NCBI GenBank assembly: GCA_023078685.1
Contig: JALGAS010000001.1
Span: forward strand, 6,448,001-6,512,000
DNA: 64,000 nucleotides
From: Neopestalotiopsis rosae
Lineage: Eukaryota > Ascomycota > Sordariomycetes > Amphisphaeriales > Sporocadaceae
Direction: 5' to 3'
Positions 1-64,000 of this stretch are shown piece by piece. Both the position numbers and the translations under genes were made by a program. How positions within the stretch are numbered: the first letter of the stretch is position 1; each line of letters starts with the position of its first letter. The notes under the pieces are model-generated. The model did not search any database. It saw nothing but the letters and a program-made list of their open reading frames with translations, and was not told the origin of the DNA.

Positions 1-742
1 ACTCTTGCGCCAGTGCAGTAATAAAGTGTACACCAATCGCCACACCATCAACAACCATGGCCTTCCTCTCATCCATGCCGACCGCGCCGCTCACGGCCTC
101 GCGCATTCCCGTCATGCCGGCGCAGCCCAGACAAATACAATCGGCGCCCTTCTCCACCAGCCTCTGGGCCGCCGCGCTGAGCCCCCTGTAGACCACGTCC
201 CGGGGTAGCGATTCTAATTCCAGCACCGAGACGTGGCCCGTCTCGCACCCCACCGAGTAGTTGCCAAAGCCGTAATCTACCGTCGACCGCGCGTGCATGA
301 CGGCCGACCGCTCGCTCGTGGTCACGATGCCCACTCTCTCGCCGCACATGCGACTTGCGTACAGCGCAGCCTCCATTATACCCATGACGGGCTGCTCGTA
401 CTCTTCGCGCAGCATGGCGATCAAGGGGTGCGCAGAGAAGCAGGCAACGAGTAAGCCGTCGAAGCGCTTGGGGTCCGCCTGTAGCAGAGGATGGAGAGCC
501 CTGAATGAGTCTGCCGCTGAGATGACAGCGTCTACCTTGCCTTCGACGGCCGAGGGGCCGGGTTCCGGACAGGTGAAACCGTAGACAGTGACATGTGGAG
601 GCAATGTAGACTCAATACTTTTTAAGCAGGAATCAGTCATGGACTGAGTCGAGTTTGGGTTGATTAACAGAATGTTAATTTGCCGTGTGGATTGGCCCGT
701 TACTGAGAGTAGCGACGGTGGCTCTGCGGACGAAGATGCCAT
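1..742 (-). CDS. Asp/Glu/hydantoin racemase family protein (Dcg1-like), 3' end cut by window edge
   Basis: The minus-strand frame is open from an ATG at 742-740 to the window edge, so the C-terminus is missing. After about 25 residues comes LLINPNST, the characteristic start of the Asp/Glu/hydantoin racemase fold. The two catalytic cysteines of the family are visible in ACFSAHP (about residue 100) and LGCAGM (about residue 205). The family interconverts enantiomers of hydantoins or allantoin; yeast Dcg1 belongs to it. No intron is needed. The gene lies outside the peptide cluster and carries no cluster motif in its upstream region. The substrate cannot be told from sequence. Confidence 0.85.
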   Translation of the reverse strand, partial: MASSSAEPPSLLSVTGQSTRQINILLINPNSTQSMTDSCLKSIESTLPPHVTVYGFTCPEPGPSAVEGKVDAVISAADSFRALHPLLQADPKRFDGLLVACFSAHPLIAMLREEYEQPVMGIMEAALYASRMCGERVGIVTTSERSAVMHARSTVDYGFGNYSVGCETGHVSVLELESLPRDVVYRGLSAAAQRLVEKGADCICLGCAGMTGMREAVSGAVGMDERKAMVVDGVAIGVHFITALAQE

Positions 743-1073
743 CTTGACGGATTTACTTAGTCAGATAGAACTTCAGAAAGGAGGAAGAGGTCAATCAAGG
801 ATATGTAAGATGTGAGAGGCACAATTCTTGGAGTCTGTGGCACTCTCATCCGGGCATGACCCCGATATAGGGCCGACCTATCTACAGTACTCCCCGATTG
901 CGCCTCGTGTTTCGGTGCGGTATAGCATGTCCAGCATGTCCGACGCTATCGGCCGTGGCCGAAGCGCAGTATCCACCGACCCCACCGAGGAACCCCGGAC
1001 TCATGCCGCGAGCCCGCTGAAAGACTAGGCCAAAGGTATCTTCAGACGTCTCAGCGGAAGCTATCGTAATCGC
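743..1073. other. intergenic, upstream of the racemase
   Basis: No gene is supported. It holds the presumed promoter of the racemase and the 3' flank of the membrane-protein gene. A 66-codon plus-strand frame has no recognisable motif. Confidence 0.5.
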
Positions 1074-3292
1074 TCATGAAAAATTTGGCACATATCTTGT
1101 CCAGGATGCGTCCACGTAAACCTCCTTAGGAACAGCTCTCAAGGAGCTGAACATGATTACCAAGATGATCAGGCGGGAGAGCGTATATAGGATTGCACCG
1201 ACGGCGGTGGCAAATCTTGATATCAGTCTGCATCTCCCGCGAAGTGTCTCCTGTTCTTTCACGTAGCGGCTCCATTCCAACAAATCTTTCTTAAATGACT
1301 CGACAAAAGCCATCCGCCTGCCATCCATTTCGAACATTTGTGGCCCCCTTCCATTGCAGGTTGATTCGAAAGTGGCCCAGGCCTCCTGCGCCGTTGTGTT
1401 CAATGCGAAAGCCAGACATAGGGCCTCGCGACTCAACAAGTACGGACTTGGCCGGGTTCGGTCCCCATTCCGTGCCTGCTTCGATAGCGTCAGGAATGCT
1501 CCAAGCTTCGTCGCGAAACGACGTAGGAATCTTTCGCTGTGTCCATCATCTTTTGTTGTGTTATCCTTTTGTGATCCATCTTCATCTCGTTTATCCGTCT
1601 CTTCACCAGCTCCAGAAGCATCGGTCAAATCTAACGGAAAAGTCGTTGATGCTGCATGTCCTTGAGTCGAATGAGTCGAATGAGTTCTCTTCACGTATTC
1701 TTCAAATCTTTCCAACCACGCTATGTAATCCCTAGTTTTCCGAATGAAAGATTGAAAGACCTTGTTGTCAGTGTACGTTGTAGCCAGATAGTTGAATACG
1801 ACACAAGTTCCGATACATATGATGGGCATTAGCGCAGATGAAATGCTGGCCAGCCGCCAAAGCGCAAGTTCAGCGTCTGAGGGGAAATCAAAATTCCAAG
1901 CCAGACAATGAAGTCCTCCAAAAGCAAGCGACGATAGCGCCATCAAGATGACGATGAGAGGAACATCTCCTTCCAAATCGACCATGTCGTTGGGGATACG
2001 CTCCAAATCTCTTATCCTTCGCTGACCACTATGCTTGAACAAATCGATCTTCTCGCCACCTGAAGATTCACCAGTACACGCCAGTCGCGAGGCAAATGAC
2101 ATGGTGTGATCGAGCGTTGAAGGGTCTGCCTCGCTGTATTCCAAGGAAATGTCGCCCGAAGTTATATGAGGAACAAGAATCGGCTCGGATACGTCCTGTG
2201 GCTTCCACCAATTAGCCGCATAGGTAGCAACCGCGATGACCGAGAACGCTACGGTCGCTACCTCGAGCTGGGTGATCGGTAATTCGGTGGCGCACCGGAT
2301 GGCTACCGCGAGAGTAAGGGAAGAAATTTGCATGATTGTTAGAGCTTTTAGCAGTGCGTCTGTTTTGCTCTTGTCTGCAATATCCTCTTGACTTAGGATT
2401 AGTCCTTCGAGTGGGTGAGACGGATACCATGCGTAACCACGACCGAGTTTAGATCCTGAGATAGCGCAGCTTCGCTTCTGGCGATGCATTCTAGTTGCCC
2501 TGTTGTGCACAAGGCCACCCATATTTGCTAAATACGAATGTGACAGAGTCCACTTCTGCAGCTTGGCGGTGTAGACCATTTCCTGCTTATCCTCATCTGT
2601 CTTTGAACCATGTCCAGATGGTTCAGTTATTGTATTCGCGTCTTGGTTCCCAGACAGTCTCGATTGGGGCAAAGCTATGATGTTGTGCTCTGAAATCCTT
2701 CTTCAAAATTACCGAAATACCCCTCGCCAGTCTCGCGCTCGGCTTGGACGATCGTGTGCGCCGAGTCGACAATTTGCTTTGGCTCAACTTCCTTCAAGTC
2801 TTCGGAATCTGGCTTCGACCTGCCCAACCCGATCAATAGGTATAGAAGCTGCAGCTTGGTGTTCTCTTTTTCGATACCCCAAGTATAGTGCATTCTTGTT
2901 CCCGACTCATTTGAAGTCATCCACTTGATGCTGCCTGGGTGTCGTGATTCGAGCGTCTTCCGGAACTCGCGAAGAGTCTTCAGGGCCAGTCGCAATTCAC
3001 ATACCGCTTTCGAAAACATAAATTCTGGAAAAATAATGGTGATTATCATCCACTTGGCCTTTCTGAAGGCCTTCGTCACCGTGGAATCATTCTGTCCGCG
3101 GACGTTGAGATGCAGTACCGTCCAGGTACATGCGATGATGGTAACAATGCAGTTCCATACCAAAGAAAATGTCCCTCGCTCTGTTGGCTCACTATACCAG
3201 TCAACCTTGGTGTTGCTGGACTCCGTAACTGTGCTGCCAACACATTGGGCAGCGACAACATAGACGAAAAGCCATAGAATGGTTCTTGGCAT
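1074..3292 (-). CDS. large fungal integral-membrane protein of unknown function
   Basis: Two minus-strand frames (3292 to 2675 and about 2673 to 1074) read as one protein of about 730 residues. The N-terminal part starts with a signal-like segment and contains CTWTVLHLNV, typical of a widespread fungal membrane family of unknown function. The second part continues it with KWTLSHSYLANMGG, two hydrophobic spans near 'ALTIMQISSLTLAVAIR', two more around 'VPLIVILMALSSLAFG', and a C-terminal span. The frames are joined either by a very short intron (donor GTAATT near 2711, acceptor ATCATAG at 2675, about 38 nt, phase 1) or by a frameshift; this is unresolved. The C-terminal region between the spans is charged. 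Function unknown. Confidence 0.6.
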
Positions 3293-3944
3293 ACTGGTTG
3301 ATAGAGGAATGATTCACTTCAGAGCGATGTGTAGGAATACCGACCAAGCAGAACAGACTACGGGAAAGATAGACGCATTTTTGTGATAAAGCTTTATCTA
3401 TCGATGTCTTGGGCGTTCGTAATGGTGGCCCTAAAGACAAATTGCCGTCAGAGCCAAAGGACAATTCACTATCACACCATTCAAATTCCTAGGCATCTAA
3501 ACCTGTTTGAATGGTGGCGAGTCCTCAGGAAAGTCTATGCCAGTTGGGGGCTACGGCTGGTACGGAAATTGATTGGCCATCGAACGCATCCTCGAGGATC
3601 ACTGCCGAGTAGGAATCTCCCAGACTGGCGAATCAAAAACCACTATCAATGGGGTCACAAAGCTGACTCGGTCTATTCAAAGCAGTGGTTCGTGATTTTG
3701 ACAGTATACATGGCGAAGGTCAACGTGATTGGTGATATCTTTCATTGCTTGGCCCCTCCGTACTCAGGCGCTGGGGGCGATGGTTTATAGCGTTTCCAGC
3801 ATTCATTTGCGCCCAGCTAAATCACCAGCGCCCCAAGAGGGGGCCATTGCGGTACGGAAAGTGGGTATTACAAGTCAAACCTAGGCTCGTAGATACGTAT
3901 TCTAAATCTCATTTTTCAGTGCCAATCCGCATCCCACGCAACGT
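3293..3944. other. intergenic between the membrane protein and the ABC transporter
   Basis: It is the upstream flank of the membrane-protein gene and the 3' flank of the transporter. A 135-codon plus-strand frame (3383-3790) has no recognisable domain and is not called. Confidence 0.5.
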
Positions 3945-6900
3945 CTACGACCACAATCTCCGAAATCGACTCTGATCGCGCTTCCACAATTCATCAGGCC
4001 GGCCAACCTCGAGGATCTTCCCAGCATCCAGCACCACGACCCGATCGCACGCCATCGCCATATCCCGGCGATGTGTCACGATCAGTACTGTGTATTTAGC
4101 AAACTCGCCCATCAAGAGACGCAATACTATACGTTCCGTCTCGCTGTCCGTATTCGAAGTGATCTCGTCCAAGAGTAGCAAGCCCCCATCAACATGGTCA
4201 GTAGTTGTCCGCAGCTTGACGCGTCGGCGTAGCACGGCGCGCGCAAAGCTGAGCAATTGCTTTTGTCCGCTGCTCAGTTCGCCCGGAACAAATGGGCCGG
4301 TGAGCCCACCCTTGGCACTCACCAGATCGAGAAGATCCAGATCCGCCAGAGCAGCCGTGCATTCCTCGTCCGAAGCTGCCTTCCAAGGGTCGAGATTGTC
4401 CCGGAAGGATGTCCCGCTGGGTAGGAAAGTGGCGTCTTGAGATTCGGCAATGATGCGCTCGCGGAGAATTGATTGATCAACCTGATTGAGTGGGACCCCG
4501 TCCATAATGATTGTTGATGTAAGTTTCTCGGTGCCGGTTGGTGACGAGTCCCCAATGTTAGGCTCGAGAAGTCGCAGAAGGAGTGCGAGAACGGAAGATT
4601 TACCACTGTTCACATTAGCCAATTGAGCGACAGTTTCTCGAGAATGCCCGAGGCTTGAACGTAGTCCTTACCTCCCTGTCCGACCGCATATCGCAACCTT
4701 TTCTTTTGTGGATATCTGCAGACTGAAGTCTCTAAGAACAAGGCTTCCATGTGTGTACCCGGCATTGACATTGTGAAACTCAATACAACCACGATCGGGC
4801 CAGCTCTTGTCGGGCGCATTGCTTTTATCCGTGCGAACCTCTTGTTCAGTTTGATCAGTGAAAGTCGAAAGCCTGCTTATAGCGCCAAGCGAAGTTTCCA
4901 GGCCCGTGTACGCAACCACAATGGTGCTGAGCGTCGATGCGAGGGTGGTGAGCGTTACCAACCCTGCACCCACACTACCTGCATTTGAGCGAAGACGTGT
5001 TGCCAGCGCCACCAAGACAATCGACAGCACCGCAACGATCAAATTCATGATGAGCATGAGCCATTGTTGTGCCATAGCCAGCAAGTATGAGGGACGCTGG
5101 GAGTCCACAAGAAGGGCTTCATTACGTGCTTGATATTGGGGAAACCATCGAAAGGCCCGGATCGTGTGTATACCGGTAATGGTGTCTAAGAAATTGGTAC
5201 TTTTAGAGAATAAATGTGAGTATGTTGTGTGAAAGCACCAACGATTGAAGGACTTTGCGCTCTGGAGAACTTACTATAATGGTGTCTTGGCTTCCAAGTC
5301 AAGAATTCTTAGCCGTTTTGAGGTCGGCAGATAAACGTGTTGCACTGCCCATATTAGTGCTATGAAGATAGGATAGCTCAGTGCCAACCATCCAGATGAT
5401 ATCGCTATGACCACAGCCTGGCCAATTGCACTAGACAAAGTAAAGCTAAGGTTATTGACCATGCGTGGAAGCATCGTATCCAATATGGTCATATCTTGAG
5501 TGAAGAGGTTCAAGATTTTGCCGACATCTGTGCTCCTAAGGAAGCGCAAACTGCTATTCATGACAGCATCAACGACTTTGTGATGGAAGTCTGTTCCAGT
5601 ATTTCTGACTCCAGTGCGTAGCATGACCAGCCCCGCCGGAAAGATGCACAAGACTGTGGCGGCCCCGAAGAAGGCATACAACCCGATCCAATAGGCCCAA
5701 GAATGCTGAGGGTTTGCCTGAGTCGAGTCGCTTGAAATAAACTTGAGCCAAACAGTCTGAAAGTTGGGGAAGAATCCACTGCCAATCACCAGCACGACAA
5801 AGATGACCAATGGTGCAAGTCCTACTGTTTGCAGCCACTGCCGATAGATATGCGAGTCAGCAATTGGAAGAGACGGTGAGCGATGCGATTCCTTTCTTTC
5901 TGGTCCGTCAGGCCTGTGAATCAATGGCTCTTGTTTGGTTTTCACTGTGGGCCCTTTGATTATAGTGCCGACCGCCCGTGTATCTTCCGATCCTTGTGGT
6001 ACATCGTGCATAATTCGAGGATTTTCGACCTCGTGCGAGTCTTGGAGCCATTGTGGTGAATGATTATCAACAGGCTGGTCGGTGAGCGAACCGTCGCCAG
6101 AGATGGTGATGATGCGATCAGCCAGTGCTAAAAGAGAGACTGCATGGGTCGAAGCAATGGTGGTTGCTTGCCTCTTTCGAAGAATTCCATGCTTTCCAAA
6201 CAAGTTTAAGCCCACTTGAGTTTGTGTTGAGCCGTCCAGCGCACTGAAGACATCGTCTAGAATAAGTATCTCAGCATCGGCGTAAAGTGCTCGAGCCAGA
6301 GAGATTCGTTGTCGTTGACCACCACTGAGGGAGACGCCTTTGCTGCCAACAACAGTCTGATCGCCGCCAGGCATCTGTTCTAGATCTTGGCGAAGCATTG
6401 TTGCCCGTATCACTTCAGCATATCTCTCAGCTGCGAACGAGGAGTGGGCAATGATGTTTGCTTGAATGGACGCATTGAAGATCACAGCCTTCTGGTCGCA
6501 GTACGCTACGGATTTGGAGCGGAGCCATACGATTCCCTGCATGGAGGGGACTTCACCTAGCAGAGCCTTGCACAGCGTCGATTTCCCAGACCCGACAGGC
6601 CCCGTCACAAACGTGATGGAAGCTCTAGAAATTTCTAGATTGACATCTTGAATGACAGTCTTTCTAGCAGACCAACCAAAGCTTGCCTGAGAGAGACCAA
6701 TGACTGCGTCACTGCTCTTTTCGGAATCGATATCAGGAGGCTCATCTATGCGAAACTCTCGGTAATCTGCCCAGTCGTCTTGCGTCAAATAGTGCCAGAT
6801 TCTATTGAGAGATGCGAAACTGGCAGCGATGATGGGAATGATTTGCAGGAATTGTTGCAGCGGCGCAGTCAACAAGGACAGAAGAAGGAGTGCGGTGTAA

Positions 6901-8486
6901 GCACGAGTTTGGTCCAGAACATGTGATACAAAGGCAAATGTAAGGGCTGGAGAGATTGCCTGGGGCAATTGGCTGAGACTTGCGCTGGTGGCTACCAAGG
7001 TCCGAGCCCGCTGACCAACGTGAATTTCATTTTCGCGTTCCTGTTTGACCAGGTTGCCGGCAGGGACCGCCATGCCCGTAACACGGAGGTCTTTGACCTG
7101 AGAAAGGGTCTCCGAGGTCACGCCTGTGCGCTTTTGAACAATAGACATCCAGGTGGTCTGGTACGGTATCGCCCGTTGCGAGATCATGTACGATAGGCCA
7201 AAGCCAATGAGCACAATGATCAGTGGTGCAACAAAGGCATCCCCGACCTGTCGATAGAGAAGCCATAGCGCAATGGGGATCTGAATAGTGTTTGCCCAAA
7301 CCTCGTGTATGGATCTGATGCCAGTGTAGATGCGTTCCACATCCGCGCCCATCAAGGTAACGGCTGCGAGGTCGCCGTCGCTCTTGTGTACGACCCTATT
7401 TGTCTTTTGATAAATGGCCGCGATGAGAAAAGCGCGAAGTTGTGATTGGAATCGCTCCTGGTAGTACCAATACAAGGCAGTGGAAATCGCGATGCCCAAG
7501 TATATGAACAAAGCTGTCACAACGAGACCCGAACTGGTCATGGAGTCCGATCCCGTATCATTTGCGAGATAATCGAGAAGATACTGCAGGAAGAATGGTT
7601 GACACAGATTGAAGCCGATGAGACATAGCCGAGGAAAGACGGCCATCAAGCATTGCCAGCCGAGTGAATCAGCTAACCACATGATAAGCTGCCAATTGAA
7701 GACGCCGTCGGAGTGGCGGCCAATCTGAAGCTTGACGTCTCCATTGGCGACATGAGGGCACAAGTCGAGGTCCAATGGGTACAGATCCTCCATTTCCAAA
7801 GGCTTCCGGTAACCAGTCCATAGTAGTGGATTCAACCATGCATATAGACCAAGGCTAATAATGCTGCTTGTTTCTTCCGGACTGTGATCATGGGCGCTCC
7901 AGATGATCCATCGGCGTCGCTGCACACTCTCTAGGATCAAGAGAGCAAACTCGACGGGGATGCATGCTGTGAACAGTTGCAGGAATCGATAGGAGGCTTG
8001 ATCCGCGCTAGACCACTCCTCGGTCTCCCAAAGCAAAGGACATCGAGAGACATCGTAGATGAAGGTGAGCAACAGAAACCCGCACCCGAGAATCGACGGG
8101 CGCGGGGATCTGAAGTGCTCAAGCGGTGATAGTATGAGAAGGAGGCATGATGCTGTAAAGTCCAACGCCCTTGAAGCCTTGAACGACCCGGATTGATTGT
8201 GCGCCGAGTGCAATCCTTCGACGAGAAGAGCGAGGCGTAGACCAGCAAAGGCAACGCAGAAAATCAACTTCAGGGCAAGCAAGTAGACTGGCGCGTGGAT
8301 GATATTGGAACGTCGGAATAGAAGATGCAATGACCTCAGACAGCTGACGGTTGAGAAAGCTCCAGCAGTGGCCAGCGATAACCAAAAGATCCATCTGTAC
8401 TCGGTTTGCGCAAAGGTTTCAGCGGTTGAACAGAGTTGGCCGCCGACCCCAAAGGCGACGGCTGCGACACACGGATCGAGGTCCAT
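3945..8486 (-). CDS. full-length ABCC-type (MRP-like) ABC transporter
   Basis: Three exons (8486-5275, 5199-4672, 4605-3945) give a protein of about 1466 residues. The order is an extra N-terminal membrane domain, first membrane domain, NBD1, second membrane domain, NBD2, the ABCC arrangement. NBD1 shows GPVGSGKST (about 629), LSGGQRQR (about 719) and ILILDDVFSALD. NBD2 shows GRTGSGKSS formed exactly across the second intron (about 1247), LSSGQKQ (about 1357) and LLLLDEITS. In NBD1 the residue after the Walker B Asp is Asp rather than Glu, as is usual for ABCC proteins, where that site is degenerate. Such pumps export conjugates or secondary metabolites across plasma or vacuolar membranes. 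It carries no cluster motif upstream, so membership of the peptide cluster is not supported. Confidence 0.93.
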
Positions 8487-9732
8487 TGAACTAGCTGGCC
8501 TTGGCGAGTTTCTGGCTTGGGCAGCGCTAATCCACAGCGGTCGTTGCCCCTAACTTCTAAGAGCTCTAGAGCTAGAGCTCAGTTGGATCCGGCTTGGCGT
8601 TTATCATGCATCCAATGCGAGCGTTATTGACTAAAATTTGTGTGTCTTCTTGTCACGCTGGATAAATAGAATAGAATCATGTCTTGGGTCTTGCCATGAG
8701 AGATCACCAATTGAGATTGTATTAATAGGTAGTGAACTCGTGCGCATGTTACAATGAATTGGATCTTTCCAAAGTTCCTGATTACCTGATTGAGTAAGGT
8801 CTGGATTCAGGGACCGTCTTGATCACCACTCAAACGGTCAATAAACACAATTTGGAAGTTCGTTTCCATTTCAATAAATAGCCGTCATTAGATACACTCG
8901 TCAATATCAAATGGCAGAAAAATTCTCTGGGTGAAAATAAATGTTTGGGAAACTGTATAGGTAGTAATGAAACGATGCGCAAAGGGAGGGAGTCAACTGG
9001 CAAAGCTGGTCTTGGTGGGTGAGTGCGCTTCGCTGGATCACCCAAGATCAGAAACTGGGAACCCTGAAGTTAGGCTACGGGCGGGCGGCAAGAAGCGGGA
9101 GATCTAGCGTGCTGGGGTGCTGTAAGGCGTAATCGTACAGGGGCAAGCACGACCCTTGTCCGCTCTGGTGGCCGCTAAACGAGAACGAGTACCACCCAAA
9201 GAAGGCTTTGGGCATTCCGCGGGTTGGAGTTCCGAACCATTATTTCTTAAATCAAGAACACGCGATACCTCACCGGTTCGGTTGTCGCTTTATACAAATT
9301 TATCACACCATCTTGATCATCTAGACGCGGCACATGTTTTCCTTGGCAAGGGTCCAATCATACCTGGATCCGAACGGTCATGCATCACAACGCCCTGTCT
9401 ATGCCTGAATGCTGTGTGATGCGACATCACAAAGCTTAACTGTGCAGTATCGGCATCTCGTAAGTCTCCGTCTTGATGAATCTTCACTTGATAGGATATG
9501 TCAAGCGACGCTCCAGCTCGGAATTGCGCCTTTGCGCCGGAGGTTCCGGAGTATAGCGAGGCCTCTCCCACAGGCTTTTCCGCTCGCCCGATGTGATGGC
9601 ATACTATGCTTGCTGGGCTCTGGTACCTTCATTTCAGCGCCATCGTCAGTCGGGGGATGGTGGTAAAAAAAGATGAGCCCATCCTTTTTGGTACTCGCTC
9701 TATAGACCGCCAATATATCCGTGCATAACACC
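8487..9732. other. divergent intergenic region, ABC transporter / carboxypeptidase
   Basis: No gene is supported across about 1.2 kb. It contains the two divergent promoters. A near-palindrome with 9-base arms GAGCTCTAG/CTAGAGCTC around 2 nt lies at 8561-8580, about 75 bp upstream of the transporter ATG. No copy of the cluster element CGGWCCG was seen here. Confidence 0.6.
8561..8580. promoter_or_regulatory. inverted repeat upstream of ABC transporter
   Basis: The arms GAGCTCTAG and CTAGAGCTC are perfect reverse complements separated by two bases. The site lies in the transporter's presumed promoter. It could be a dimeric-regulator site, but chance cannot be excluded. Confidence 0.35.
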
Positions 9733-11498
9733 ATGACGACGATGTACAACCCACACTACTCCTTTTACAGCTGGTCAGCGCGGCTGCTCTTGTTGTATAC
9801 TCTAAGCTTGCTTTCATGCCTTTGGTTGACTGAATGCCGCCTCCAATCACACAATGAATTGCCATCGAGAAGAACGGATACTGTCTTCCATGGTCGTCAG
9901 GCACAAGAGCGGCAGATTCGACGAGCATCCAATACAAGATATCTTCAGTCAAACACAACACGTAAGGACTAAACATTACGTTGCCACTTAGTTGGACATC
10001 TATGTTGACATGATTTCCAGAGTTCCTTGTGAATGGCAACTCTCTCCCAGATGTTGACTTTGACATCGGCGAATCCTACTCAGGACTTTTGTCCATTAGC
10101 GAGGATCTCACTGCTCCAGAGAAGCTATTTTTCTGGTTCTTCCCTTCTTCATCTGCTGCTGCGGAAAATGAAATTGTCATCTGGCTTAATGGCGGTGTAA
10201 GTACAACATTAGGAACATGTCGACAGCAATAACTGACAATCATACAGCCAGGATGTTCATCTTTGGAAGGGCTCTTGCAAGAAAACGGTCCTTTTCTCTG
10301 GCAGTACGGCACATACAGACCCGTCCCGAATCCTTGGAGCTGGAGTCAGTTGAGCAATATTGTCTACATCGAGCAGCCCGTCGGTACCGGATTCTCCACG
10401 GGAACGCCTAACATTCATAACGAAGACGAATTGAGCCAACAGTTCATGGGATTCTGGAAGAACTTTGTTGACCTGTTTGGACTACATGGCTTCAAGGTGT
10501 ACATCACTGGCGAATCGTATGCCGGCATGTATTCTCCATATATCGCATCATCGTTCTTGGATGCTCAGGACGATACCTATTTCAATGTGTCAGGAATGCT
10601 CATTTACGACCCACTTATTGGCAACGCGATCAGTGACCGCAATGTGGCAGCCGTTCCATTTGTTGACCAGCACAAGAGCCTGTTTGCTCTGAACAGCTCC
10701 TTCACCGATCGTATTCACAGCCTTCACCAGTCTTGCGGCTTTGAGCAACATCTATCTACATACCTGAGCTTTCCCCCAGCGTCTGGTCCGCAGCCAGCTT
10801 TGAGTGGTACAAATTTGACAGATGAGTGCCAAGGATTGTGGACATCCATTTACACAGAGATGTTTCCCGTCAACCCGTGTTTTGACGAATACCAGGTCGC
10901 TACTACTTGCCCTTTGCTTTGGGATGTGCTCGGCGCGCCCGGTTCAGTGATGTATCTACCAGAGGGTGCAGAGATCTATTTTGACAGGGCTGACGTCAAG
11001 AAGGCAATCCATGCTCCCGAGAACCAGACTTGGGCGGAGTGCAGTGGTGGCATCTTCCAAAACAACACTGATGCATCCGAGCCCAGCAGCTGGACAGCCA
11101 TTCCCCGCGTCATTGAGGCGACCCAGAACGTCATCATTGGCCATGGTCTTCTCGACTTTGTGCTGCTCAGCGATCAGACACTTCTCGCTATTCAAAATAT
11201 GACTTGGGGTGGTTTGCAGGGGTTCCAGTCCGCGCCCAACGAGTGCTTCGTTGTCCCTCAGCACGCACTCTCTACGTATGCATCCATCATCGCGACGGAC
11301 GATCAGTCGCAGCTAGCTACACTCGCTGGCTCCGGCGTCATGGGAACAACGCACACGGAGCGCGGTCTGACGTTTGTCACTATCAACATGGCTGGTCACA
11401 TGGTGCCGCAGTATACGCCGAGCGCAGCTTATCGCCATCTGGAAGTTCTCCTCGGGCGGATAGATAGTCTGACATCGACGGCACCATTTACAGAATAG
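9733..11498 (+). CDS. secreted serine carboxypeptidase, peptidase family S10
   Basis: Three exons (9733-9961, 10021-10196, 10248-11498) give 551 residues. The N-terminus has a hydrophobic signal region ([18 protein letters not shown]). S10 hallmarks are WLNGGPGCSS across the second intron, [12 protein letters not shown], the nucleophile in GESYAG (Ser about 225), the Asp in GHGLLDF (about 438) and the His in NMAGHMVP (about 519). All three catalytic residues are present. S10 enzymes remove C-terminal residues in the secretory pathway or outside the cell; Kex1 of this family strips the Lys-Arg left by Kex2. It borders the peptide cluster on the regulator side, so trimming of the repeated peptide is a plausible role, but no CGGWCCG site was seen upstream and it may be an ordinary secreted protease. 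Confidence 0.92.
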
Positions 11499-13425
11499 GA
11501 TAATGAACACAAGTTCCTACACCGCTCTTGCATTATTGCGTGATTATTGATAGACCTGCGCTAGCAAAAGTCTCCCTACACCTGATGTATGAAATAACTC
11601 TTTCTCCAAAAAGAAGAAGACATCAAGACATTATTCAGCAGTATACACTATGAAGATCCGGGATCACGATCCTCTAGCATAGGCTATTCCAATGCACAGG
11701 CTGCTTGGCCCCGTCTCAGGAAAGTGACCGTACGATCTTGCGCGGGGAATAATGTCGAGATGTGGGTATCATCGTGTCTGGATTCTTTAGCAATCTTCAA
11801 GAATCAAGGATCGGCGGAGGGGAAGAACCAAGAGACGAATTCTGGTTGGTGAAGCCAATGGTGTTTTGCTATTGAAGGATTCTGGTGCATGTCAGCAATA
11901 ACAGCTAAACTCCACAACAACCATAATAGAGGACGTTTATTACCCGAGGTCAGCACTAATGTTTGTCCTTATCGCTCCAACGGCAATTGCTTTTCTCCTG
12001 CCAGTTCGGGTTTGGAAATTTCGTTTCGTGATGCATTAGTTTGATCATGGATCTGCGCGTTCTGCTGTACTCAGAAGAACGGTCCCGAGAAAAACGAGAG
12101 TGTCCCCATGCAAGGCACGGCTGTCGCTATCGCTATCGAAGCGATGGGCATGGGCTTTGTTTGGGGAGTGGCTTGAGACGGTTCAGGCGGGTTGTGGGTG
12201 GGAGCTCGGGGAGCAGCGGGATGTCCCGCGCGCCTCTCTGAACTAAATGGATATAAGCTTTTGTTCCTCCGCCGCGGGCCCATCCCGTCCGGACCGCCAG
12301 CATACTAAGAGGCAGCCCTTGGCAGGCCAATGCATGCGAGCAGGCGAGGAGGTGGAGGGGGAAGTTCGCCGGGAATGCCGGACTTGGCGCCATCGAGGCG
12401 ATCCGATTATAGCCAGCATTAGCAGTACGACGCGCAACTGCCAGAATCGTGGCCAGTGATGCTAGGGTGGTATTGCAGAGGCATTAGCCTTTTCTCACCC
12501 ACCCTCGCTGATCTGGGATATGAGCAGGTGGGTATCGCTAACATGGTGCCGATAAAGATTCGCAAACACCAATAGGTGATTGGTCGGTCACCCAGGGTAT
12601 CTCGCTCCTCTGTGCAGACTGTATTAAGTATACATCACGAGATGGTGAAGCTTTCGCGATCGATGTCATTCATCGGTACAACACATAGGGTAAGTGAGGT
12701 GAAAGTGGGAAATGAAGTCTGGCGCCAAGTGTTTGAGCGATTTTGAAGAGCTTTATGCCAATGCTGTCTTCATCTGCCAAGAGAGTTTATAAGAGCACAG
12801 TGGATATTCCATATTCCGCGGAAGCATTATCATGTCAAGGAGAATGTTGGTGATTCACAACGCGGTGGAGATCCTCCGACTTCATCACCTTCTACAGTAA
12901 TGTTTGTTGCCGATCATGTAGTCCGAATATGGTCAACGTACCAAGCATTGCGGCTCAGGCACCATGTCTGATGTATCATGTGGAGTAGTAAAGCAGATGG
13001 ACATCAGACGAGAACGATCTAGAATAGTTATGCCAAGGATGAGGCATCGCAGCCCCAAATCACGACGTATTCATAGGCCCATACCGCTTACTAAAGTGCT
13101 GGGAGCCAGGGAGTATGCAGGATGGCGTGGTCATACCGGTTGACTGCGGGGACGGCACAACCAAGAATCTGTTGCCATCAAACCATGTTTACAACAATGC
13201 CGAATTGTCGGCAGTTCGGTACACTGTGATTGGTAGATGCGTGATCATAGGAATCATCTCACACGTCGGAGGTAATCGGTTAAAAACTCGGAGGAAGGAG
13301 CTCGCGACTTACAACGCTACACAAAAGAGTGCAGATGAAGCCTTGTTGACCTCGAAGACCAGTCAAGTACGATTCGAGGAAATTGAAGACATGGCGGTCA
13401 TATCATAACATTGAAACCGGTCGAG
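11499..13425. other. intergenic between carboxypeptidase and regulator
   Basis: About 1.9 kb without a supported gene. One perfect CGGACCG lies at 12290-12296. A 97-codon plus-strand frame at 13115-13408 has no known motif and no supporting splice structure. Confidence 0.5.
12290..12296. promoter_or_regulatory. CGGWCCG element, isolated copy
   Basis: CGGACCG within GTCCGGACCGCC. It is the same element as in the core cluster promoters, but lies about 1.1 kb upstream of the regulator's ATG and is single, so a function in regulator autoregulation is only possible. Confidence 0.35.
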
Positions 13426-16203
13426 ATGAGTACCAAAGACAGCGCCCCTAGATCGCCAAGAATAAAGCGTCGCCGAGGTGCCTGTCAACTGTGCCGCGAA
13501 AAGAAAGCTAGATGTATGCAACTACAACCCACAAGCTTCAGCACATATTGACACTCTACGTCAGGCAACGGTGAAGACCCGTGCTCTTTCTGCAAAGTAA
13601 GTACCTCATATCACCTAGCTGAATGTCACCCCCCATGAGAAGATGGAAGCTGAAAACCAAATTAGCGTCATGACAGCACTTGTACCTACTTACCAACAAA
13701 GGCCAGAACACTCGGCAACAGAGCAAGTGTTCAACAACAACATGAACATCAACATGGAGAGAATGATACCTCCACAATACCCGCAGGCACACCTGTCGAG
13801 ACAGTGACCATGCCTTGGTATGACACTATGGATTGGTCTTATGGCTCGACAGATCAAACGCATGAACCCTGGCCGCATGAATCCCATAGCACTGTTCTGC
13901 ACGACGACACTGAGCTTCTGATCCAAGAACTTGCTTCAAGCCTTGAAGACGGGCAATCAGTACAGTCCGTTGTATTTTCCCCCACAGTACCGGACTTCTT
14001 GACGTCCGAAATAAGTTGGGCTACGGCAGGTTCGTGTCATATACTTCTCCATTAGTGTTCATGCTAATAATGCCGATCACGGCGATTCAGATCCCATGAA
14101 GCTGTTACAAGACGCATCAGGTTTGGTCAAAGGGACCGAGTGGGCATTTGCGCCGAGCAGCAGTGGCCAAACTGTAGACGACGCAGCCTCCATCTCACCA
14201 GGTCCCGTTAAGGAACCCGAGACACAGTTTCGGTTGGAAGAATTGAACATGACTGCATCACCAGGAAAACATGAACGCCGCAGAAGTCTACTTTTCCCAA
14301 ACTCACATTCGTTTGTCAATTTATCCATCATAAAAAGTGGCCACATCTCCTGTAGCCATCATGTTGCGGAAAACGAGCCGGAGAGATCTGATAAACAGGC
14401 GCCGATTAAGCGTCGGGTTGATCAAATCACATCCAAGCTTCTTTCAAAAGGGTTCATCTTGGGCCTACCCACAGCTTGGGCCGATCACATTGGAGACGAT
14501 TCTCATACAGACGCGGACAGCATGCGGGCTCTTTCGGCTAGTCAATTGCATGACCTCGTGAATCGTGAGTAAATATATTAAGTCTCGTCTTCCGCCTGTC
14601 ACCAAAGCTCACTTCGTTCATAGTATGCTTCGAGGACCCATCAGGGTGAGTGCGTCGATGAGATACAAGTCAGTGGCTACCAACAAGCATTGACGACTGA
14701 CATTACCCTCAGCATTTCTTGCTTTATTGAAAAGACCGAAGTGGCAAAGCTCATCCGAGACGACACATTCAATGAGAATCTGAAGACCCCGGCTCTATCG
14801 GATGCAGACAGATTTATGCTGATACTGTGCCTCGCATGGGGCGCAATGATTGATCCAGGTAGAAACCTGAGTGTCATCTGCGACCTTCAGGTACGGTTGC
14901 TAGAGCTTTACCAGCTATTGGCCATGGAGCCCGACTCTGTACCAAAATACCTGGTATGATGAATCTTCATGAGATACAATAAAAACCACTAACGTACGAC
15001 TTTGTAGTGTATTGTGACTATGGTCCGTACTAAAGACTTTATTCGCTCTACAAACGGTCAGATTGTATTAACTATTGGTCCAGACAGCTTTCGCGTTCAA
15101 ATTTGGGCTCGAAAAATGCTCTTCCATCCTCGCAGAGGCAGTCTCACTGGCACAGTCGCTCCGGCTACACCTCGATTTCAGTCTCCAAGAGAAAGATTCC
15201 GGGATCAATACAATGCAAGTGAAACGGGCCACCTGGGTACTGTTCATTGTTGACAAGCGATATGCGCTCCGCTGGCAAACGTTTCCGGTATGCTGTCCCC
15301 TCGGGCTATTGGGACACCATTTGACAGTTTCAGTTGCTACCTGACCCGGACTACGATGTGCCAATCCTAGAACAAAAACGATTTGTTCGCCACACCTTCG
15401 ATTACGACTCCCGCATTGGCGAGTGGAGACAAGACTGTTTATTGTACCAGTGCTCCTATGCTCAACTATGTTCTCGCATCATAAGACTGTCCTTTTACTC
15501 AAACACAAGGACTACGTCACCGACAAAGAGGACCGCTGACAACGACGAAGTTCGAGAGGATCAAGATTTGTCTTCTAGCTACAGCGACAGTGCAAACATC
15601 AATCGTCTGCTCGCCGAGCTCTACGACTGGTTCATGTCAATACCTTCTATTTGTCAACGCCGCGCAGACATTGAGGGTGACAACGACCTGCAAGCAGAGC
15701 ATCGCGCACACATCAAGATTTCTGTGGCGTACCAGTACTACGAGGCATTACTGTCAGTCCTAAGCCTACTTGGCACGAGTAAATTATCGGCTTGCTACCG
15801 TGATCCACACACCCAAACAGAACGAACGGCAACCACGATATTGATGCAAGCCATCAGGAGCGTCTTGGAGATGGGTACACAGATATCGCAAATCACTTTC
15901 GACAGGTACGTTGTCTAAGCTGCGACTTTTTTCTTGCGCGTTGATCATGGATTGTCTAAACCAGCAATCAAAGATTGGCTGACCGATTGCGATAGAACAC
16001 TTCTACACGTGCCAACAATGGCTTTGTGTCTCCTAGCTGTCGAGAAAGCAAATGCGAATCCCGAACTGATTACAAGAAAACGTGAAAGTCAAGTTCTGAT
16101 CGCTATGGCGTATGGCCTATTCGGAAGGCTATCGGAGACTTTGCCACATCACAGGTTCTTCGAACATGTTGCTGAAATAGTTGCCATGGTCGATAGGATC
16201 TGA
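13426..16203 (+). CDS. Zn2Cys6 transcription factor with fungal-specific middle domain; probable cluster regulator
   Basis: The binuclear zinc cluster is assembled over the first three exons (13426-13513, 13565-13596, 13666 on). It reads CQLCREKKARC, then CSFC, then a sixth Cys in DSTC, with a basic stretch KRRR before it. Further exons include 14091-14564, about 14624-14648, about 14705-14954, about 15075-15294, and 15334 to about 15906. The segment AEAVSLAQSLRLHLD followed by FIVDKRYALRWQTFP matches the fungal-specific transcription-factor domain. The last exon (about 15960-16203) is not in phase with the best donor at 15907, so its junction is unresolved. The gene lies between the carboxypeptidase and the first UstY gene and probably controls the cluster, perhaps through the CGGWCCG elements. 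Total length is roughly 650 residues. Confidence 0.82.
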
Positions 16204-16387
16204 CTTCGAGAAGCGTGCCATACAAATAACCAAATCGAGCTAAGAATAGAACCATTCGCGCTTGTACAATAAATTAGATCTCCAAAGCCCCTGAGACGAA
16301 GCTAGTATTGGACGTTTGCATTACAGCGCACGAGTTCATGTTTACAGAAAGAAATGATTCACAGAAAGATTCTACACTATAGCTTGA

Positions 16388-17307
16388 TCAAGTTGGCAGC
16401 TCCTGCAAATCAGAAGCCCTATGTTCCACTGCCCAAGCCGAGATCCCGTCGATGTTTCTGCACATATGAACTGCCCCGAACCCATCAATTCCAGGTGGGG
16501 TCACCGTCTTGCCCTGACCCTCCAGCGTGGTATCACCACAACAGCGGACGGAGAGTCGAAGGTACTCAAAACAATGCTCAATATGCTTACGGCGCGATGA
16601 GAGAATATGAAGCGACAAGTCCGTCGTTGTCGCCATCGGGAGAAGCTCCTCTACGAGTTCAGCGATGCTGTGCAGGCAGTGCAGCTGGTGAAACACGGCA
16701 ACATTGTAGCTCTCGGTCCCATCACTTGGTGCGCGGACTGGCGCTGGAAGTAGTGGATAGGACTGCCAAGATGGAACTCGCACAAAACCACCGCCCACTA
16801 CACACGTCAGTATGTCAAAGGAAACGATGTGGCTCTCCTGACTTACGCTCTGGGAGCAGCTCTGACCACCGCGAGTCGTTGGCGTGCAGGGGATTGAAAT
16901 CTGGTTCTTTTGTGAATAAAGTAGGCTTTGAACCAACTGTAGTAAGACATGAAATTAGATTATTGGTTATGGCAGACCGGGCGTGGCGGGGTTTTCTTAC
17001 AAGACGGCGCAAAGCCATTGACTTCGCCCAGAATCTCAGGGATTGGCGGATCCGTCCATAGCTTCCAAAGAAGATACCACTGCGCAAGTACTACGGAAAG
17101 AAGAAGAATGCGACGAAGGTATTTCCATGAAGTCAGCACGACATACTCCTCCGTGAGCATGTCCATTCGTCGAAGGGTGTTTTTGAACTGCTTGCTAAAC
17201 ATCGTCTCTGTCAGACTTGTAGCATAACATGAGATCTTGCCTGAAGAATAATACCCAGAGAACAAATCATCAATAATTCTATGATCCTTTAGCATTTCTG
17301 AAACCAT
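16388..17307 (-). CDS. UstYa/DUF3328-type oxidase A
   Basis: Three exons (17307-17001, 16936-16847, 16797-16388) give 268 residues. One membrane span lies at about 64-84 after a cytosolic tail, followed by a lumenal domain. The two family motifs are present and complete, HQLHC (169-173) and HIEHC (204-208), then CCGDTTLEG and the C-terminal CRNID region. In ustiloxin, asperipin and phomopsin pathways such proteins catalyse oxidative macrocyclisation of Kex2-released peptides, probably as copper enzymes in the secretory pathway. It is a close paralogue of the gene at 25439: same exon phases, nearly the same length, and shared GGGF at the third exon start. It is divergent from the transporter over a promoter with two CGGTCCG sites. 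Confidence 0.9.
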
Positions 17308-17608
17308 ATCAGAGCGCTTGTGCTACCGGGGGCAGCCAGTGACTGTGAAAGCCGCCGGTCCGAGCTGCGGTCCGGCGAGCATCCACCCCCGGAAAATAGT
17401 CCGCGATTGATTAGTGCTGGCCGGGTATAGCACAAACAAGATCATGCTCGCCAATCAGCACGCACTCACTACAGCAACTCCTATTCTGCAATTTTGTCTT
17501 CAGTTCCTGCATGACAGAATGCGAAGCTCAGATCTCACAAATCCATTGTCTAACTCATATCCTGAACAGATTAATTAGCAAACACGCCTGAGTTGAGCTT
17601 CCGCCACC
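17308..17608. promoter_or_regulatory. bidirectional promoter, UstY gene A / transporter, with two CGGTCCG sites
   Basis: About 300 bp between two divergent start codons. CGGTCCG occurs at 17356-17362 and 17368-17374, 12 bp apart start to start. The element has the form CGG-N-CCG, an inverted CGG pair as recognised by Zn2Cys6 dimers. The spacing would place both sites on about the same face of the helix. Confidence 0.6.
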
Positions 17609-19692
17609 ATGGAAAGCGAACCAATTTATGAAGAAATACCCTTCATGCAGGAAGATGGAGAAAATCAATCTAGTGACAGTCTGCCAGCGAAAGACCGACC
17701 TCGATTGAGGCGAGACTTTTTGATTGCAGCTATCCCATTCTTCTGGCAAGTACAACGACTTAATGAACACAAATTTAATAGGCAAGGACACTGACTCTCG
17801 GGGTCGGATAGCCTCCAGCTAACATGGAGCATCCAACAAGTTTTTGGAATCGTGAGTCGCCTCCAGTTTGATTACTCTTTATGGTCGTTTCATTTCCATT
17901 TTTGCTAACGTCTTATATCAAGCCGTATCTACTCACCTTGGGAGTAAGCGACAGCAATGTCCCGCTTTTCCTGTTTGCCGGGCCTCTGGCAGGTCTCATC
18001 GTTCCACCGATTGTCGCTGCCGTAGGCGACAGCTTTGACAGCCCGTACGGCAAACGCAAGCCCCTCATCTTCTTTGGAGGTATTGGTGTCGTTTTTTCAC
18101 TAATGACCTTTGCATCCACGGGCGTCATTGTCGAGCAATTCTCATACTCTACCGCCGGGGTCTGGAGCAATACCAAAGTCGCCCACGTTGTGGCGGGGAT
18201 CAGTCTTTACATGCTCAACTTCTGCATCCAGCCTCTGTCACTAGGTCTGCGTGCATCTGTGGTCGATTACTTTGACCCGGACGAGCAGATCGCCGTCAAT
18301 CTCTGGGTCAGCTGTTTTTCGGTCATGGGATCCATATTTGTTGCTCTTCTGGCGCTGGCGTACAGTCCCGCGTTCTGGGATATGAGCCTCGTCCTAGTCG
18401 GCCTCCTTTCTGCAATGCTCATTTTAGTCGCAGTGTCGCATTTGTACCGGGCTTCAGTACCTCATGTATCGGAACATGGGAGAAACTCAACATCCATACG
18501 TGCTCAACTTGCACAGACATTGAAGACGGCGAAGAATCTGCCGCCCATTACTAATTGGACCTGTAAGGTGCAGTTGAAATCATGGTTTGCTTGGTTTCTG
18601 ATTCTTCACTACACCAGTGTGTAAGTCTCAATGTCCTCTTAAAGTTGGGTATAAATGCAGAGCTGACCTGAATTGATGCTGATTTGAAAACAGTCTTGTA
18701 TCTCGTGCATGTGAGTTCGTTTTTCATTTGCTGTCAATCAAGCGAAAAATGGCACTAACCAATGTCAAGACGAAAACTATAGCGGATCTCCTAGTTCTTC
18801 ATCGGTAGATTCGTCTCCGCAGGCAGCTACGGCTATTGCCTGGACCGCACTTCTATTCCATTGCGCATCCTTACTGTCCCTTGTCGTGGTCTCTCTTTCC
18901 AGGGGAGATTCATCTTATCACCTGCTATCTGCAAAGCTGGACGGGGAACCTGGTGGCATTGATGATGCTGTTTTCACTATCGAAGATGACAGCGACCTCG
19001 AGACTGTGACAGACGAGGCGGACATAGGACGTGCTTCGCTTCATGTTCCATCCGCCCGCCGTAGTCTTGAAGCGAACCACGAAGATCGGCATGATATCAC
19101 AACCAATCTTCTGCAGCCTGTACAACTCGAAAAGCAGGTCGACATTTATGATGCACCTCCGACGCTAGAAGTCACCCGTAAGACACTATGGCGGGAGGTG
19201 TGGAGACCGTCCCTGCTTGGACTTGCAGTATCTCTCATGGCCACTATTGCAACGAGTCTTTTACCGCGGAGCACCACTACTGCTCTAATGACCTCACTCC
19301 TGCTCGGCTCCAATGGACTCTTGTTCAGTCTGGCAAACTGGGTGCCGTACACGCTCATTGCGTGTGAGGCCGCCGTACATGCCCGAGCCAGGATGTCAGA
19401 ACCCTCTGAACTCGATGACGCAGTAGATGCTACCAAAAAGGAGAAAGACAGACCTGAGGGTAAAGATGGAAGTAGCAGCGAGGACGGAAACAACAATCTC
19501 GAGGCTGTTGGCGATTTTAGTACTCCAAGGCTCTTGGCGGTTCACAACATGTCCATCACCATTCCACAGATTACCGCACTTGTCGTTGTGTGGTTTCTGG
19601 ATCAAGGGCTTGAAGCACTGGGTGTGGCACCTGATGTTTTGTGGACTTTTGGTCTATGTATTCCTGCACTGATTTGGGCAATATGTCAGTAG
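17609..19692 (+). CDS. GPH/sucrose-transporter-type major facilitator
   Basis: Five exons (17609-17749, 17819-17851, 17923-18620, 18694-18710, 18770-19692), including 33-nt and 17-nt micro-exons, give 603 residues. LTWSIQQVFGI followed by PYLLTLGV, then GPLAGLIVPPIV and a loop with SPYGKRKP, resemble the glycoside-pentoside-hexuronide:cation/sucrose symporters. About twelve hydrophobic spans are visible, with a long acidic loop in the second half and another charged loop near the C-terminus. Ustiloxin-type clusters usually contain a transporter, generally of MFS type; export of the cyclic peptide is inferred from position and from the shared promoter with UstY gene A. Sugar transport remains possible. 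Confidence 0.82.
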
Positions 19693-20123
19693 CAGCACTC
19701 TTCATTGTGCAGTGGCAGAGCTAGACCTTGACCTAAAGTAGTTGTGGTCACTATTCTCACTTAGAAATAGCTCGTCTTAGCGCTAGTATCACTGACCGTC
19801 ACCCAATGTCGCCATCAAAGAGGGTTTCCTCACAACTAAGTTCTTATTCGCACTCATCTCATGTGGTAGGTGAAACAATTATTATAGTAAAGAGGGAATG
19901 TTATAGTTCAATGACTCGGTATAAGCCCAGATAAGGAATATCAGAAGGATAGAGAATGAGAAAAGGCTCAATTATAACGGAAAATATCAGAAGAGTTGTT
20001 CTCCATTTTGTCCTACAGCGGAATACAAATAGCTAAAAGAAGAAAAGTTCAATTGCTATTTGTTATCCAATCATTCCAAACAATCAATCATTTCATTTCA
20101 TTCCTGCCGCACTACCATGCATC
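19693..20123. other. intergenic, convergent 3' ends
   Basis: AT-rich region between the converging transporter and HxxHC-protein genes. It presumably contains both 3' UTRs and transcription termination signals; no gene or strong motif was seen. Confidence 0.5.
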
Positions 20124-21071
20124 TTACAGTATTGGCATATAACATTCGCCACCCAAGCCAAAACCCGAGGTTCCTCCACCAAACTCGCCCAGCACAACCT
20201 TGGTCAGTGCAGTGGGATCGTCATCTTCCGTCATGATATGCAAACAGTGATACATGTGCCCAGGATCAAGAGGGAGGTAACCCAGACCCCGATTACGGCG
20301 CGTGGTATGCTTGACACGAAGACGCATGACAAACTTGCAGTGCTCGATATGGAACGCCTGGGGAGTAAAGACCTCCGTGTGCACGCCGCCAGGTATATCG
20401 GCAGCCCAGATACGCTCTTGCGGTATGGGCTGCGTACGCTGGGCGTCAAGCCACCAGCCAAAGTCGGGAAGTTGCAGCCATTCGGCGCGCAGCTCTGGGT
20501 CGTGGCAGAGCTCGTGGACCCAACCGCCTTGGCTTGGGTCGAGCACGCAGCCCCGAGCTCGAGCGCCTTCAGGGTCGGACCAGCCGTTGCAGTACGAGGT
20601 GTTGTAGGCAAGCCCGTAGCCCGCGACGGGAAGTTGGCCGCCAGGTATGAACATGGTATTGAGTGATTCATGGTTGGGGTTGGTGATCTTGTGCCCAGTA
20701 TTTTCATGGCTGTCGGCTTCATGATCATTTTGAGTTTGGATTGGGAGACTGGCCGTGACAGTGACTGTTTTGGCGGGCCGTTGAATGGTTGTCGCTGGTG
20801 AATGTGGGATGAGGGCGCGGGCTTTTCCGAGCTCAATGGTGGCCAGATGAGTGAGCCATAGTGATGCGCCCCAGGCAATGATGCTGGCCACGATCAAGGC
20901 GGCGCGCATGCAAAGCCAGACAATGGATAAAAGCGACCGTTTTCTGTATGCATGGTCCCACTTTGGTACAATGGAATCATCTTCATCCTCAGTGCGTTGA
21001 CTATTACTCTCGAGCTCGGGGTCGCTCGCCAAGACCTTTTCGTACTTGTCATTGCTAGGTCTGGAGCCCAT
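20124..21071 (-). CDS. single-span membrane protein with two HxxHC motifs, not a canonical UstY
   Basis: One exon, 315 residues. An acidic cytosolic tail is followed by one membrane span (about 48-73) and a lumenal domain. The domain has YCNGW, a Cys in GCVLDPS, a CHDPEL stretch, FGWWLDA, then HIEHC (241-245) and HMYHC (272-276). Two HxxHC motifs about 30 residues apart are also the signature of UstY/DUF3328, but the rest resembles another widespread fungal family of unknown function. Its upstream region has CGGTCCG at 21233 and CGGACCG at 21296, which ties it to the cluster. I infer a metal-dependent modifying enzyme acting on the secreted peptide; no family activity is known to me. Confidence 0.75.
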   Translation of the reverse strand: MGSRPSNDKYEKVLASDPELESNSQRTEDEDDSIVPKWDHAYRKRSLLSIVWLCMRAALIVASIIAWGASLWLTHLATIELGKARALIPHSPATTIQRPAKTVTVTASLPIQTQNDHEADSHENTGHKITNPNHESLNTMFIPGGQLPVAGYGLAYNTSYCNGWSDPEGARARGCVLDPSQGGWVHELCHDPELRAEWLQLPDFGWWLDAQRTQPIPQERIWAADIPGGVHTEVFTPQAFHIEHCKFVMRLRVKHTTRRNRGLGYLPLDPGHMYHCLHIMTEDDDPTALTKVVLGEFGGGTSGFGLGGECYMPIL

Positions 21072-21644
21072 GATTGATTGTGTGATTGTGTTGTCGAAAG
21101 GCAGTATGAGAGAAAATTATCTTGAGAATGAACAATTAGTCACTGCAAAAGCAGAACTCTCGACGGTAATGGTCGTTCAGTCAAAGGCGCGTTTGAGTAC
21201 TTGGCCCTGGTCGGAAATGTGTATACTCTGGCCGGTCCGGTTTAGCGGGGTCCGGAAACTAATGGCGCCAAAGCCTCCGCTATTCCTGGGCTCAGCGGAC
21301 CGCTTCAGTGGATGCTCCCTGGCACGACCTCCGGAAATCTCGATGATGAGCTCTGGCGTGCTGCCTGTTAACCTATGCGCAATTGAACGCAGCCTTATGA
21401 GGGTGGATTTTGGTTTCGTTTCCTGTAAAAATTCATATCTTCATTCTATAACTTTTTTTTTTTCGAGAAATTGGTGTTGTCCCTAGGGGTCGCGTTGGAA
21501 ATACTTTGCCCATCTGAAACACTATATAGTAGTCGCATATGGTAAAGCAGGCCTAAGATCTGGATCATCTTGTCACAAAATTGTAACAATCCTGATAATC
21601 ATTGATAAGTGCATTTGAATTCGAAATAAACACTTTCCAAATCT
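21072..21644. promoter_or_regulatory. promoter region of HxxHC protein with two CGGWCCG sites
   Basis: CGGTCCG lies at 21233-21239 and CGGACCG at 21296-21302, 160-230 bp upstream of the minus-strand ATG. A further GGGGTCCGGAA sits at 21247-21257, one base from the consensus. A T-tract is present at about 21452-21462. Confidence 0.55.
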
Positions 21645-23105
21645 CTATGGAGTTTCTAGTAGTAAATACTTTTCCATTTTGCCTGCTAGTACCACAGAAG
21701 GCCTGTCCAGTGCTCTCCACACATAATCCGACACAAGCACTACCACGCACGTTATGGGGACAAAGGCAATCCACATACCCACGTGCGCTCCAACCTCCGG
21801 ATCAAGACCAACATCTGCGGACGAGGCAATGAAGTACTTTCTCATCTGGGAAGCAAAAGTCCACCCGCCAACTTGCAACAGTGGTTCATGTACAAGATAG
21901 AGCGCGAAGGAGATACGACCGACATACCTCAGCAGGGGGGTGGTCAAGAACGCTTGCACCCAGCCAATATTTGCTGCTGACCAGACCAAGAGCGCAGCTC
22001 CCGCCGCTTGCCAGAATTGAGGATATGGGCAAAGCATGCCTAGCCAGCTGAATCCAAGAGCTTCAGCACCTCGCTGTTCAGGGTATGAGGCCAGCCACAA
22101 GCCAGTGAAGACGACGACCAAGTCGCGCAGCATAGTACACGTACTGCGCCATCTTCCCGACAGCCAATTTCCATTCACGTTCTTCCACTTTGGCTCAACT
22201 GCTTTCTTGGAACCAATGTGGCGGTCGGCAAACATCATGCCACATAGGAACATAGCCACCTCCCATCGGTCGCAGAGACAACTATACAGTATCAATGACC
22301 CTGTGAGCGCGAACTTTGCCCAGCGCTCGGCTACCCGGCTCAGGACTGTCATTATGAAGAACAGTATGAGTGAACAATGAAATTCGGTCTGAATAGTCCA
22401 CAAGTGTGCACCGTAGTAGCTGGCATGAGGGCTAGCAAACAAGTCGTAGTTCCATCGCCACGGATTCGTTAGTCGTCGGACCACAAAGTCGAGCCAGTCC
22501 TCAAACTGAGCAAGGAATGTGTGTTGCCTCCTTGGTCGGAGGGGCACCCAGTGCGCAGGCAGGGCCATGAAGAAGTCCTCCCGGGCATAGAGTTGACCTG
22601 CAAACAAGACGAATATGCAGAGGCTTGTGACTACTGCAGGCAGAAACAGACGGATCCCACGCTTCAAGGCTGCAGCCGACAGACAGTGAAGAACCTTCTC
22701 CCAGTCCTGCCAGTGGATCGCCCGCAAAGTCGAAAGTGACAAGACGTAGCCCGAGATGATGAAGAATATGTTCACCATGGTCGCGGCGCTGCGAAAGAAG
22801 CCCATAATTGGCAGCCCAAAAATGCCAGCCGAGTCTGGGCTGCCGGGTACAGACCCATGTAGCAGTGATCGGCTAAAGGGCACCATGAAATGGTATACAT
22901 ATACTGCAGATGCTGCCAAGCCCCGGAGGCCGTCGAGATAGGCCGTGTCTTTGAGGCGGCTACTTCCGATGGATTTGGAGGACGTAAGAGTATTCTCCTC
23001 CTCGCTGGTAGAGTTCATAAAACTAGGAAGAAGGATGGTCGCGAGTCTCTTGACCATTTGGCATGTCCATGCCCCGTTTGAGATAGCAGAACGTTTGTGC
23101 GACAT
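21645..23105 (-). CDS. acyltransferase-3 family membrane protein
   Basis: One exon, 486 residues. YLDGLRGLAASAVYVYHF (from about residue 55) is the family's N-terminal motif with the conserved His; GYVLSLSTLR and about ten membrane spans follow, as does YLVHEPLLQVGGW near the C-terminus. The family (OafA/NodX-like) transfers acyl groups, usually acetyl or longer, from CoA donors across membranes to sugars, lipids or peptides. Its promoter has two CGGACCG sites 10 bp apart, so it belongs to the cluster on regulatory evidence. O- or N-acylation of the peptide product is inferred. An acyltransferase of this family is not a usual part of the ustiloxin pathway. Confidence 0.9.
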   Translation of the reverse strand: MSHKRSAISNGAWTCQMVKRLATILLPSFMNSTSEEENTLTSSKSIGSSRLKDTAYLDGLRGLAASAVYVYHFMVPFSRSLLHGSVPGSPDSAGIFGLPIMGFFRSAATMVNIFFIISGYVLSLSTLRAIHWQDWEKVLHCLSAAALKRGIRLFLPAVVTSLCIFVLFAGQLYAREDFFMALPAHWVPLRPRRQHTFLAQFEDWLDFVVRRLTNPWRWNYDLFASPHASYYGAHLWTIQTEFHCSLILFFIMTVLSRVAERWAKFALTGSLILYSCLCDRWEVAMFLCGMMFADRHIGSKKAVEPKWKNVNGNWLSGRWRSTCTMLRDLVVVFTGLWLASYPEQRGAEALGFSWLGMLCPYPQFWQAAGAALLVWSAANIGWVQAFLTTPLLRYVGRISFALYLVHEPLLQVGGWTFASQMRKYFIASSADVGLDPEVGAHVGMWIAFVPITCVVVLVSDYVWRALDRPSVVLAGKMEKYLLLETP

Positions 23106-24043
23106 GTCTATTGTGGTAACTTGGTACTCTAGACGTATTGTAGAGCTGAAAGTAAGTCTTCGACGTTCATTGACACCGCATCGTCACATTGTAAGGTCGG
23201 TCAAATACGAGAAATGGGTGAATTAAGACTGTTTCGACATCATCCCGGGTATGCTGTCTATTCCATCCTGCCACTCAAGGTCGAAGTTGAGTGGACGCCG
23301 CCGGAAATGCCATTGCGGACCGCCCCGGACCGGGCGGGTCAGGTGGGCAATGTAAGATGGCGTGCAAATCTGAGAGCTAGCTTCTAGTTTTCGCCTCCAA
23401 TAGCGATATCGACTTTTCTCACTGTTCGTGTTCAACTTCAATTATGATTCTTCAGGAACGGTGAACGGAAACGATGTGGTTGACATACACTATACCTCTA
23501 CAGTTATGTATAGGTACATTCGTGGTGCTTCAGTGAGCGCGTAATAGCTCAGATGTTAGTGTGGGTACTGTCTACTGTAGTTCTATATGGCAGTGGCTCA
23601 GACCTGACCTCGGGGGAAGACTCCCTTACAAGCAGCGAGTCATAATTTTGTGTGAATTTGAACGTAAGTCGATTCTGAGCGAGCTTGCTCTACGTAATGC
23701 ATCAATTACATCAGTGATAAGCAGGTAGGAGACGGACTCCATACAGCTAGGAGGTTCCTTCCACTTTCAACAGTGCTCAGAAAAAGCTTGATTGACAATA
23801 TTGTTTTTGTCCACTTGGTCAATATTAGTGCTTCCTCAAATGAACAAGAAAGCAGAAATCTGACTTTGGACCAAATGTCACTAAGTTCAACGCTTCGTAT
23901 GTTCAAATGAGTGTATTGCATGTAAGCCAAAACCTGCTATCGCGCTACCATTAATCGTGTACCGTCATTCGTCTCATAAAGGAGATGTCGCATCTCATCG
24001 ACGTCACCATACTAAGTTCCTGGGGACAAGTTATGCCTGTTGT
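23106..24043. promoter_or_regulatory. promoter of acyltransferase with paired CGGACCG sites; 3' flank of precursor
   Basis: CGGACCG occurs at 23316-23322 and 23326-23332, about 215 bp upstream of the minus-strand ATG. The remaining 700 bp is AT-rich with no supported gene; it holds the precursor's 3' region. Confidence 0.58.
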
Positions 24044-24750
24044 TTAGGCAGTCTCGTCATCACCCTCGTACTTGACAAGGTAGCGCTTGTCCTTGGCAGC
24101 AGCCTCCTCATCTCCCTCATACTTGACGAGGTATCTCTTATCCTTAGCAGCTTCCTCATCTCCCTCATACTTGACAAGGTATCTCTTGTCCATGGCAGCC
24201 TCTTCGTCACCCTCGTACTTCACGAGGTAGCGCTTGTCCACAGCAGCTTCCTCATCGCCTTCGTACTTTACAAGATAGCGCTTGTCCTTGGCGGCTTCCT
24301 CGTCTCCCTCGTACTTGACGAGATAACGCTTGTTCACTGCAGCCTCCTCATCACCCTCGTACTTGACCAAGTAGCGCTTGTTCTTGACAGCTTCTTCATC
24401 GCCCTCGTACTTGACCAAGTAACGCTTGTCCTTGGCCGCTTCCTCATCTCCCTCATATTTCACCAGGTAGCGCTTGTCGTTGGCATTGTCGCCCTCGTAC
24501 TTGACGAGATAGCGCTTGTCAACAGTAGACTCGTCATCACCCTCGTACTTGACAAGGTATCGCTTATCGACGGCTGACTCATCGTCTCCCTCATACCTTA
24601 CGAGGTACCGCTTGTCGACAGCAGATTCTTCATCGCCCTCGTACTTGACGAGGTAGCGCTTATCCTTGGCGGCCTCCTCGTCACCTTCGTACTTGACCAA
24701 GTAGCGCTTGTCATTGGCGTTGTCGCCCTCGTACTTGACCAGGTATCTCT
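24044..24750 (-). repeat. 15-copy tandem repeat of about 48 nt within the precursor
   Basis: Units are 48 nt, with two of 42 nt and one of 51 nt. They are diverged at third positions, for example TACTTGGTC, TATCTTGTC and TACCTCGTG for YLV, yet nearly invariant in the first eight amino acids. Units 1-2 and 6-7 carry the same spacer order (NAND, then EEAAKD), which suggests a block duplication inside the array. Confidence 0.95.
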
Positions 24751-24904
24751 TGTCGCTGACCCTGTTTCAGAATAGTTAGCATGAAGTGATCAATATTGTG
24801 GGTACACCTCTAGTATATATTTGTAGTACTTACTCGGCGGGCAGAGCAGCTGCCATGCAGAGTCCGAGGAGGGACAGAACGGCGAAAGACTTGGTGGAAA
24901 CCAT
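24044..24904 (-). CDS. dikaritin-type RiPP precursor with 15 YLVKY repeats
   Basis: Two exons (24904-24834, 24761-24044; 72-nt intron with GTAAGT donor, GCTAAC branch and CAG acceptor, in phase) give 262 residues. The first exon is a signal peptide (MVSTKSFAVLSLLGLCMAAA), followed by LPAE and VSDKR. The rest is 15 tandem units of the form YLVKYEGDEEAAKDKR, mostly 16 residues. Units 1 and 6 have the short spacer NAND, unit 14 has one extra Ala, unit 4 reads YLVRY, and the last ends DDETA at the stop. Every unit is preceded by D/N-K-R, a Kex2 site. The core YLVKYEGD is nearly invariant, the acidic spacer varies, and the codons of the core differ between units. This is the architecture of UstA, PhomA and epichloecyclin precursors, processed in the secretory pathway and cyclised by UstY proteins. 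The start shown is required to include the signal peptide. A non-peptide repeat protein is unlikely given the KR sites and neighbours. Confidence 0.95.
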
Positions 24905-25438
24905 TTTGATAAAGTTGAAGGTTTAATATTCTTCAAAAAGAATGAATTTGCTTTTGATGAGTGAGCTGAGGCGACGAAGGACTGAGTATGATAGCGTTGA
25001 TGCTGCTGAACAAAATCGTGACTTGAGATGAAGACGTCGCGGACTATATACTTGGATACAATGTGATTCGACAGCAAATTCGAATACTGCTACACAATGA
25101 TGCCTTCTCCAATGAAGAAACAGACTCTTCCTCAAACATCGCCTGCTGCCGTCGTCCGCCCGGAATGCACCTGTGCCGGTTGGGCGTACGGAAATCCGGA
25201 ATTGCTGCGGACCGGTTGGTTGAGCCGGAGGGGTACATGGTCATCGTTGCAGATTGGCAGAGATCTTCCAGAGTGGGCTATTCAATTTCTTCACGTTTTG
25301 CAGAGACTGTGGCACTTTGATTGGACCACATAGCCCAGGACATCAAACTTTGAAGCTTCCAGGTCTCAAGTCGTAATCTACGTCCTTTCTTCACAATTTC
25401 TCATCTCTTCCTTCAATTACACATTGAAATACTGTAAT
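24905..25438. promoter_or_regulatory. bidirectional promoter, precursor / UstY gene B, with CGGACCG
   Basis: About 530 bp separate the divergent ATGs. CGGACCG lies at 25208-25214, about 305 bp from the precursor ATG and 225 bp from that of gene B. Related sequences (GTCCGCCCGGAA at about 25154, TCCGGAATTG at 25195, GAGCCGGAG at 25222) surround it. Confidence 0.6.
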
Positions 25439-26361
25439 ATGGCTTTCGGAGTGTACAACTCCAAACAGGCTGCCATGCGCAAGTCGTCCGAGCGACCGCT
25501 GCTCAGCATCCCTAGCTCGTCCTCGACATCTGCTAGAGATGATTTTGAATACGAAGTCGACCGAACCATCTTGAGGCACGAACATAGGCAGCGACGCAAA
25601 GCTCAACTTGTCACGATCTGTCGAAATGCCCTCATCGGTGTCCTTCTATTGGTTGTGATGCTGCAGACTGCGATATTGCACTCCACATGGCTGGAGTCAA
25701 AGGAACCGCGGCCGCTGGAAGAGATCAACTCGCTTGTTCCGTCTGGTAGGAAGATTTCTCAAGAAGATTTTGACAGACAGAGAAGCTAAACGTCATATAT
25801 AGTCCGATCCAGTGTAAAGATATTCAGAGCCGACCCCGATTTCGATCCACTCAATGCTACCGACACGAGGTGGATGGATGTCATGCCAGGTGAGAATCGT
25901 TGGACTAAAGCTCGATCCAGCGTGCAATCTATTGACAACATCTCGATGCAGCCGGGGGCGGTTTCATTTCTGTTGACGACTTGAGTGATAAGTCACTACC
26001 GCCCCCAATTCGATCGCGCGGGAAGAATCTGTACAACATCGCTGTCTATCATCAGTTACACTGCCTGCACATGCTGGCCGAGGAGTTCAGCAACCTCCTG
26101 GGCAACAATAAACATGACGCACACGAGGATATGTCGGACGAGCTAATGATGTGGCATATCCGACACTGCTTCGAATACTTGAAGAACTCCCTGACATGTT
26201 GTGCTGATACGGCCTTGGAGGGCCAAAAGAGTGATACAGACGAGCCTGCCACTGACGGTTTTGGGGCTTATCACGTCTGTAGAGACTTTGACTCTGTCTA
26301 TGACTGGGCAAGGGAGCACCGCATATCGGACCAGGGTGGCTATCCTCATGGGACAGCATAA
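25439..26361 (+). CDS. UstYa/DUF3328-type oxidase B
   Basis: Three exons (25439-25745, 25803-25889, 25952-26361) give 267 residues. One membrane span lies at about 57-80 after a cytosolic tail rich in Ser, Arg and Lys. The lumenal domain has HQLHC (165-169) and HIRHC (200-204), then CCADTALEG and CRDFDSV. Both motifs are intact. The 307-nt first exon, phase-1 introns and 410-nt last exon match oxidase A exactly, and AGGGF at the last exon start matches its LGGGF, so A and B are recent or conserved duplicates. It is divergent from the precursor over a shared promoter with a CGGACCG element, so it is a prime candidate for the first cyclisation step. Confidence 0.93.
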
Positions 26362-26941
26362 GAAACATGTAGTGAATGCATACATGAGCTATTTTGTTAC
26401 ATACTTCAAGTCTTGATTGACTCAAGCGCTACTCATAAAATTGATTCTGCATGTCTCGCGGCTCTCTATATATATAATTGACACGCACTGTGCATTGACA
26501 ATGAACGATTTCCGAAAGCAAAACGTCAAGGCACTAGGACTTATATCAAGCGCGATCTGGATGGACACTGATTTTAGACTTGTCAGTTCAGCAGGTGTTC
26601 TCTTTCGATTTCCATTTTAATTCCTCGATGTTTCCATGTGGGAAGCCAGAAGAAAAGAGAAAGCAAGGCAAAGAATAAAGATATACATATTGAAAATATC
26701 AAAATTTGTATTACTCCAGATCAAGCGTATTTGAGTGGATGGTCACGTCCCAATGTATTTTCTAGACCAAATGTGTGTTGCTCCATTCCTAGAAAGTCAA
26801 GCCTAATCACTCTATGAGCGGGCTACTAAGATCTCGTTACTCGTGTCGCCTCGACAATTTTCCCTTGACCACCTCAAAGATTGACATGTAGCATTTCCCT
26901 CACTCATGCCGCTCGACTGATTACACGGAACCAAGATTTTT
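26362..26941. other. intergenic, convergent 3' ends of oxidases B and C
   Basis: AT-rich, presumably two 3' UTRs. No gene is supported; a 67-codon frame at 26417-26620 has no motif. Confidence 0.5.
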
Positions 26942-27659
26942 TCAAGGGGCAATCGGATGCTCACGGATGAGATAGTCCTAAGTGGTCGTGTTAGCAAGCC
27001 AAACTCATTGATTTAGCGGATGTTCAGTAGACCTACCCTGTGGGGCATTCCAGACGTCTGTGCCCACTGGTATAGGATTGAATCATCCTTGCACATGTGC
27101 CACAGCGCATTTCCGTCAATGATTTTTTGCTCTGGCGTGAGTTGCGCGACGGGATGCAGGGTCGTATCAGCATGACAAAGAATGCTCTGTACAATGAGAC
27201 TTAGTGAATTGGTCATTTCTTCTAGGTGTCTTTCAGTCTTACCTGCCGGACATAGTCGAAGCAGTACGACACGTTTGCGTAAGAAGACCTAGGACCTCGA
27301 TCGGACATAAATCTGCGCGCCTCTGCCCCGGACCTACTGAGCGCTATAAACTCGTGGCGGATTTCGCGCAGGCAACGGAGCTGGTGGAACATGGCGGGTA
27401 TGGCCCAGAAATGAAAGCCAGTGGTTATGTTAGTCGCGAGGACAGCACCATTATTCGATGGCACCAAATCGCGCCAGAGAAGCTCGGCTTCGTCGTCAAA
27501 GTGTCGATATGACACATTTCCAAGTAAGAATCGTGGTTTTGCTTCGACTTCGGGCAGATAGGTGTGGTGAGCAAGTGGTGGCGGCGGGCCGGTCAGTGAC
27601 AGCCAGAGGAAGATGATGGAGGCGCCTAGCGCGCAGGTCATGTACACGTATTTCAACAT
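26942..27659 (-). CDS. UstY/DUF3328-type protein C with degenerate HxxHC motifs
   Basis: Three exons (27659-27243, 27186-27037, 26977-26942) give 200 residues. The protein starts almost at once with a membrane span (about 5-22), and has a family-like lumenal domain ending CKDDSILYQWAQ and a short tail made by the last 36-nt exon. The first motif reads HQLRC (92-96), with Arg in place of the second His; the second reads NVSYC (129-133), with both His replaced. The following SILCHADTTL matches the CCADTTLEG region of the other members. Cysteines are kept. It may be a non-catalytic partner, as UstY proteins often work in pairs, or may have a different metal site. It is divergent from gene D over a promoter with two CGGACCG sites. 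Confidence 0.85.
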
Positions 27660-28001
27660 TTTGCAGATAATTTGGTGTATACGAGTAGTTCACAATGGTG
27701 TTTACTGATGTCGACTCATCGGTATTATGAGATCTCTTCAACAGCAGAAATGGCAATCGACCAAGTTGGCATGGAAAGAAAAATGGCCGTGTTACCTTAC
27801 TGGACTCTGAAGGCCGGACCGGCTGAGTGGAGTGCTGTAGCCCCGGACCGGCTGTGGAATAGTGCACTGTAAAGGGAGATGCGCAACTTGGAATCGACTA
27901 CAAATGGCACACTGGAAACTGGTTATCGCGTTGCCCGAATGAATTTCATGAATGCACTTTCTACCCGTTCACTCAAGAAAGCAAAAATATCTGCAATCAC
28001 A
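27660..28001. promoter_or_regulatory. bidirectional promoter, UstY genes C and D, with two CGGACCG sites
   Basis: CGGACCG lies at 27815-27821 and 27844-27850, both extended to CCGGACCGGCTG, 29 bp apart. About 340 bp separate the ATGs; this is the most conserved pair of elements in the cluster. Confidence 0.62.
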
Positions 28002-28667
28002 ATGGCACCTCCATCTCAAAATTCCAAACTCCCTTGGGGAATGGGTCTTTTGACCGCCTTCTGTATAATCCTGGCCTTTGTATTTCACAGTCGCTGGGAT
28101 CGTCCCGTCTCGCAGTGGCCCATCAACCTGCCGCTGCGTCCCTATACCTTTGTCGACCACCCACATCTCCGTGATTTTGACAATGCCGCCGCCAGCGAAT
28201 ACTGGGGCGCCATGGTCTGGCACGAATGGTGGAACGCCGAATGGCGCGACGACGCCGGTCGACGATTCCCGCGAGGTATTGACGTGTTTCACAAGATTCA
28301 CTGCATAGTCGCTATAAGAGAGGAGTTTGCCAATCTTGCCATGGACGATGTCAGGCCGTCGAAGAGAGAACTTGCATCTGAAACACAACCAGCAAGTCAC
28401 GATAAGAGGGTGGTTGATCTCACGCTCAACCAAAACCACTTGGAGCACTGTTTTGACTTTCTGCGACAGGTAAGAACTTCACTAAGTCGATAGAAGTTCC
28501 CGCGTACGTACTAAGCCTTCTAGGATATACTCTGTGCAGCAGACATGACTTTGGAACCACTGGCAGAAGGATACGTGGAGACGGATGGCCAGGGCGTAGA
28601 GCACCAGTGCAAAGACTGGCGAGTACTCTTGGACTTGATGAAACTACCCGATATGGACGAAATTTGA
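28002..28667 (+). CDS. UstYb/DUF3328-type oxidase D
   Basis: Two exons (28002-28469, 28524-28667) give 203 residues. The start at 28002 (ACAATGG context) puts a membrane span at about 15-30; in-frame ATGs upstream (28.0 kb minus about 60-120 nt) would only lengthen the tail and would run into the CGGACCG promoter region. The motifs HKIHC (97-101) and HLEHC (146-150) are complete. Behind the intron follow ILCAADMTLEP and VEHQCKDW, the typical end of the short UstYb-like members. By analogy with ustiloxin it would cooperate with a UstYa-type enzyme (A, B or E) in ring closure. Confidence 0.92.
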
Positions 28668-29247
28668 TGTATCTAGAAGTATCAACCAAACAAAATGTCA
28701 CTTTAATATATGCGAGTCTCTTACACAGCTGTTCTTGTTGCTTTCTTTCTTTCTTTCCATACGCCTCGTGGTCTCATTCGTATTTGATATGTACTACTCA
28801 CATTTCTGGAGTACCAAATCGTCCAGAGACCATTAATAGTAAATCATTGAAGAAATGGGTACTTGATTCTGTTCCTGCTACAATCTTCTACCACCATGCT
28901 GTGACTCATTCATCTTCCTCCTTGCATGTTACTTTTTCAGTTGTCAGAGTGAACTCCCATCGTTCGGAAATACTGCAGAGATAGTGCAAGGGTCTGCTCT
29001 GCAGCACGTTCATCCGAGTAAGATGATTGGGTGGATCTGCACACATCGAGGAGGTTATAGAGGGTTGTCCGGTCCGGGCGGTCTTTGGTTGGGGCTGCAG
29101 CTCCCGGACCGGGCTCACAGTTACACATGTACTGCGCTGTGAACACCCAAATCAGTAAAACAATACTCTCAATTGATTTCAATGCAATTCGATTTCATCT
29201 ACTACTTTTCTTTTAGGCAGCGAGATCATTCTACCCAACAGATTACC
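28668..29247. promoter_or_regulatory. promoter of UstY gene E with two CGGWCCG sites
   Basis: CGGTCCG lies at 29070-29076 and CGGACCG at 29105-29111, 35 bp apart and about 140-180 bp upstream of the ATG. A TTTC-rich microsatellite is present at about 28738-28757. Confidence 0.6.
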
Positions 29248-30361
29248 ATGGCTGACTTTGAACGCGATTCGGACACCTTGTCTAGCGAAGAGGCCACGCT
29301 CCTAGCTGGTGAAAAGGATGAGTTTGAATTGAAAAGGCCTACTAAGAGCAGATTTAGTCGTTCGAAACTCACAAGGGCATTTATCTACGCTTTTCACACA
29401 TTTTTCTTGATCATAAATATTATCTGGGCTTTTACAAACTTGCACTTTCGTGCCGCGAGCTCGACGGGACATGGAACTCCTTACGGTAAGTTGGGGCGCC
29501 GATTGATCTAGAGGAATTAGAAGCTAACAGCGCCAGAACCGTGGGACGCCCCGCTGCAAGAGCAGTACTCCCAGTACCAGCTTCCACTGGGTGAGAAATC
29601 AATCTACACGACTTTTGATCGTTCGGTGGCCGACCCGGCATGGTCAAAAATTAGCATGAAGGACGGATGTAAGTTCACTAATTGATTCCTCACATACAAA
29701 ATCCGCATCCTCGGGACTGTTCCATCCATCAGTTGCTAACGTAGACTAGTGGGTTGGATCAAAGTCCCCCAAGAAAAGGTCGAGGCCATGGATCAATCAT
29801 CTGTTCAGTTCCATGACCGATCTGGATACTTCTTTGGCATGGATGTTTTTCATCAACTCCACTGCTTGAATTACCTGCGCAAAAAGACTGTTTTGTACAA
29901 TCATCTCTATCCTTCCGAGACAGAAGTGGAAGACCAACAGGTTCCACCAGAATTCCACATTCGTAAGTTTTAGTGTCCTTTCTTTCGCATGGAACATACA
30001 GTACACTAGTATCGAGGATAGCAGCTGACTGTCGTTTCCCTCGGTAGCTCATTGCATAGACTCGATTCGGCTGTCTCTTCAATGCCATGCCGACCTCAGT
30101 CTTATTCCTCAACGATGGGCAGATGGTTGGCTCGAGCCGTGGGCAGTGTGGACAAACAAGCATGTCTGTCGAGATTTTGATGCGATTAGAGACTGGGCCG
30201 CCGACAGTGTTCCGGACCTTTCCAACACGCTTCATCACCCCGACTTAGGTACTGTCGTATCTGGAAGACTGAACCTATCGGCCTTGCCTATCTGGCAGGA
30301 AGTGCATGATGAGAATGTCGTAGTCGGTCAAATGCCCGTTTGCCATGTTCACAGTGGGTAG
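29248..30361 (+). CDS. UstYa/DUF3328-type oxidase E
   Basis: Four exons (29248-29485, 29537-29668, 29750-29962, 30048-30361) give 298 residues. One membrane span lies at about 43-64. HQLHC (158-162) and HIPHC (193-197, formed across the third intron) are complete; QCHADLSL and CRDFDAIRDW follow. The domain between span and motif has the YTTFDRSVADPAWSKI pattern usual in UstYa proteins. The C-terminal 40 residues after HHPDL go beyond the typical family end and could mean that a further intron was missed. It lies at the far edge of the cluster, with two CGGWCCG sites upstream. Confidence 0.9.
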
Positions 30362-32913
30362 CGAGCTCGGTGATGCTTTCTAGCTCATGAACGAGATGCA
30401 CACAGTCTGGGCCAATAAATAGAACACAGTCATGCATTTCGGAGCATAATAAATCAAAAACATTCTTTCAAGCGTGAAAAATGAGTCGAGGCGATTATGC
30501 ATTCTGCCCCGTGATGAAAAGTGCAGGGTGCAAAACTGAAAATTCCCTGGGTCTAAGGTCGCATCGTGATGCGTAGCTTCGTCGAGAGCTGTGCACACTG
30601 GAGCTTCAGAATCACGAATTCATCATGTTTTCACTACTCCAGGAACTTTTGTTCTTGTCTCGGACATTTTAATTGCAATAAGTTTCGAAGTGATCATTGC
30701 TGTTACCACAATAGTCGCAGTCCAGCCACATAAACAGGCGCCGCTCTCCGGTTTGGGAGGGGCCGGCTGGCATTAGTTTTGCATTCATTGCACATACAGA
30801 TTCACAGGCGATCAACGCGAAAAGAAAGGCGAACAATTGTTTTCAATTAGATCAAAGATTGTCATCGGCCAGGTCTTAGTTTCAGAAAGTTCATTTGAAC
30901 AGACTTACTTATCCAGAACACCGCGAAAAGGTGCCCGACCATTCGTTCTGGGCCACTACGAAGGAAATTTCGAAAAGTGGCGCCTCTACTGGTCTCAAAT
31001 GTGACAGCTTCATAGGCCTATCTAATGGTGGAGAAAGGGGTGAAAGGGGCGCATACAAGGTATAGCCGAGCAAATACAGGCACAACAAAAAGAAACGGAA
31101 AAGGAAAAGGAAAAAGGGAAAAGGGGAGAGAGAGAGAGAGAGAGAGAAAAAGAGAGAGAACAAGAAGGGGGGAAAGCAAGAAAGAACGACAAACTACGCA
31201 AGTGCCCTCCCAATACTATCGCTTACCTTTCTCCATGAGGTTGGCGGGCCATCAAGGCCGTAAGCAGGAGGCAACATTGTGCGGTAGTGCTGAGGAGTCA
31301 CATGTTGAAGATGTTGGAAGTAGAATCTGCCGACTTGAGAAGAAGGTGAAGGCGATGAGATGGAGTGATGATGATGCAGAAGAAGAAAAGATGCGACACG
31401 ATTGGGGGACGACGCGCCCATTTATATATGTGGAATATTCCTCGGGGGTCCTTGATCGAGGAACACGCAATGATGCGGCAATGACAAAGGCATCCTACAC
31501 ACGGCAAGAACGATGGTTGAGTGGATTTCAGTAACTCCTCGCAGGCCACATGTTCAGGCTACCATTGTTGACCGTGGGCAAGTGCGACTGTACCAGCCGG
31601 CAAGAGGGAGGGCGCCGTCGACTACGTTGTCTTCAAAATTGGCGATAAACATGGCGCTTTGCATACCTCCAAAGATGCCAAGTGGAGTAGTGGCGGTCAC
31701 CTCACTGGCGACACCAAGCCGATGTATATGCATCACGACCGCAACGAAATCATAGCATTCATATCTTGCTTCTTTGGGTTCCAGAGTGCTTTGATAGGCT
31801 GCTTCAAATTATTCCAGCTGTCAAAGAGTGACTCCAGGAAGTCGTTACAGTCACTGTCGGTATAAGATTTGTACCCCTTACGAGCTGAGGTAGGTGCCAA
31901 CGCCTTCACGACTTCCCAAATGTCGCGGATATTCGCCATTTGACTGGCGACGAGCTCCCCAACGCGACTGATACATATCCTCGTACTAACAAGGATGTGA
32001 TAGGCGGTGTCAGGGGAGAAGAGCCTACTGGAAAAAGGTTAGTATATGATAGCTGTTTGCTGTACAGCGTTGCAATCTCTTGGATGTTGGGAAAATGTTG
32101 GAAGGCGCGTTTGGACTACTTACCTTCGCAGCTTCCAACACAGTCACCCCAATACCACTTTCCTTGACTGTCACCAGGCAGCTCGTGGATCGATGGTATC
32201 TTCTTCCCATGAAGGGTAGGCACGTGGATGATTGCATTCAATCCACCGCGACTGACCCAAGACCCCCCGTTCCTTCCTACTCACAGACAGTCGCCTAATA
32301 CATCCGATCTGGTAGTGTTAGGCTGCTTCGTCATTTCATGCACATATTCAGGCTGATTTTCTACATCGTGAGTCATTTGTGTCTGGCTATGAATGCGGAG
32401 CGGACTTTGAAGGTTGACTGGATCTTGTTATCGAAACGCAACCATATCCGGTTGGTTGGTATCTTGAAAAGCAATGTCAAGGAGTTGGAATGCCTAGTGC
32501 AATGCCGTAGAAATACATGGAAGAATGCCTGTTTCCTTCACCTCTATTTCAAAGTCTCTTGACCTCTTGCTAAACCTGCCTATGCATGCAGTTACCTCGA
32601 TAGTGCCTTTGGTCAACTAGAATGGCCTAAAAATCAACATGCGCTCAGGTATATTGAAATGCTCAAAGAAATTGCACTCAGTAGCCGCCGCAACGCACGT
32701 TGCCTTGAATTTGTAGTAATCTTGGTGGAAATTCATGCTCGGAGGTGCACGACTATGAGGTCGCCAAATGGGCCTTCGTGCTTGGGTGAGGGTGAAAAAT
32801 GTAAATGGCAGCAGCAGTGTTCCATGATAAGGACATAAAACGAATGCGAACGAGTACGCAGCGCAAATGAGCCGGCCAAATAACTCAAGATACTCGAACA
32901 GATCTTACACCTT
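30362..32913. other. 2.5 kb without a supported gene; GA-rich tract
   Basis: The region follows the last cluster gene. It contains a purine tract of GA/AAG repeats at about 31085-31180. Frames up to 169 codons overlap the tract and are low-complexity. A 68-codon minus-strand frame (31939-31733) looks protein-like but has no partner exons or motifs. No CGGWCCG was seen. Confidence 0.5.
31085..31180 (+). repeat. GA-rich simple-sequence tract
   Basis: Alternating GGAAAAGG and (GA)n runs, nearly pure purine on the plus strand. It marks a low-complexity spacer past the cluster edge. Confidence 0.8.
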
Positions 32914-35900
32914 CTATTCACCGGCGTCTTGGGTGTCTTTGGGTTGATTGAATGTTGTCTTGATCCGCGTTTTGAGGGCTTTACTGAATGTCGAAATTGT
33001 TTCCCTCTTCGACAACTTCGATCCTTTCGAGACATCATCCACGCGCCGTGGGCCAAATCCCTCTACCTCTCTTGACACTTGCGATCCTTGGCCATGTTGA
33101 TCAGAGATTTGATCTTTGCTGGTCTCGTCGTCGTGTAATTCAGAACTGACGCTGAGGCCAAAATTGGCATATAATTGATCCATTTCAAACAGAAGTCGCT
33201 GGCATAATTCGTCCGAACGGGGATACTCTCTCTTCAGACGAAGCAAATTCCGTCGCGCCAACGGCCATAAATCCAAATTCGTTGGAGCAACTTGTTGCTC
33301 ATCGTGGAGCTCTTGAATTATCGAAATAGTAGACTCCACCAGTAGTTCAGGTATGAGAAAGGTGTTCTTCTCTGTACCTTCAGTGCTCCAGAATAATACA
33401 GCGGACTCGACAAAGATACGGGGCCATGTATCAAGGCAAGCCTTGGATCTACCGATCGAGAAAATACATTTTATCAATTCTGGATTGCAGATCATTGTAC
33501 CACAGTTAAATGGTGAAATCGGATTCGAAATCGGATCGTGCTCCTTCTCTAGGAGATTCTGGACAAGCTCAATTAGACATCAATCGACTCTAACAATATC
33601 GATTAGGGGCTGTGTAGAGTCTTGCGAGTCAAGGACTGATAGGCTCTCTGCGGGATGATGAGAGACTGTCCCCTTCTGGTCACCGCCATCAATAGAGTAT
33701 GGAGGCAATGTGAGAGTCGGACACGGATGTATGTGATTCAGCCGATCATTCAAGAGAAGTCTGGTGAGAAGACTTCCTTCTCCCGGGACCAGCAGATGGA
33801 GTATGTGGAGTGTCTCCTCCGAATCTAGTCGTTCAAAATAGTCTCCGACACCAAGGAAGGCGAGGAATGTCCTGAGGGCTCGGTCCTTCTCTTCATCTTT
33901 GAGGAAATGTTTCGTCACCAATTCTGCAACGCACAGAAAGAGACCTGCATCCATTGCGAATTTCAAGTACACATAGGTCGGGAACCTGAGATCAGCATGG
34001 GTTCTGATTCCGGCTACATTCAGCAAGGGTGAGAGTTGACCTGGAGACAAAGAGGATATGAAGTACAACAGGCTTTTCCCTGTAGTCATTTCAGCTTCCT
34101 TGAGGTGATACAAGATTTGGTCTACACCATGAAGTTCGCGCGGTGACGACCAATCATTTGCGTCTCCAGGTATCACGGCCTGTCCGACTTTTGTTGAGGC
34201 AGAAGTATGTCTGGGCTCAGCCATATAGAATTTACTGAGAAAAGAGTGCCCGTTTTCGTGCAAGTACTTTGCTTCGCTGTCCAGCAATAGTGTCTTGAAT
34301 TTGGCGCCAAGGACGAACTCGCGCACCGTCTGGTGCATAAGCTGGACTGACCACATCTCTCCAAAGCATTTTACCTCGAGCAGGCCGCCGCATGCGTTGG
34401 TGATCATCTTGTGTGCACTTTCGAGGTTATGCCTTCCGATATCTGTCCTATCAATAATGGCTCTGCAGTTGTCGAATGTTAATGAGTTGTAGCAAGCTAG
34501 GATCAAATACGCTTGAGCAAGTGTCAACATTTTATCACTGCGCGTGACGGTCTCCAGGAGCACATAAGCTTTCGTTCTCAGCGACCGTTGGCAGCGTTTA
34601 ACAATCTCCTCGTAATACTCGTGGAGTTCCTGAGGTAAGCTCTTGAGTATTTGCCGAAGGTCTTCGTCAGTTGTTATGCTGTGCGCCGCATCGATCAAGT
34701 CTCGTAAAGCCAGTCTCGCCCAGAGAAAGACACCACGCGCAGTGGTCGTAATTTCCGGGACCAAGCGACCAACGATCTCCGCAACGTCCTCATGCATCTC
34801 GAGTGTTTGATAGCAATAGCCCTTTATGTCATCGGTAGTGTGGTCATGGATTGCAAAACCGGGACAGTCTGAGAAGCCTTGCACAAAAGCCTCCCAAGAA
34901 CGGCTGGAAAAACAAATTCTCAGATTTGTGAGACCGGATTTTGATTCTTGTTGTAAATCGCCCAGGAACTCTTTGATCACATCCGGTGTGCCGTCGTACT
35001 CATCAAGTGCATCAAAGAAAAAGCATATATTCAGCTTTTCCAACTTTTGGCCAAGTATGTGACGAAGCATTTTCCATAATGCACCTTGTCTCCATACTTG
35101 CATCTCGAGCTTTGCTTCCAGGATGTATCTCTTGATGGGAAATGCTACTCCCACGATATCCTCAATGAGAGAGCTGAGACCATCGGCCAGTTGCGGCCGC
35201 TGCTGGAGGATCTGAGTCAATATGCTTCTTAGCAGCCCATCAAGCGATTTTTGTAGAATAGATCCACGGTGATGGAAGAAGAATGATGCAAATATCGGTT
35301 CTTCGGTGTTTTTCCAATCGTTGAGGAATTTGCGCGTTCTCGAATCATCGCAAATAAACTTCATCAGGGTTGACTTCCCGGAACCAGGCTTTCCCTGAAT
35401 CCAGTACAGTTTCTCTCCGGAACGTAACCATTTTGGAAATGCAAGGTCGTCATTTTCAAATATCCATTCAAATGTATGGCGAGACCTAATTTCGATTCCT
35501 TCATGTCTCTGTGATAATTCAGGCACGTATAGTGATGACGCAAGCACTGGGCGAGTTAGTAATACTGATGACTTATTGGGTGTCGTGAAGCAGAACTTAC
35601 TGGACGCAGGCACAGTGAGGATCATCTCCTCCATTTTCTTCCGTTCCGAGGACCTTATTGATCCGCAACTTGAAGCAGCTGACTCGGGGCGCGCCTCATC
35701 CTTGCAAAAGAAGGATTCTTTGGTCGTCGCTCCTGGGAATGCCCCTGGTGCGTCAGATGGGGGTGCGGTGATTGAGTCAATAAGCTCGCCGATCTTCGCG
35801 AGGACTCTAGAGCAGTTTTCATCATTCTTATGAAACTTAACAATACTGGAATGATCCTTGTTGATCGGAATGGTTAGATCCGGGTGTTGGCTTATGAAAC

Positions 35901-36982
35901 TCGAGGTTGCCGACTCTCTTGAGACAAGAATTCTCTGAGTGGTAGATTTACGAATCCCGCCACCCGAGTTTACCTGTTCTATCAGTCAATGACGGAGGCC
36001 ATCATGAGCCTTGGGGTCTAACCTCAACAATACTAGATGTTCTAGTCTCATAAGCCCAGAACACACTCATTCTCTGGTTGGATTTATGTGCCAGGAAGCG
36101 CTCGTCCAAGTCAACAAGATAGCGAGATCCGATAGCCAGGTCCTCAACGAGAGTTCGATTCGGTTGGTGCTGCACCAAGCTTTGGAGGTGCGACTGTTCC
36201 ATGCCTAGATTGGGGACGCCGAAGAGAATGGCGCCTCTGATCAGGCGTAAGATGTGAATGGATTTTTCCCCGCCCCTTGCCAGGCGGCAAATACCTTCTT
36301 TCAGGACAATTCCTCCCAGGCTGTGTGCCATCACGAGCATCTCAGGCGCGGATGGTGATGAGAAGTCGGATGCCTCAAGGTGATTAATGAGAGAGATCGA
36401 AAGATCTGAGATGGACTGGAACGACGTGCTGTCTATGAGGGACGTATCATAACCATATATCCAGACTCGCGTCGTAGGGTGATGCTGCGGAAACTCATCT
36501 CGTAGCCACATGAACTCCTTTCTGCCGCCTCGAGGCTGCCATGAACCAAATGGGTGGCTAGAGAGACCTGAAATGGCGATACAGCTTGAAAGACGAGCAT
36601 TAACAGATGCGTCATAACCATTGAGCTAGGGCACCGACCTATATCTATGTTTATGAGGTGGTCGTATATCGTGAAGAGGAGTCATGCCCCTGAAATGCGA
36701 GTCAAGAAGCATGCTATTATCGAGTCGCGGGTGCACAATACTCCATTCATCCTTATCTGCAGAGTTCTTAACGATTTCGGGTATCTGAACGAACATCACG
36801 GTAGCTGTCTTATTTGTCCCGGTCCAGGGGCTGACCGTAATGGTAGCCAGAGAACAGATCTCTATGGTCGAGACATCCTGCTCAAGTGCCCAACCCAGCA
36901 GCTGGGCGGCTTGGGTATAGCTGCCGATATAAGATGGCAAGCCGCGTAGTCGATACACCAGGCTGGTTGGCAGCGGCGCCAT
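32914..36982 (-). pseudogene. NLR-like gene (lipase-like domain + NACHT) with an in-frame TGA
   Basis: Exons 36982-36639, 36584-36023, 35973-35601 and 35546-33580 join in phase to 1081 codons ending in TGA at 33582-33580. The same frame then stays open for 221 more codons to 32914. The order is a short N-terminal region, an alpha/beta-hydrolase domain (SGLSSHPFGSW, nucleophile in MAHSLGG), a linker, and a NACHT NTPase with Walker A GKPGSGKST and Walker B FFFDALDEYD. Long helical repeats follow. Fungal NLR-like proteins of this layout act in self/non-self recognition, with the hydrolase as effector. The TGA precedes a plausible C-terminal end rich in Lys and Glu, so a nonsense mutation (TGG or CGA to TGA) is likely. 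Alternatives are a true end at 33580 plus a decayed tail, or a 36-nt intron (GTTAGA..GTCCAG) that would remove the stop in phase but is very short. Confidence 0.72.
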
Positions 36983-37740
36983 CTTGCCTCATATGGTCTC
37001 GTAAATCCTACCTGCGACCAGTTCCCATAAGCTGGTCTTCGAACTGGCTTCAAGGGCTGTGGAGTCGTCTGGACTCGACTGAGCCCCGGTTACGGTATCT
37101 TTATTTTCAGTGGGTCGTAGCTGTGATCCAGGAAGGTTTCGCGCGCCCTTGTGCTCCTTGGTGCTATGGCAAATCGAAGCTGACGTGCGCGTGCGTGTTG
37201 TCACCTAGGCCTCCCCGCGCTCGCCCGCATGCACGATGTAACGTCAGACGATTGGAAATAGACACCCCACCGATGTGCTGCGGCTAGCTTTATTGTCTGC
37301 GCAGACTTGAAGCCTACTTCTGAAATCACCAGACGAACTCTCATTATCACCCAAGCCGCGAAAATGAATACATGGACAGCCATATCTCCGCTTATCGTGC
37401 GGACAGGGACTTGTGGACCCAGGCAGAGGTTGAACACCGTATCTCATGTGTTTGATTGTAAACTCCATTCTCATAGTCTCGCGAGCTAGATTCAGTGAAA
37501 AGAGTGAATATCAATAGTCAGGAGCCCGCGATCATAATCACCAGCACGACCAGGATGTTACAGATAGATAGTACGAGCTCAGGTAAAATTCATTAACGAC
37601 AACACTTTATAATGTACAAATTACTAACGAAAGCGCACCCAGGCCAGTCGTGTAAGGTGAGAAATAGAGAATAGGCACCGAGGGTAGCAAAAAGGCGAAA
37701 AAAAATGGGGTAGTACAAATCCAACTCCCCAATTCGTCAG
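36983..37740. other. intergenic between NLR-like gene and tRNA
   Basis: Upstream flank of the NLR-like gene. Overlapping short frames on both strands have no recognisable motif; nothing else is supported. Confidence 0.5.
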
Positions 37741-37837
37741 TCCCTCGAGCCGGATTTGAACCGGCGACCTGTGGATATTCCTGAATTGGAATTGTTGCAA
37801 TTACAGTCCATCGCTCTGCCAACTGAGCTATCAAGGG
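37741..37837 (-). tRNA. tRNA-Tyr (GTA) with intron
   Basis: The minus strand folds as a tRNA: acceptor stem CCCTTGA/TCGAGGG with discriminator A, D-arm GCTC..GAGC, anticodon loop CTGTAA with anticodon GTA, T-arm CGCCGGTTCAAATCCGGC. The anticodon stem TGGA/TCCA is split by an intron of about 23 nt just 3' of the anticodon, the usual place in eukaryotic nuclear tRNA-Tyr. The internal A and B boxes are present. Confidence 0.93.
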
Positions 37838-39046
37838 TGGCGTTGAATGCAACCTTCCTTAACAGTATCCAATTCAGCTCAGTAATAATCAATTCTCCGT
37901 GTGAATGTTGATGCGCAATTGAGGTCGGGCACGACAGTGATGATCAAAGACTTTGTATAGTGCGCGTGGGTCTGACTGGTCGCCAGCGCCCTGGATCGGC
38001 CTGGTGATTCCGGACAACTAAGACCTCAGGTTGTCATTTCGGGACGTGAGCCGGGCGTCTGGATTGCTCTAGCTGCATGGCAACAGGGTGCAGCGGGGCT
38101 CACCTGGAAGTAAGTGCTGAGGATGATACTTGTGCTTACGTTGAAAATTTAGCAAATGACCATTTAAATGCAATGTTCAATCCGCCTAAGAACCGGCTGT
38201 TGGGCGATAATGATGAAAATCAGTCAGAGAATTAGTTGCTAGCACCAAGCAAAGCTTTTAGCCGTAGACAGCGTGCGATGACAGAAAACCCAACTGGGCA
38301 TTGCAGACCACTGCGCTAAGCTAGCGGCCAACATCTATGCCATTGAATCAGTACTCTCGGTATTGTGGACTTGTGTCGTCAGGCCTTATCCATCATATAC
38401 ATTTATCTCTTCCCTTGAATATGAGCGAAATAGCTATCCTTGGGACTAAAAACTGATTTGAGCTATAGAAATCTCGGAGTATGAATACGTCTGGTGCTTT
38501 GTCGTACATGATTTTGTGCTCGGTAAGCAAGTACTACAGTGTAAGTAAATGGGCATAAGCTCAAGGCAAATAAACGCCCTGGACATGGATGTGACCCAGG
38601 TCGAACGAGCTTCCCGCGACGCTGTTTTTAAGTTGTCATTAGCTTTCTCAAAGGCCTTGAAACTTTCAAAACAGCGGGGTTGGATCTCTGAAAGGAAAGG
38701 TGGACGGGAAGATGCAGGTAATTGACAGCAGCCCTTTTCGATATGGAAAGAGCTAATGCACCTAATCGCCCGCCTTGCAGCGAGTCTTACGCGCAAGGTT
38801 AGGCGCCTGGGACGCCTCTACGGACTACACCACCCAAGAAGTCAGCTTCTTGGCTTTGGTGACCACGCGAGCATTTATTTCCAGCCTCCGCCTTTTTCCA
38901 CGTCAGCCATGTCTCTGCAACATTCTCAATTGCTGCAACCGTCCAGAACGCAATGTATGCATATGTCTCGGTTATGGACCTATACCTCGCGACATTTTAC
39001 TGTCTGGCCGCCCATTTAAGGCGATAGTCAGGGCTGGCAAATTCAG
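37838..39046. other. intergenic between tRNA and DUF2235 gene
   Basis: About 1.2 kb with no supported gene. A 97-codon plus-strand frame (38775-39068) overlaps the next gene's start in another frame and has no motif. Confidence 0.5.
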
Positions 39047-40571
39047 ATGCCACCCTACAAGCGTTTGATCATTGCGTGCGACGGAACATGGGTCAACAGC
39101 AATGACGGCTTCACCCGAAGCTACAGCCTATTTGGCAACAGTGAAAAGCTCGCGATTCCTTCCAATATCACGCGTCTCTGTCGCGCACTTCTACCAGAGT
39201 CCAGAGAAGGCGTCGAGCAAATCGTATTCTATCAGTCTGGTGTGGGGAGTACTGGCGGGCTGTTCGGCCATTTGAGCGGCATCTTTGGTCATGGTCTTGG
39301 GGAAAATATCAGACAGGCTTACACCTTTATCTGCAATGTACGTCAGCCAAATACGTGCATCTTTCTTGGTTGTGGCGCATCCCGACTAATATGACTTCCA
39401 GAATTATCAAGAAGGTGATGAGATCTTTTTGGTTGGCTTTTCGCGCGGAGCTTTCATCGCTCGTAGCATCGCGTCTCTAATATCCGGTATTGGCATACTC
39501 ACTCGGAGCGGACTCGGTGCTTTCTACCCCATCTTCAAAGACTGGGAGAACCAAAACATTCCTGGGTATACGCCAAAACTCGAGACGCACTCTTGGCCGC
39601 TTCGCCATCGTCCTGTATTCAAGGTTGGCAGCAAGCATTACTGGCATAGACTTGTGGACGCTGGGCTGTCTGGCCCCGCGATCCCCACCATCAAGGCTAT
39701 TGGCGTTTTCGACACGGTGGGTTCCTTGGGAGTGCCAACTATCAAACTGTTCAAGATTCCAATCTATATGCATTCGACCCGCGAATATGCTTTTACCAAT
39801 ACCGAAGTGCCCCCAAATGTCGAATACGCCTTCCAAGCCTTGGCGCTGGATGAACGACGAGCACCGTTTTCGCCAACCGTATGGGAATCACCAAAACCAG
39901 ACTCGGGCGCGGTCCTACGGAAACTGAAGCAAACCTGGCTGTTAGGGGCTCACAGTGGCGTTGGCGGCGGCTACGAAGACACATCATCATCCGACATATC
40001 CCTCGCCTGGATGATCACTCAGCTCGCTCCATTGCTGGCGTTTGACAGATCATACATCAAGAGGCAGCGCGAGCAAAATGTTGAATTCTACCATCGCAAG
40101 GGCGTCCGTGTGCTGTCATGGGCCATGGGTTTACTGCAGGCCTCTGACACCAAGTTATATGCGACGCTTACTGGAAAGCAGACACGCACTCCGGGCGAGT
40201 ACTGCGTCATAGATCCGATTTCTGGCGAGACCACTGATCAGCGCCTCACCGACACTTGCGAGTTCATTCACTCTTCGGTGCACCATAGAATTAGGCACAA
40301 GGGTGCAGCTTTAGTGAAAAATGCAGACGATTATGACACCATGGACACTACACTGTATCAGCCGGATGCGCTCAGAGACTTCAGATACTTCAGGGGTTCC
40401 AAAGCCGACCGTTATGGCGGAGAATATTGGCGAGGATATGAGAAGTGGGTGAAGCGAAATCCAGATGGATCGCTGACGTGGATTGTCGAAGACACGATTG
40501 AACCAGACACGGCAGAAATGGATCTGCTCAAGGGGTGGTCACGATCACGCTCTGAAAAGAGACGAAGATAA
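39047..40571 (+). CDS. DUF2235 (Tle1-like) alpha/beta hydrolase
   Basis: Two exons (39047-39337, 39402-40571) give 486 residues. The family start LIIACDGTWVNS is followed by FYQSGVGSTGG, then LGENIRQAY, and after the intron by the nucleophile motif GFSRGA. VFDTVGSLGVP (catalytic Asp region) and LDERRAPFSPTVW are also typical, as is a His near GAHSGVGGGY. The family includes bacterial type VI phospholipases; fungal members are cytosolic or membrane-associated hydrolases of mostly unknown substrate. There is no signal peptide. No link to the peptide cluster is visible. Confidence 0.93.
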
Positions 40572-40695
40572 GCAAGGCATATCACCGAAGCCATGTTATC
40601 AGGTGGCTACAAAAACCGACAACGACTCGAAAGCATAAAAGAGGCGGGTGCCTTTCTTTGCGTATCGAATATTGCCGTACCTTCTCGTCTCTGCC

Positions 40696-42357
40696 CTAGC
40701 CATTCCTCTGGCTCTCGACCAGCTGGTAGCTTTCAACTTTATTCATACTTCTCGGCCACCATTTCAATGTCCTCAACTCTTCGCCACCATCCGTGGCTTT
40801 TCGCCTAACAGTCAAGGCGAAGTCCTGTCCCCATCGGTCGGCATCGAAAAAGAAGCTATGCTGGAGTGTGGCTACATCGCCTTCTAGGATGCCTGCTTTC
40901 GCGGCCCTTGACGATGAATCTAGGTCTTTCACGATGCCTCCCGAGCGCGACAAACTGTCTTCATTGAACCCAAGATAGAACTCCTCGTGGTCTTGTCGCT
41001 GCAAGGTCCATTCTAGGCCCTCAATTACGCGTAGAACGTCAGACGGCAGAACGATTGGGACCGCCTCGGACATGTCTCGGTAGCTAGTTGTAGCTTCAGG
41101 TCCCAGCTCTCTCTCGAGTATCGCATTCCAGATCGCGATGCCGTGAGGCTGTTCCTGTTTCCTAAGATGTATCATCTCAAGAACCAGTTCGTCCAAGGAG
41201 CGTCCTCCACCCTTTTTCAACTGATACGCCAAGAGGAGAAAGTACATTAGCCCACGTTGGTACGGAATTCTATTCACATGTCCGCTGGCCCAGAACCTGC
41301 TCTGGATATCTTTGTTCTTAATATGGCGATCTGGGTTTGTATAGTAGCCAGATATATGAATATTCAGCCGCCGAACGAAGTCTCGCTCGGTGAATAAGCC
41401 GAACCTGAATGGAAGGAACAGCGAATAGTATTCGGCGATACCCTCATTCCACCACCCATCCGCCATCTCTTCCATTGTTGGGCCACCGACAGAATGCCCG
41501 AGACGTGGCCAATTATGCACAGTCTCGTGCATGAGAAACTCATCTATTCCGTCTTCCTGACGTGGTGCAACCGTGGTCCAAGCAAAGACAAAGCCGCGGT
41601 GGAGGCCTCGACCAGAGACGCATTTCTGAATGTTTCGACGAATAAAGATACGATATGTTGGCTCCTGATCATCGAAGAATGTAGCCATCTTGGGGTACAA
41701 AGCCTGCATCTTGGCACCAAGAGCTGGCACATCGAATGGTGGGCTCGATAGCCAGTATGTGCCAAATGAGCCCTTCGTCTCTCCGGCGGGATAGCTCTGC
41801 AGTGGTCCGACGGCAAAAAAGCATTCATCGAGCACTCTGCCCTTGATCTGAGCCGTGACTTTGACACCTTCGCCGAGCGAGCATACTGCGCGCGTGGATT
41901 TCGGCGTCGACGAAAAGTCCCACTCAATTGTTGTGTCTAGCACTTCATCGATGGCGGGGCGAAGCATGATAGCCATACCAGCTGCACTCAAGCCGCCGCC
42001 ATCTCTCTCGAGCGCTATCTGTGGGCCACAAGGGCTTGTCTCGGTCGCATCCCAGGGCCGCGCTGTGTACTCAACAGTTACTTCTCCGGACGCAATGTCT
42101 CTTCCGGCATGAAATGTGCGACGGCGCCCATCCTTGGAGTCGACAGCATACAATGCGAGGGGACCATCGTTATCACGGATAGTCACATCGCTGGTGGTGT
42201 ATTGCTGAGTCTTGATGGGACCTCGGACCAGAACATGGTGGAGGAGAATGTCATCCTTGACCTTGTTTGGAACAGAAAGGACCATGCGTACACTGATTGA
42301 GTGGTGCTCTGGGTCGCAGTCAAGTTGCGGAGTCAGTGTAACTTGTAGCGGCAGCAT
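40696..42357 (-). CDS. M61-like (glycyl aminopeptidase-type) metallopeptidase with C-terminal PDZ-like domain
   Basis: The frame extends to 42588, but the ATG at 42357 fits the start of the N-terminal beta domain (LPLQVTLTPQLDC) and gives 553 residues. The zinc site is HETVH with the third ligand in WWNEGIAEYY, the gluzincin pattern of the M1/M61 clan. The C-terminal part has GIVKDLDSSSRAAKAGILEGD, as in a PDZ domain. M61 enzymes cleave N-terminal Gly or Ala. No signal peptide with this start; an upstream extension with one hydrophobic segment is possible. No intron is needed. Confidence 0.82.
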   Translation of the reverse strand: MLPLQVTLTPQLDCDPEHHSISVRMVLSVPNKVKDDILLHHVLVRGPIKTQQYTTSDVTIRDNDGPLALYAVDSKDGRRRTFHAGRDIASGEVTVEYTARPWDATETSPCGPQIALERDGGGLSAAGMAIMLRPAIDEVLDTTIEWDFSSTPKSTRAVCSLGEGVKVTAQIKGRVLDECFFAVGPLQSYPAGETKGSFGTYWLSSPPFDVPALGAKMQALYPKMATFFDDQEPTYRIFIRRNIQKCVSGRGLHRGFVFAWTTVAPRQEDGIDEFLMHETVHNWPRLGHSVGGPTMEEMADGWWNEGIAEYYSLFLPFRFGLFTERDFVRRLNIHISGYYTNPDRHIKNKDIQSRFWASGHVNRIPYQRGLMYFLLLAYQLKKGGGRSLDELVLEMIHLRKQEQPHGIAIWNAILERELGPEATTSYRDMSEAVPIVLPSDVLRVIEGLEWTLQRQDHEEFYLGFNEDSLSRSGGIVKDLDSSSRAAKAGILEGDVATLQHSFFFDADRWGQDFALTVRRKATDGGEELRTLKWWPRSMNKVESYQLVESQRNG

Positions 42358-42826
42358 GTTACAAAAATGCCAAAATATGTATTGTGAACTGAGGGATGAA
42401 AGTTTGGGAACTTTATCTGACGATAGAGTGATTATAAATATGAACGTCGCTGCTAATAGGACTTTGATGTTATGTGGGGTATTCGCAGTGAGATGTGCAT
42501 ACATAGTAGATAGGCAAAGTCCTGGACAGGACTTTGGCTGTACTGTGCCGCATACTGGCAATCGCCTGCATGCAAAGCAAGATCGCATGATTGCAGATCA
42601 TTACATCTGCCTTGGTAATTTACCTTGTCATAGGAGCAACTGACTGCGATCAGTGCATGTCGAGATAAAGATGATGCATGGCTTTTGCTTTTTTCCCTAT
42701 TGATGTATGTACATTGAAGACGGACTGCAGAACCGCACTTATGTGTATAGACATGCGCAAGGATTGTAGGTCAGGTGCATTTAGTAAATCAGCTCCAATC
42801 ATTGCACGGTCTAAATGCTAAAAAGA
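42358..42826. other. intergenic, upstream of peptidase
   Basis: Presumed promoter of the M61-like gene and 3' flank of the next gene. The minus-strand frame runs on to 42588 without a better start context; no other feature was seen. Confidence 0.45.
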
Positions 42827-43321
42827 TCAGATCTGCACTTTATCGGATTCCCACCTCCCAGTCAAAGAGCCGACTCCAGCGCCGACAGCCTGTAGCTTCT
42901 CCTTGTCCTTCTGCAGCTCGTCCTTGGTCACTCCCGGCCAAACAGCCATCCACCTCCCGCTCAGGCAGACCGTGGCAGGATCTCCGGATGTCCACACGCT
43001 CCCAGGCACAATCGGCTCCCGCAGCTCAATGGTGTTCGTGGCGCTGTCTCCCGGTGCCAGCGTCACTAGCGACTCGGTGCCCGGCGGCATCGCCCGGCTA
43101 ATCTTGAGCGCCTTGATGGGAATCGGCTCGGCGGCGCCGACAGGTGTGACGGAGACCAGGCCCAGGCCAAGCGCGGCGGGATCCAAGGGTGATTCCCATT
43201 TGAGAATCGTCACGACCTCGGAGGGATGTGTGTTCTTGACCGACACCGCGATGGCTGGAGGATTCTTTGATGTTACGGAGACATCAGTTTGAAGGTTGGT
43301 TAGAAATGATTCTTGTGTCAT
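42827..43321 (-). CDS. stand-alone protein resembling an M35 (deuterolysin) prodomain
   Basis: Single exon, 164 residues from the ATG at 43321 (an in-frame start at 43405 would add 28). The pattern VKNTHPSEVVTILKWESPLD, then IKALKISRAMPP and ESLVTLAPGDSATNTIEL, is laid out like the propeptide of deuterolysins (ITNTGATALKVLKAGSILD ... GLRLYV ... FQTIEAGETVEV in the neighbour at 44740). It has no signal peptide and no protease domain. Such proteins are found in fungi without assigned function. A role as an intracellular inhibitor or chaperone of an M35 protease is only an inference from resemblance and position. Confidence 0.7.
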   Translation of the reverse strand: MTQESFLTNLQTDVSVTSKNPPAIAVSVKNTHPSEVVTILKWESPLDPAALGLGLVSVTPVGAAEPIPIKALKISRAMPPGTESLVTLAPGDSATNTIELREPIVPGSVWTSGDPATVCLSGRWMAVWPGVTKDELQKDKEKLQAVGAGVGSLTGRWESDKVQI

Positions 43322-44739
43322 TTCGTCTCTTCTGACTCGTAGCGATGCTTTACGAGGTTGAAAATAATTTGAAGAAATTGCAGCGAATTTTGATCTTACT
43401 TGCAAGAAAGTTCCGTTTGGTCAAGATCGATTGCGAGACAGTTTGATTCTCGAGACCCGGGCATCGTCTCATTAGAGAATACGGCGGCGGATAGGAGCTC
43501 AATATTTACATGATCCTGAAGCTGTAGTGAATAAACACCCTAGTCTCGCTTGTCAATTAGCACCGCCCCTAAATGTGATTTTCACTATGCATCCACTGAA
43601 GAGAGTCTCTTGGCATCACGTACAATTAAGCGTTGTGGACTAGCATCCCCAGCATCCCTAGCCCAGTGCCACTCGAAGAAGATGTTGGTCATTCACAATT
43701 TGTCGACTCCTTCTTTCGTCATCATCGCTGACGAACCTGTACACTTTGTTTCCTCGGATCATGAAGGACCGTCTTACCAGGGTGTCAACCTGCGCTGTGC
43801 GACCTGTACGGATTTACTATGAGTTGAATCATCCGCCACGTGCTGTATGCGACACTGAAGTGCGCCAATCTAGGTCATATTCCTATCAAACATTGCCTAT
43901 TGCTCTTGGTCCACTACCAAGACCAGGATCCCCCACAAATTCAATATGTCCGATACAACAAGTGCGACGGGCAAAGTTTAAGTTTAAATACAAAAAGTAG
44001 AATCAAATACGATCTGATGATTATTCAATGGAGACATGTTGAAACCCCTGCACCATCAGCTAATGCAACGATACATTCATCCAATCTTGGGATGATTTTC
44101 TAGTTCCCCGTCAAGTTCTAGCCTTTTTCCAAACAACCCCACTGAACAAAGCCAGAATGTTCCGCATCGCCCTTCCAATATGGGCCCCTGTCCATTACCT
44201 AACGAGTTCAACTACGATGCCTGTCGTATGGCAGGATCTTAATTACCATTTCATGGCTACCGGGTTTGGGTTGGTGGAAGAGCGCGGCGTTTGTCAATCC
44301 GACTACGCTACTTTGAGCCTCATGACGGACCCTAGAGAGACTTGGCAGCGGCACATAGAAGATATACTGGCCCCAGCATCTCGCAACCCCTTGTTCTTAC
44401 TGTTGCTTGCCATGCTACCCTCCGCAGTTCGCTTAGTCTATGTGCCGGCATGGCGTTGATGGTGACATTCGTCGCCCCAAGACGACGGGGCCAGGACATC
44501 GCCGCCCCAAGACGATGGGGGCCAGGGTATCGCCGCCCCAAGACGATGGGGGCAGGGGATGGAAGCAAACAGCCTTGAGAATAGTAGATAAACTCGAGCA
44601 ACCCGCCATGATGGAAATGAATTATTGCCAGTAGCAGTTGCAACCATTGTACCAACCCGGAGTTGACTTCTCTTCCGTCCATTCATTCATTTACTATTTC
44701 GATTCTACTTACTGCTAGCACAGTCTCCCCATTTCCAAT
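43322..44739. other. intergenic between prodomain-like protein and M35 protease
   Basis: No gene is supported. It contains a three-copy minisatellite (44470-44558) in the upstream region of the protease. A 90-codon plus-strand frame (43550-43822) has no motif. Confidence 0.5.
44470..44558 (+). repeat. minisatellite, three copies of about 27-31 nt
   Basis: Units of the form TCGCCGCCCCAAGACGATGG followed by a GGCCAGGG-like end, repeated three times with few differences. It lies 180-270 bp upstream of the M35 protease ATG and could alter promoter strength or be neutral. Confidence 0.85.
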
Positions 44740-45869
44740 ATGAAGGCCGCACCTATCATTTCTTGCCTCGCCTCTCTGGCCAGTGCTGCTGTTGTCAGCC
44801 TGGACAAGAAGGCATCTTCCTCGTCTCCTCTCGCTGTTGAGATTGAGCAGATTGGAAACAGTGAGGTCAAGGCGACCATTACCAACACTGGAGCCACTGC
44901 TTTGAAGGTTCTCAAGGCTGGAAGTATCCTTGATGAGTCCCCAGTTGAGAAGTCAAAGGTTTCGCAGGGCGGTGAGAACCCCAACTTCACTTCGTCCTTT
45001 CTGTGGTATTCAATTTGCTGACTTTACCTCCAGACAGCAAGGTTGCCTTCAGCGGCCTGCGCCTTTATGTCCACACCGAGGACCTAAGTGACTCAGCCTT
45101 CCAGACTATCGAGGCCGGAGAGACCGTAGAGGTCCAATGGGACGCCGCAACTGTCCACGATCTCAGCGCCGGTGGCGACTTCAACATCTCCGCCGCAGGT
45201 AGCTTGCGATACGCCGAGGCCAACAGCACCAAGATTGCCGGCCAGGTCCTGTACAACTCCAATGTGGTCTCTGCCGCCATCGACGGCGTCAAGGCCGCCA
45301 AGGTCCACACTGCCTTCAAGGCGGCCGCCAAGGCCAAGCGCACCGAGACCCAGAGCGACTGCAGCAGCTCCAAGCAGAGCACCATCTCCACCGCCGTCGC
45401 CAACGCCAAGACGTATGCCGAAAAGGCCTCCGCCGCCGCGACCGCCGGCACCAACATGGAGGAGTACTTCCAATCGACTTCAAGCAGCACCGTGAGCACC
45501 GTCACGGGGGTCTTTGACACCATCTCCTCGACCATCTTCAACAGCGACGACAGCGGCGTGCCGCTGTACTGCACCGATATTGGCAACGCCTGCTCCGACG
45601 GCGTCGTGGCCTACACCCAGCCGGGCTCCGACGAGTACATTGTCGTGTGCGACTACTGGTTCCAGTTCCCCGCCACCGGCTCGACCTGCCACGTCGCCGA
45701 CCAGCCCTACGTGCTGATCCACGAGTCCACCCACTTGACCGAGGTCAAGGGCACCGACGACGTCTGCTACGGCTACGAGGGCTGCGTGACGGACATTAGC
45801 GCCTCCGAGGAGCTTGACAATGCTGATACTTATGCGCTCTACGTCAACTCCATCATTGTTGGCTGCTAA
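44740..45869 (+). CDS. secreted deuterolysin, neutral protease 2 (M35)
   Basis: Two exons (44740-44971, 45034-45869) give 355 residues. A signal peptide (MKAAPIISCLASLASAAV) is followed by a prodomain of about 160 residues, ending at a KR (AKAKR|TETQSDC) that fits Kex2 maturation. The mature part has HESTH (HExxH) and a downstream GTDDVCYG Asp, the aspzincin zinc site, plus six or more Cys and the typical C-terminal ADTYALYVNSI. These enzymes digest basic proteins outside the cell. A stand-alone prodomain-like gene lies 1.4 kb upstream on the other strand. Confidence 0.95.
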
Positions 45870-46160
45870 GTTTGCTCGCGTTCTATGCGATTCATGGTTT
45901 CAAAAGCATGCAGCTGCGATCAGCTGCGTCAAGCCTCACTGTGTAAGATTATTAGCAAGGATTCCGAGTTCAGAAGGGTCCGTAGCATTCTGTATAATAC
46001 AATGGCCTTGGTGGTCTTCGTTTCTCAACTTGGATTATTGAGAGAATAACACGTAAATCTTTTCGAAATGGGAAAGAAAATATACTAAGAAAAAGAGTAA
46101 GATAAGAACAAAGAAAAAAAATATCATTGGATTAGAAATTGCGCCTATGCGCGTGCATTT
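45870..46160. other. convergent 3' region
   Basis: AT-rich, between the convergent protease and monooxygenase genes. No gene or clear structure is seen. Confidence 0.45.
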
Positions 46161-47675
46161 TCACCAGTTCACAGTCCCAATGGCGAAGAACTTCCCGGAG
46201 CCGCGTCGTATTACCATCTCTTGTTCAAAGAATGGCAAATATTCCGAGATCAAGTCGGTATCGAATGACTGGGACTGTCCGTCCTTGGCCAGAATTCTCT
46301 TAAGGCTGAATCATATTTATTGATCTTCAGCGTGGTCTAGTAAGCACTACATGACTGACCCGCCATTGATCTTGTTGTCCATGATCGCCACGGCATCGTC
46401 GCGGTGCTTCTTCATGTTAATGTCCAAGATGAAATCCCATCTTCGCAGTAGAGTGCCGGGATCTTTGACGTGCAAGGCTGTGTCCTCGCTATTACCCATC
46501 AGGATTTCTCCCGTTTTGCGACTCGACTCAACTAGACGCTGAGTGCGAGGGCGGCGAACCTCATCGTATGCCCTCAATGCCGCCAAAGCATCACCAGTTG
46601 TCTCGGATCGTCCGAGCAGCGTGGAGAGGATGAGACTGTCCTCAATGGCCATGCCACCACCTGAGCCGTGCCATGGGGTGGTGGCGTGCGCGGCGTCGCC
46701 CATCACGCAAAGTGGCCCGGAAACGTAGCAGGGGGCTGGTGGATACTCCCAAAGATAGATAGCCTGTTGCTCGGGCTGGCGACAAAGTAGCTGTGGTTTG
46801 ACGTCAGTGCCTCGGAATCACCTCTCAATATGCTGCGGGTAACGAACCTCTTCTATTGCCTTGACGAGATGCGGAGGCCACTCTTTGTAGAGTAACTTGA
46901 GCTCATCTGCCGTAACAATTCGATGCCATTGATTGGCAGATACGTCTTTGTCCTTGGAAGCCACAACAAACTGCACAAGCTGCCCGCCTTGCAAAAGGTT
47001 ATGTAGAACATAAGTACCTTTGCCAATCCATGAGTACTCGCGAGCTTCCTCGATATCAATGCCCTCGCTAAGGCTTGCCCTCGCATCTGCGTATGGTTGA
47101 AGAGTCATAATGCACCAGACTCCGGTATTCCTAGGAGCCCCCGCAGGATCTTCACCGAGTATCAATTTTTGAACAGTGCTGTGGATGCCGTCGGCACCTA
47201 TCAGAACATCACATTCATGTGTCGTCCCGTCAGTGAAATGCATCGTAACAGGGCCGCTCTCGTTCCGATCAACTCGTTCAAGCTTCTTGGACGTGTGCAT
47301 GCGCTCTTGAGGAGCACCAGCCAGCAGCTCCTTGAGAAGTGATGCACGATGAACAATGCTCGTCAGACGCTGCCCGGCAGTCTTCTCGTCGACCTCGCCA
47401 ACGATCTTGCCCTGCTCTTCGCCCTGTGCCAAGATGAAGCGGACTCCTCGCATTGGAACGGCACCGGCGCGCTCGAGTGCCTGAACGGCCGATGGGCCCA
47501 TGAGGTCCAGGGTGGCCAGAGCATTGCGTGTGACGCCGATTGCCAGGCCTGCTTCTTTGAAAGCCGTGGCTGACTCGAATATGTGTACATCGAGATGTGA
47601 GTGTTGTCTTGCGGCGTGGAATAGAGCTGCGCCTGCTAGTCCACCGCCCGATATGGCCACTCTAATTGGGGACAT
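46161..47675 (-). CDS. FAD-dependent monooxygenase (salicylate-hydroxylase type)
   Basis: Three exons (47675-46848, 46790-46360, 46305-46161) give 467 residues. The FAD-binding GGGLAGAAL is near the N-terminus, CDVLIGADGIHS is in the middle, and GDAAHATTPWHGSGGG (flavin second motif) starts in exon 2. The last exon is inferred from a phase-2 donor GTCAGT and acceptor TTCAG; it adds 48 codons to a stop at 46161. Without it the protein would end at TAG about 46350. The family hydroxylates aromatic substrates with NAD(P)H. It lies about 16 kb beyond the peptide cluster and has no cluster motif, so joining it to that pathway is not justified. Confidence 0.88.
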
Positions 47676-48726
47676 GTTGCGAAAGGTTGTGTATCTTAAA
47701 TCAGTCAGTCGAATTTTGTGTATCCGTTCTTTTTTTTGACTAAATTTGTAGCAAGAATGAAATGTGATGCGAGAATCCATGAACTGTAGCGTCTCATCAA
47801 TCTGATGCCAAAGGTGAGATTTTAGTCAAGCTGTTGGTTGGTGCTCTTATGCGCGAGGTCAAACTTGCATGGAAATCCATGGGGTTCCGCACCGTTGAAT
47901 GTATTCTCGTCGATGTGGTAGACGCTGTTGGTGCTTCAAAGCCAAGAATACATGTATTGAGCACATGGATTCCATTATGTCCATATTTATGGACCTAATG
48001 ATGCTGAGGACGGCAACATGAACCAGACGGATCCAATGTGAACGTCGATGTTGATGTTTCGGGTCTTGGTTGATTGCTGTCGTCTTTGGGTCTCGCGCCT
48101 AGCTGCTGGCGCGACATCATTCCTTTGGCTTGCGCGTGTCGACGATGATCACTTGTGGCAGCAACAAGTCCCTGCAGTATCGATCGCTAGCCATGATTCG
48201 TTGGGCCCTGATTTGCAAGTCTTTTGAACATGGAGCATCGTTTGTTATGAGAAAAGTACATACCTAGCTGCTATAATGAATGAAGAGCCCATTGAATCAC
48301 GCTAGGCTGTGCCCACGTGTGTAGTCGGCGTGCCTGCAGCGGACTGCCACCGCCTGGCAATCCGTTTGAGCACCGAGCGGGGACTGGTTTAGCGTATTTC
48401 AGTGCACTAAGTTGACGGCTTGGCGCCCAAGTGTAGTGATTTGTAACGCGGTTGAACTATCCACCATCTATGAACACTAATGTACGAGTCGTAGAAGAAA
48501 TGAAAAAATTGCAGTGACTTGGCATTATGAAAAGCCCTGGCCTCATCGCTGGGTGACCCTTTGAGCCCTGATTGCCTCCTATAAACCTCACGTGACATGT
48601 CCTGTATCTCAACAGCAGTAAGTGATGAACTGACACTGGCATTTTTCCATCAGGTAAATGATCATTATACTCTCAGTCGAGCTCGACAGGTCTCATCGAA
48701 TCTCATACGCAAGTTCGACAAACAGT
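47676..48726. other. divergent intergenic, monooxygenase / arginase-like
   Basis: About 1 kb, no gene supported. It holds two divergent promoters; no strong motif was recognised. Confidence 0.5.
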
Positions 48727-49611
48727 ATGGCCGCCTCCTCCGTTACCGTCATCTTTTCTCCGTACCATGTTGGGCTCCGCGACCACCGAGTCGGTGATGG
48801 ACCGAACCGAATTCGTCAATTTGGTTTAGTCGAACAGCTCGAGAGCCTCGGCCTGACAGTCAAATTCATCGAAATCCCGCCTGTAGACGACTTCGAAGGC
48901 GAAATCGGCCGGAGCTTCGAGATTCTCCGTCGGACATCGACTGCCGTATCAGATGCGAAAAAGGACAATTCATTTCCACTCGTACTTTCGGGAAACTGCA
49001 TGGCAACCGTCGGAGTAGCCTGTGGACTGAACTTGAAAGATCCTGGTTTCATCTACTTTGATGCACATGACGATATGGATACGCCGTCGACAAATACGAA
49101 CGGCTACTTTGACGCCATGGGCTTGTCCATGCTTGCGGGCAAGAGCTGGCACACGCACACGGAAACTATTCCGGGATACTCTGCGACCGCGTACAACAAG
49201 TTCATTTACTGCGGCCTGCGCGATGTCTCTGACGATCAGAGAGATACGGTGGAAAAGGCAGGTTGCGACGTGATCTGGGGCAATGCCAGCAAGAAGGTCG
49301 ACTTTACCAAAGAGCTATCTCATGCCTTGGACAAGAAGTCCTACTCACCTGCGCTCGTACATTTGGACCTAGACGTATTAGATGAGGAGGTTGGAAAGGT
49401 TAATGGCTTTGAAAGTCGTGGTGGGCTGACCGAAGACGATCTTGTTCAGTGCATGGATCTGGTACCCAAAAAGGCCGCCCCGAAGTCCTTGACGGTTTGC
49501 TCATTCAATCCAAATCTGGGAGACGGCGATAAAGTTGCCGCCATCGGAGTACGGGCCGCAGTCACATTTTTCAAGGCTCTGATTGAGACTTCTGCTGTCA
49601 CTACGAAATAA
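48727..49611 (+). CDS. arginase/ureohydrolase-fold protein with altered first metal motif
   Basis: Single exon, 294 residues from the ATG at 48727 (an in-frame start lies 69 nt upstream). FDAHDDMDTP (DAHxD) and LDLDVLD (DxDxxD) are intact metal motifs of the ureohydrolase superfamily, but the first motif, usually GGDHS, reads SGNCMAT, with Asn-Cys in place of the Asp-His. This variant is found in a subfamily of arginase-like proteins in bacteria and fungi whose substrates are uncertain. A fully standard arginase or agmatinase activity is therefore doubtful. Cytosolic. Confidence 0.88.
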   Translation: MAASSVTVIFSPYHVGLRDHRVGDGPNRIRQFGLVEQLESLGLTVKFIEIPPVDDFEGEIGRSFEILRRTSTAVSDAKKDNSFPLVLSGNCMATVGVACGLNLKDPGFIYFDAHDDMDTPSTNTNGYFDAMGLSMLAGKSWHTHTETIPGYSATAYNKFIYCGLRDVSDDQRDTVEKAGCDVIWGNASKKVDFTKELSHALDKKSYSPALVHLDLDVLDEEVGKVNGFESRGGLTEDDLVQCMDLVPKKAAPKSLTVCSFNPNLGDGDKVAAIGVRAAVTFFKALIETSAVTTK

Positions 49612-49740
49612 GCCAGGCCTGATAGACTGATCATTTTTAGCCAGCAAATAATACATCGCGGTCTAACTAGGACTACTCGGTCAATTTAAAACACCCCATT
49701 ATCGTGCATACTCAATATTACACTGGAACTCCGGCTATTA

Positions 49741-52018
49741 TTACACCCATGTGGCCTTGATGATATCAGCAGCCTTTTCGGAAATGGCATACGTGGTTCC
49801 CATCGTGTGAGCAGAAACCAGGATGGGCATGATAGACGCATCCACGACACGCAAATTCTCGACGCCGTACACCTTGAGTTCCGGATCGACCACGCCACCC
49901 ATATCCCGGGGCAACATGGCCGATGTGCCTACCGGATGCCACGCGGTCGTCAGCGCGCCGCGGACATACAACTCCAACGCGGCTCTACCCTGCACGAGTG
50001 GACCAGGCGTGACATCCGTCAGACCGATCTGCTTCATCTGCGGCGTGTCAATGAGCTTGCGATAGAAGAGTTGGGCGTCCACGAGCCGGTCCATGTCTGC
50101 CGGGTGGGTAGCGTAGCGCGGGTCGACGGCCGGATTGAGAAAGGGGTCCTTGGTGATGGGCCGCACCGTGCCTCGCGACAGGGGTGACATGAGCACATTG
50201 ACGACCTCGAAGCCACCTCCGAACCATATCAGCTCTTCGCCGGCCGTGGTGCCGTTGATGGTCATCCCGCGGATGGCGTCAACCTGGGCAGCATATCCAG
50301 CAGCCACGTCGGGGTGCGTGTCGGTGGGGAGGTAGTTCATCGATGTGGCCGTATCCATACTGGCGAGGACCTGTGCAGCCATTTCCTCGCTGGAAGAGAC
50401 GTTGTTGTCTGGCAGGACAGCACCGTTAGTTATGGAGCTTGTATTGTGCTTGAAGAGAACTCACATGGTAAAAATGCTAAGCAGTCACCTGCCTCAGTCC
50501 AGCGACCGGTTCGGTCACTGTAGTATAAGTCGCCTTGCTCGCTGTCCAGTATTGGGTCTAGCCATTCCTCGGGCTCATTTGGTATACCCAGTCCAACTAG
50601 AGCATACAAATGTTAGCAGTAGTTCAATTACAAAACTTCGAAATCGGTCTCAGCTAGGGGAAGGACAAACCTGCGCCGACATTAAATGCGCCAGGATGAT
50701 CCTGCAGATTCGCGCCCACACCTGGCAAGTCGACAATCACGTCAATTTCAAGCCCTTCAAGAACTTTCGCCTCACCGATACCGCTGAGTTGTAGTAGCTT
50801 TGGTGTCTGGATGGCACCGCCGGCAACATTTGCCTCCTTGGTAACGTTGACCGTGGTACGCGGCGAAAGGGCAGATTCGGCGAACTATCGAATACATCGG
50901 AATTAGCTACAGATTTCAGGAAGGAAATCTGGCTTGCTTGGTGAGCGACATACTTCTACGCCAGTGACAATGACAGTGCCGTCGGCCGTGTCATTGGACA
51001 TGATGAGCTTTGTCACCATGGTGTTGACGATCACGTCAATGTTGTCCCTCGGTGTGCCACCGACCCCAAAGATGGGATCAAAGTAGGCAATTCTGGCATC
51101 GACACGAGACTGGTTGGAATGATCAAGGGCGTGCGGGCTGAAGAAGGAACCCAAAGGGTCGCACAGTGGGTCATAGGCTCGCTTGATCCCTAACGAGTCC
51201 AAGCCCTCCTGCCAAAGGCCTAAAAAGTACCAATTAGCATATCCAAGTTGACTCAGTCGGGAAAAAAATGAATGATATGTCGCATACTGTTCTGAGGGTA
51301 GTGCCAAGCACTGTAGCCACTTGCTACTTGGCCGTCAAAACCGTGACACGACTCATCATAGGTGATGTCAAACTCGGCGACCTGCTCAGCACTTGGTGGC
51401 GTGTATTTTTCGGCCTACATTCGTTAGATTCCTGGTTTGGGAAATTTACTTCCGCATCAAAAGTTGCAAGTTTGGAATATACCTTGCGATAGTATGGCGT
51501 TATGCCCTCCCAGTCCCACCCAGGATTCCCAAAATTGGCCCACGCCTCGAACTCGGCCGGAGCACCGAGGTTCATTAGCATGATATTAATGGAGCTTCCG
51601 CCACCAAGCAGGCGACCCTGCTCCAAGGATACCGGGCGGGCCAGGAGCTCGGTTTGGGGCACCGTGAGTAGCTCCCATTGGTATTGAAGCTCAAGGGCGC
51701 TCAGGGGCTGCCACCGCGGGATCATGATTGCTTTCTCATAGTTGTGCCTGTCGGACCAGTCAGAAATTATTGCTTGGTCAATCCGCTGATGAACGCCAAT
51801 ACGTACAATGGTCCTGCCTCGATGAGAAGGACGCTGACGGAGCTGTTCTCGGAGAGCCGGTTCGCAAGAGTCATCCCGCCTGGGCCTCCGCCGACTATCA
51901 CGTAGTCGTACGCATCGCGCAGATTGCCACCACCCACAAGCTGGGCGCTGGCAATTGAGGCGGCCACTGACAAGGCCAGAATATAGCGTAACATGACGTG
52001 AGCGCGAAGACAAGCCAT
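49741..52018 (-). CDS. secreted GMC oxidoreductase (glucose/alcohol oxidase-like)
   Basis: A multi-exon gene (about seven exons; boundaries in the middle not all resolved). Exon 1 encodes a signal peptide ([11 protein letters not shown]) and the FAD-binding motif [12 protein letters not shown]. Later exons contain [13 protein letters not shown] (GMC signature 1), [15 protein letters not shown] (signature 2) and, in the last exon (about 50407-49741), [10 protein letters not shown] with the catalytic His and [11 protein letters not shown]. Total length is roughly 600 residues. The enzyme oxidises an alcohol or sugar to give H2O2 outside the cell. The substrate cannot be deduced. Confidence 0.9.
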
Positions 52019-53436
52019 TCTGACACAAAGACTGACCGAGTGGCTCTATCTTGGAATGCACGAATGAAGAAGCAGGAAGACGCGACATTACATACGAAGT
52101 CCCAGACACAACATCCCGTCTTGAAAATGCCGATGCCCATTTGACCTGTGCATGACATCCCAATCTCCTCCAAATCTTTCGAGTCATGATTTCCTCGTGA
52201 TGACCCGTGCGTGAATAGACAGATCATGACGATTTGGATTTACATGTCAGCCCATCAAATGGGACCCCTGCAGCAGTTGACGGCTAGATTTCTGCTTTTC
52301 GGCATGTTCCATGAAACGTGCAGAAAACGTGTGCCGTATAGTCAGTCGGGGTAGTACAGCTGAGTAGTATTCCATGCGGGGCTATATGCTGTCCAGTATA
52401 AGCTGGCTGTTCCCGAGGCTCAGTCCTTCTGAAAAGAACGCCAAGCAAAATCAGCGCTCAGGATTTTACTCTTTTCGTACATTATGCCTTGATCGTATAT
52501 ATCCCCGCACCAAAGCCGCACGACTCCAAACCAGGAACACCCGCATTTCTGCCATGGCAATCGTGCAGAACTTAGACTTCACATGCAGGAACAGTCCTCT
52601 TTACCCCTCATAATCTGCCCTGAGACTTTCTCCACTCCATTGCAATGCTGTTAAAACCTCGGGATCAATGACAATTCTTGACTTCATCGACGTTCACAAT
52701 GCCGCTTTGGTGGATTCTCTCGCCCGACAATGGATACTCGATTCAGCCGCAATCTCCGCTCATTTCGGGTTGGCAGCCGGGGAACGTGGGGATGCGGAGT
52801 GACACAATAGCCCGACCATACTGAGTGAATTGCAAACGATGTTGACTGACAAATCTACAGCAACATCGTGAATCATGTGCGCCCAGTTCAATGCAATCTC
52901 GAGTTGAGCTGAAACGCGTCTTCGACGGAGATGGGATTCTCATGATGGACTGGCTCTCTTTTGTGTCACGTAAACCTAGCAATGCTTACTCTGAAGTCTT
53001 GGTCGAGTCAGTGGTGATCGTCTCCGCGACAGAAAATTTATAGACAAATCGGCTCCGGGTCACCAATCCACCCGGCCGAGAGGCCCGGGCGAGTTCAATC
53101 GGCCGATGTGTTGGCCCAATTGAGGAGGTGTCGGAACTCTGTCGGAACTCACTTCGGGACTCTCCTGCCGCCTGGTAGCATTTTCTCCTCATTTCTTCAA
53201 CCCTGCAATATCAATGCTTTTCTTCCTACCAAGAATCTCGGCCGTGTGCATGACGCAAGGGATGGATCCGGCAAGAGTCACATGCCAGGCAAAGTTGAGT
53301 ATAGTAAACATGATTACAGAGGATTTCGTATATTCGAAAAAATAAACATAGGTAATATCTAATATGAAGTCGCTGGGCCCTGAGGCGGATTTGGTTGCTT
53401 GCTTTTGCATACTCGACTCCATTTCCAAATTTGAAA
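52019..53436. other. divergent intergenic region
   Basis: About 1.4 kb between the GMC gene and the decarboxylase-like gene. Frames of 79 codons or less have no motif; nothing is called. Confidence 0.5.
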
Positions 53437-54357
53437 ATGCGTTTGGTTTCATTTAGCCGGGTCCTTCTCAGCGGTCTTGTCTCCAAGACACTCGCAGTCA
53501 GCGACGGCTGCTGGACCAACAATTGCACGGAGCCAATTGAGCATGTACCCGCGCCATGGACACTCCATGGTACAGGCTGGGCGATTCCCTTGCCCGCCGT
53601 CTTGTCGCTGCCTGAAAAGACTTACTCACCCCTTGAACGTCAACAGGGCTCAAGCGCGACAGAAGGACTATACACAGGCATAGTGGGCGCTATTCAAATG
53701 ATTCGGTACACAGACACGCCCGTTGGTCCGTATGATGAGTTTGTCCTTATCCCAGGAGCCTTCACATACTCGTCTCCTTATTTTGGTCTGCCGCAGACCG
53801 ACCTGCGGGTCTCGCGCATGTACGTCAGCCAGAAGTACACCTGCTACAACGGCCGCGTCAACTGGAATATCCCGAAGCACCTCGCAAACTTTGACTGGAC
53901 CGACAATGCTGATGGAAGCACCACACTCAAATTGTACCCCTACGATACTACTGGCGACGAGAACGAATCCTACCCAGCCGACAAGCCCTTCTTCCAAGCC
54001 ACCATCTACAATGAAGTCAGCCCAGACATCTCTGTCAACTTCAGTTCCCCCTTGTTCTCCGAAGGCGTGCCGGTTAGACTGAACCAGGCGCCGCTCCCCT
54101 TGGGCAACGGCAGCTACGGCGAGCTGCCTGGGACGGAGACATGGGGTAACACTGTCCTCGCGATGCAAGACACGATTCCGGGCGTGGCGCTGGTAGATCT
54201 TGACCAGGGCACTGGGGACGCCATTGTGGGTGACAGTGTTAATGCGGTTGGTGATGAGTTCTACCAGAACTTTTGGCCCACTCTGGGTCAGTGGAATGCC
54301 GCGGTCAAACTGGAGAACTTCACGATTATTTTCAATCCTGCTGAGACATGGGAATAG
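53437..54357 (+). CDS. acetoacetate-decarboxylase-like beta-barrel protein
   Basis: Single exon, 306 residues from the ATG at 53437. The N-terminus is hydrophobic enough to be a signal peptide. PAPWTLHGTGWAIPLP, then YTGIVGAIQMIRYTDTPVGP and DEFVLIPGAF, and RVSRMYVSQKYT plus NGRVNWNIPKHLA are typical of a fungal branch of the ADC-like fold. Whether the Schiff-base Lys is kept is not certain, so a decarboxylase activity is not claimed. The function in fungi is unknown, though members occur in secondary metabolite regions. Confidence 0.8.
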   Translation: MRLVSFSRVLLSGLVSKTLAVSDGCWTNNCTEPIEHVPAPWTLHGTGWAIPLPAVLSLPEKTYSPLERQQGSSATEGLYTGIVGAIQMIRYTDTPVGPYDEFVLIPGAFTYSSPYFGLPQTDLRVSRMYVSQKYTCYNGRVNWNIPKHLANFDWTDNADGSTTLKLYPYDTTGDENESYPADKPFFQATIYNEVSPDISVNFSSPLFSEGVPVRLNQAPLPLGNGSYGELPGTETWGNTVLAMQDTIPGVALVDLDQGTGDAIVGDSVNAVGDEFYQNFWPTLGQWNAAVKLENFTIIFNPAETWE

Positions 54358-54649
54358 TGCGACGCGCCCACCACGGCTATACACCATTGCCACAGATCAG
54401 CTGAAGGAACGGATCTGGCACTGGATGACCCAAAAGCGTATTCTTATCTTGCGTATTTCTCTTCCACATTATGCTACTATTTGGACCTGTGGATAAAGAA
54501 AAGATATCCATGCTAAGAATTATTTAATTAATCTCACACTATTTCACTACCTGCCATCCAATATCTCCTGGTCCACTTATACAAAAAATTGCAACGTGTA
54601 TCTCAATCGTGACTACCCACGTAGGTAGTTACAAAATATCGGGTAGCTT

Positions 54650-55430
54650 TTATCCCGGGCACACACCCTCAGCGTCAAGGGCAGGTACCACAATTGTGTA
54701 GATAATCTCCTGGTCCGCGTAATCCTTGTCGGAAGAGTACTCGTAGTTTCCAATCACAACGTCGACCGGGTCTCCGGCGCAGTTGTCCATGAGGATCGGC
54801 TCCAAGGCCAAGTCTGACAAACCGACGGTACTGAACGTGTCAGTGCCGGACTTGGTCACATACCAGGGACTATCGAGGATCGCATTTCCTTCCAGGGGTT
54901 CTTGGACAAAGGGACTGCTTCCGCTGAAGGAGACCGTGAAGTCGCCAATGTGAGGATCACTGATCTTATTCTCCCTATGTACCGTCCAAATCAGCATACA
55001 AGATCTCGATGGGGCAGTAGGGAAAAAAGGAAACTTATTTACCCTCCAGAGCCCATATTTTCAAACTTGTAGATTTGAAGGTAATCGAAACTACCACCAT
55101 CGGCTGAGTTGTAGCCTTATACCAGAGCCCAATCACATTAGCAAGTAAAGATGCATCAGACTTCAACAATTACCTACAAGAGATCGTAACACCACCGTTG
55201 AGAGTGTGAGGCTCTTCTTTCTGTGTGCCGCCGACAAATTGGAAGGTGCATAGGCCAGGGACATCGCCCGCGCTGACCTTGCTGTACAGGTCCTGATATA
55301 CGTCAGTACATCCTCAAATGTTAGCAAGCGACGTAATGTCACTTACAATCTCGTTGTTGTCGTTGGCGGTTGCACCTCCGATTTCGATGCCGGCCTTGAG
55401 GAGGCCCAATAGAAGCTGTACGGCAGCCAT
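54650..55430 (-). CDS. hypothetical four-exon protein
   Basis: Exons 55430-55347, 55292-55178, 55115-55043 and 54974-54650 join in phase to 198 residues. A short amphipathic start (MAAVQLLLGLLKAGIEIGG) is followed by LCTFQFVGGTQKEEPHTLNG, a FENMGSGG segment and a C-terminal region with ILMDNCAGDPVD. No known domain is recognised. The protein is acidic and Cys-poor (three to four Cys); it may be secreted or intracellular. The exon chain and consistent phases are the main support. Confidence 0.7.
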
Positions 55431-57552
55431 GCTTGCGGAAGTACGATAGTAAGAATGATGTTACGAAGGTGGATGTGAGGATGAATGATGAGTTCGCTGT
55501 TGTTTCCAAGGTTGAGACCGATGACTTATATACATGAAATCGAGCCATAATACAGCTATTTCACGTAGGTTGTGCAGTATAGCTCAAGTCCGAGCTAACC
55601 AATCAGCTGTTAGACTCTGCAGTTGCGACGATCGTTCCTGGAGGATTACAGCCAAGAACTCAATCCGCTTTCATAGGCGGCTAGGATCCCGCCCAAAAGG
55701 CACAATACGATCCTCACTACAGGCGCAACCTTATTCGTCCTTCTCCACTGCTTATTGTATTAATAATACATAGGTAACTTTGCTTGTTTTGGCAAATTTT
55801 GCTGCACAAATACAAATTCAAGCAAGGTTTTAAAGCCGATTGGGGCTCAGTGTCCCCCATCGACGTCGCGTGAAAAAAAAACAACCACGATTCTGAACTG
55901 ACTATTTTAATTCGTTCTTGAAGCCTAACAGGCAACGAACGAGGCACAGATGATAGTATCGCTGCAGTAAAAATGAGTATTTCCAATTGAGTCAAGTGTG
56001 GGGAAAGTTTAAGGTATGCTTAAAATACCTGAACAGACCAGGGGTCTGGGAATGCGGGCGTCCATACAATGCAGACACATTCTTGAAAACGCTACGGTCT
56101 CTACATAAACCTGGCAACATATTGTACTTATTTTAAATCACGAGAATTGTAAGCACCATCGAGATCCTCTTGCAGCAGCTTCAAGGTATCAGAACATAAT
56201 GATGTCACCATAATCTACTTCGCCACATTGCAGAATGGTTGAAGAATCCGCCCGCGCCTTGGCAACCCACTATTGGTCCAGGAAAGAATCCTCGGAACCA
56301 ACATAGAGTCTGAATTTGGAGAGAACCGTCCGTTTTCATGTGAGATCTTAGTCAAATCAACGATTGGAGATCATTTGAAAGACTCATTGGATGATTTCAA
56401 TTGTATGCCATCTTGATACGGAGGAGTTCCTCATTCACAGCGCTAGCAACTTATCAGATGCAGGCTGATGATCATACGCTCACATAATATAAAATAGAGG
56501 CTTCGTCAATCCCAGATGGCATGATATCGTATCCAACATAGATGCAAAAGTATTGATACCATCTTCACCACCCTGTTCAGCCAACGCAATCCTGCCTCCT
56601 GCTTATTCAGCCGATTAAACAATGGCATCATTCACAACCAAAAAAAAAGAAAAAAAAAAAAAAGGGAGAAGGAAAAAAAACAAAAGGCATTCATTCTGGC
56701 ACGGTACCGCGAAACAAGTCGGCTAGTGTAAAATTGACAAACTCATGGTAGAGCGTGCCATCAACCTTGAGCTTGTTAGTTGGATAAGTTCCATACAGAA
56801 AGACGTATTGGGTAAGGCATAGAAGGCACTATTGTGTGAATGCAAATATCCCCGTGAGTATCGGAATACAATGGCCACCAAGACCAGTGCTCTCTCAAAC
56901 GGCCCCAATATGACATGAATAGGACTGCACATTTCAGATGCACGGGAGCTGGAACACCAACAATGCCAGTAATTATTACGAATAATATACGCGGACAGCT
57001 GCGTGACAGAAGAAGATTACGATCTATGCATGTTCCAATGTTCGTCAGAAGCGCACGCGACTTCACCACATCAAAGCCACGACGATAGAGAGGAGCGTGA
57101 CAAGTTGCACTACTCGATGTCGAACTCAACTGTTACATATTTTGGCAGACCAAACGCCAGAGTGCTTTCCTTCACAAACCTGAAGTCCTGATTGTTGTTG
57201 TCAGCCTCTCTTTGAAACAATCATCTCAGGTCTCGTCTGGACTTGCGACCAGACAAGATCCAATTCAAGCACCGCACAAACAGGACGAAATTCCCCCCCT
57301 CTGACTCTTTCCCGATTGTCAAAACCATCAGCATTGACAATTAGTACATTCCAACAACAGCCAACTTTCCAACTCCTCTATGTTGGGAGGCGCTCCAAAA
57401 TCTTTTCTACAGGCAACAGCACATTTTCCAAGCATCAATCTCCCATCATTACACATTCAAAACCCCATTCAAATACAACACAGGAACTAGTAATACCACC
57501 ACTCTTACCCAACTCAACATTCACTCTGCTTCCAACAACAAGTATCAACAAA
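55431..57552. other. 2.1 kb without a supported gene; A-rich tract
   Basis: An A-rich tract lies at about 56638-56685. Short frames at 56723-57129 (minus) and 57316-57552 (plus, the 5' part of the next gene's frame) have no motif. Confidence 0.5.
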
Positions 57553-58250
57553 ATGCCTCCCAAGAAGCAGAACAACGGCGACGGCGTTGATGCAGGTGGC
57601 GTTCCCGCAGCCAGCACCTTCACCGAGGCTGAAGCCAGAATGCTCAGCACTATCCTCCTCCGAATGACGCCTGGAATCAACGCTCTGATTGATTGGGATA
57701 AGGTCTGCGAGGATCTCGGGTCCAAGAGTGTCCAGTCGACCAAGGAGCGCTTCCGTCAGATCAGTCAGTACTTACCTTTTATCACCTGCACGTCGGCCGT
57801 TCGTCACTGCCCTAAGTTGTTCATCGCCTTCCTGCTTCATGGTATTTCTTTATGGGCGAAGAGCTAATCAAATTGTCTTAGGCGCAAAGCATGGCTGGTT
57901 CAAGCAAGAGCCCAGCGCTGGCATGGCAACCCCCGCCGGCAAGAAGACTGCCGCCCGCACTCCTGGTAGCAAGAACAAGAAGTCTCCCGTCAGTGAGAAC
58001 GACGACGGAGCTGGCGATGATACCCCCGTCAAGAAGCGCAAGACTGCTGTTTCCAAGAAAGTCAAGGACCACGTAAGATGCCCTTCCCATCTTTCTGTTC
58101 CATGTTTCAAAATCCTGAGCTAACGCATACCAAACAAAGGAGCCCAACGCCGCTGAAGATCAGGCTACCGAGAATCACGATGGCGCCAATGTTCATGCTG
58201 ATGGCGTGGGCATGGACATGGGCATCATCCTGACCTTTGATGAAGTCTGA
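57553..58250 (+). CDS. small basic nuclear-type protein with Myb/SANT-like N-terminus
   Basis: Three exons (57553-57763, 57882-58072, 58140-58250) give 170 residues. The N-terminal part (FTEAEARMLSTILLRM, then INALIDWDKVCEDLGS and STKERFRQIS) is like the Myb/SANT-type modules common in small fungal proteins. After the first intron come KKTAARTPGSKNKK and VKKRKTAVSKKVKDH, nuclear-localisation-like, and an acidic tail ending TFDEV. Function unknown; a chromatin or DNA-binding role is plausible. Confidence 0.82.
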
Positions 58251-58923
58251 TGCCCTTACAGCGTGACGAGCCTGGCCGGAATGAATCTGGGAACTTTCCA
58301 GCAGCCGCATAACGGAATGGTTGACACATGACCCAATTGATAAAATATCAATTAAAAGGATGGCATATAGACTACCCGCTAAAGCGGCAGTACGTATCAA
58401 GGCCAATCAATGAACATCATCACACCTCTATCGATATGAAATTTGCTATGTCCGTGCTTAGCTGATCGATTGGAGCGAGTCAGAATGGGAGTCATGATCT
58501 AATTGCTTGCAGATGCAGATGACATACAATCTCCCGAGCAACGAAAGTGAATGCATGTATCTACCAGAGTTATTAACAAAGGGGATTGCCACATGGCTGA
58601 TTGCAGATGCCAAGGACTGGCATGAGAGTCATAGACTACGCGGATGCAAAGTAAATGAGTAGGAAAATACCAGGTACCGGAATGTTATTGCAATTGCCCA
58701 AATTGTTCATTGGAGGCTGATTGAGGCTGCAGGTATGCGCCGACTCGAATGCATCTCTAGTACAACTCGCCATGTCGCCTTGTCCATTGGTATACCTCTT
58801 TGCTCTCACCACTTGAGCTTGGAATTTGCGTACTCGGCGCAGAGACACCACAAGCAGTGACGGACTGACGCGTCGGCGAAACTGCCTTTTCAAAGAATCG
58901 GTAACAGCCACCACGATTTGTCT
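58251..58923. other. convergent 3' region
   Basis: Between convergent genes. No gene is supported; short minus-strand frames overlap the 3' end of the reductase. Confidence 0.45.
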
Positions 58924-60146
58924 TTACTGTTCGCTTGTCCTCCACACCAGCTTCTCCCGACTGACACCGTCCCTGAGCGCATTGAGTGCATTGGTGGCCC
59001 TGTCGAGGATAGTCTTGCCCTCAATCACTCGATGCCGCTGCGGTACGACAATTCCTTCTGCGATGAAAGCCGGCATGATTTTGGACGCCAGGTTCTCCTT
59101 GAAGAACGGGTTCTAGAAGTGTCCAGAATCAGAGATGTGAACGAAGACATTGTTTGAGTTGGCGCAGACTTACATTGTAAACGAAATGAGTTCGAACACC
59201 CCTCGGCTCCACGCCCTCGGCCCAAGGCGCGGCCTCCTCGACCTCCATGCTGTACTCGGGGGCCTGCTCGTTTGATGCATGTTTCACAATGACGGGCAGC
59301 ATAATGGCCACTCGAGACCCCTTTTGCGCGACCCTTGCGATTGATTTCAAACTCCCTTCTGATGAGCCGATGCAGTCAATCACCATGGGAATGACGGGCA
59401 AATTGTCGCCGCGGACTTTCTTGCCCGCGTCCAAGAGAAGCTGGGCCACGTTGGGATCCCGGTAGTCGACCACTTCTGCTGCGCCCAGCTTTCGCAGGTA
59501 GTCGTAGTGTGCTGGTGATGCAGTAGCAATCAGATTACGATAGCCGTAGTACTTCAACACCTGGATGGATTGCTGGCCGACCGACGAGGCTGCTCCCCAG
59601 ATCAGGATGGGTTCCTCGGCCCGCTCTGGCACATAATCCGCGGGCTTGGGAAAGGGTGTTGGCAAGTCGAGATCCGTAGCCATGGTGTTGAACACGGTGA
59701 CAAAGTTCTCTGGAATGGTAGCTACCTGCTCCATGGTAAATCCAGCTGGTATCTGCGTACAAACATGAGCGTCCACCCCACCCGAGCAAGGTACCTGACT
59801 GGAATCATACCTTGGCAAACTTCCATTCCGGCGCCGTGATATACTCTTGCTGGGCCGCTCGCACGTTGCCATCATGGGCCCAGCCAAAGATTTCATCGCC
59901 AGGTTTCAATGTCTTGACTTCGGAGCCGACCTCTTCGACTACACCAACGGTGACAGCACCAAGGACCTGCGGCGGTTGTACCAATAACCCGCCATCTGCC
60001 CTGTGCAAATCCAGTGGCGTCGAAGCGGTGAATTTGGAACGAATGAGGATTTCATCTCCTTCAGGAGTCACGGTAGGGCGCTGCTGGATCTCTAGGGGCT
60101 TCCTGGGGCCGACAGTGACAACTGCAGTGTGGGTGCGGGGAGACAT
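58924..60146 (-). CDS. medium-chain zinc-type dehydrogenase / enoyl-reductase-like protein (ToxD-like)
   Basis: Three exons (60146-59811, 59752-59174, 59112-58924) give 367 residues. The GroES-like N-terminal half is followed by an NADPH-binding region with IWGAASSVGQQSIQVLKYYG and VVDYRDPN. The structural-zinc cysteines of true alcohol dehydrogenases are not visible, as in trans-enoyl reductases and quinone oxidoreductases. The C-terminal exon ends with a typical VVPQRHRVIEGKTILDRA run. The family reduces enones in primary or secondary metabolism; no polyketide synthase is nearby, so the substrate is open. Confidence 0.9.
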
Positions 60147-61265
60147 TGTTTTGCGTTATTGGAGAAGCCTGAGACGGCAAGTTACGAGAAGAAGTGATTT
60201 AGGAAAGAGGCTTGGAAGAATTAGCTGGGCAGGAATGGGCGACGTTTTTGGCTTATAATAATCATCTTGACATGCAGATTTCGTGAACTCTCATATATGG
60301 GTTTCATGCGTCGTGCCATACTGTCTGACTGTATGTCGTGCTCTGTAACACGTTTCAAGCAAACTACTAACCGCCCAACTAACCGAACTACTAATAATTG
60401 AGCTTCTGCGTTGCTCGATTGGTAAGCTGTAGCAATTAGTCATTGCTTGTTGGATGGCTCTTTCTTGGAATGATCGACACTCTGTTCACTGCGAAAAAGG
60501 TTAGCAAGGAGTTTGTCTTGGAATGTTACTACTAATAAACAGATCTGCCAACAAGCTTCATAACTGCGAAGGTTTTAGTTCGCAACTTTGATCTTTACTG
60601 CGAACAACCCCGCCATCAGTCAGTAATCGTGTGCTCGGACAATTGATTATTTCCCATTCCCATTGTTGTCGCGATTGCAGCAATGGCATCGTCGGATTCT
60701 TACTGCGCCTGCTTGCACTCGTACTACATGAGAATGGCCAGTTGCTGAGAGCAAAGACGGGCATACACAGCCAAGGGGCTTGATGCTTTGAAGGTGCAGT
60801 CTCTTGTCGCATCCCCTCCAACAATGTTGGAGCGGCAACGTTATTGGCAACTTTACACAACAAAACCGGGCTCACATGTCTGCAAATACGAAAAATACTC
60901 GGATTCCATATGAAATGTCGGCAGTGGCTGATTCAGACGATATTTTCATATACTAATGTAAGCATATTTCCGGGTCTCGGCATTTTGGGGGCGAGCTGGT
61001 CACCAATAAATCCCAGCCAACGACGGCGAGGCCGCCTCGATTTATGCAGGAACCCGGCTTAATGCAAGTAGTAGTGACTGACGTAAACGACGCCGGCACT
61101 GCCATCCGGTTTTCAGCCGGGCCGCCTCATCGTTGGCCTCCTTTGGCGGCGTGCGCGGGCGACCGAATAAAAATAAAAATAAACGCCAGCAAGGAGGAAA
61201 AAGGAGGCTCTCCGCCTGGCCGGCTTGTTTCTTGGCCCTTTTGCTACTTACGCATCCAAAGAGAG
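60147..61265. other. divergent intergenic region
   Basis: About 1.1 kb with two divergent promoters; frames of up to 105 codons show no motif. Confidence 0.5.
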
Positions 61266-62311
61266 ATGGGTTTCGACGTCCTTGCCAAGCTCAGCAACGC
61301 CAGCCAGGCGGCTGAGGGCTTTGTCAAGAAGAAGTGGTGAGTCTAGTAGCGCATGCTGCAGTCTCTAGTTATGTTCATGGTAACTAGGCACTGACAGTCT
61401 CGCATAGGGATGAGCACAAGTCGAGAGAGGCCGACAAGGCTGCACAGGCAGAACTCAACCGGCGCATTGAGGAGAGGAATCAGTATTTGCAATTAATCAC
61501 GGCAAAGCGCACTGGTGACTCGGCTCAGGACATGCCACCGCTGGCCTGTAACCCAGCAGACCCGCACAAGGCCGTGTTTCTAGTGACAATTCCCATCACT
61601 TTTGGCAGATTCAAATTGTCCACCAATTCCTACAACTTACTCGCAAAACATGTCGGTATGGAATAAGACGCATTTGAATATTCTCCCACATTCTGTATTA
61701 ACAATTTTCCCCAGGGATGACAATGGATAGTGTCTCGCACTGGGCAATTGCTGTGATCGACCGAGGTCTCGCCCCATGCTATTTCTACGAGCTCATGAGC
61801 GACGATCTGGCCCTCAATGCGCTTGGCAAGAGTCAATTTCGCTTCGACGACGTTACGCCAGAATTCATCGAAACTTGGAAGTCCTGCTATTACGTTGGCG
61901 AGACGGTCAAGACTCATGAGCAAATCCAACAACTAGGTGAGTGACATTTTCGCCCACTGCACCGCTAATTCATACCAACCTCTCGTCGTTATAGGAGCCG
62001 AACATTTGGCAGCCCATCCCCGTTATAATCTACTTAATAGCAACTGCCAGGACATGGTGGAAATTCTGGTCAAACAGCTTTGCGAAGGCAGAACAATTAG
62101 TCAAGGCAAACTGAAGCAAGAGCTGGCTGCCATCTCCCCCAAGATTGCACTAGATCTAATGGTGGCCCGGTTCAGATCGAGAGTGGACACATTCCCAGAA
62201 GATCAAGACCCCGAAAAGCTCAAGGCCAACGACACCGAAGTACAAAAGGAGGTCGACATGATCGATGTGCTCTGGAGCAGAGTTCGAGGCAAGGCCAGCT
62301 CGCCGAAATGA
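61266..62311 (+). CDS. conserved hypothetical protein, possible papain-fold (PPPDE/LRAT-like) hydrolase
   Basis: Four exons (61266-61336, 61408-61655, 61715-61936, 61995-62311) give 285 residues. A charged N-terminal helix is followed by a domain with SHWAIAVIDRG and, later, LLNSNCQDM. A His early and a Cys in NCQD late is the order in permuted papain-like folds (PPPDE, LRAT/NlpC). The catalytic assignment is from pattern only. The C-terminal tail is acidic and basic mixed. No transmembrane segment. Confidence 0.72.
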
Positions 62312-63567
62312 AGGAATTACCGGAGTTCGAATCAACACCATACGCTGGTGAGGTGGATGTTACCGCAAGTGCCATTTTGTAGATACCCCTTTGACTTTTT
62401 GACCTGACAGGAGGTCATACATGTTATCTAATTTTCTTTCAATATAAGCAATGAAGCATACTGATTCTCGTGCGGAACGGTCGAGGATACGAATTGACAC
62501 ATTCTGGCATCTGCGTTGCAAGCGGGGTCTTCAACATGGCGCTGGAAGTCATCGCGGAGAAGTACGCCTACTCAGGCTCGAAAAGAGGAGGAAGTTGTCG
62601 TCGATGCTGGAAAGAGTGGTCGTCTACTCTCAGGGCAGCAGGATTCGATCGATCGACAGTCTTTGGTGGCTGCTGCCGTTATCACCAGGATCGTCGCTTC
62701 TTTGGTCACCAAGTCTTTTTCACTCGCGTCGCCTTCGACGTCGACTCGAAGCGCTAAGATAATTTTAGGAGTCGCAAAGTCGAGCGAAATGGGGAAGAGG
62801 TCGTGCGGAGCAAAGATTTCGTCGTCGTCTTATCCCGGAGACAGTGGAATGTCGTTCATTTGCTCAACTGTGGCCATTCATCACATCCACGGCTCCTCTA
62901 GGGTGCTTCAATGGCATCATATGGTCGCGAAGGACGTAGGCTTCGGTAAGTGTCGTAAACGCGACCATTGCGTCGTGCCCAGGCAGCGGGCTTCAGGTGT
63001 TTGGAGAGTCATGGCGATGTAGAAGGTGCGTTCGCATTGGATTGTTTTGCGCTAGATTGGAGGGGAGAGGTGTCCTAGAATCGCATTCAAAGCACCAAAG
63101 TTTGGTGGGGTTTAGCTTGAGCTCTCACTAAAAGCTACGTACTGGAATGACAGCTATAGTGGAGAGCTTCAGCGCGCCAAACTCACTGCTGGGCCGGGAC
63201 TTCACAGCCTCTTACACCATTGCACAACAGCAATTGCTTCCATTGAGGAGTATCAATTGGTGTATATAACAGACTATTGGAACATGGCTTATGGAAGTTT
63301 CCCATATCGCAATCGCTCTTGGTCAAGAAACAGATAATTGACACATACCATCAAGTGTACATACTTGGCCTTCGCGTGGTTCGATTGTTCGGGTAGCGTC
63401 CCGCCCAGCGGGGAATTGTCGGGGCCCGCGTATCGATATCTCGTCCACTGCTGGCGGAGTCTGATTGACCAGCAGCATCGCTTCCGACCAAACCGTGATT
63501 TGATACTCAACCGCGATTTTTACCACGACTCATTCGCAGCCACACACGACCAAGACACTTATTCATC
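62312..63567. other. intergenic between the PPPDE-like and TMEM14 genes
   Basis: About 1.25 kb. Three overlapping plus-strand frames (62451-63022) have no common domain and are probably non-coding. Confidence 0.5.
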
Positions 63568-64000
63568 ATGGCCGAGCACCCCTGCTTCACAATGGCCATC
63601 CTCAGTAAGAGCGCATTGAGGTTTACATGTCAAGATGTATTCTGCTAACATGACCGTCAGTGGCTTCTGGTGGGAGCATAGGATATCGTAACACTGGTTC
63701 CAAGCCTTCGCTCATCGCAGGAATTGGTCTCGGCGCATCATACGCAGTTGCCGGTTAGTTCTTCATTCAGCATCTCAGGTACTCACTGGACCCAGAGTAG
63801 CTGACTGCCGCTTCACATAGGTTACTTGATCAAGGAGAACAAGGACTACGGTACCGAGCTTGCCCTGGGCAACAGTATTATGGTCCTCGGTTCTGCAGTC
63901 CCTCGCATCATCAAGACTGGAGGGCGCGCCCCGGTGCCGCTTGGACTCGGTGTGTGCGGTGCTCTCGCGACCTTTTACTACCAAAAGAAGGTCAGGGAGT
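63568..64000 (+). CDS. TMEM14/UPF0136 small membrane protein, 3' end cut by window edge
   Basis: Exons 63568-63604, 63661-63753 and 63821 to the window end. The reading frame gives GGSIGYRNTGSKPSLIAGIG and SYAVAGYLIKENKDYG, then GNSIMVLGSAVPRI, typical of the four-span TMEM14 family of mitochondrial inner-membrane proteins (heme/lipid-linked in animals). The end is missing. Confidence 0.92.

What the first reader, a model, noticed from the sequence alone, without database searches (positions are those of the whole stretch)
24044..24904. New repeated RiPP precursor: 15 copies of a YLVKYEGD core between Kex2 sites
Seen: signal peptide, then 15 units preceded by KR with a nearly fixed YLVKYEGD and a variable acidic spacer. 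Known: UstA, PhomA and epichloecyclin precursors have this layout and give cyclic peptides. Inference: a cyclic peptide with two Tyr four residues apart. I know of no described fungal peptide with this core. It was missed as a full gene by simple ORF calling because a 72-nt intron separates the signal peptide from the repeats.
Basis: partly seen in the sequence, partly recalled or inferred. Interest (0 to 1): 0.97.

Follow-up and report, generated by a model that had tools for sequence, protein, structure and literature searches.

The report
Fungal repeat peptide with copper cyclases
A fungus closely matching Neopestalotiopsis has a gene, read here across one predicted intron, for a protein with 15 nearly identical eight-residue peptides between predicted protease sites, flanked by six genes related to a copper-enzyme family, so it likely makes a new ring-shaped peptide whose structure and role are untested.

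Summary
Minus strand, ATG 24904, predicted 72-nt intron 24833-24762, stop at 24044: 262 aa, 15 units after KR, core YLVKYEGD in 14 and YLVRYEGD in 1. The core is held at protein level (pN/pS 0.035; spacer 0.285). A search of 5.8 billion proteins scored 7998 candidates and found no relative; no paper in the held library contains YLVKYEG. All nine structural genes have CGGWCCG upstream. UstY_A and UstY_F homologs appear on contigs of equal length in six named fungi. Best reading: an asperipin/phomopsin-like UstY RiPP cluster without tyrosinase or S41 peptidase in the window; a Tyr1-Val3 ether is the likeliest ring. Expression, product and role are untested. New variant of a known kind.

The parts
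24044..24904 (-). Precursor gene: exon 1 24904-24834 (signal-like peptide), predicted intron 24833-24762, exon 2 24761-24044 (15 units after KR, core YLVKYEGD)
25439..26361 (+). UstY_A: UstYa-family gene, exons 25439-25745, 25803-25889, 25952-26361; 267 aa; HQLHC and HIRHC; divergent from the precursor across a shared promoter gap
   Evidence: PF11807 E 8.9e-29; same 267-aa length and 99% identity as an annotated Neopestalotiopsis sp. 37M protein
16388..17307 (-). UstY_B: UstYa-family gene, three exons, 268 aa, HQLHC and HIEHC
   Evidence: PF11807 E 1.4e-19
26942..27659 (-). UstY_C: UstYa-family gene, three exons, 200 aa; motifs degenerate (HQLRC, NVSYC), so predicted not to hold the copper pair
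   Evidence: PF11807 E 2.2e-16; motif requirement from PMC12435403
28002..28667 (+). UstY_D: UstYa-family gene, two exons, 203 aa, HKIHC and HLEHC; shares its promoter gap with UstY_C
   Evidence: PF11807 E 1.2e-18
29248..30361 (+). UstY_E: UstYa-family gene, four exons, 298 aa, HQLHC and HIPHC
   Evidence: PF11807 E 7.6e-41
20124..21071 (-). UstY_F: single-exon 315-aa protein with a hydrophobic N-terminal helix, HIEHC and HMYHC; divergent UstYa-like family not reached by the Pfam model
   Evidence: no Pfam hit up to E 0.1; profile-profile probability 91.9, E 6.8e-7
21645..23105 (-). ACT: membrane acyltransferase, PF01757, 486 aa, single exon
17609..19692 (+). Transporter like sucrose/proton symporters (GPH/MFS_2; both hits below the curated cut-offs), interrupted by introns, not fully modelled
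13426..16203 (+). Zn2Cys6 regulator; DNA-binding domain built from three exons (13426-13513, 13565-13596, 13666 onwards); later exons and the end are approximate
   Evidence: PF00172 E 1.6e-8
17356..29111 (.). Eleven CGGWCCG sites (17356, 17368, 21233, 21296, 23316, 23326, 25208, 27815, 27844, 29070, 29105), all between genes, at least one upstream of each of the nine structural genes

Best explanation
The gene at 24904-24044, read across one predicted intron, encodes 15 nearly identical YLVKYEGD peptides each after a KR pair, sits among six UstYa-like genes, and is likely the precursor of a side-chain-cyclised ribosomal peptide. Predicted route: the protein would enter the secretory pathway; Kex2 would cut after each KR, freeing 15 peptides that begin with Tyr; a carboxypeptidase would probably trim the KR tails. 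Membrane-anchored copper enzymes with paired HxxHC motifs (UstY_A, B, D, E and the divergent F) would then oxidise the core in the Golgi or endosome lumen. The most likely first ring is an ether from the Tyr1 oxygen to the beta-carbon of Val3, the register of ustiloxin and phomopsin (about 45% likely on its own); Tyr5 may carry a second link as in asperipin. UstY_C has lost three of the four copper histidines and is predicted to be a partner subunit, most simply of UstY_D, with which it shares a promoter gap. The acyltransferase would acylate the peptide; the transporter would move it or a supporting metabolite; the Zn2Cys6 regulator would switch the set on through CGGWCCG sites. Shown: reading frames, motifs, families, promoter sites, homologs on contigs of equal length. 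Inferred: splicing in vivo, every processing step, product and role.
For: Precursor anatomy and core-only amino-acid constraint. Five UstYa (PF11807) genes and one divergent relative within 14 kb (profile-profile link). Copper, dimer and Golgi/endosome/vacuole membrane location for this family: CctR paper PMC12435403, parts 1 and 2 of 3 read. Survey PMC7329392, passages only: DUF3328 genes lie on average 3.09 genes from repeat precursors, 65.6% of repeats in such precursors contain Tyr, and all but three pheromone-type precursors lack them. Co-regulation signature: 11 of the 12 CGGWCCG sites of the window lie at 17.3-29.1 kb (12 observed; shuffles mean 5.21, largest 11), and none of the 12 is inside the nine modelled genes; 6 of the genome's 291 CCGGWCCGG sites lie in 7.9 kb here (the pattern read backwards has 711; 0.04 expected here). 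The motif was noticed before it was tested, so these figures are post hoc. Conserved neighbourhood: for 7 of the 16 UstY_A homolog rows one of the 18 UstY_F homolog rows has a contig of the same length, and for six of the seven the species name matches too; in Trichoderma arundinaceum the tags are TARUN_10150 and TARUN_10153 on an 8.6-kb contig. UstY_A's model matches an annotated 267-aa protein at 99%.
Against: No expression, splicing or product data. No precursor homolog was found, although UstY_A homologs from Neopestalotiopsis sp. 37M and Pestalotiopsis fici are in the same database: it may be unannotated there, or the core may differ. In P. fici only a stretch covering 47% of UstY_F matches, inside a 343-aa protein given an FAD-binding name and on another scaffold than UstY_A, so the set is not intact in every relative. 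Of the 16 UstY_A rows, 9 had no UstY_F row on a contig of equal length (three of these nine contigs are 1.0 to 5.0 kb, three rows are distant relatives). No tyrosinase or S41 peptidase match in the window, which ustiloxin/phomopsin-type clusters have. Both structure models are poor (mean pLDDT 57.7 and 55.6). Binding of CGGWCCG by this regulator is not shown, and one further CCGGWCCGG lies about 0.7 kb left of the window, so the left border is less sharp than the right.
Confidence: 0.82

Rival explanations
1. A Kex2-processed repeat protein that releases linear, unmodified secreted peptides (signal or effector); the UstY genes nearby serve another product.
For: In the survey PMC7329392 (passages) 6120 of 7878 repeat precursors have no DUF3328 gene nearby; the units are acidic.
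Against: Six UstYa-like genes flank the precursor on both sides, UstY_A shares a promoter gap with it, and all nine structural genes have the same site upstream. Tyr1 and Tyr5 are invariant in 15 of 15 units.
Confidence: 0.1
2. An alpha-type mating pheromone precursor.
For: Same layout: signal peptide and repeats between KR sites; the survey finds pheromones among such proteins.
Against: The core has no Trp or Cys. All but three pheromone-type precursors in the survey lack neighbouring DUF3328 genes. The one strict pattern tried, WCxxxGQxCW (motif recalled), was found nowhere in this genome, so the true pheromone gene was not located either.
Confidence: 0.02
3. A ustiloxin/phomopsin-type dikaritin in the strict sense, with the same tyrosinase-dependent chemistry (this overlaps with the best explanation, so the odds need not add to one).
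For: N-terminal Tyr and a beta-branched third residue as in YVIP and YAIG; several UstY genes and a Zn2Cys6 regulator.
Against: No tyrosinase or S41 peptidase match in the window; the nearest tyrosinase matches on this contig are over 170 kb away. No methyltransferase among the ORFs scanned.
Confidence: 0.08
4. A repetitive secreted protein with a structural role whose repeats only look like protease products.
For: The repeats are regular and acidic.
Against: KR is kept at all 14 junctions between units, and the spacer varies while the core does not; UstYa-like genes surround it.
Confidence: 0.02

Closest known systems
Asperipin-2a (aprA, aprY, aprT, aprR)
   Same: Repeat precursor with a UstY and a transporter and no tyrosinase among its four genes; the core starts with an aromatic residue and holds several Tyr (passages of PMC6514808).
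   Different: One UstY there, six UstYa-like genes here; core FYYTGY against YLVKYEGD; here an acyltransferase and a Zn2Cys6 gene, no reductase seen.
Phomopsin (PhomA and five DUF3328 proteins)
   Same: Signal-like leader, KR-bounded repeats, several UstY genes, zinc-finger regulator; Tyr1 and a beta-branched residue 3.
   Different: No tyrosinase or S41 peptidase match in the window, no methyltransferase among the ORFs scanned; core unrelated beyond Tyr-x-beta-branched.
Ustiloxin (UstA, UstYa, UstYb, UstQ)
   Same: Repeat precursor; UstY enzymes; Tyr-x-Ile register comparable to Tyr-x-Val.
   Different: There flanking residues must be removed on both sides of the core, here the core begins right after KR; no UstQ here.
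Epichloecyclins (GigA)
   Same: Repeat precursor with Tyr-containing cores in a plant-associated fungus (passages of PMC9233826).
   Different: There the linked Ile is N-terminal and the Tyr internal; different core.
CctR and other DUF3328 copper enzymes
   Same: HxxHC(x)nHxxHC, N-terminal membrane helix.
   Different: UstY_F falls outside the Pfam model although it keeps the motifs; UstY_C has lost them.

Membership tests
Kex2-processed repeat protein | Near-identical units separated by KR | tested here: met
   15 units, KR before each of the 15
Kex2-processed repeat protein | N-terminal signal peptide | tested here: inconclusive
   Hydrophobic N-terminus; no dedicated predictor was run
UstY-modified RiPP (dikaritin in the wide sense) | UstYa/DUF3328 gene with double HxxHC beside the precursor | tested here: met
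   UstY_A, B, D, E pass PF11807 with both motifs
UstY-modified RiPP (dikaritin in the wide sense) | Tyr in the core | tested here: met
   Tyr1 and Tyr5 in 15 of 15 units
UstY-modified RiPP (dikaritin in the wide sense) | Side-chain ether macrocycle in the product | not testable with these tools
   Needs mass spectrometry or NMR
Dikaritin in the strict sense (ustiloxin/phomopsin) | Tyrosinase in the cluster | tested here: not met
   None of 63 PF00264 matches of the genome lies in the window
Dikaritin in the strict sense (ustiloxin/phomopsin) | S41 peptidase in the cluster | tested here: not met
   None of 4 PF03572 matches of the genome lies in the window
Dikaritin in the strict sense (ustiloxin/phomopsin) | Zinc-finger regulator in the cluster | tested here: met
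   PF00172 E 1.6e-8 on the spliced start of the gene at 13426
UstYa/DUF3328 family, for UstY_F | Pfam PF11807 score over its cut-off | tested here: not met
   No hit for UstY_F up to E 0.1; its homolog P0018 reaches only E 0.006, 16.9 bits against a cut-off of 25
UstYa/DUF3328 family, for UstY_F | HxxHC(x)nHxxHC | tested here: met
   HIEHC and HMYHC; H, H and C of the first motif invariant in 18 aligned rows, of the second in at least 90%
UstYa/DUF3328 family, for UstY_F | Homology to UstYa proteins | tested here: met
   hhalign 91.9%, E 6.8e-7, both motifs in register
Alpha-type pheromone precursor | WCxxxGQxCW-type core (motif recalled) | tested here: not met
   Core is YLVKYEGD

The most novel reading that the evidence does not exclude
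UstY_F founds a second, unnamed family of copper peptide oxidases that travels with UstYa clusters: it is the conserved partner of UstY_A in an unrecognised class of fungal cyclic peptides spread over Xylariales, Hypocreales and Helotiales, and the YLVKYEGD precursor is the first precursor seen for that class, finished by a dead/live UstY_C/UstY_D pair.
Probability: 0.33. Interest if true: 0.78.

Novelty: new variant of a known kind. Interest (0 to 1): 0.55.

Why it matters
Fungal UstY peptides include potent bioactive rings, and their chemistry is carried by enzymes whose family was shown to be copper-dependent only in 2025 (PMC12435403). This locus offers one compact set with a single core, six UstYa-like genes, including one predicted dead subunit and one member of an uncatalogued family, and a promoter signature that outlines the set. 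It makes two questions testable: which UstY does what, and whether HxxHC proteins outside Pfam's UstYa family are also cyclases. The genus includes strawberry pathogens; whether the product bears on disease is unknown.

Tried and rejected
Precursor homolog search: the 7998 candidates sharing most words were scored, none at E 0.01. To see whether phmmer's bias correction could hide relatives, I scored mutated and made-up repeat proteins locally: a decoy with the same core and other spacers still reached 1.6e-42, and one with one core change 1.1e-41, at that database size. An annotated protein with this core should therefore score high if it passes the word prefilter, which I could not test. The whole-genome search finds no second copy of the precursor. 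PDB search with UstY_A: no relative at E 1. Structure models of UstY_A's homolog P0001 and of UstY_F are weak, so no fold search was run. Strict pheromone pattern: none in the genome. NCBIfam gave nothing for UstY_F, P0001 or the acyltransferase. The serine carboxypeptidase at 10233-11498 and the ABC transporter at 3.9-8.5 kb were considered as cluster members and left out: no CGGWCCG site lies in the window before 12290. Paper searches: YLVKYEG (0 papers); YLVKY with RiPP terms (0 occurrences in the 40 papers listed of 54); pestalotioid fungi with RiPP or UstYa (20 listed of 286); UstY mechanism; recent fungal RiPP terms (15 listed of 19); locus tags of relatives (0). Most subscription papers are not in this library; the phomopsin paper PMC4822579 was not held, and supplementary tables of the surveys were not available, so a listing of this core there is not excluded. 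Of the Trichoderma RiPP paper PMC7099791 and the lichen RiPP paper PMC12048977 I saw passages only; none named this core.

Full report
Observation. The reported gene is correctly placed. On the minus strand, ATG 24904, donor 24833 and acceptor 24762 (72 nt, GTAAGT...CTAAC...CAG) and a stop ending at 24044 give a 262-aa protein. After a 29-residue start ending in KR come 15 units; 14 begin YLVKYEGD and one YLVRYEGD. The last unit ends the protein without KR. If the intron were kept, translation would stop at once, because the first full intron codon in frame is TAA (sequence).

Is it under selection as a peptide? Among the 11 units of equal length (of 15), synonymous differences are frequent in the core (pS 0.835), while amino-acid differences are rare (pN 0.029, ratio 0.035) and come from one K/R change; spacer positions 9-13 have pN 0.207 (ratio 0.285). 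Over all 15 units the core gives pS 0.769 and pN 0.0217. The units therefore look like old copies whose core is preserved, not a recent expansion. Pairs of units are not independent, so I give no P value.

Neighbourhood. A genome-wide search for the UstYa family (PF11807) gave 78 exon-level matches, which merge into 28 loci at a 15-kb distance. Six of the 78 fall in this window. With introns placed by eye and checked by script, the window carries five UstYa genes (A to E), all above Pfam's cut-off as spliced proteins. A, B, D and E carry both HxxHC motifs. UstY_C carries HQLRC and NVSYC instead, so three of the four histidines are gone while both cysteines remain. In CctR, mutants of the conserved histidines and cysteines lost activity, and the motif holds two copper ions at a dimer interface (PMC12435403, parts 1 and 2 of 3 read). 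UstY_C is thus predicted to be inactive alone; since it shares a promoter gap with UstY_D, a mixed dimer is the simplest guess (untested; CctR is a homodimer).

A sixth UstY. The single-exon gene at 21071-20124 (UstY_F) has no Pfam hit up to E 0.1, but it has an N-terminal hydrophobic helix and HIEHC and HMYHC. Its 18 database relatives are unnamed or called hypothetical, apart from two with automatic names, and the precomputed Pfam column is empty for all 18. In an alignment of 18 rows (the window protein and 17 of the 18 relatives; P0034 of P. fici was left out because only part of it matches) the first motif is invariant and the second is kept in at least 90%. Profile-profile comparison with the UstY_A family gives 91.9% probability, E 6.8e-7, with both motifs in register. 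Eleven weaker paralog places exist in the same genome, and 7 of the 11 lie within 5 kb of a UstYa match, where 0.7% of the genome lies (binomial 3.8e-13; some of these places look like duplicates of each other, so the figure overstates independence). Both paralogs that I read have the double HxxHC; neither reaches a Pfam cut-off. UstY_F therefore belongs to a divergent, uncatalogued UstYa-like family that keeps company with UstYa genes.

Other cluster genes. ACT (23105-21645) is a PF01757 acyltransferase (E 2.6e-17). A transporter starting at 17609 resembles GPH/sucrose symporters (TIGR01301 E 2.3e-11; MFS_2 E 4.3e-4; both under the curated cut-offs; start). The gene at 13426 has a Zn2Cys6 domain, C-x2-C-x6-C-x5-C-x2-C-x6-C, split over three exons (PF00172 E 1.6e-8). 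No tyrosinase (0 of 63 matches) or S41 peptidase (0 of 4) lies in the window. No methyltransferase appeared among the ORFs scanned (not every ORF of the window was scanned).

Promoter signature. CGGWCCG occurs 12 times in the window (shuffles: mean 5.21, largest 11). Eleven sites lie between 17356 and 29111; none of the 12 falls inside the nine modelled genes. At least one stands upstream of each of the nine structural genes; the twelfth, at 12290, is 1.1 kb before the regulator's ATG. The longer CCGGWCCGG has 291 sites in 53.77 Mb (the pattern read backwards has 711), 6 of them within 7.9 kb here, where 0.04 are expected. A further site lies about 0.7 kb left of the window. Held loci around other UstYa genes have 8 CGGWCCG in 122,736 bases (overlaps included), against 11 in 13,974 here. 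The motif was picked after seeing it in the sequence, so these numbers describe and do not test blindly. A CGG/CCG palindrome fits a Zn2Cys6 regulator (recalled knowledge of that family); binding is not shown.

Relatives. The UstY_A model equals an annotated Neopestalotiopsis sp. 37M protein in length (267 aa) at 99% identity; P. fici is at 87%. The genome here (53,771,149 bases, 17 contigs) is close to that reported for N. rosae ML1664 (53.78 Mb, 18 contigs; passage of PMC12891159); that this is the source is my inference. Of 16 UstY_A rows and 18 UstY_F rows, seven pairs share a contig length: Xylaria intraflava 83,455; Xylariaceae FL0255 212,348; Xylariaceae FL1272 1,275,198; Cladobotryum mycophilum 4,084,479; Trichoderma arundinaceum 8,618 (tags TARUN_10150 and TARUN_10153); Rhexocercosporidium 2,080,824; and one unnamed contig of 26,422. 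I read equal length plus equal name as the same contig. Their orders (Xylariales, Hypocreales, Helotiales) are recalled. In the window UstY_A and UstY_F enclose the acyltransferase and the precursor; two tags lie between the Trichoderma genes, and whether these are the same two genes could not be checked. P. fici runs against this: its UstY_A is on a 2.55-Mb scaffold and a partial UstY_F match is on another. The other eight UstY_A rows without a partner include three on contigs of 1.0 to 5.0 kb and three distant relatives.

Mechanism. Kex2 cleavage would release peptides with Tyr at the N-terminus. In ustiloxin and phomopsin the Tyr at position 1 is joined to Ile at position 3, and DUF3328 proteins are considered to form the ether (passages of PMC7329392); phomopsin's ring has 13 members, and asperipin is bicyclic through Tyr side chains and beta-carbons (passages of PMC6514808). 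YLV has Tyr1 and a beta-branched Val3, so the same 13-membered ring is possible; Tyr5 is followed by Glu6 and Gly7, and Gly has no beta-carbon, so an equivalent i to i+2 ether is not possible there and any second link must differ. This ring assignment is inference from register. Acylation is inferred from the gene family; the K4R unit still has a free N-terminus, so the N-terminus is at least as good a site as Lys4.

What is known. Repeat precursors near DUF3328 genes are common (1758 of 7878 in 1461 strains, 1.7 DUF3328 genes each on average; passages of PMC7329392). A new core alone is therefore a new member of a known kind. What sets this locus apart is six UstYa-like genes, one predicted dead, one of an uncatalogued conserved family, no tyrosinase in the window, and a promoter signature; hence new variant. 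Among 40 held loci plus the window and three more stretches, at least three further repeat frames next to UstYa genes with unrelated units appeared.

Noticed in passing
L007 (G000:C10:5906067-5909918), reverse strand, base 3390 counted from the locus end: A second Kex2-type repeat frame beside UstYa genes, with a signal-like start and units WAWTKWED... between KR sites.
   Followed up: partly
L042 (G000:C12:2357000-2366999), + strand near 3541: A third repeat frame inside a large UstYa locus, alternating units CAIPWTKNYGDYDEKR and SIDARACVSSTEEDGTVVKR.
   Followed up: partly
L001 (G000:C14:3875473-3878955), + strand near 3339: A fourth repeat frame beside a UstYa gene, units ADEDAIQEYSKR, cut by the locus end.
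   Followed up: partly
G000:C1:2.70-2.77 Mb (L045, L046): Several UstY_F-like places; pairs with equal scores on opposite strands (2706990/2771567 and 2747705/2768912) suggest an inverted duplication.
   Followed up: no
window 26942-27659: UstY_C is a UstYa protein with degenerate copper motifs, a likely pseudoenzyme.
   Followed up: partly
G000:C12:2468706-2469365: An S41 peptidase match about 3.4 kb from a UstYa match (2464452-2465294), so that other locus may be nearer to phomopsin-type clusters.
   Followed up: no
window 33580-35985 (-) and 39390-40571 (+): A gene with an NPHP3_N/NACHT-type NTPase domain (NLR-like) and a gene with a Tle1-like phospholipase domain, right of the cluster.
   Followed up: no
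window 37741-37837 (-): A tRNA gene by Rfam (56.4 bits), the only RNA family match at gathering score.
   Followed up: no
P0034 (Pestalotiopsis fici PFICI_03576): An N-terminal stretch like UstY_F joined in annotation to an unrelated-looking C-terminus, suggesting a decayed or mis-annotated copy.
   Followed up: no
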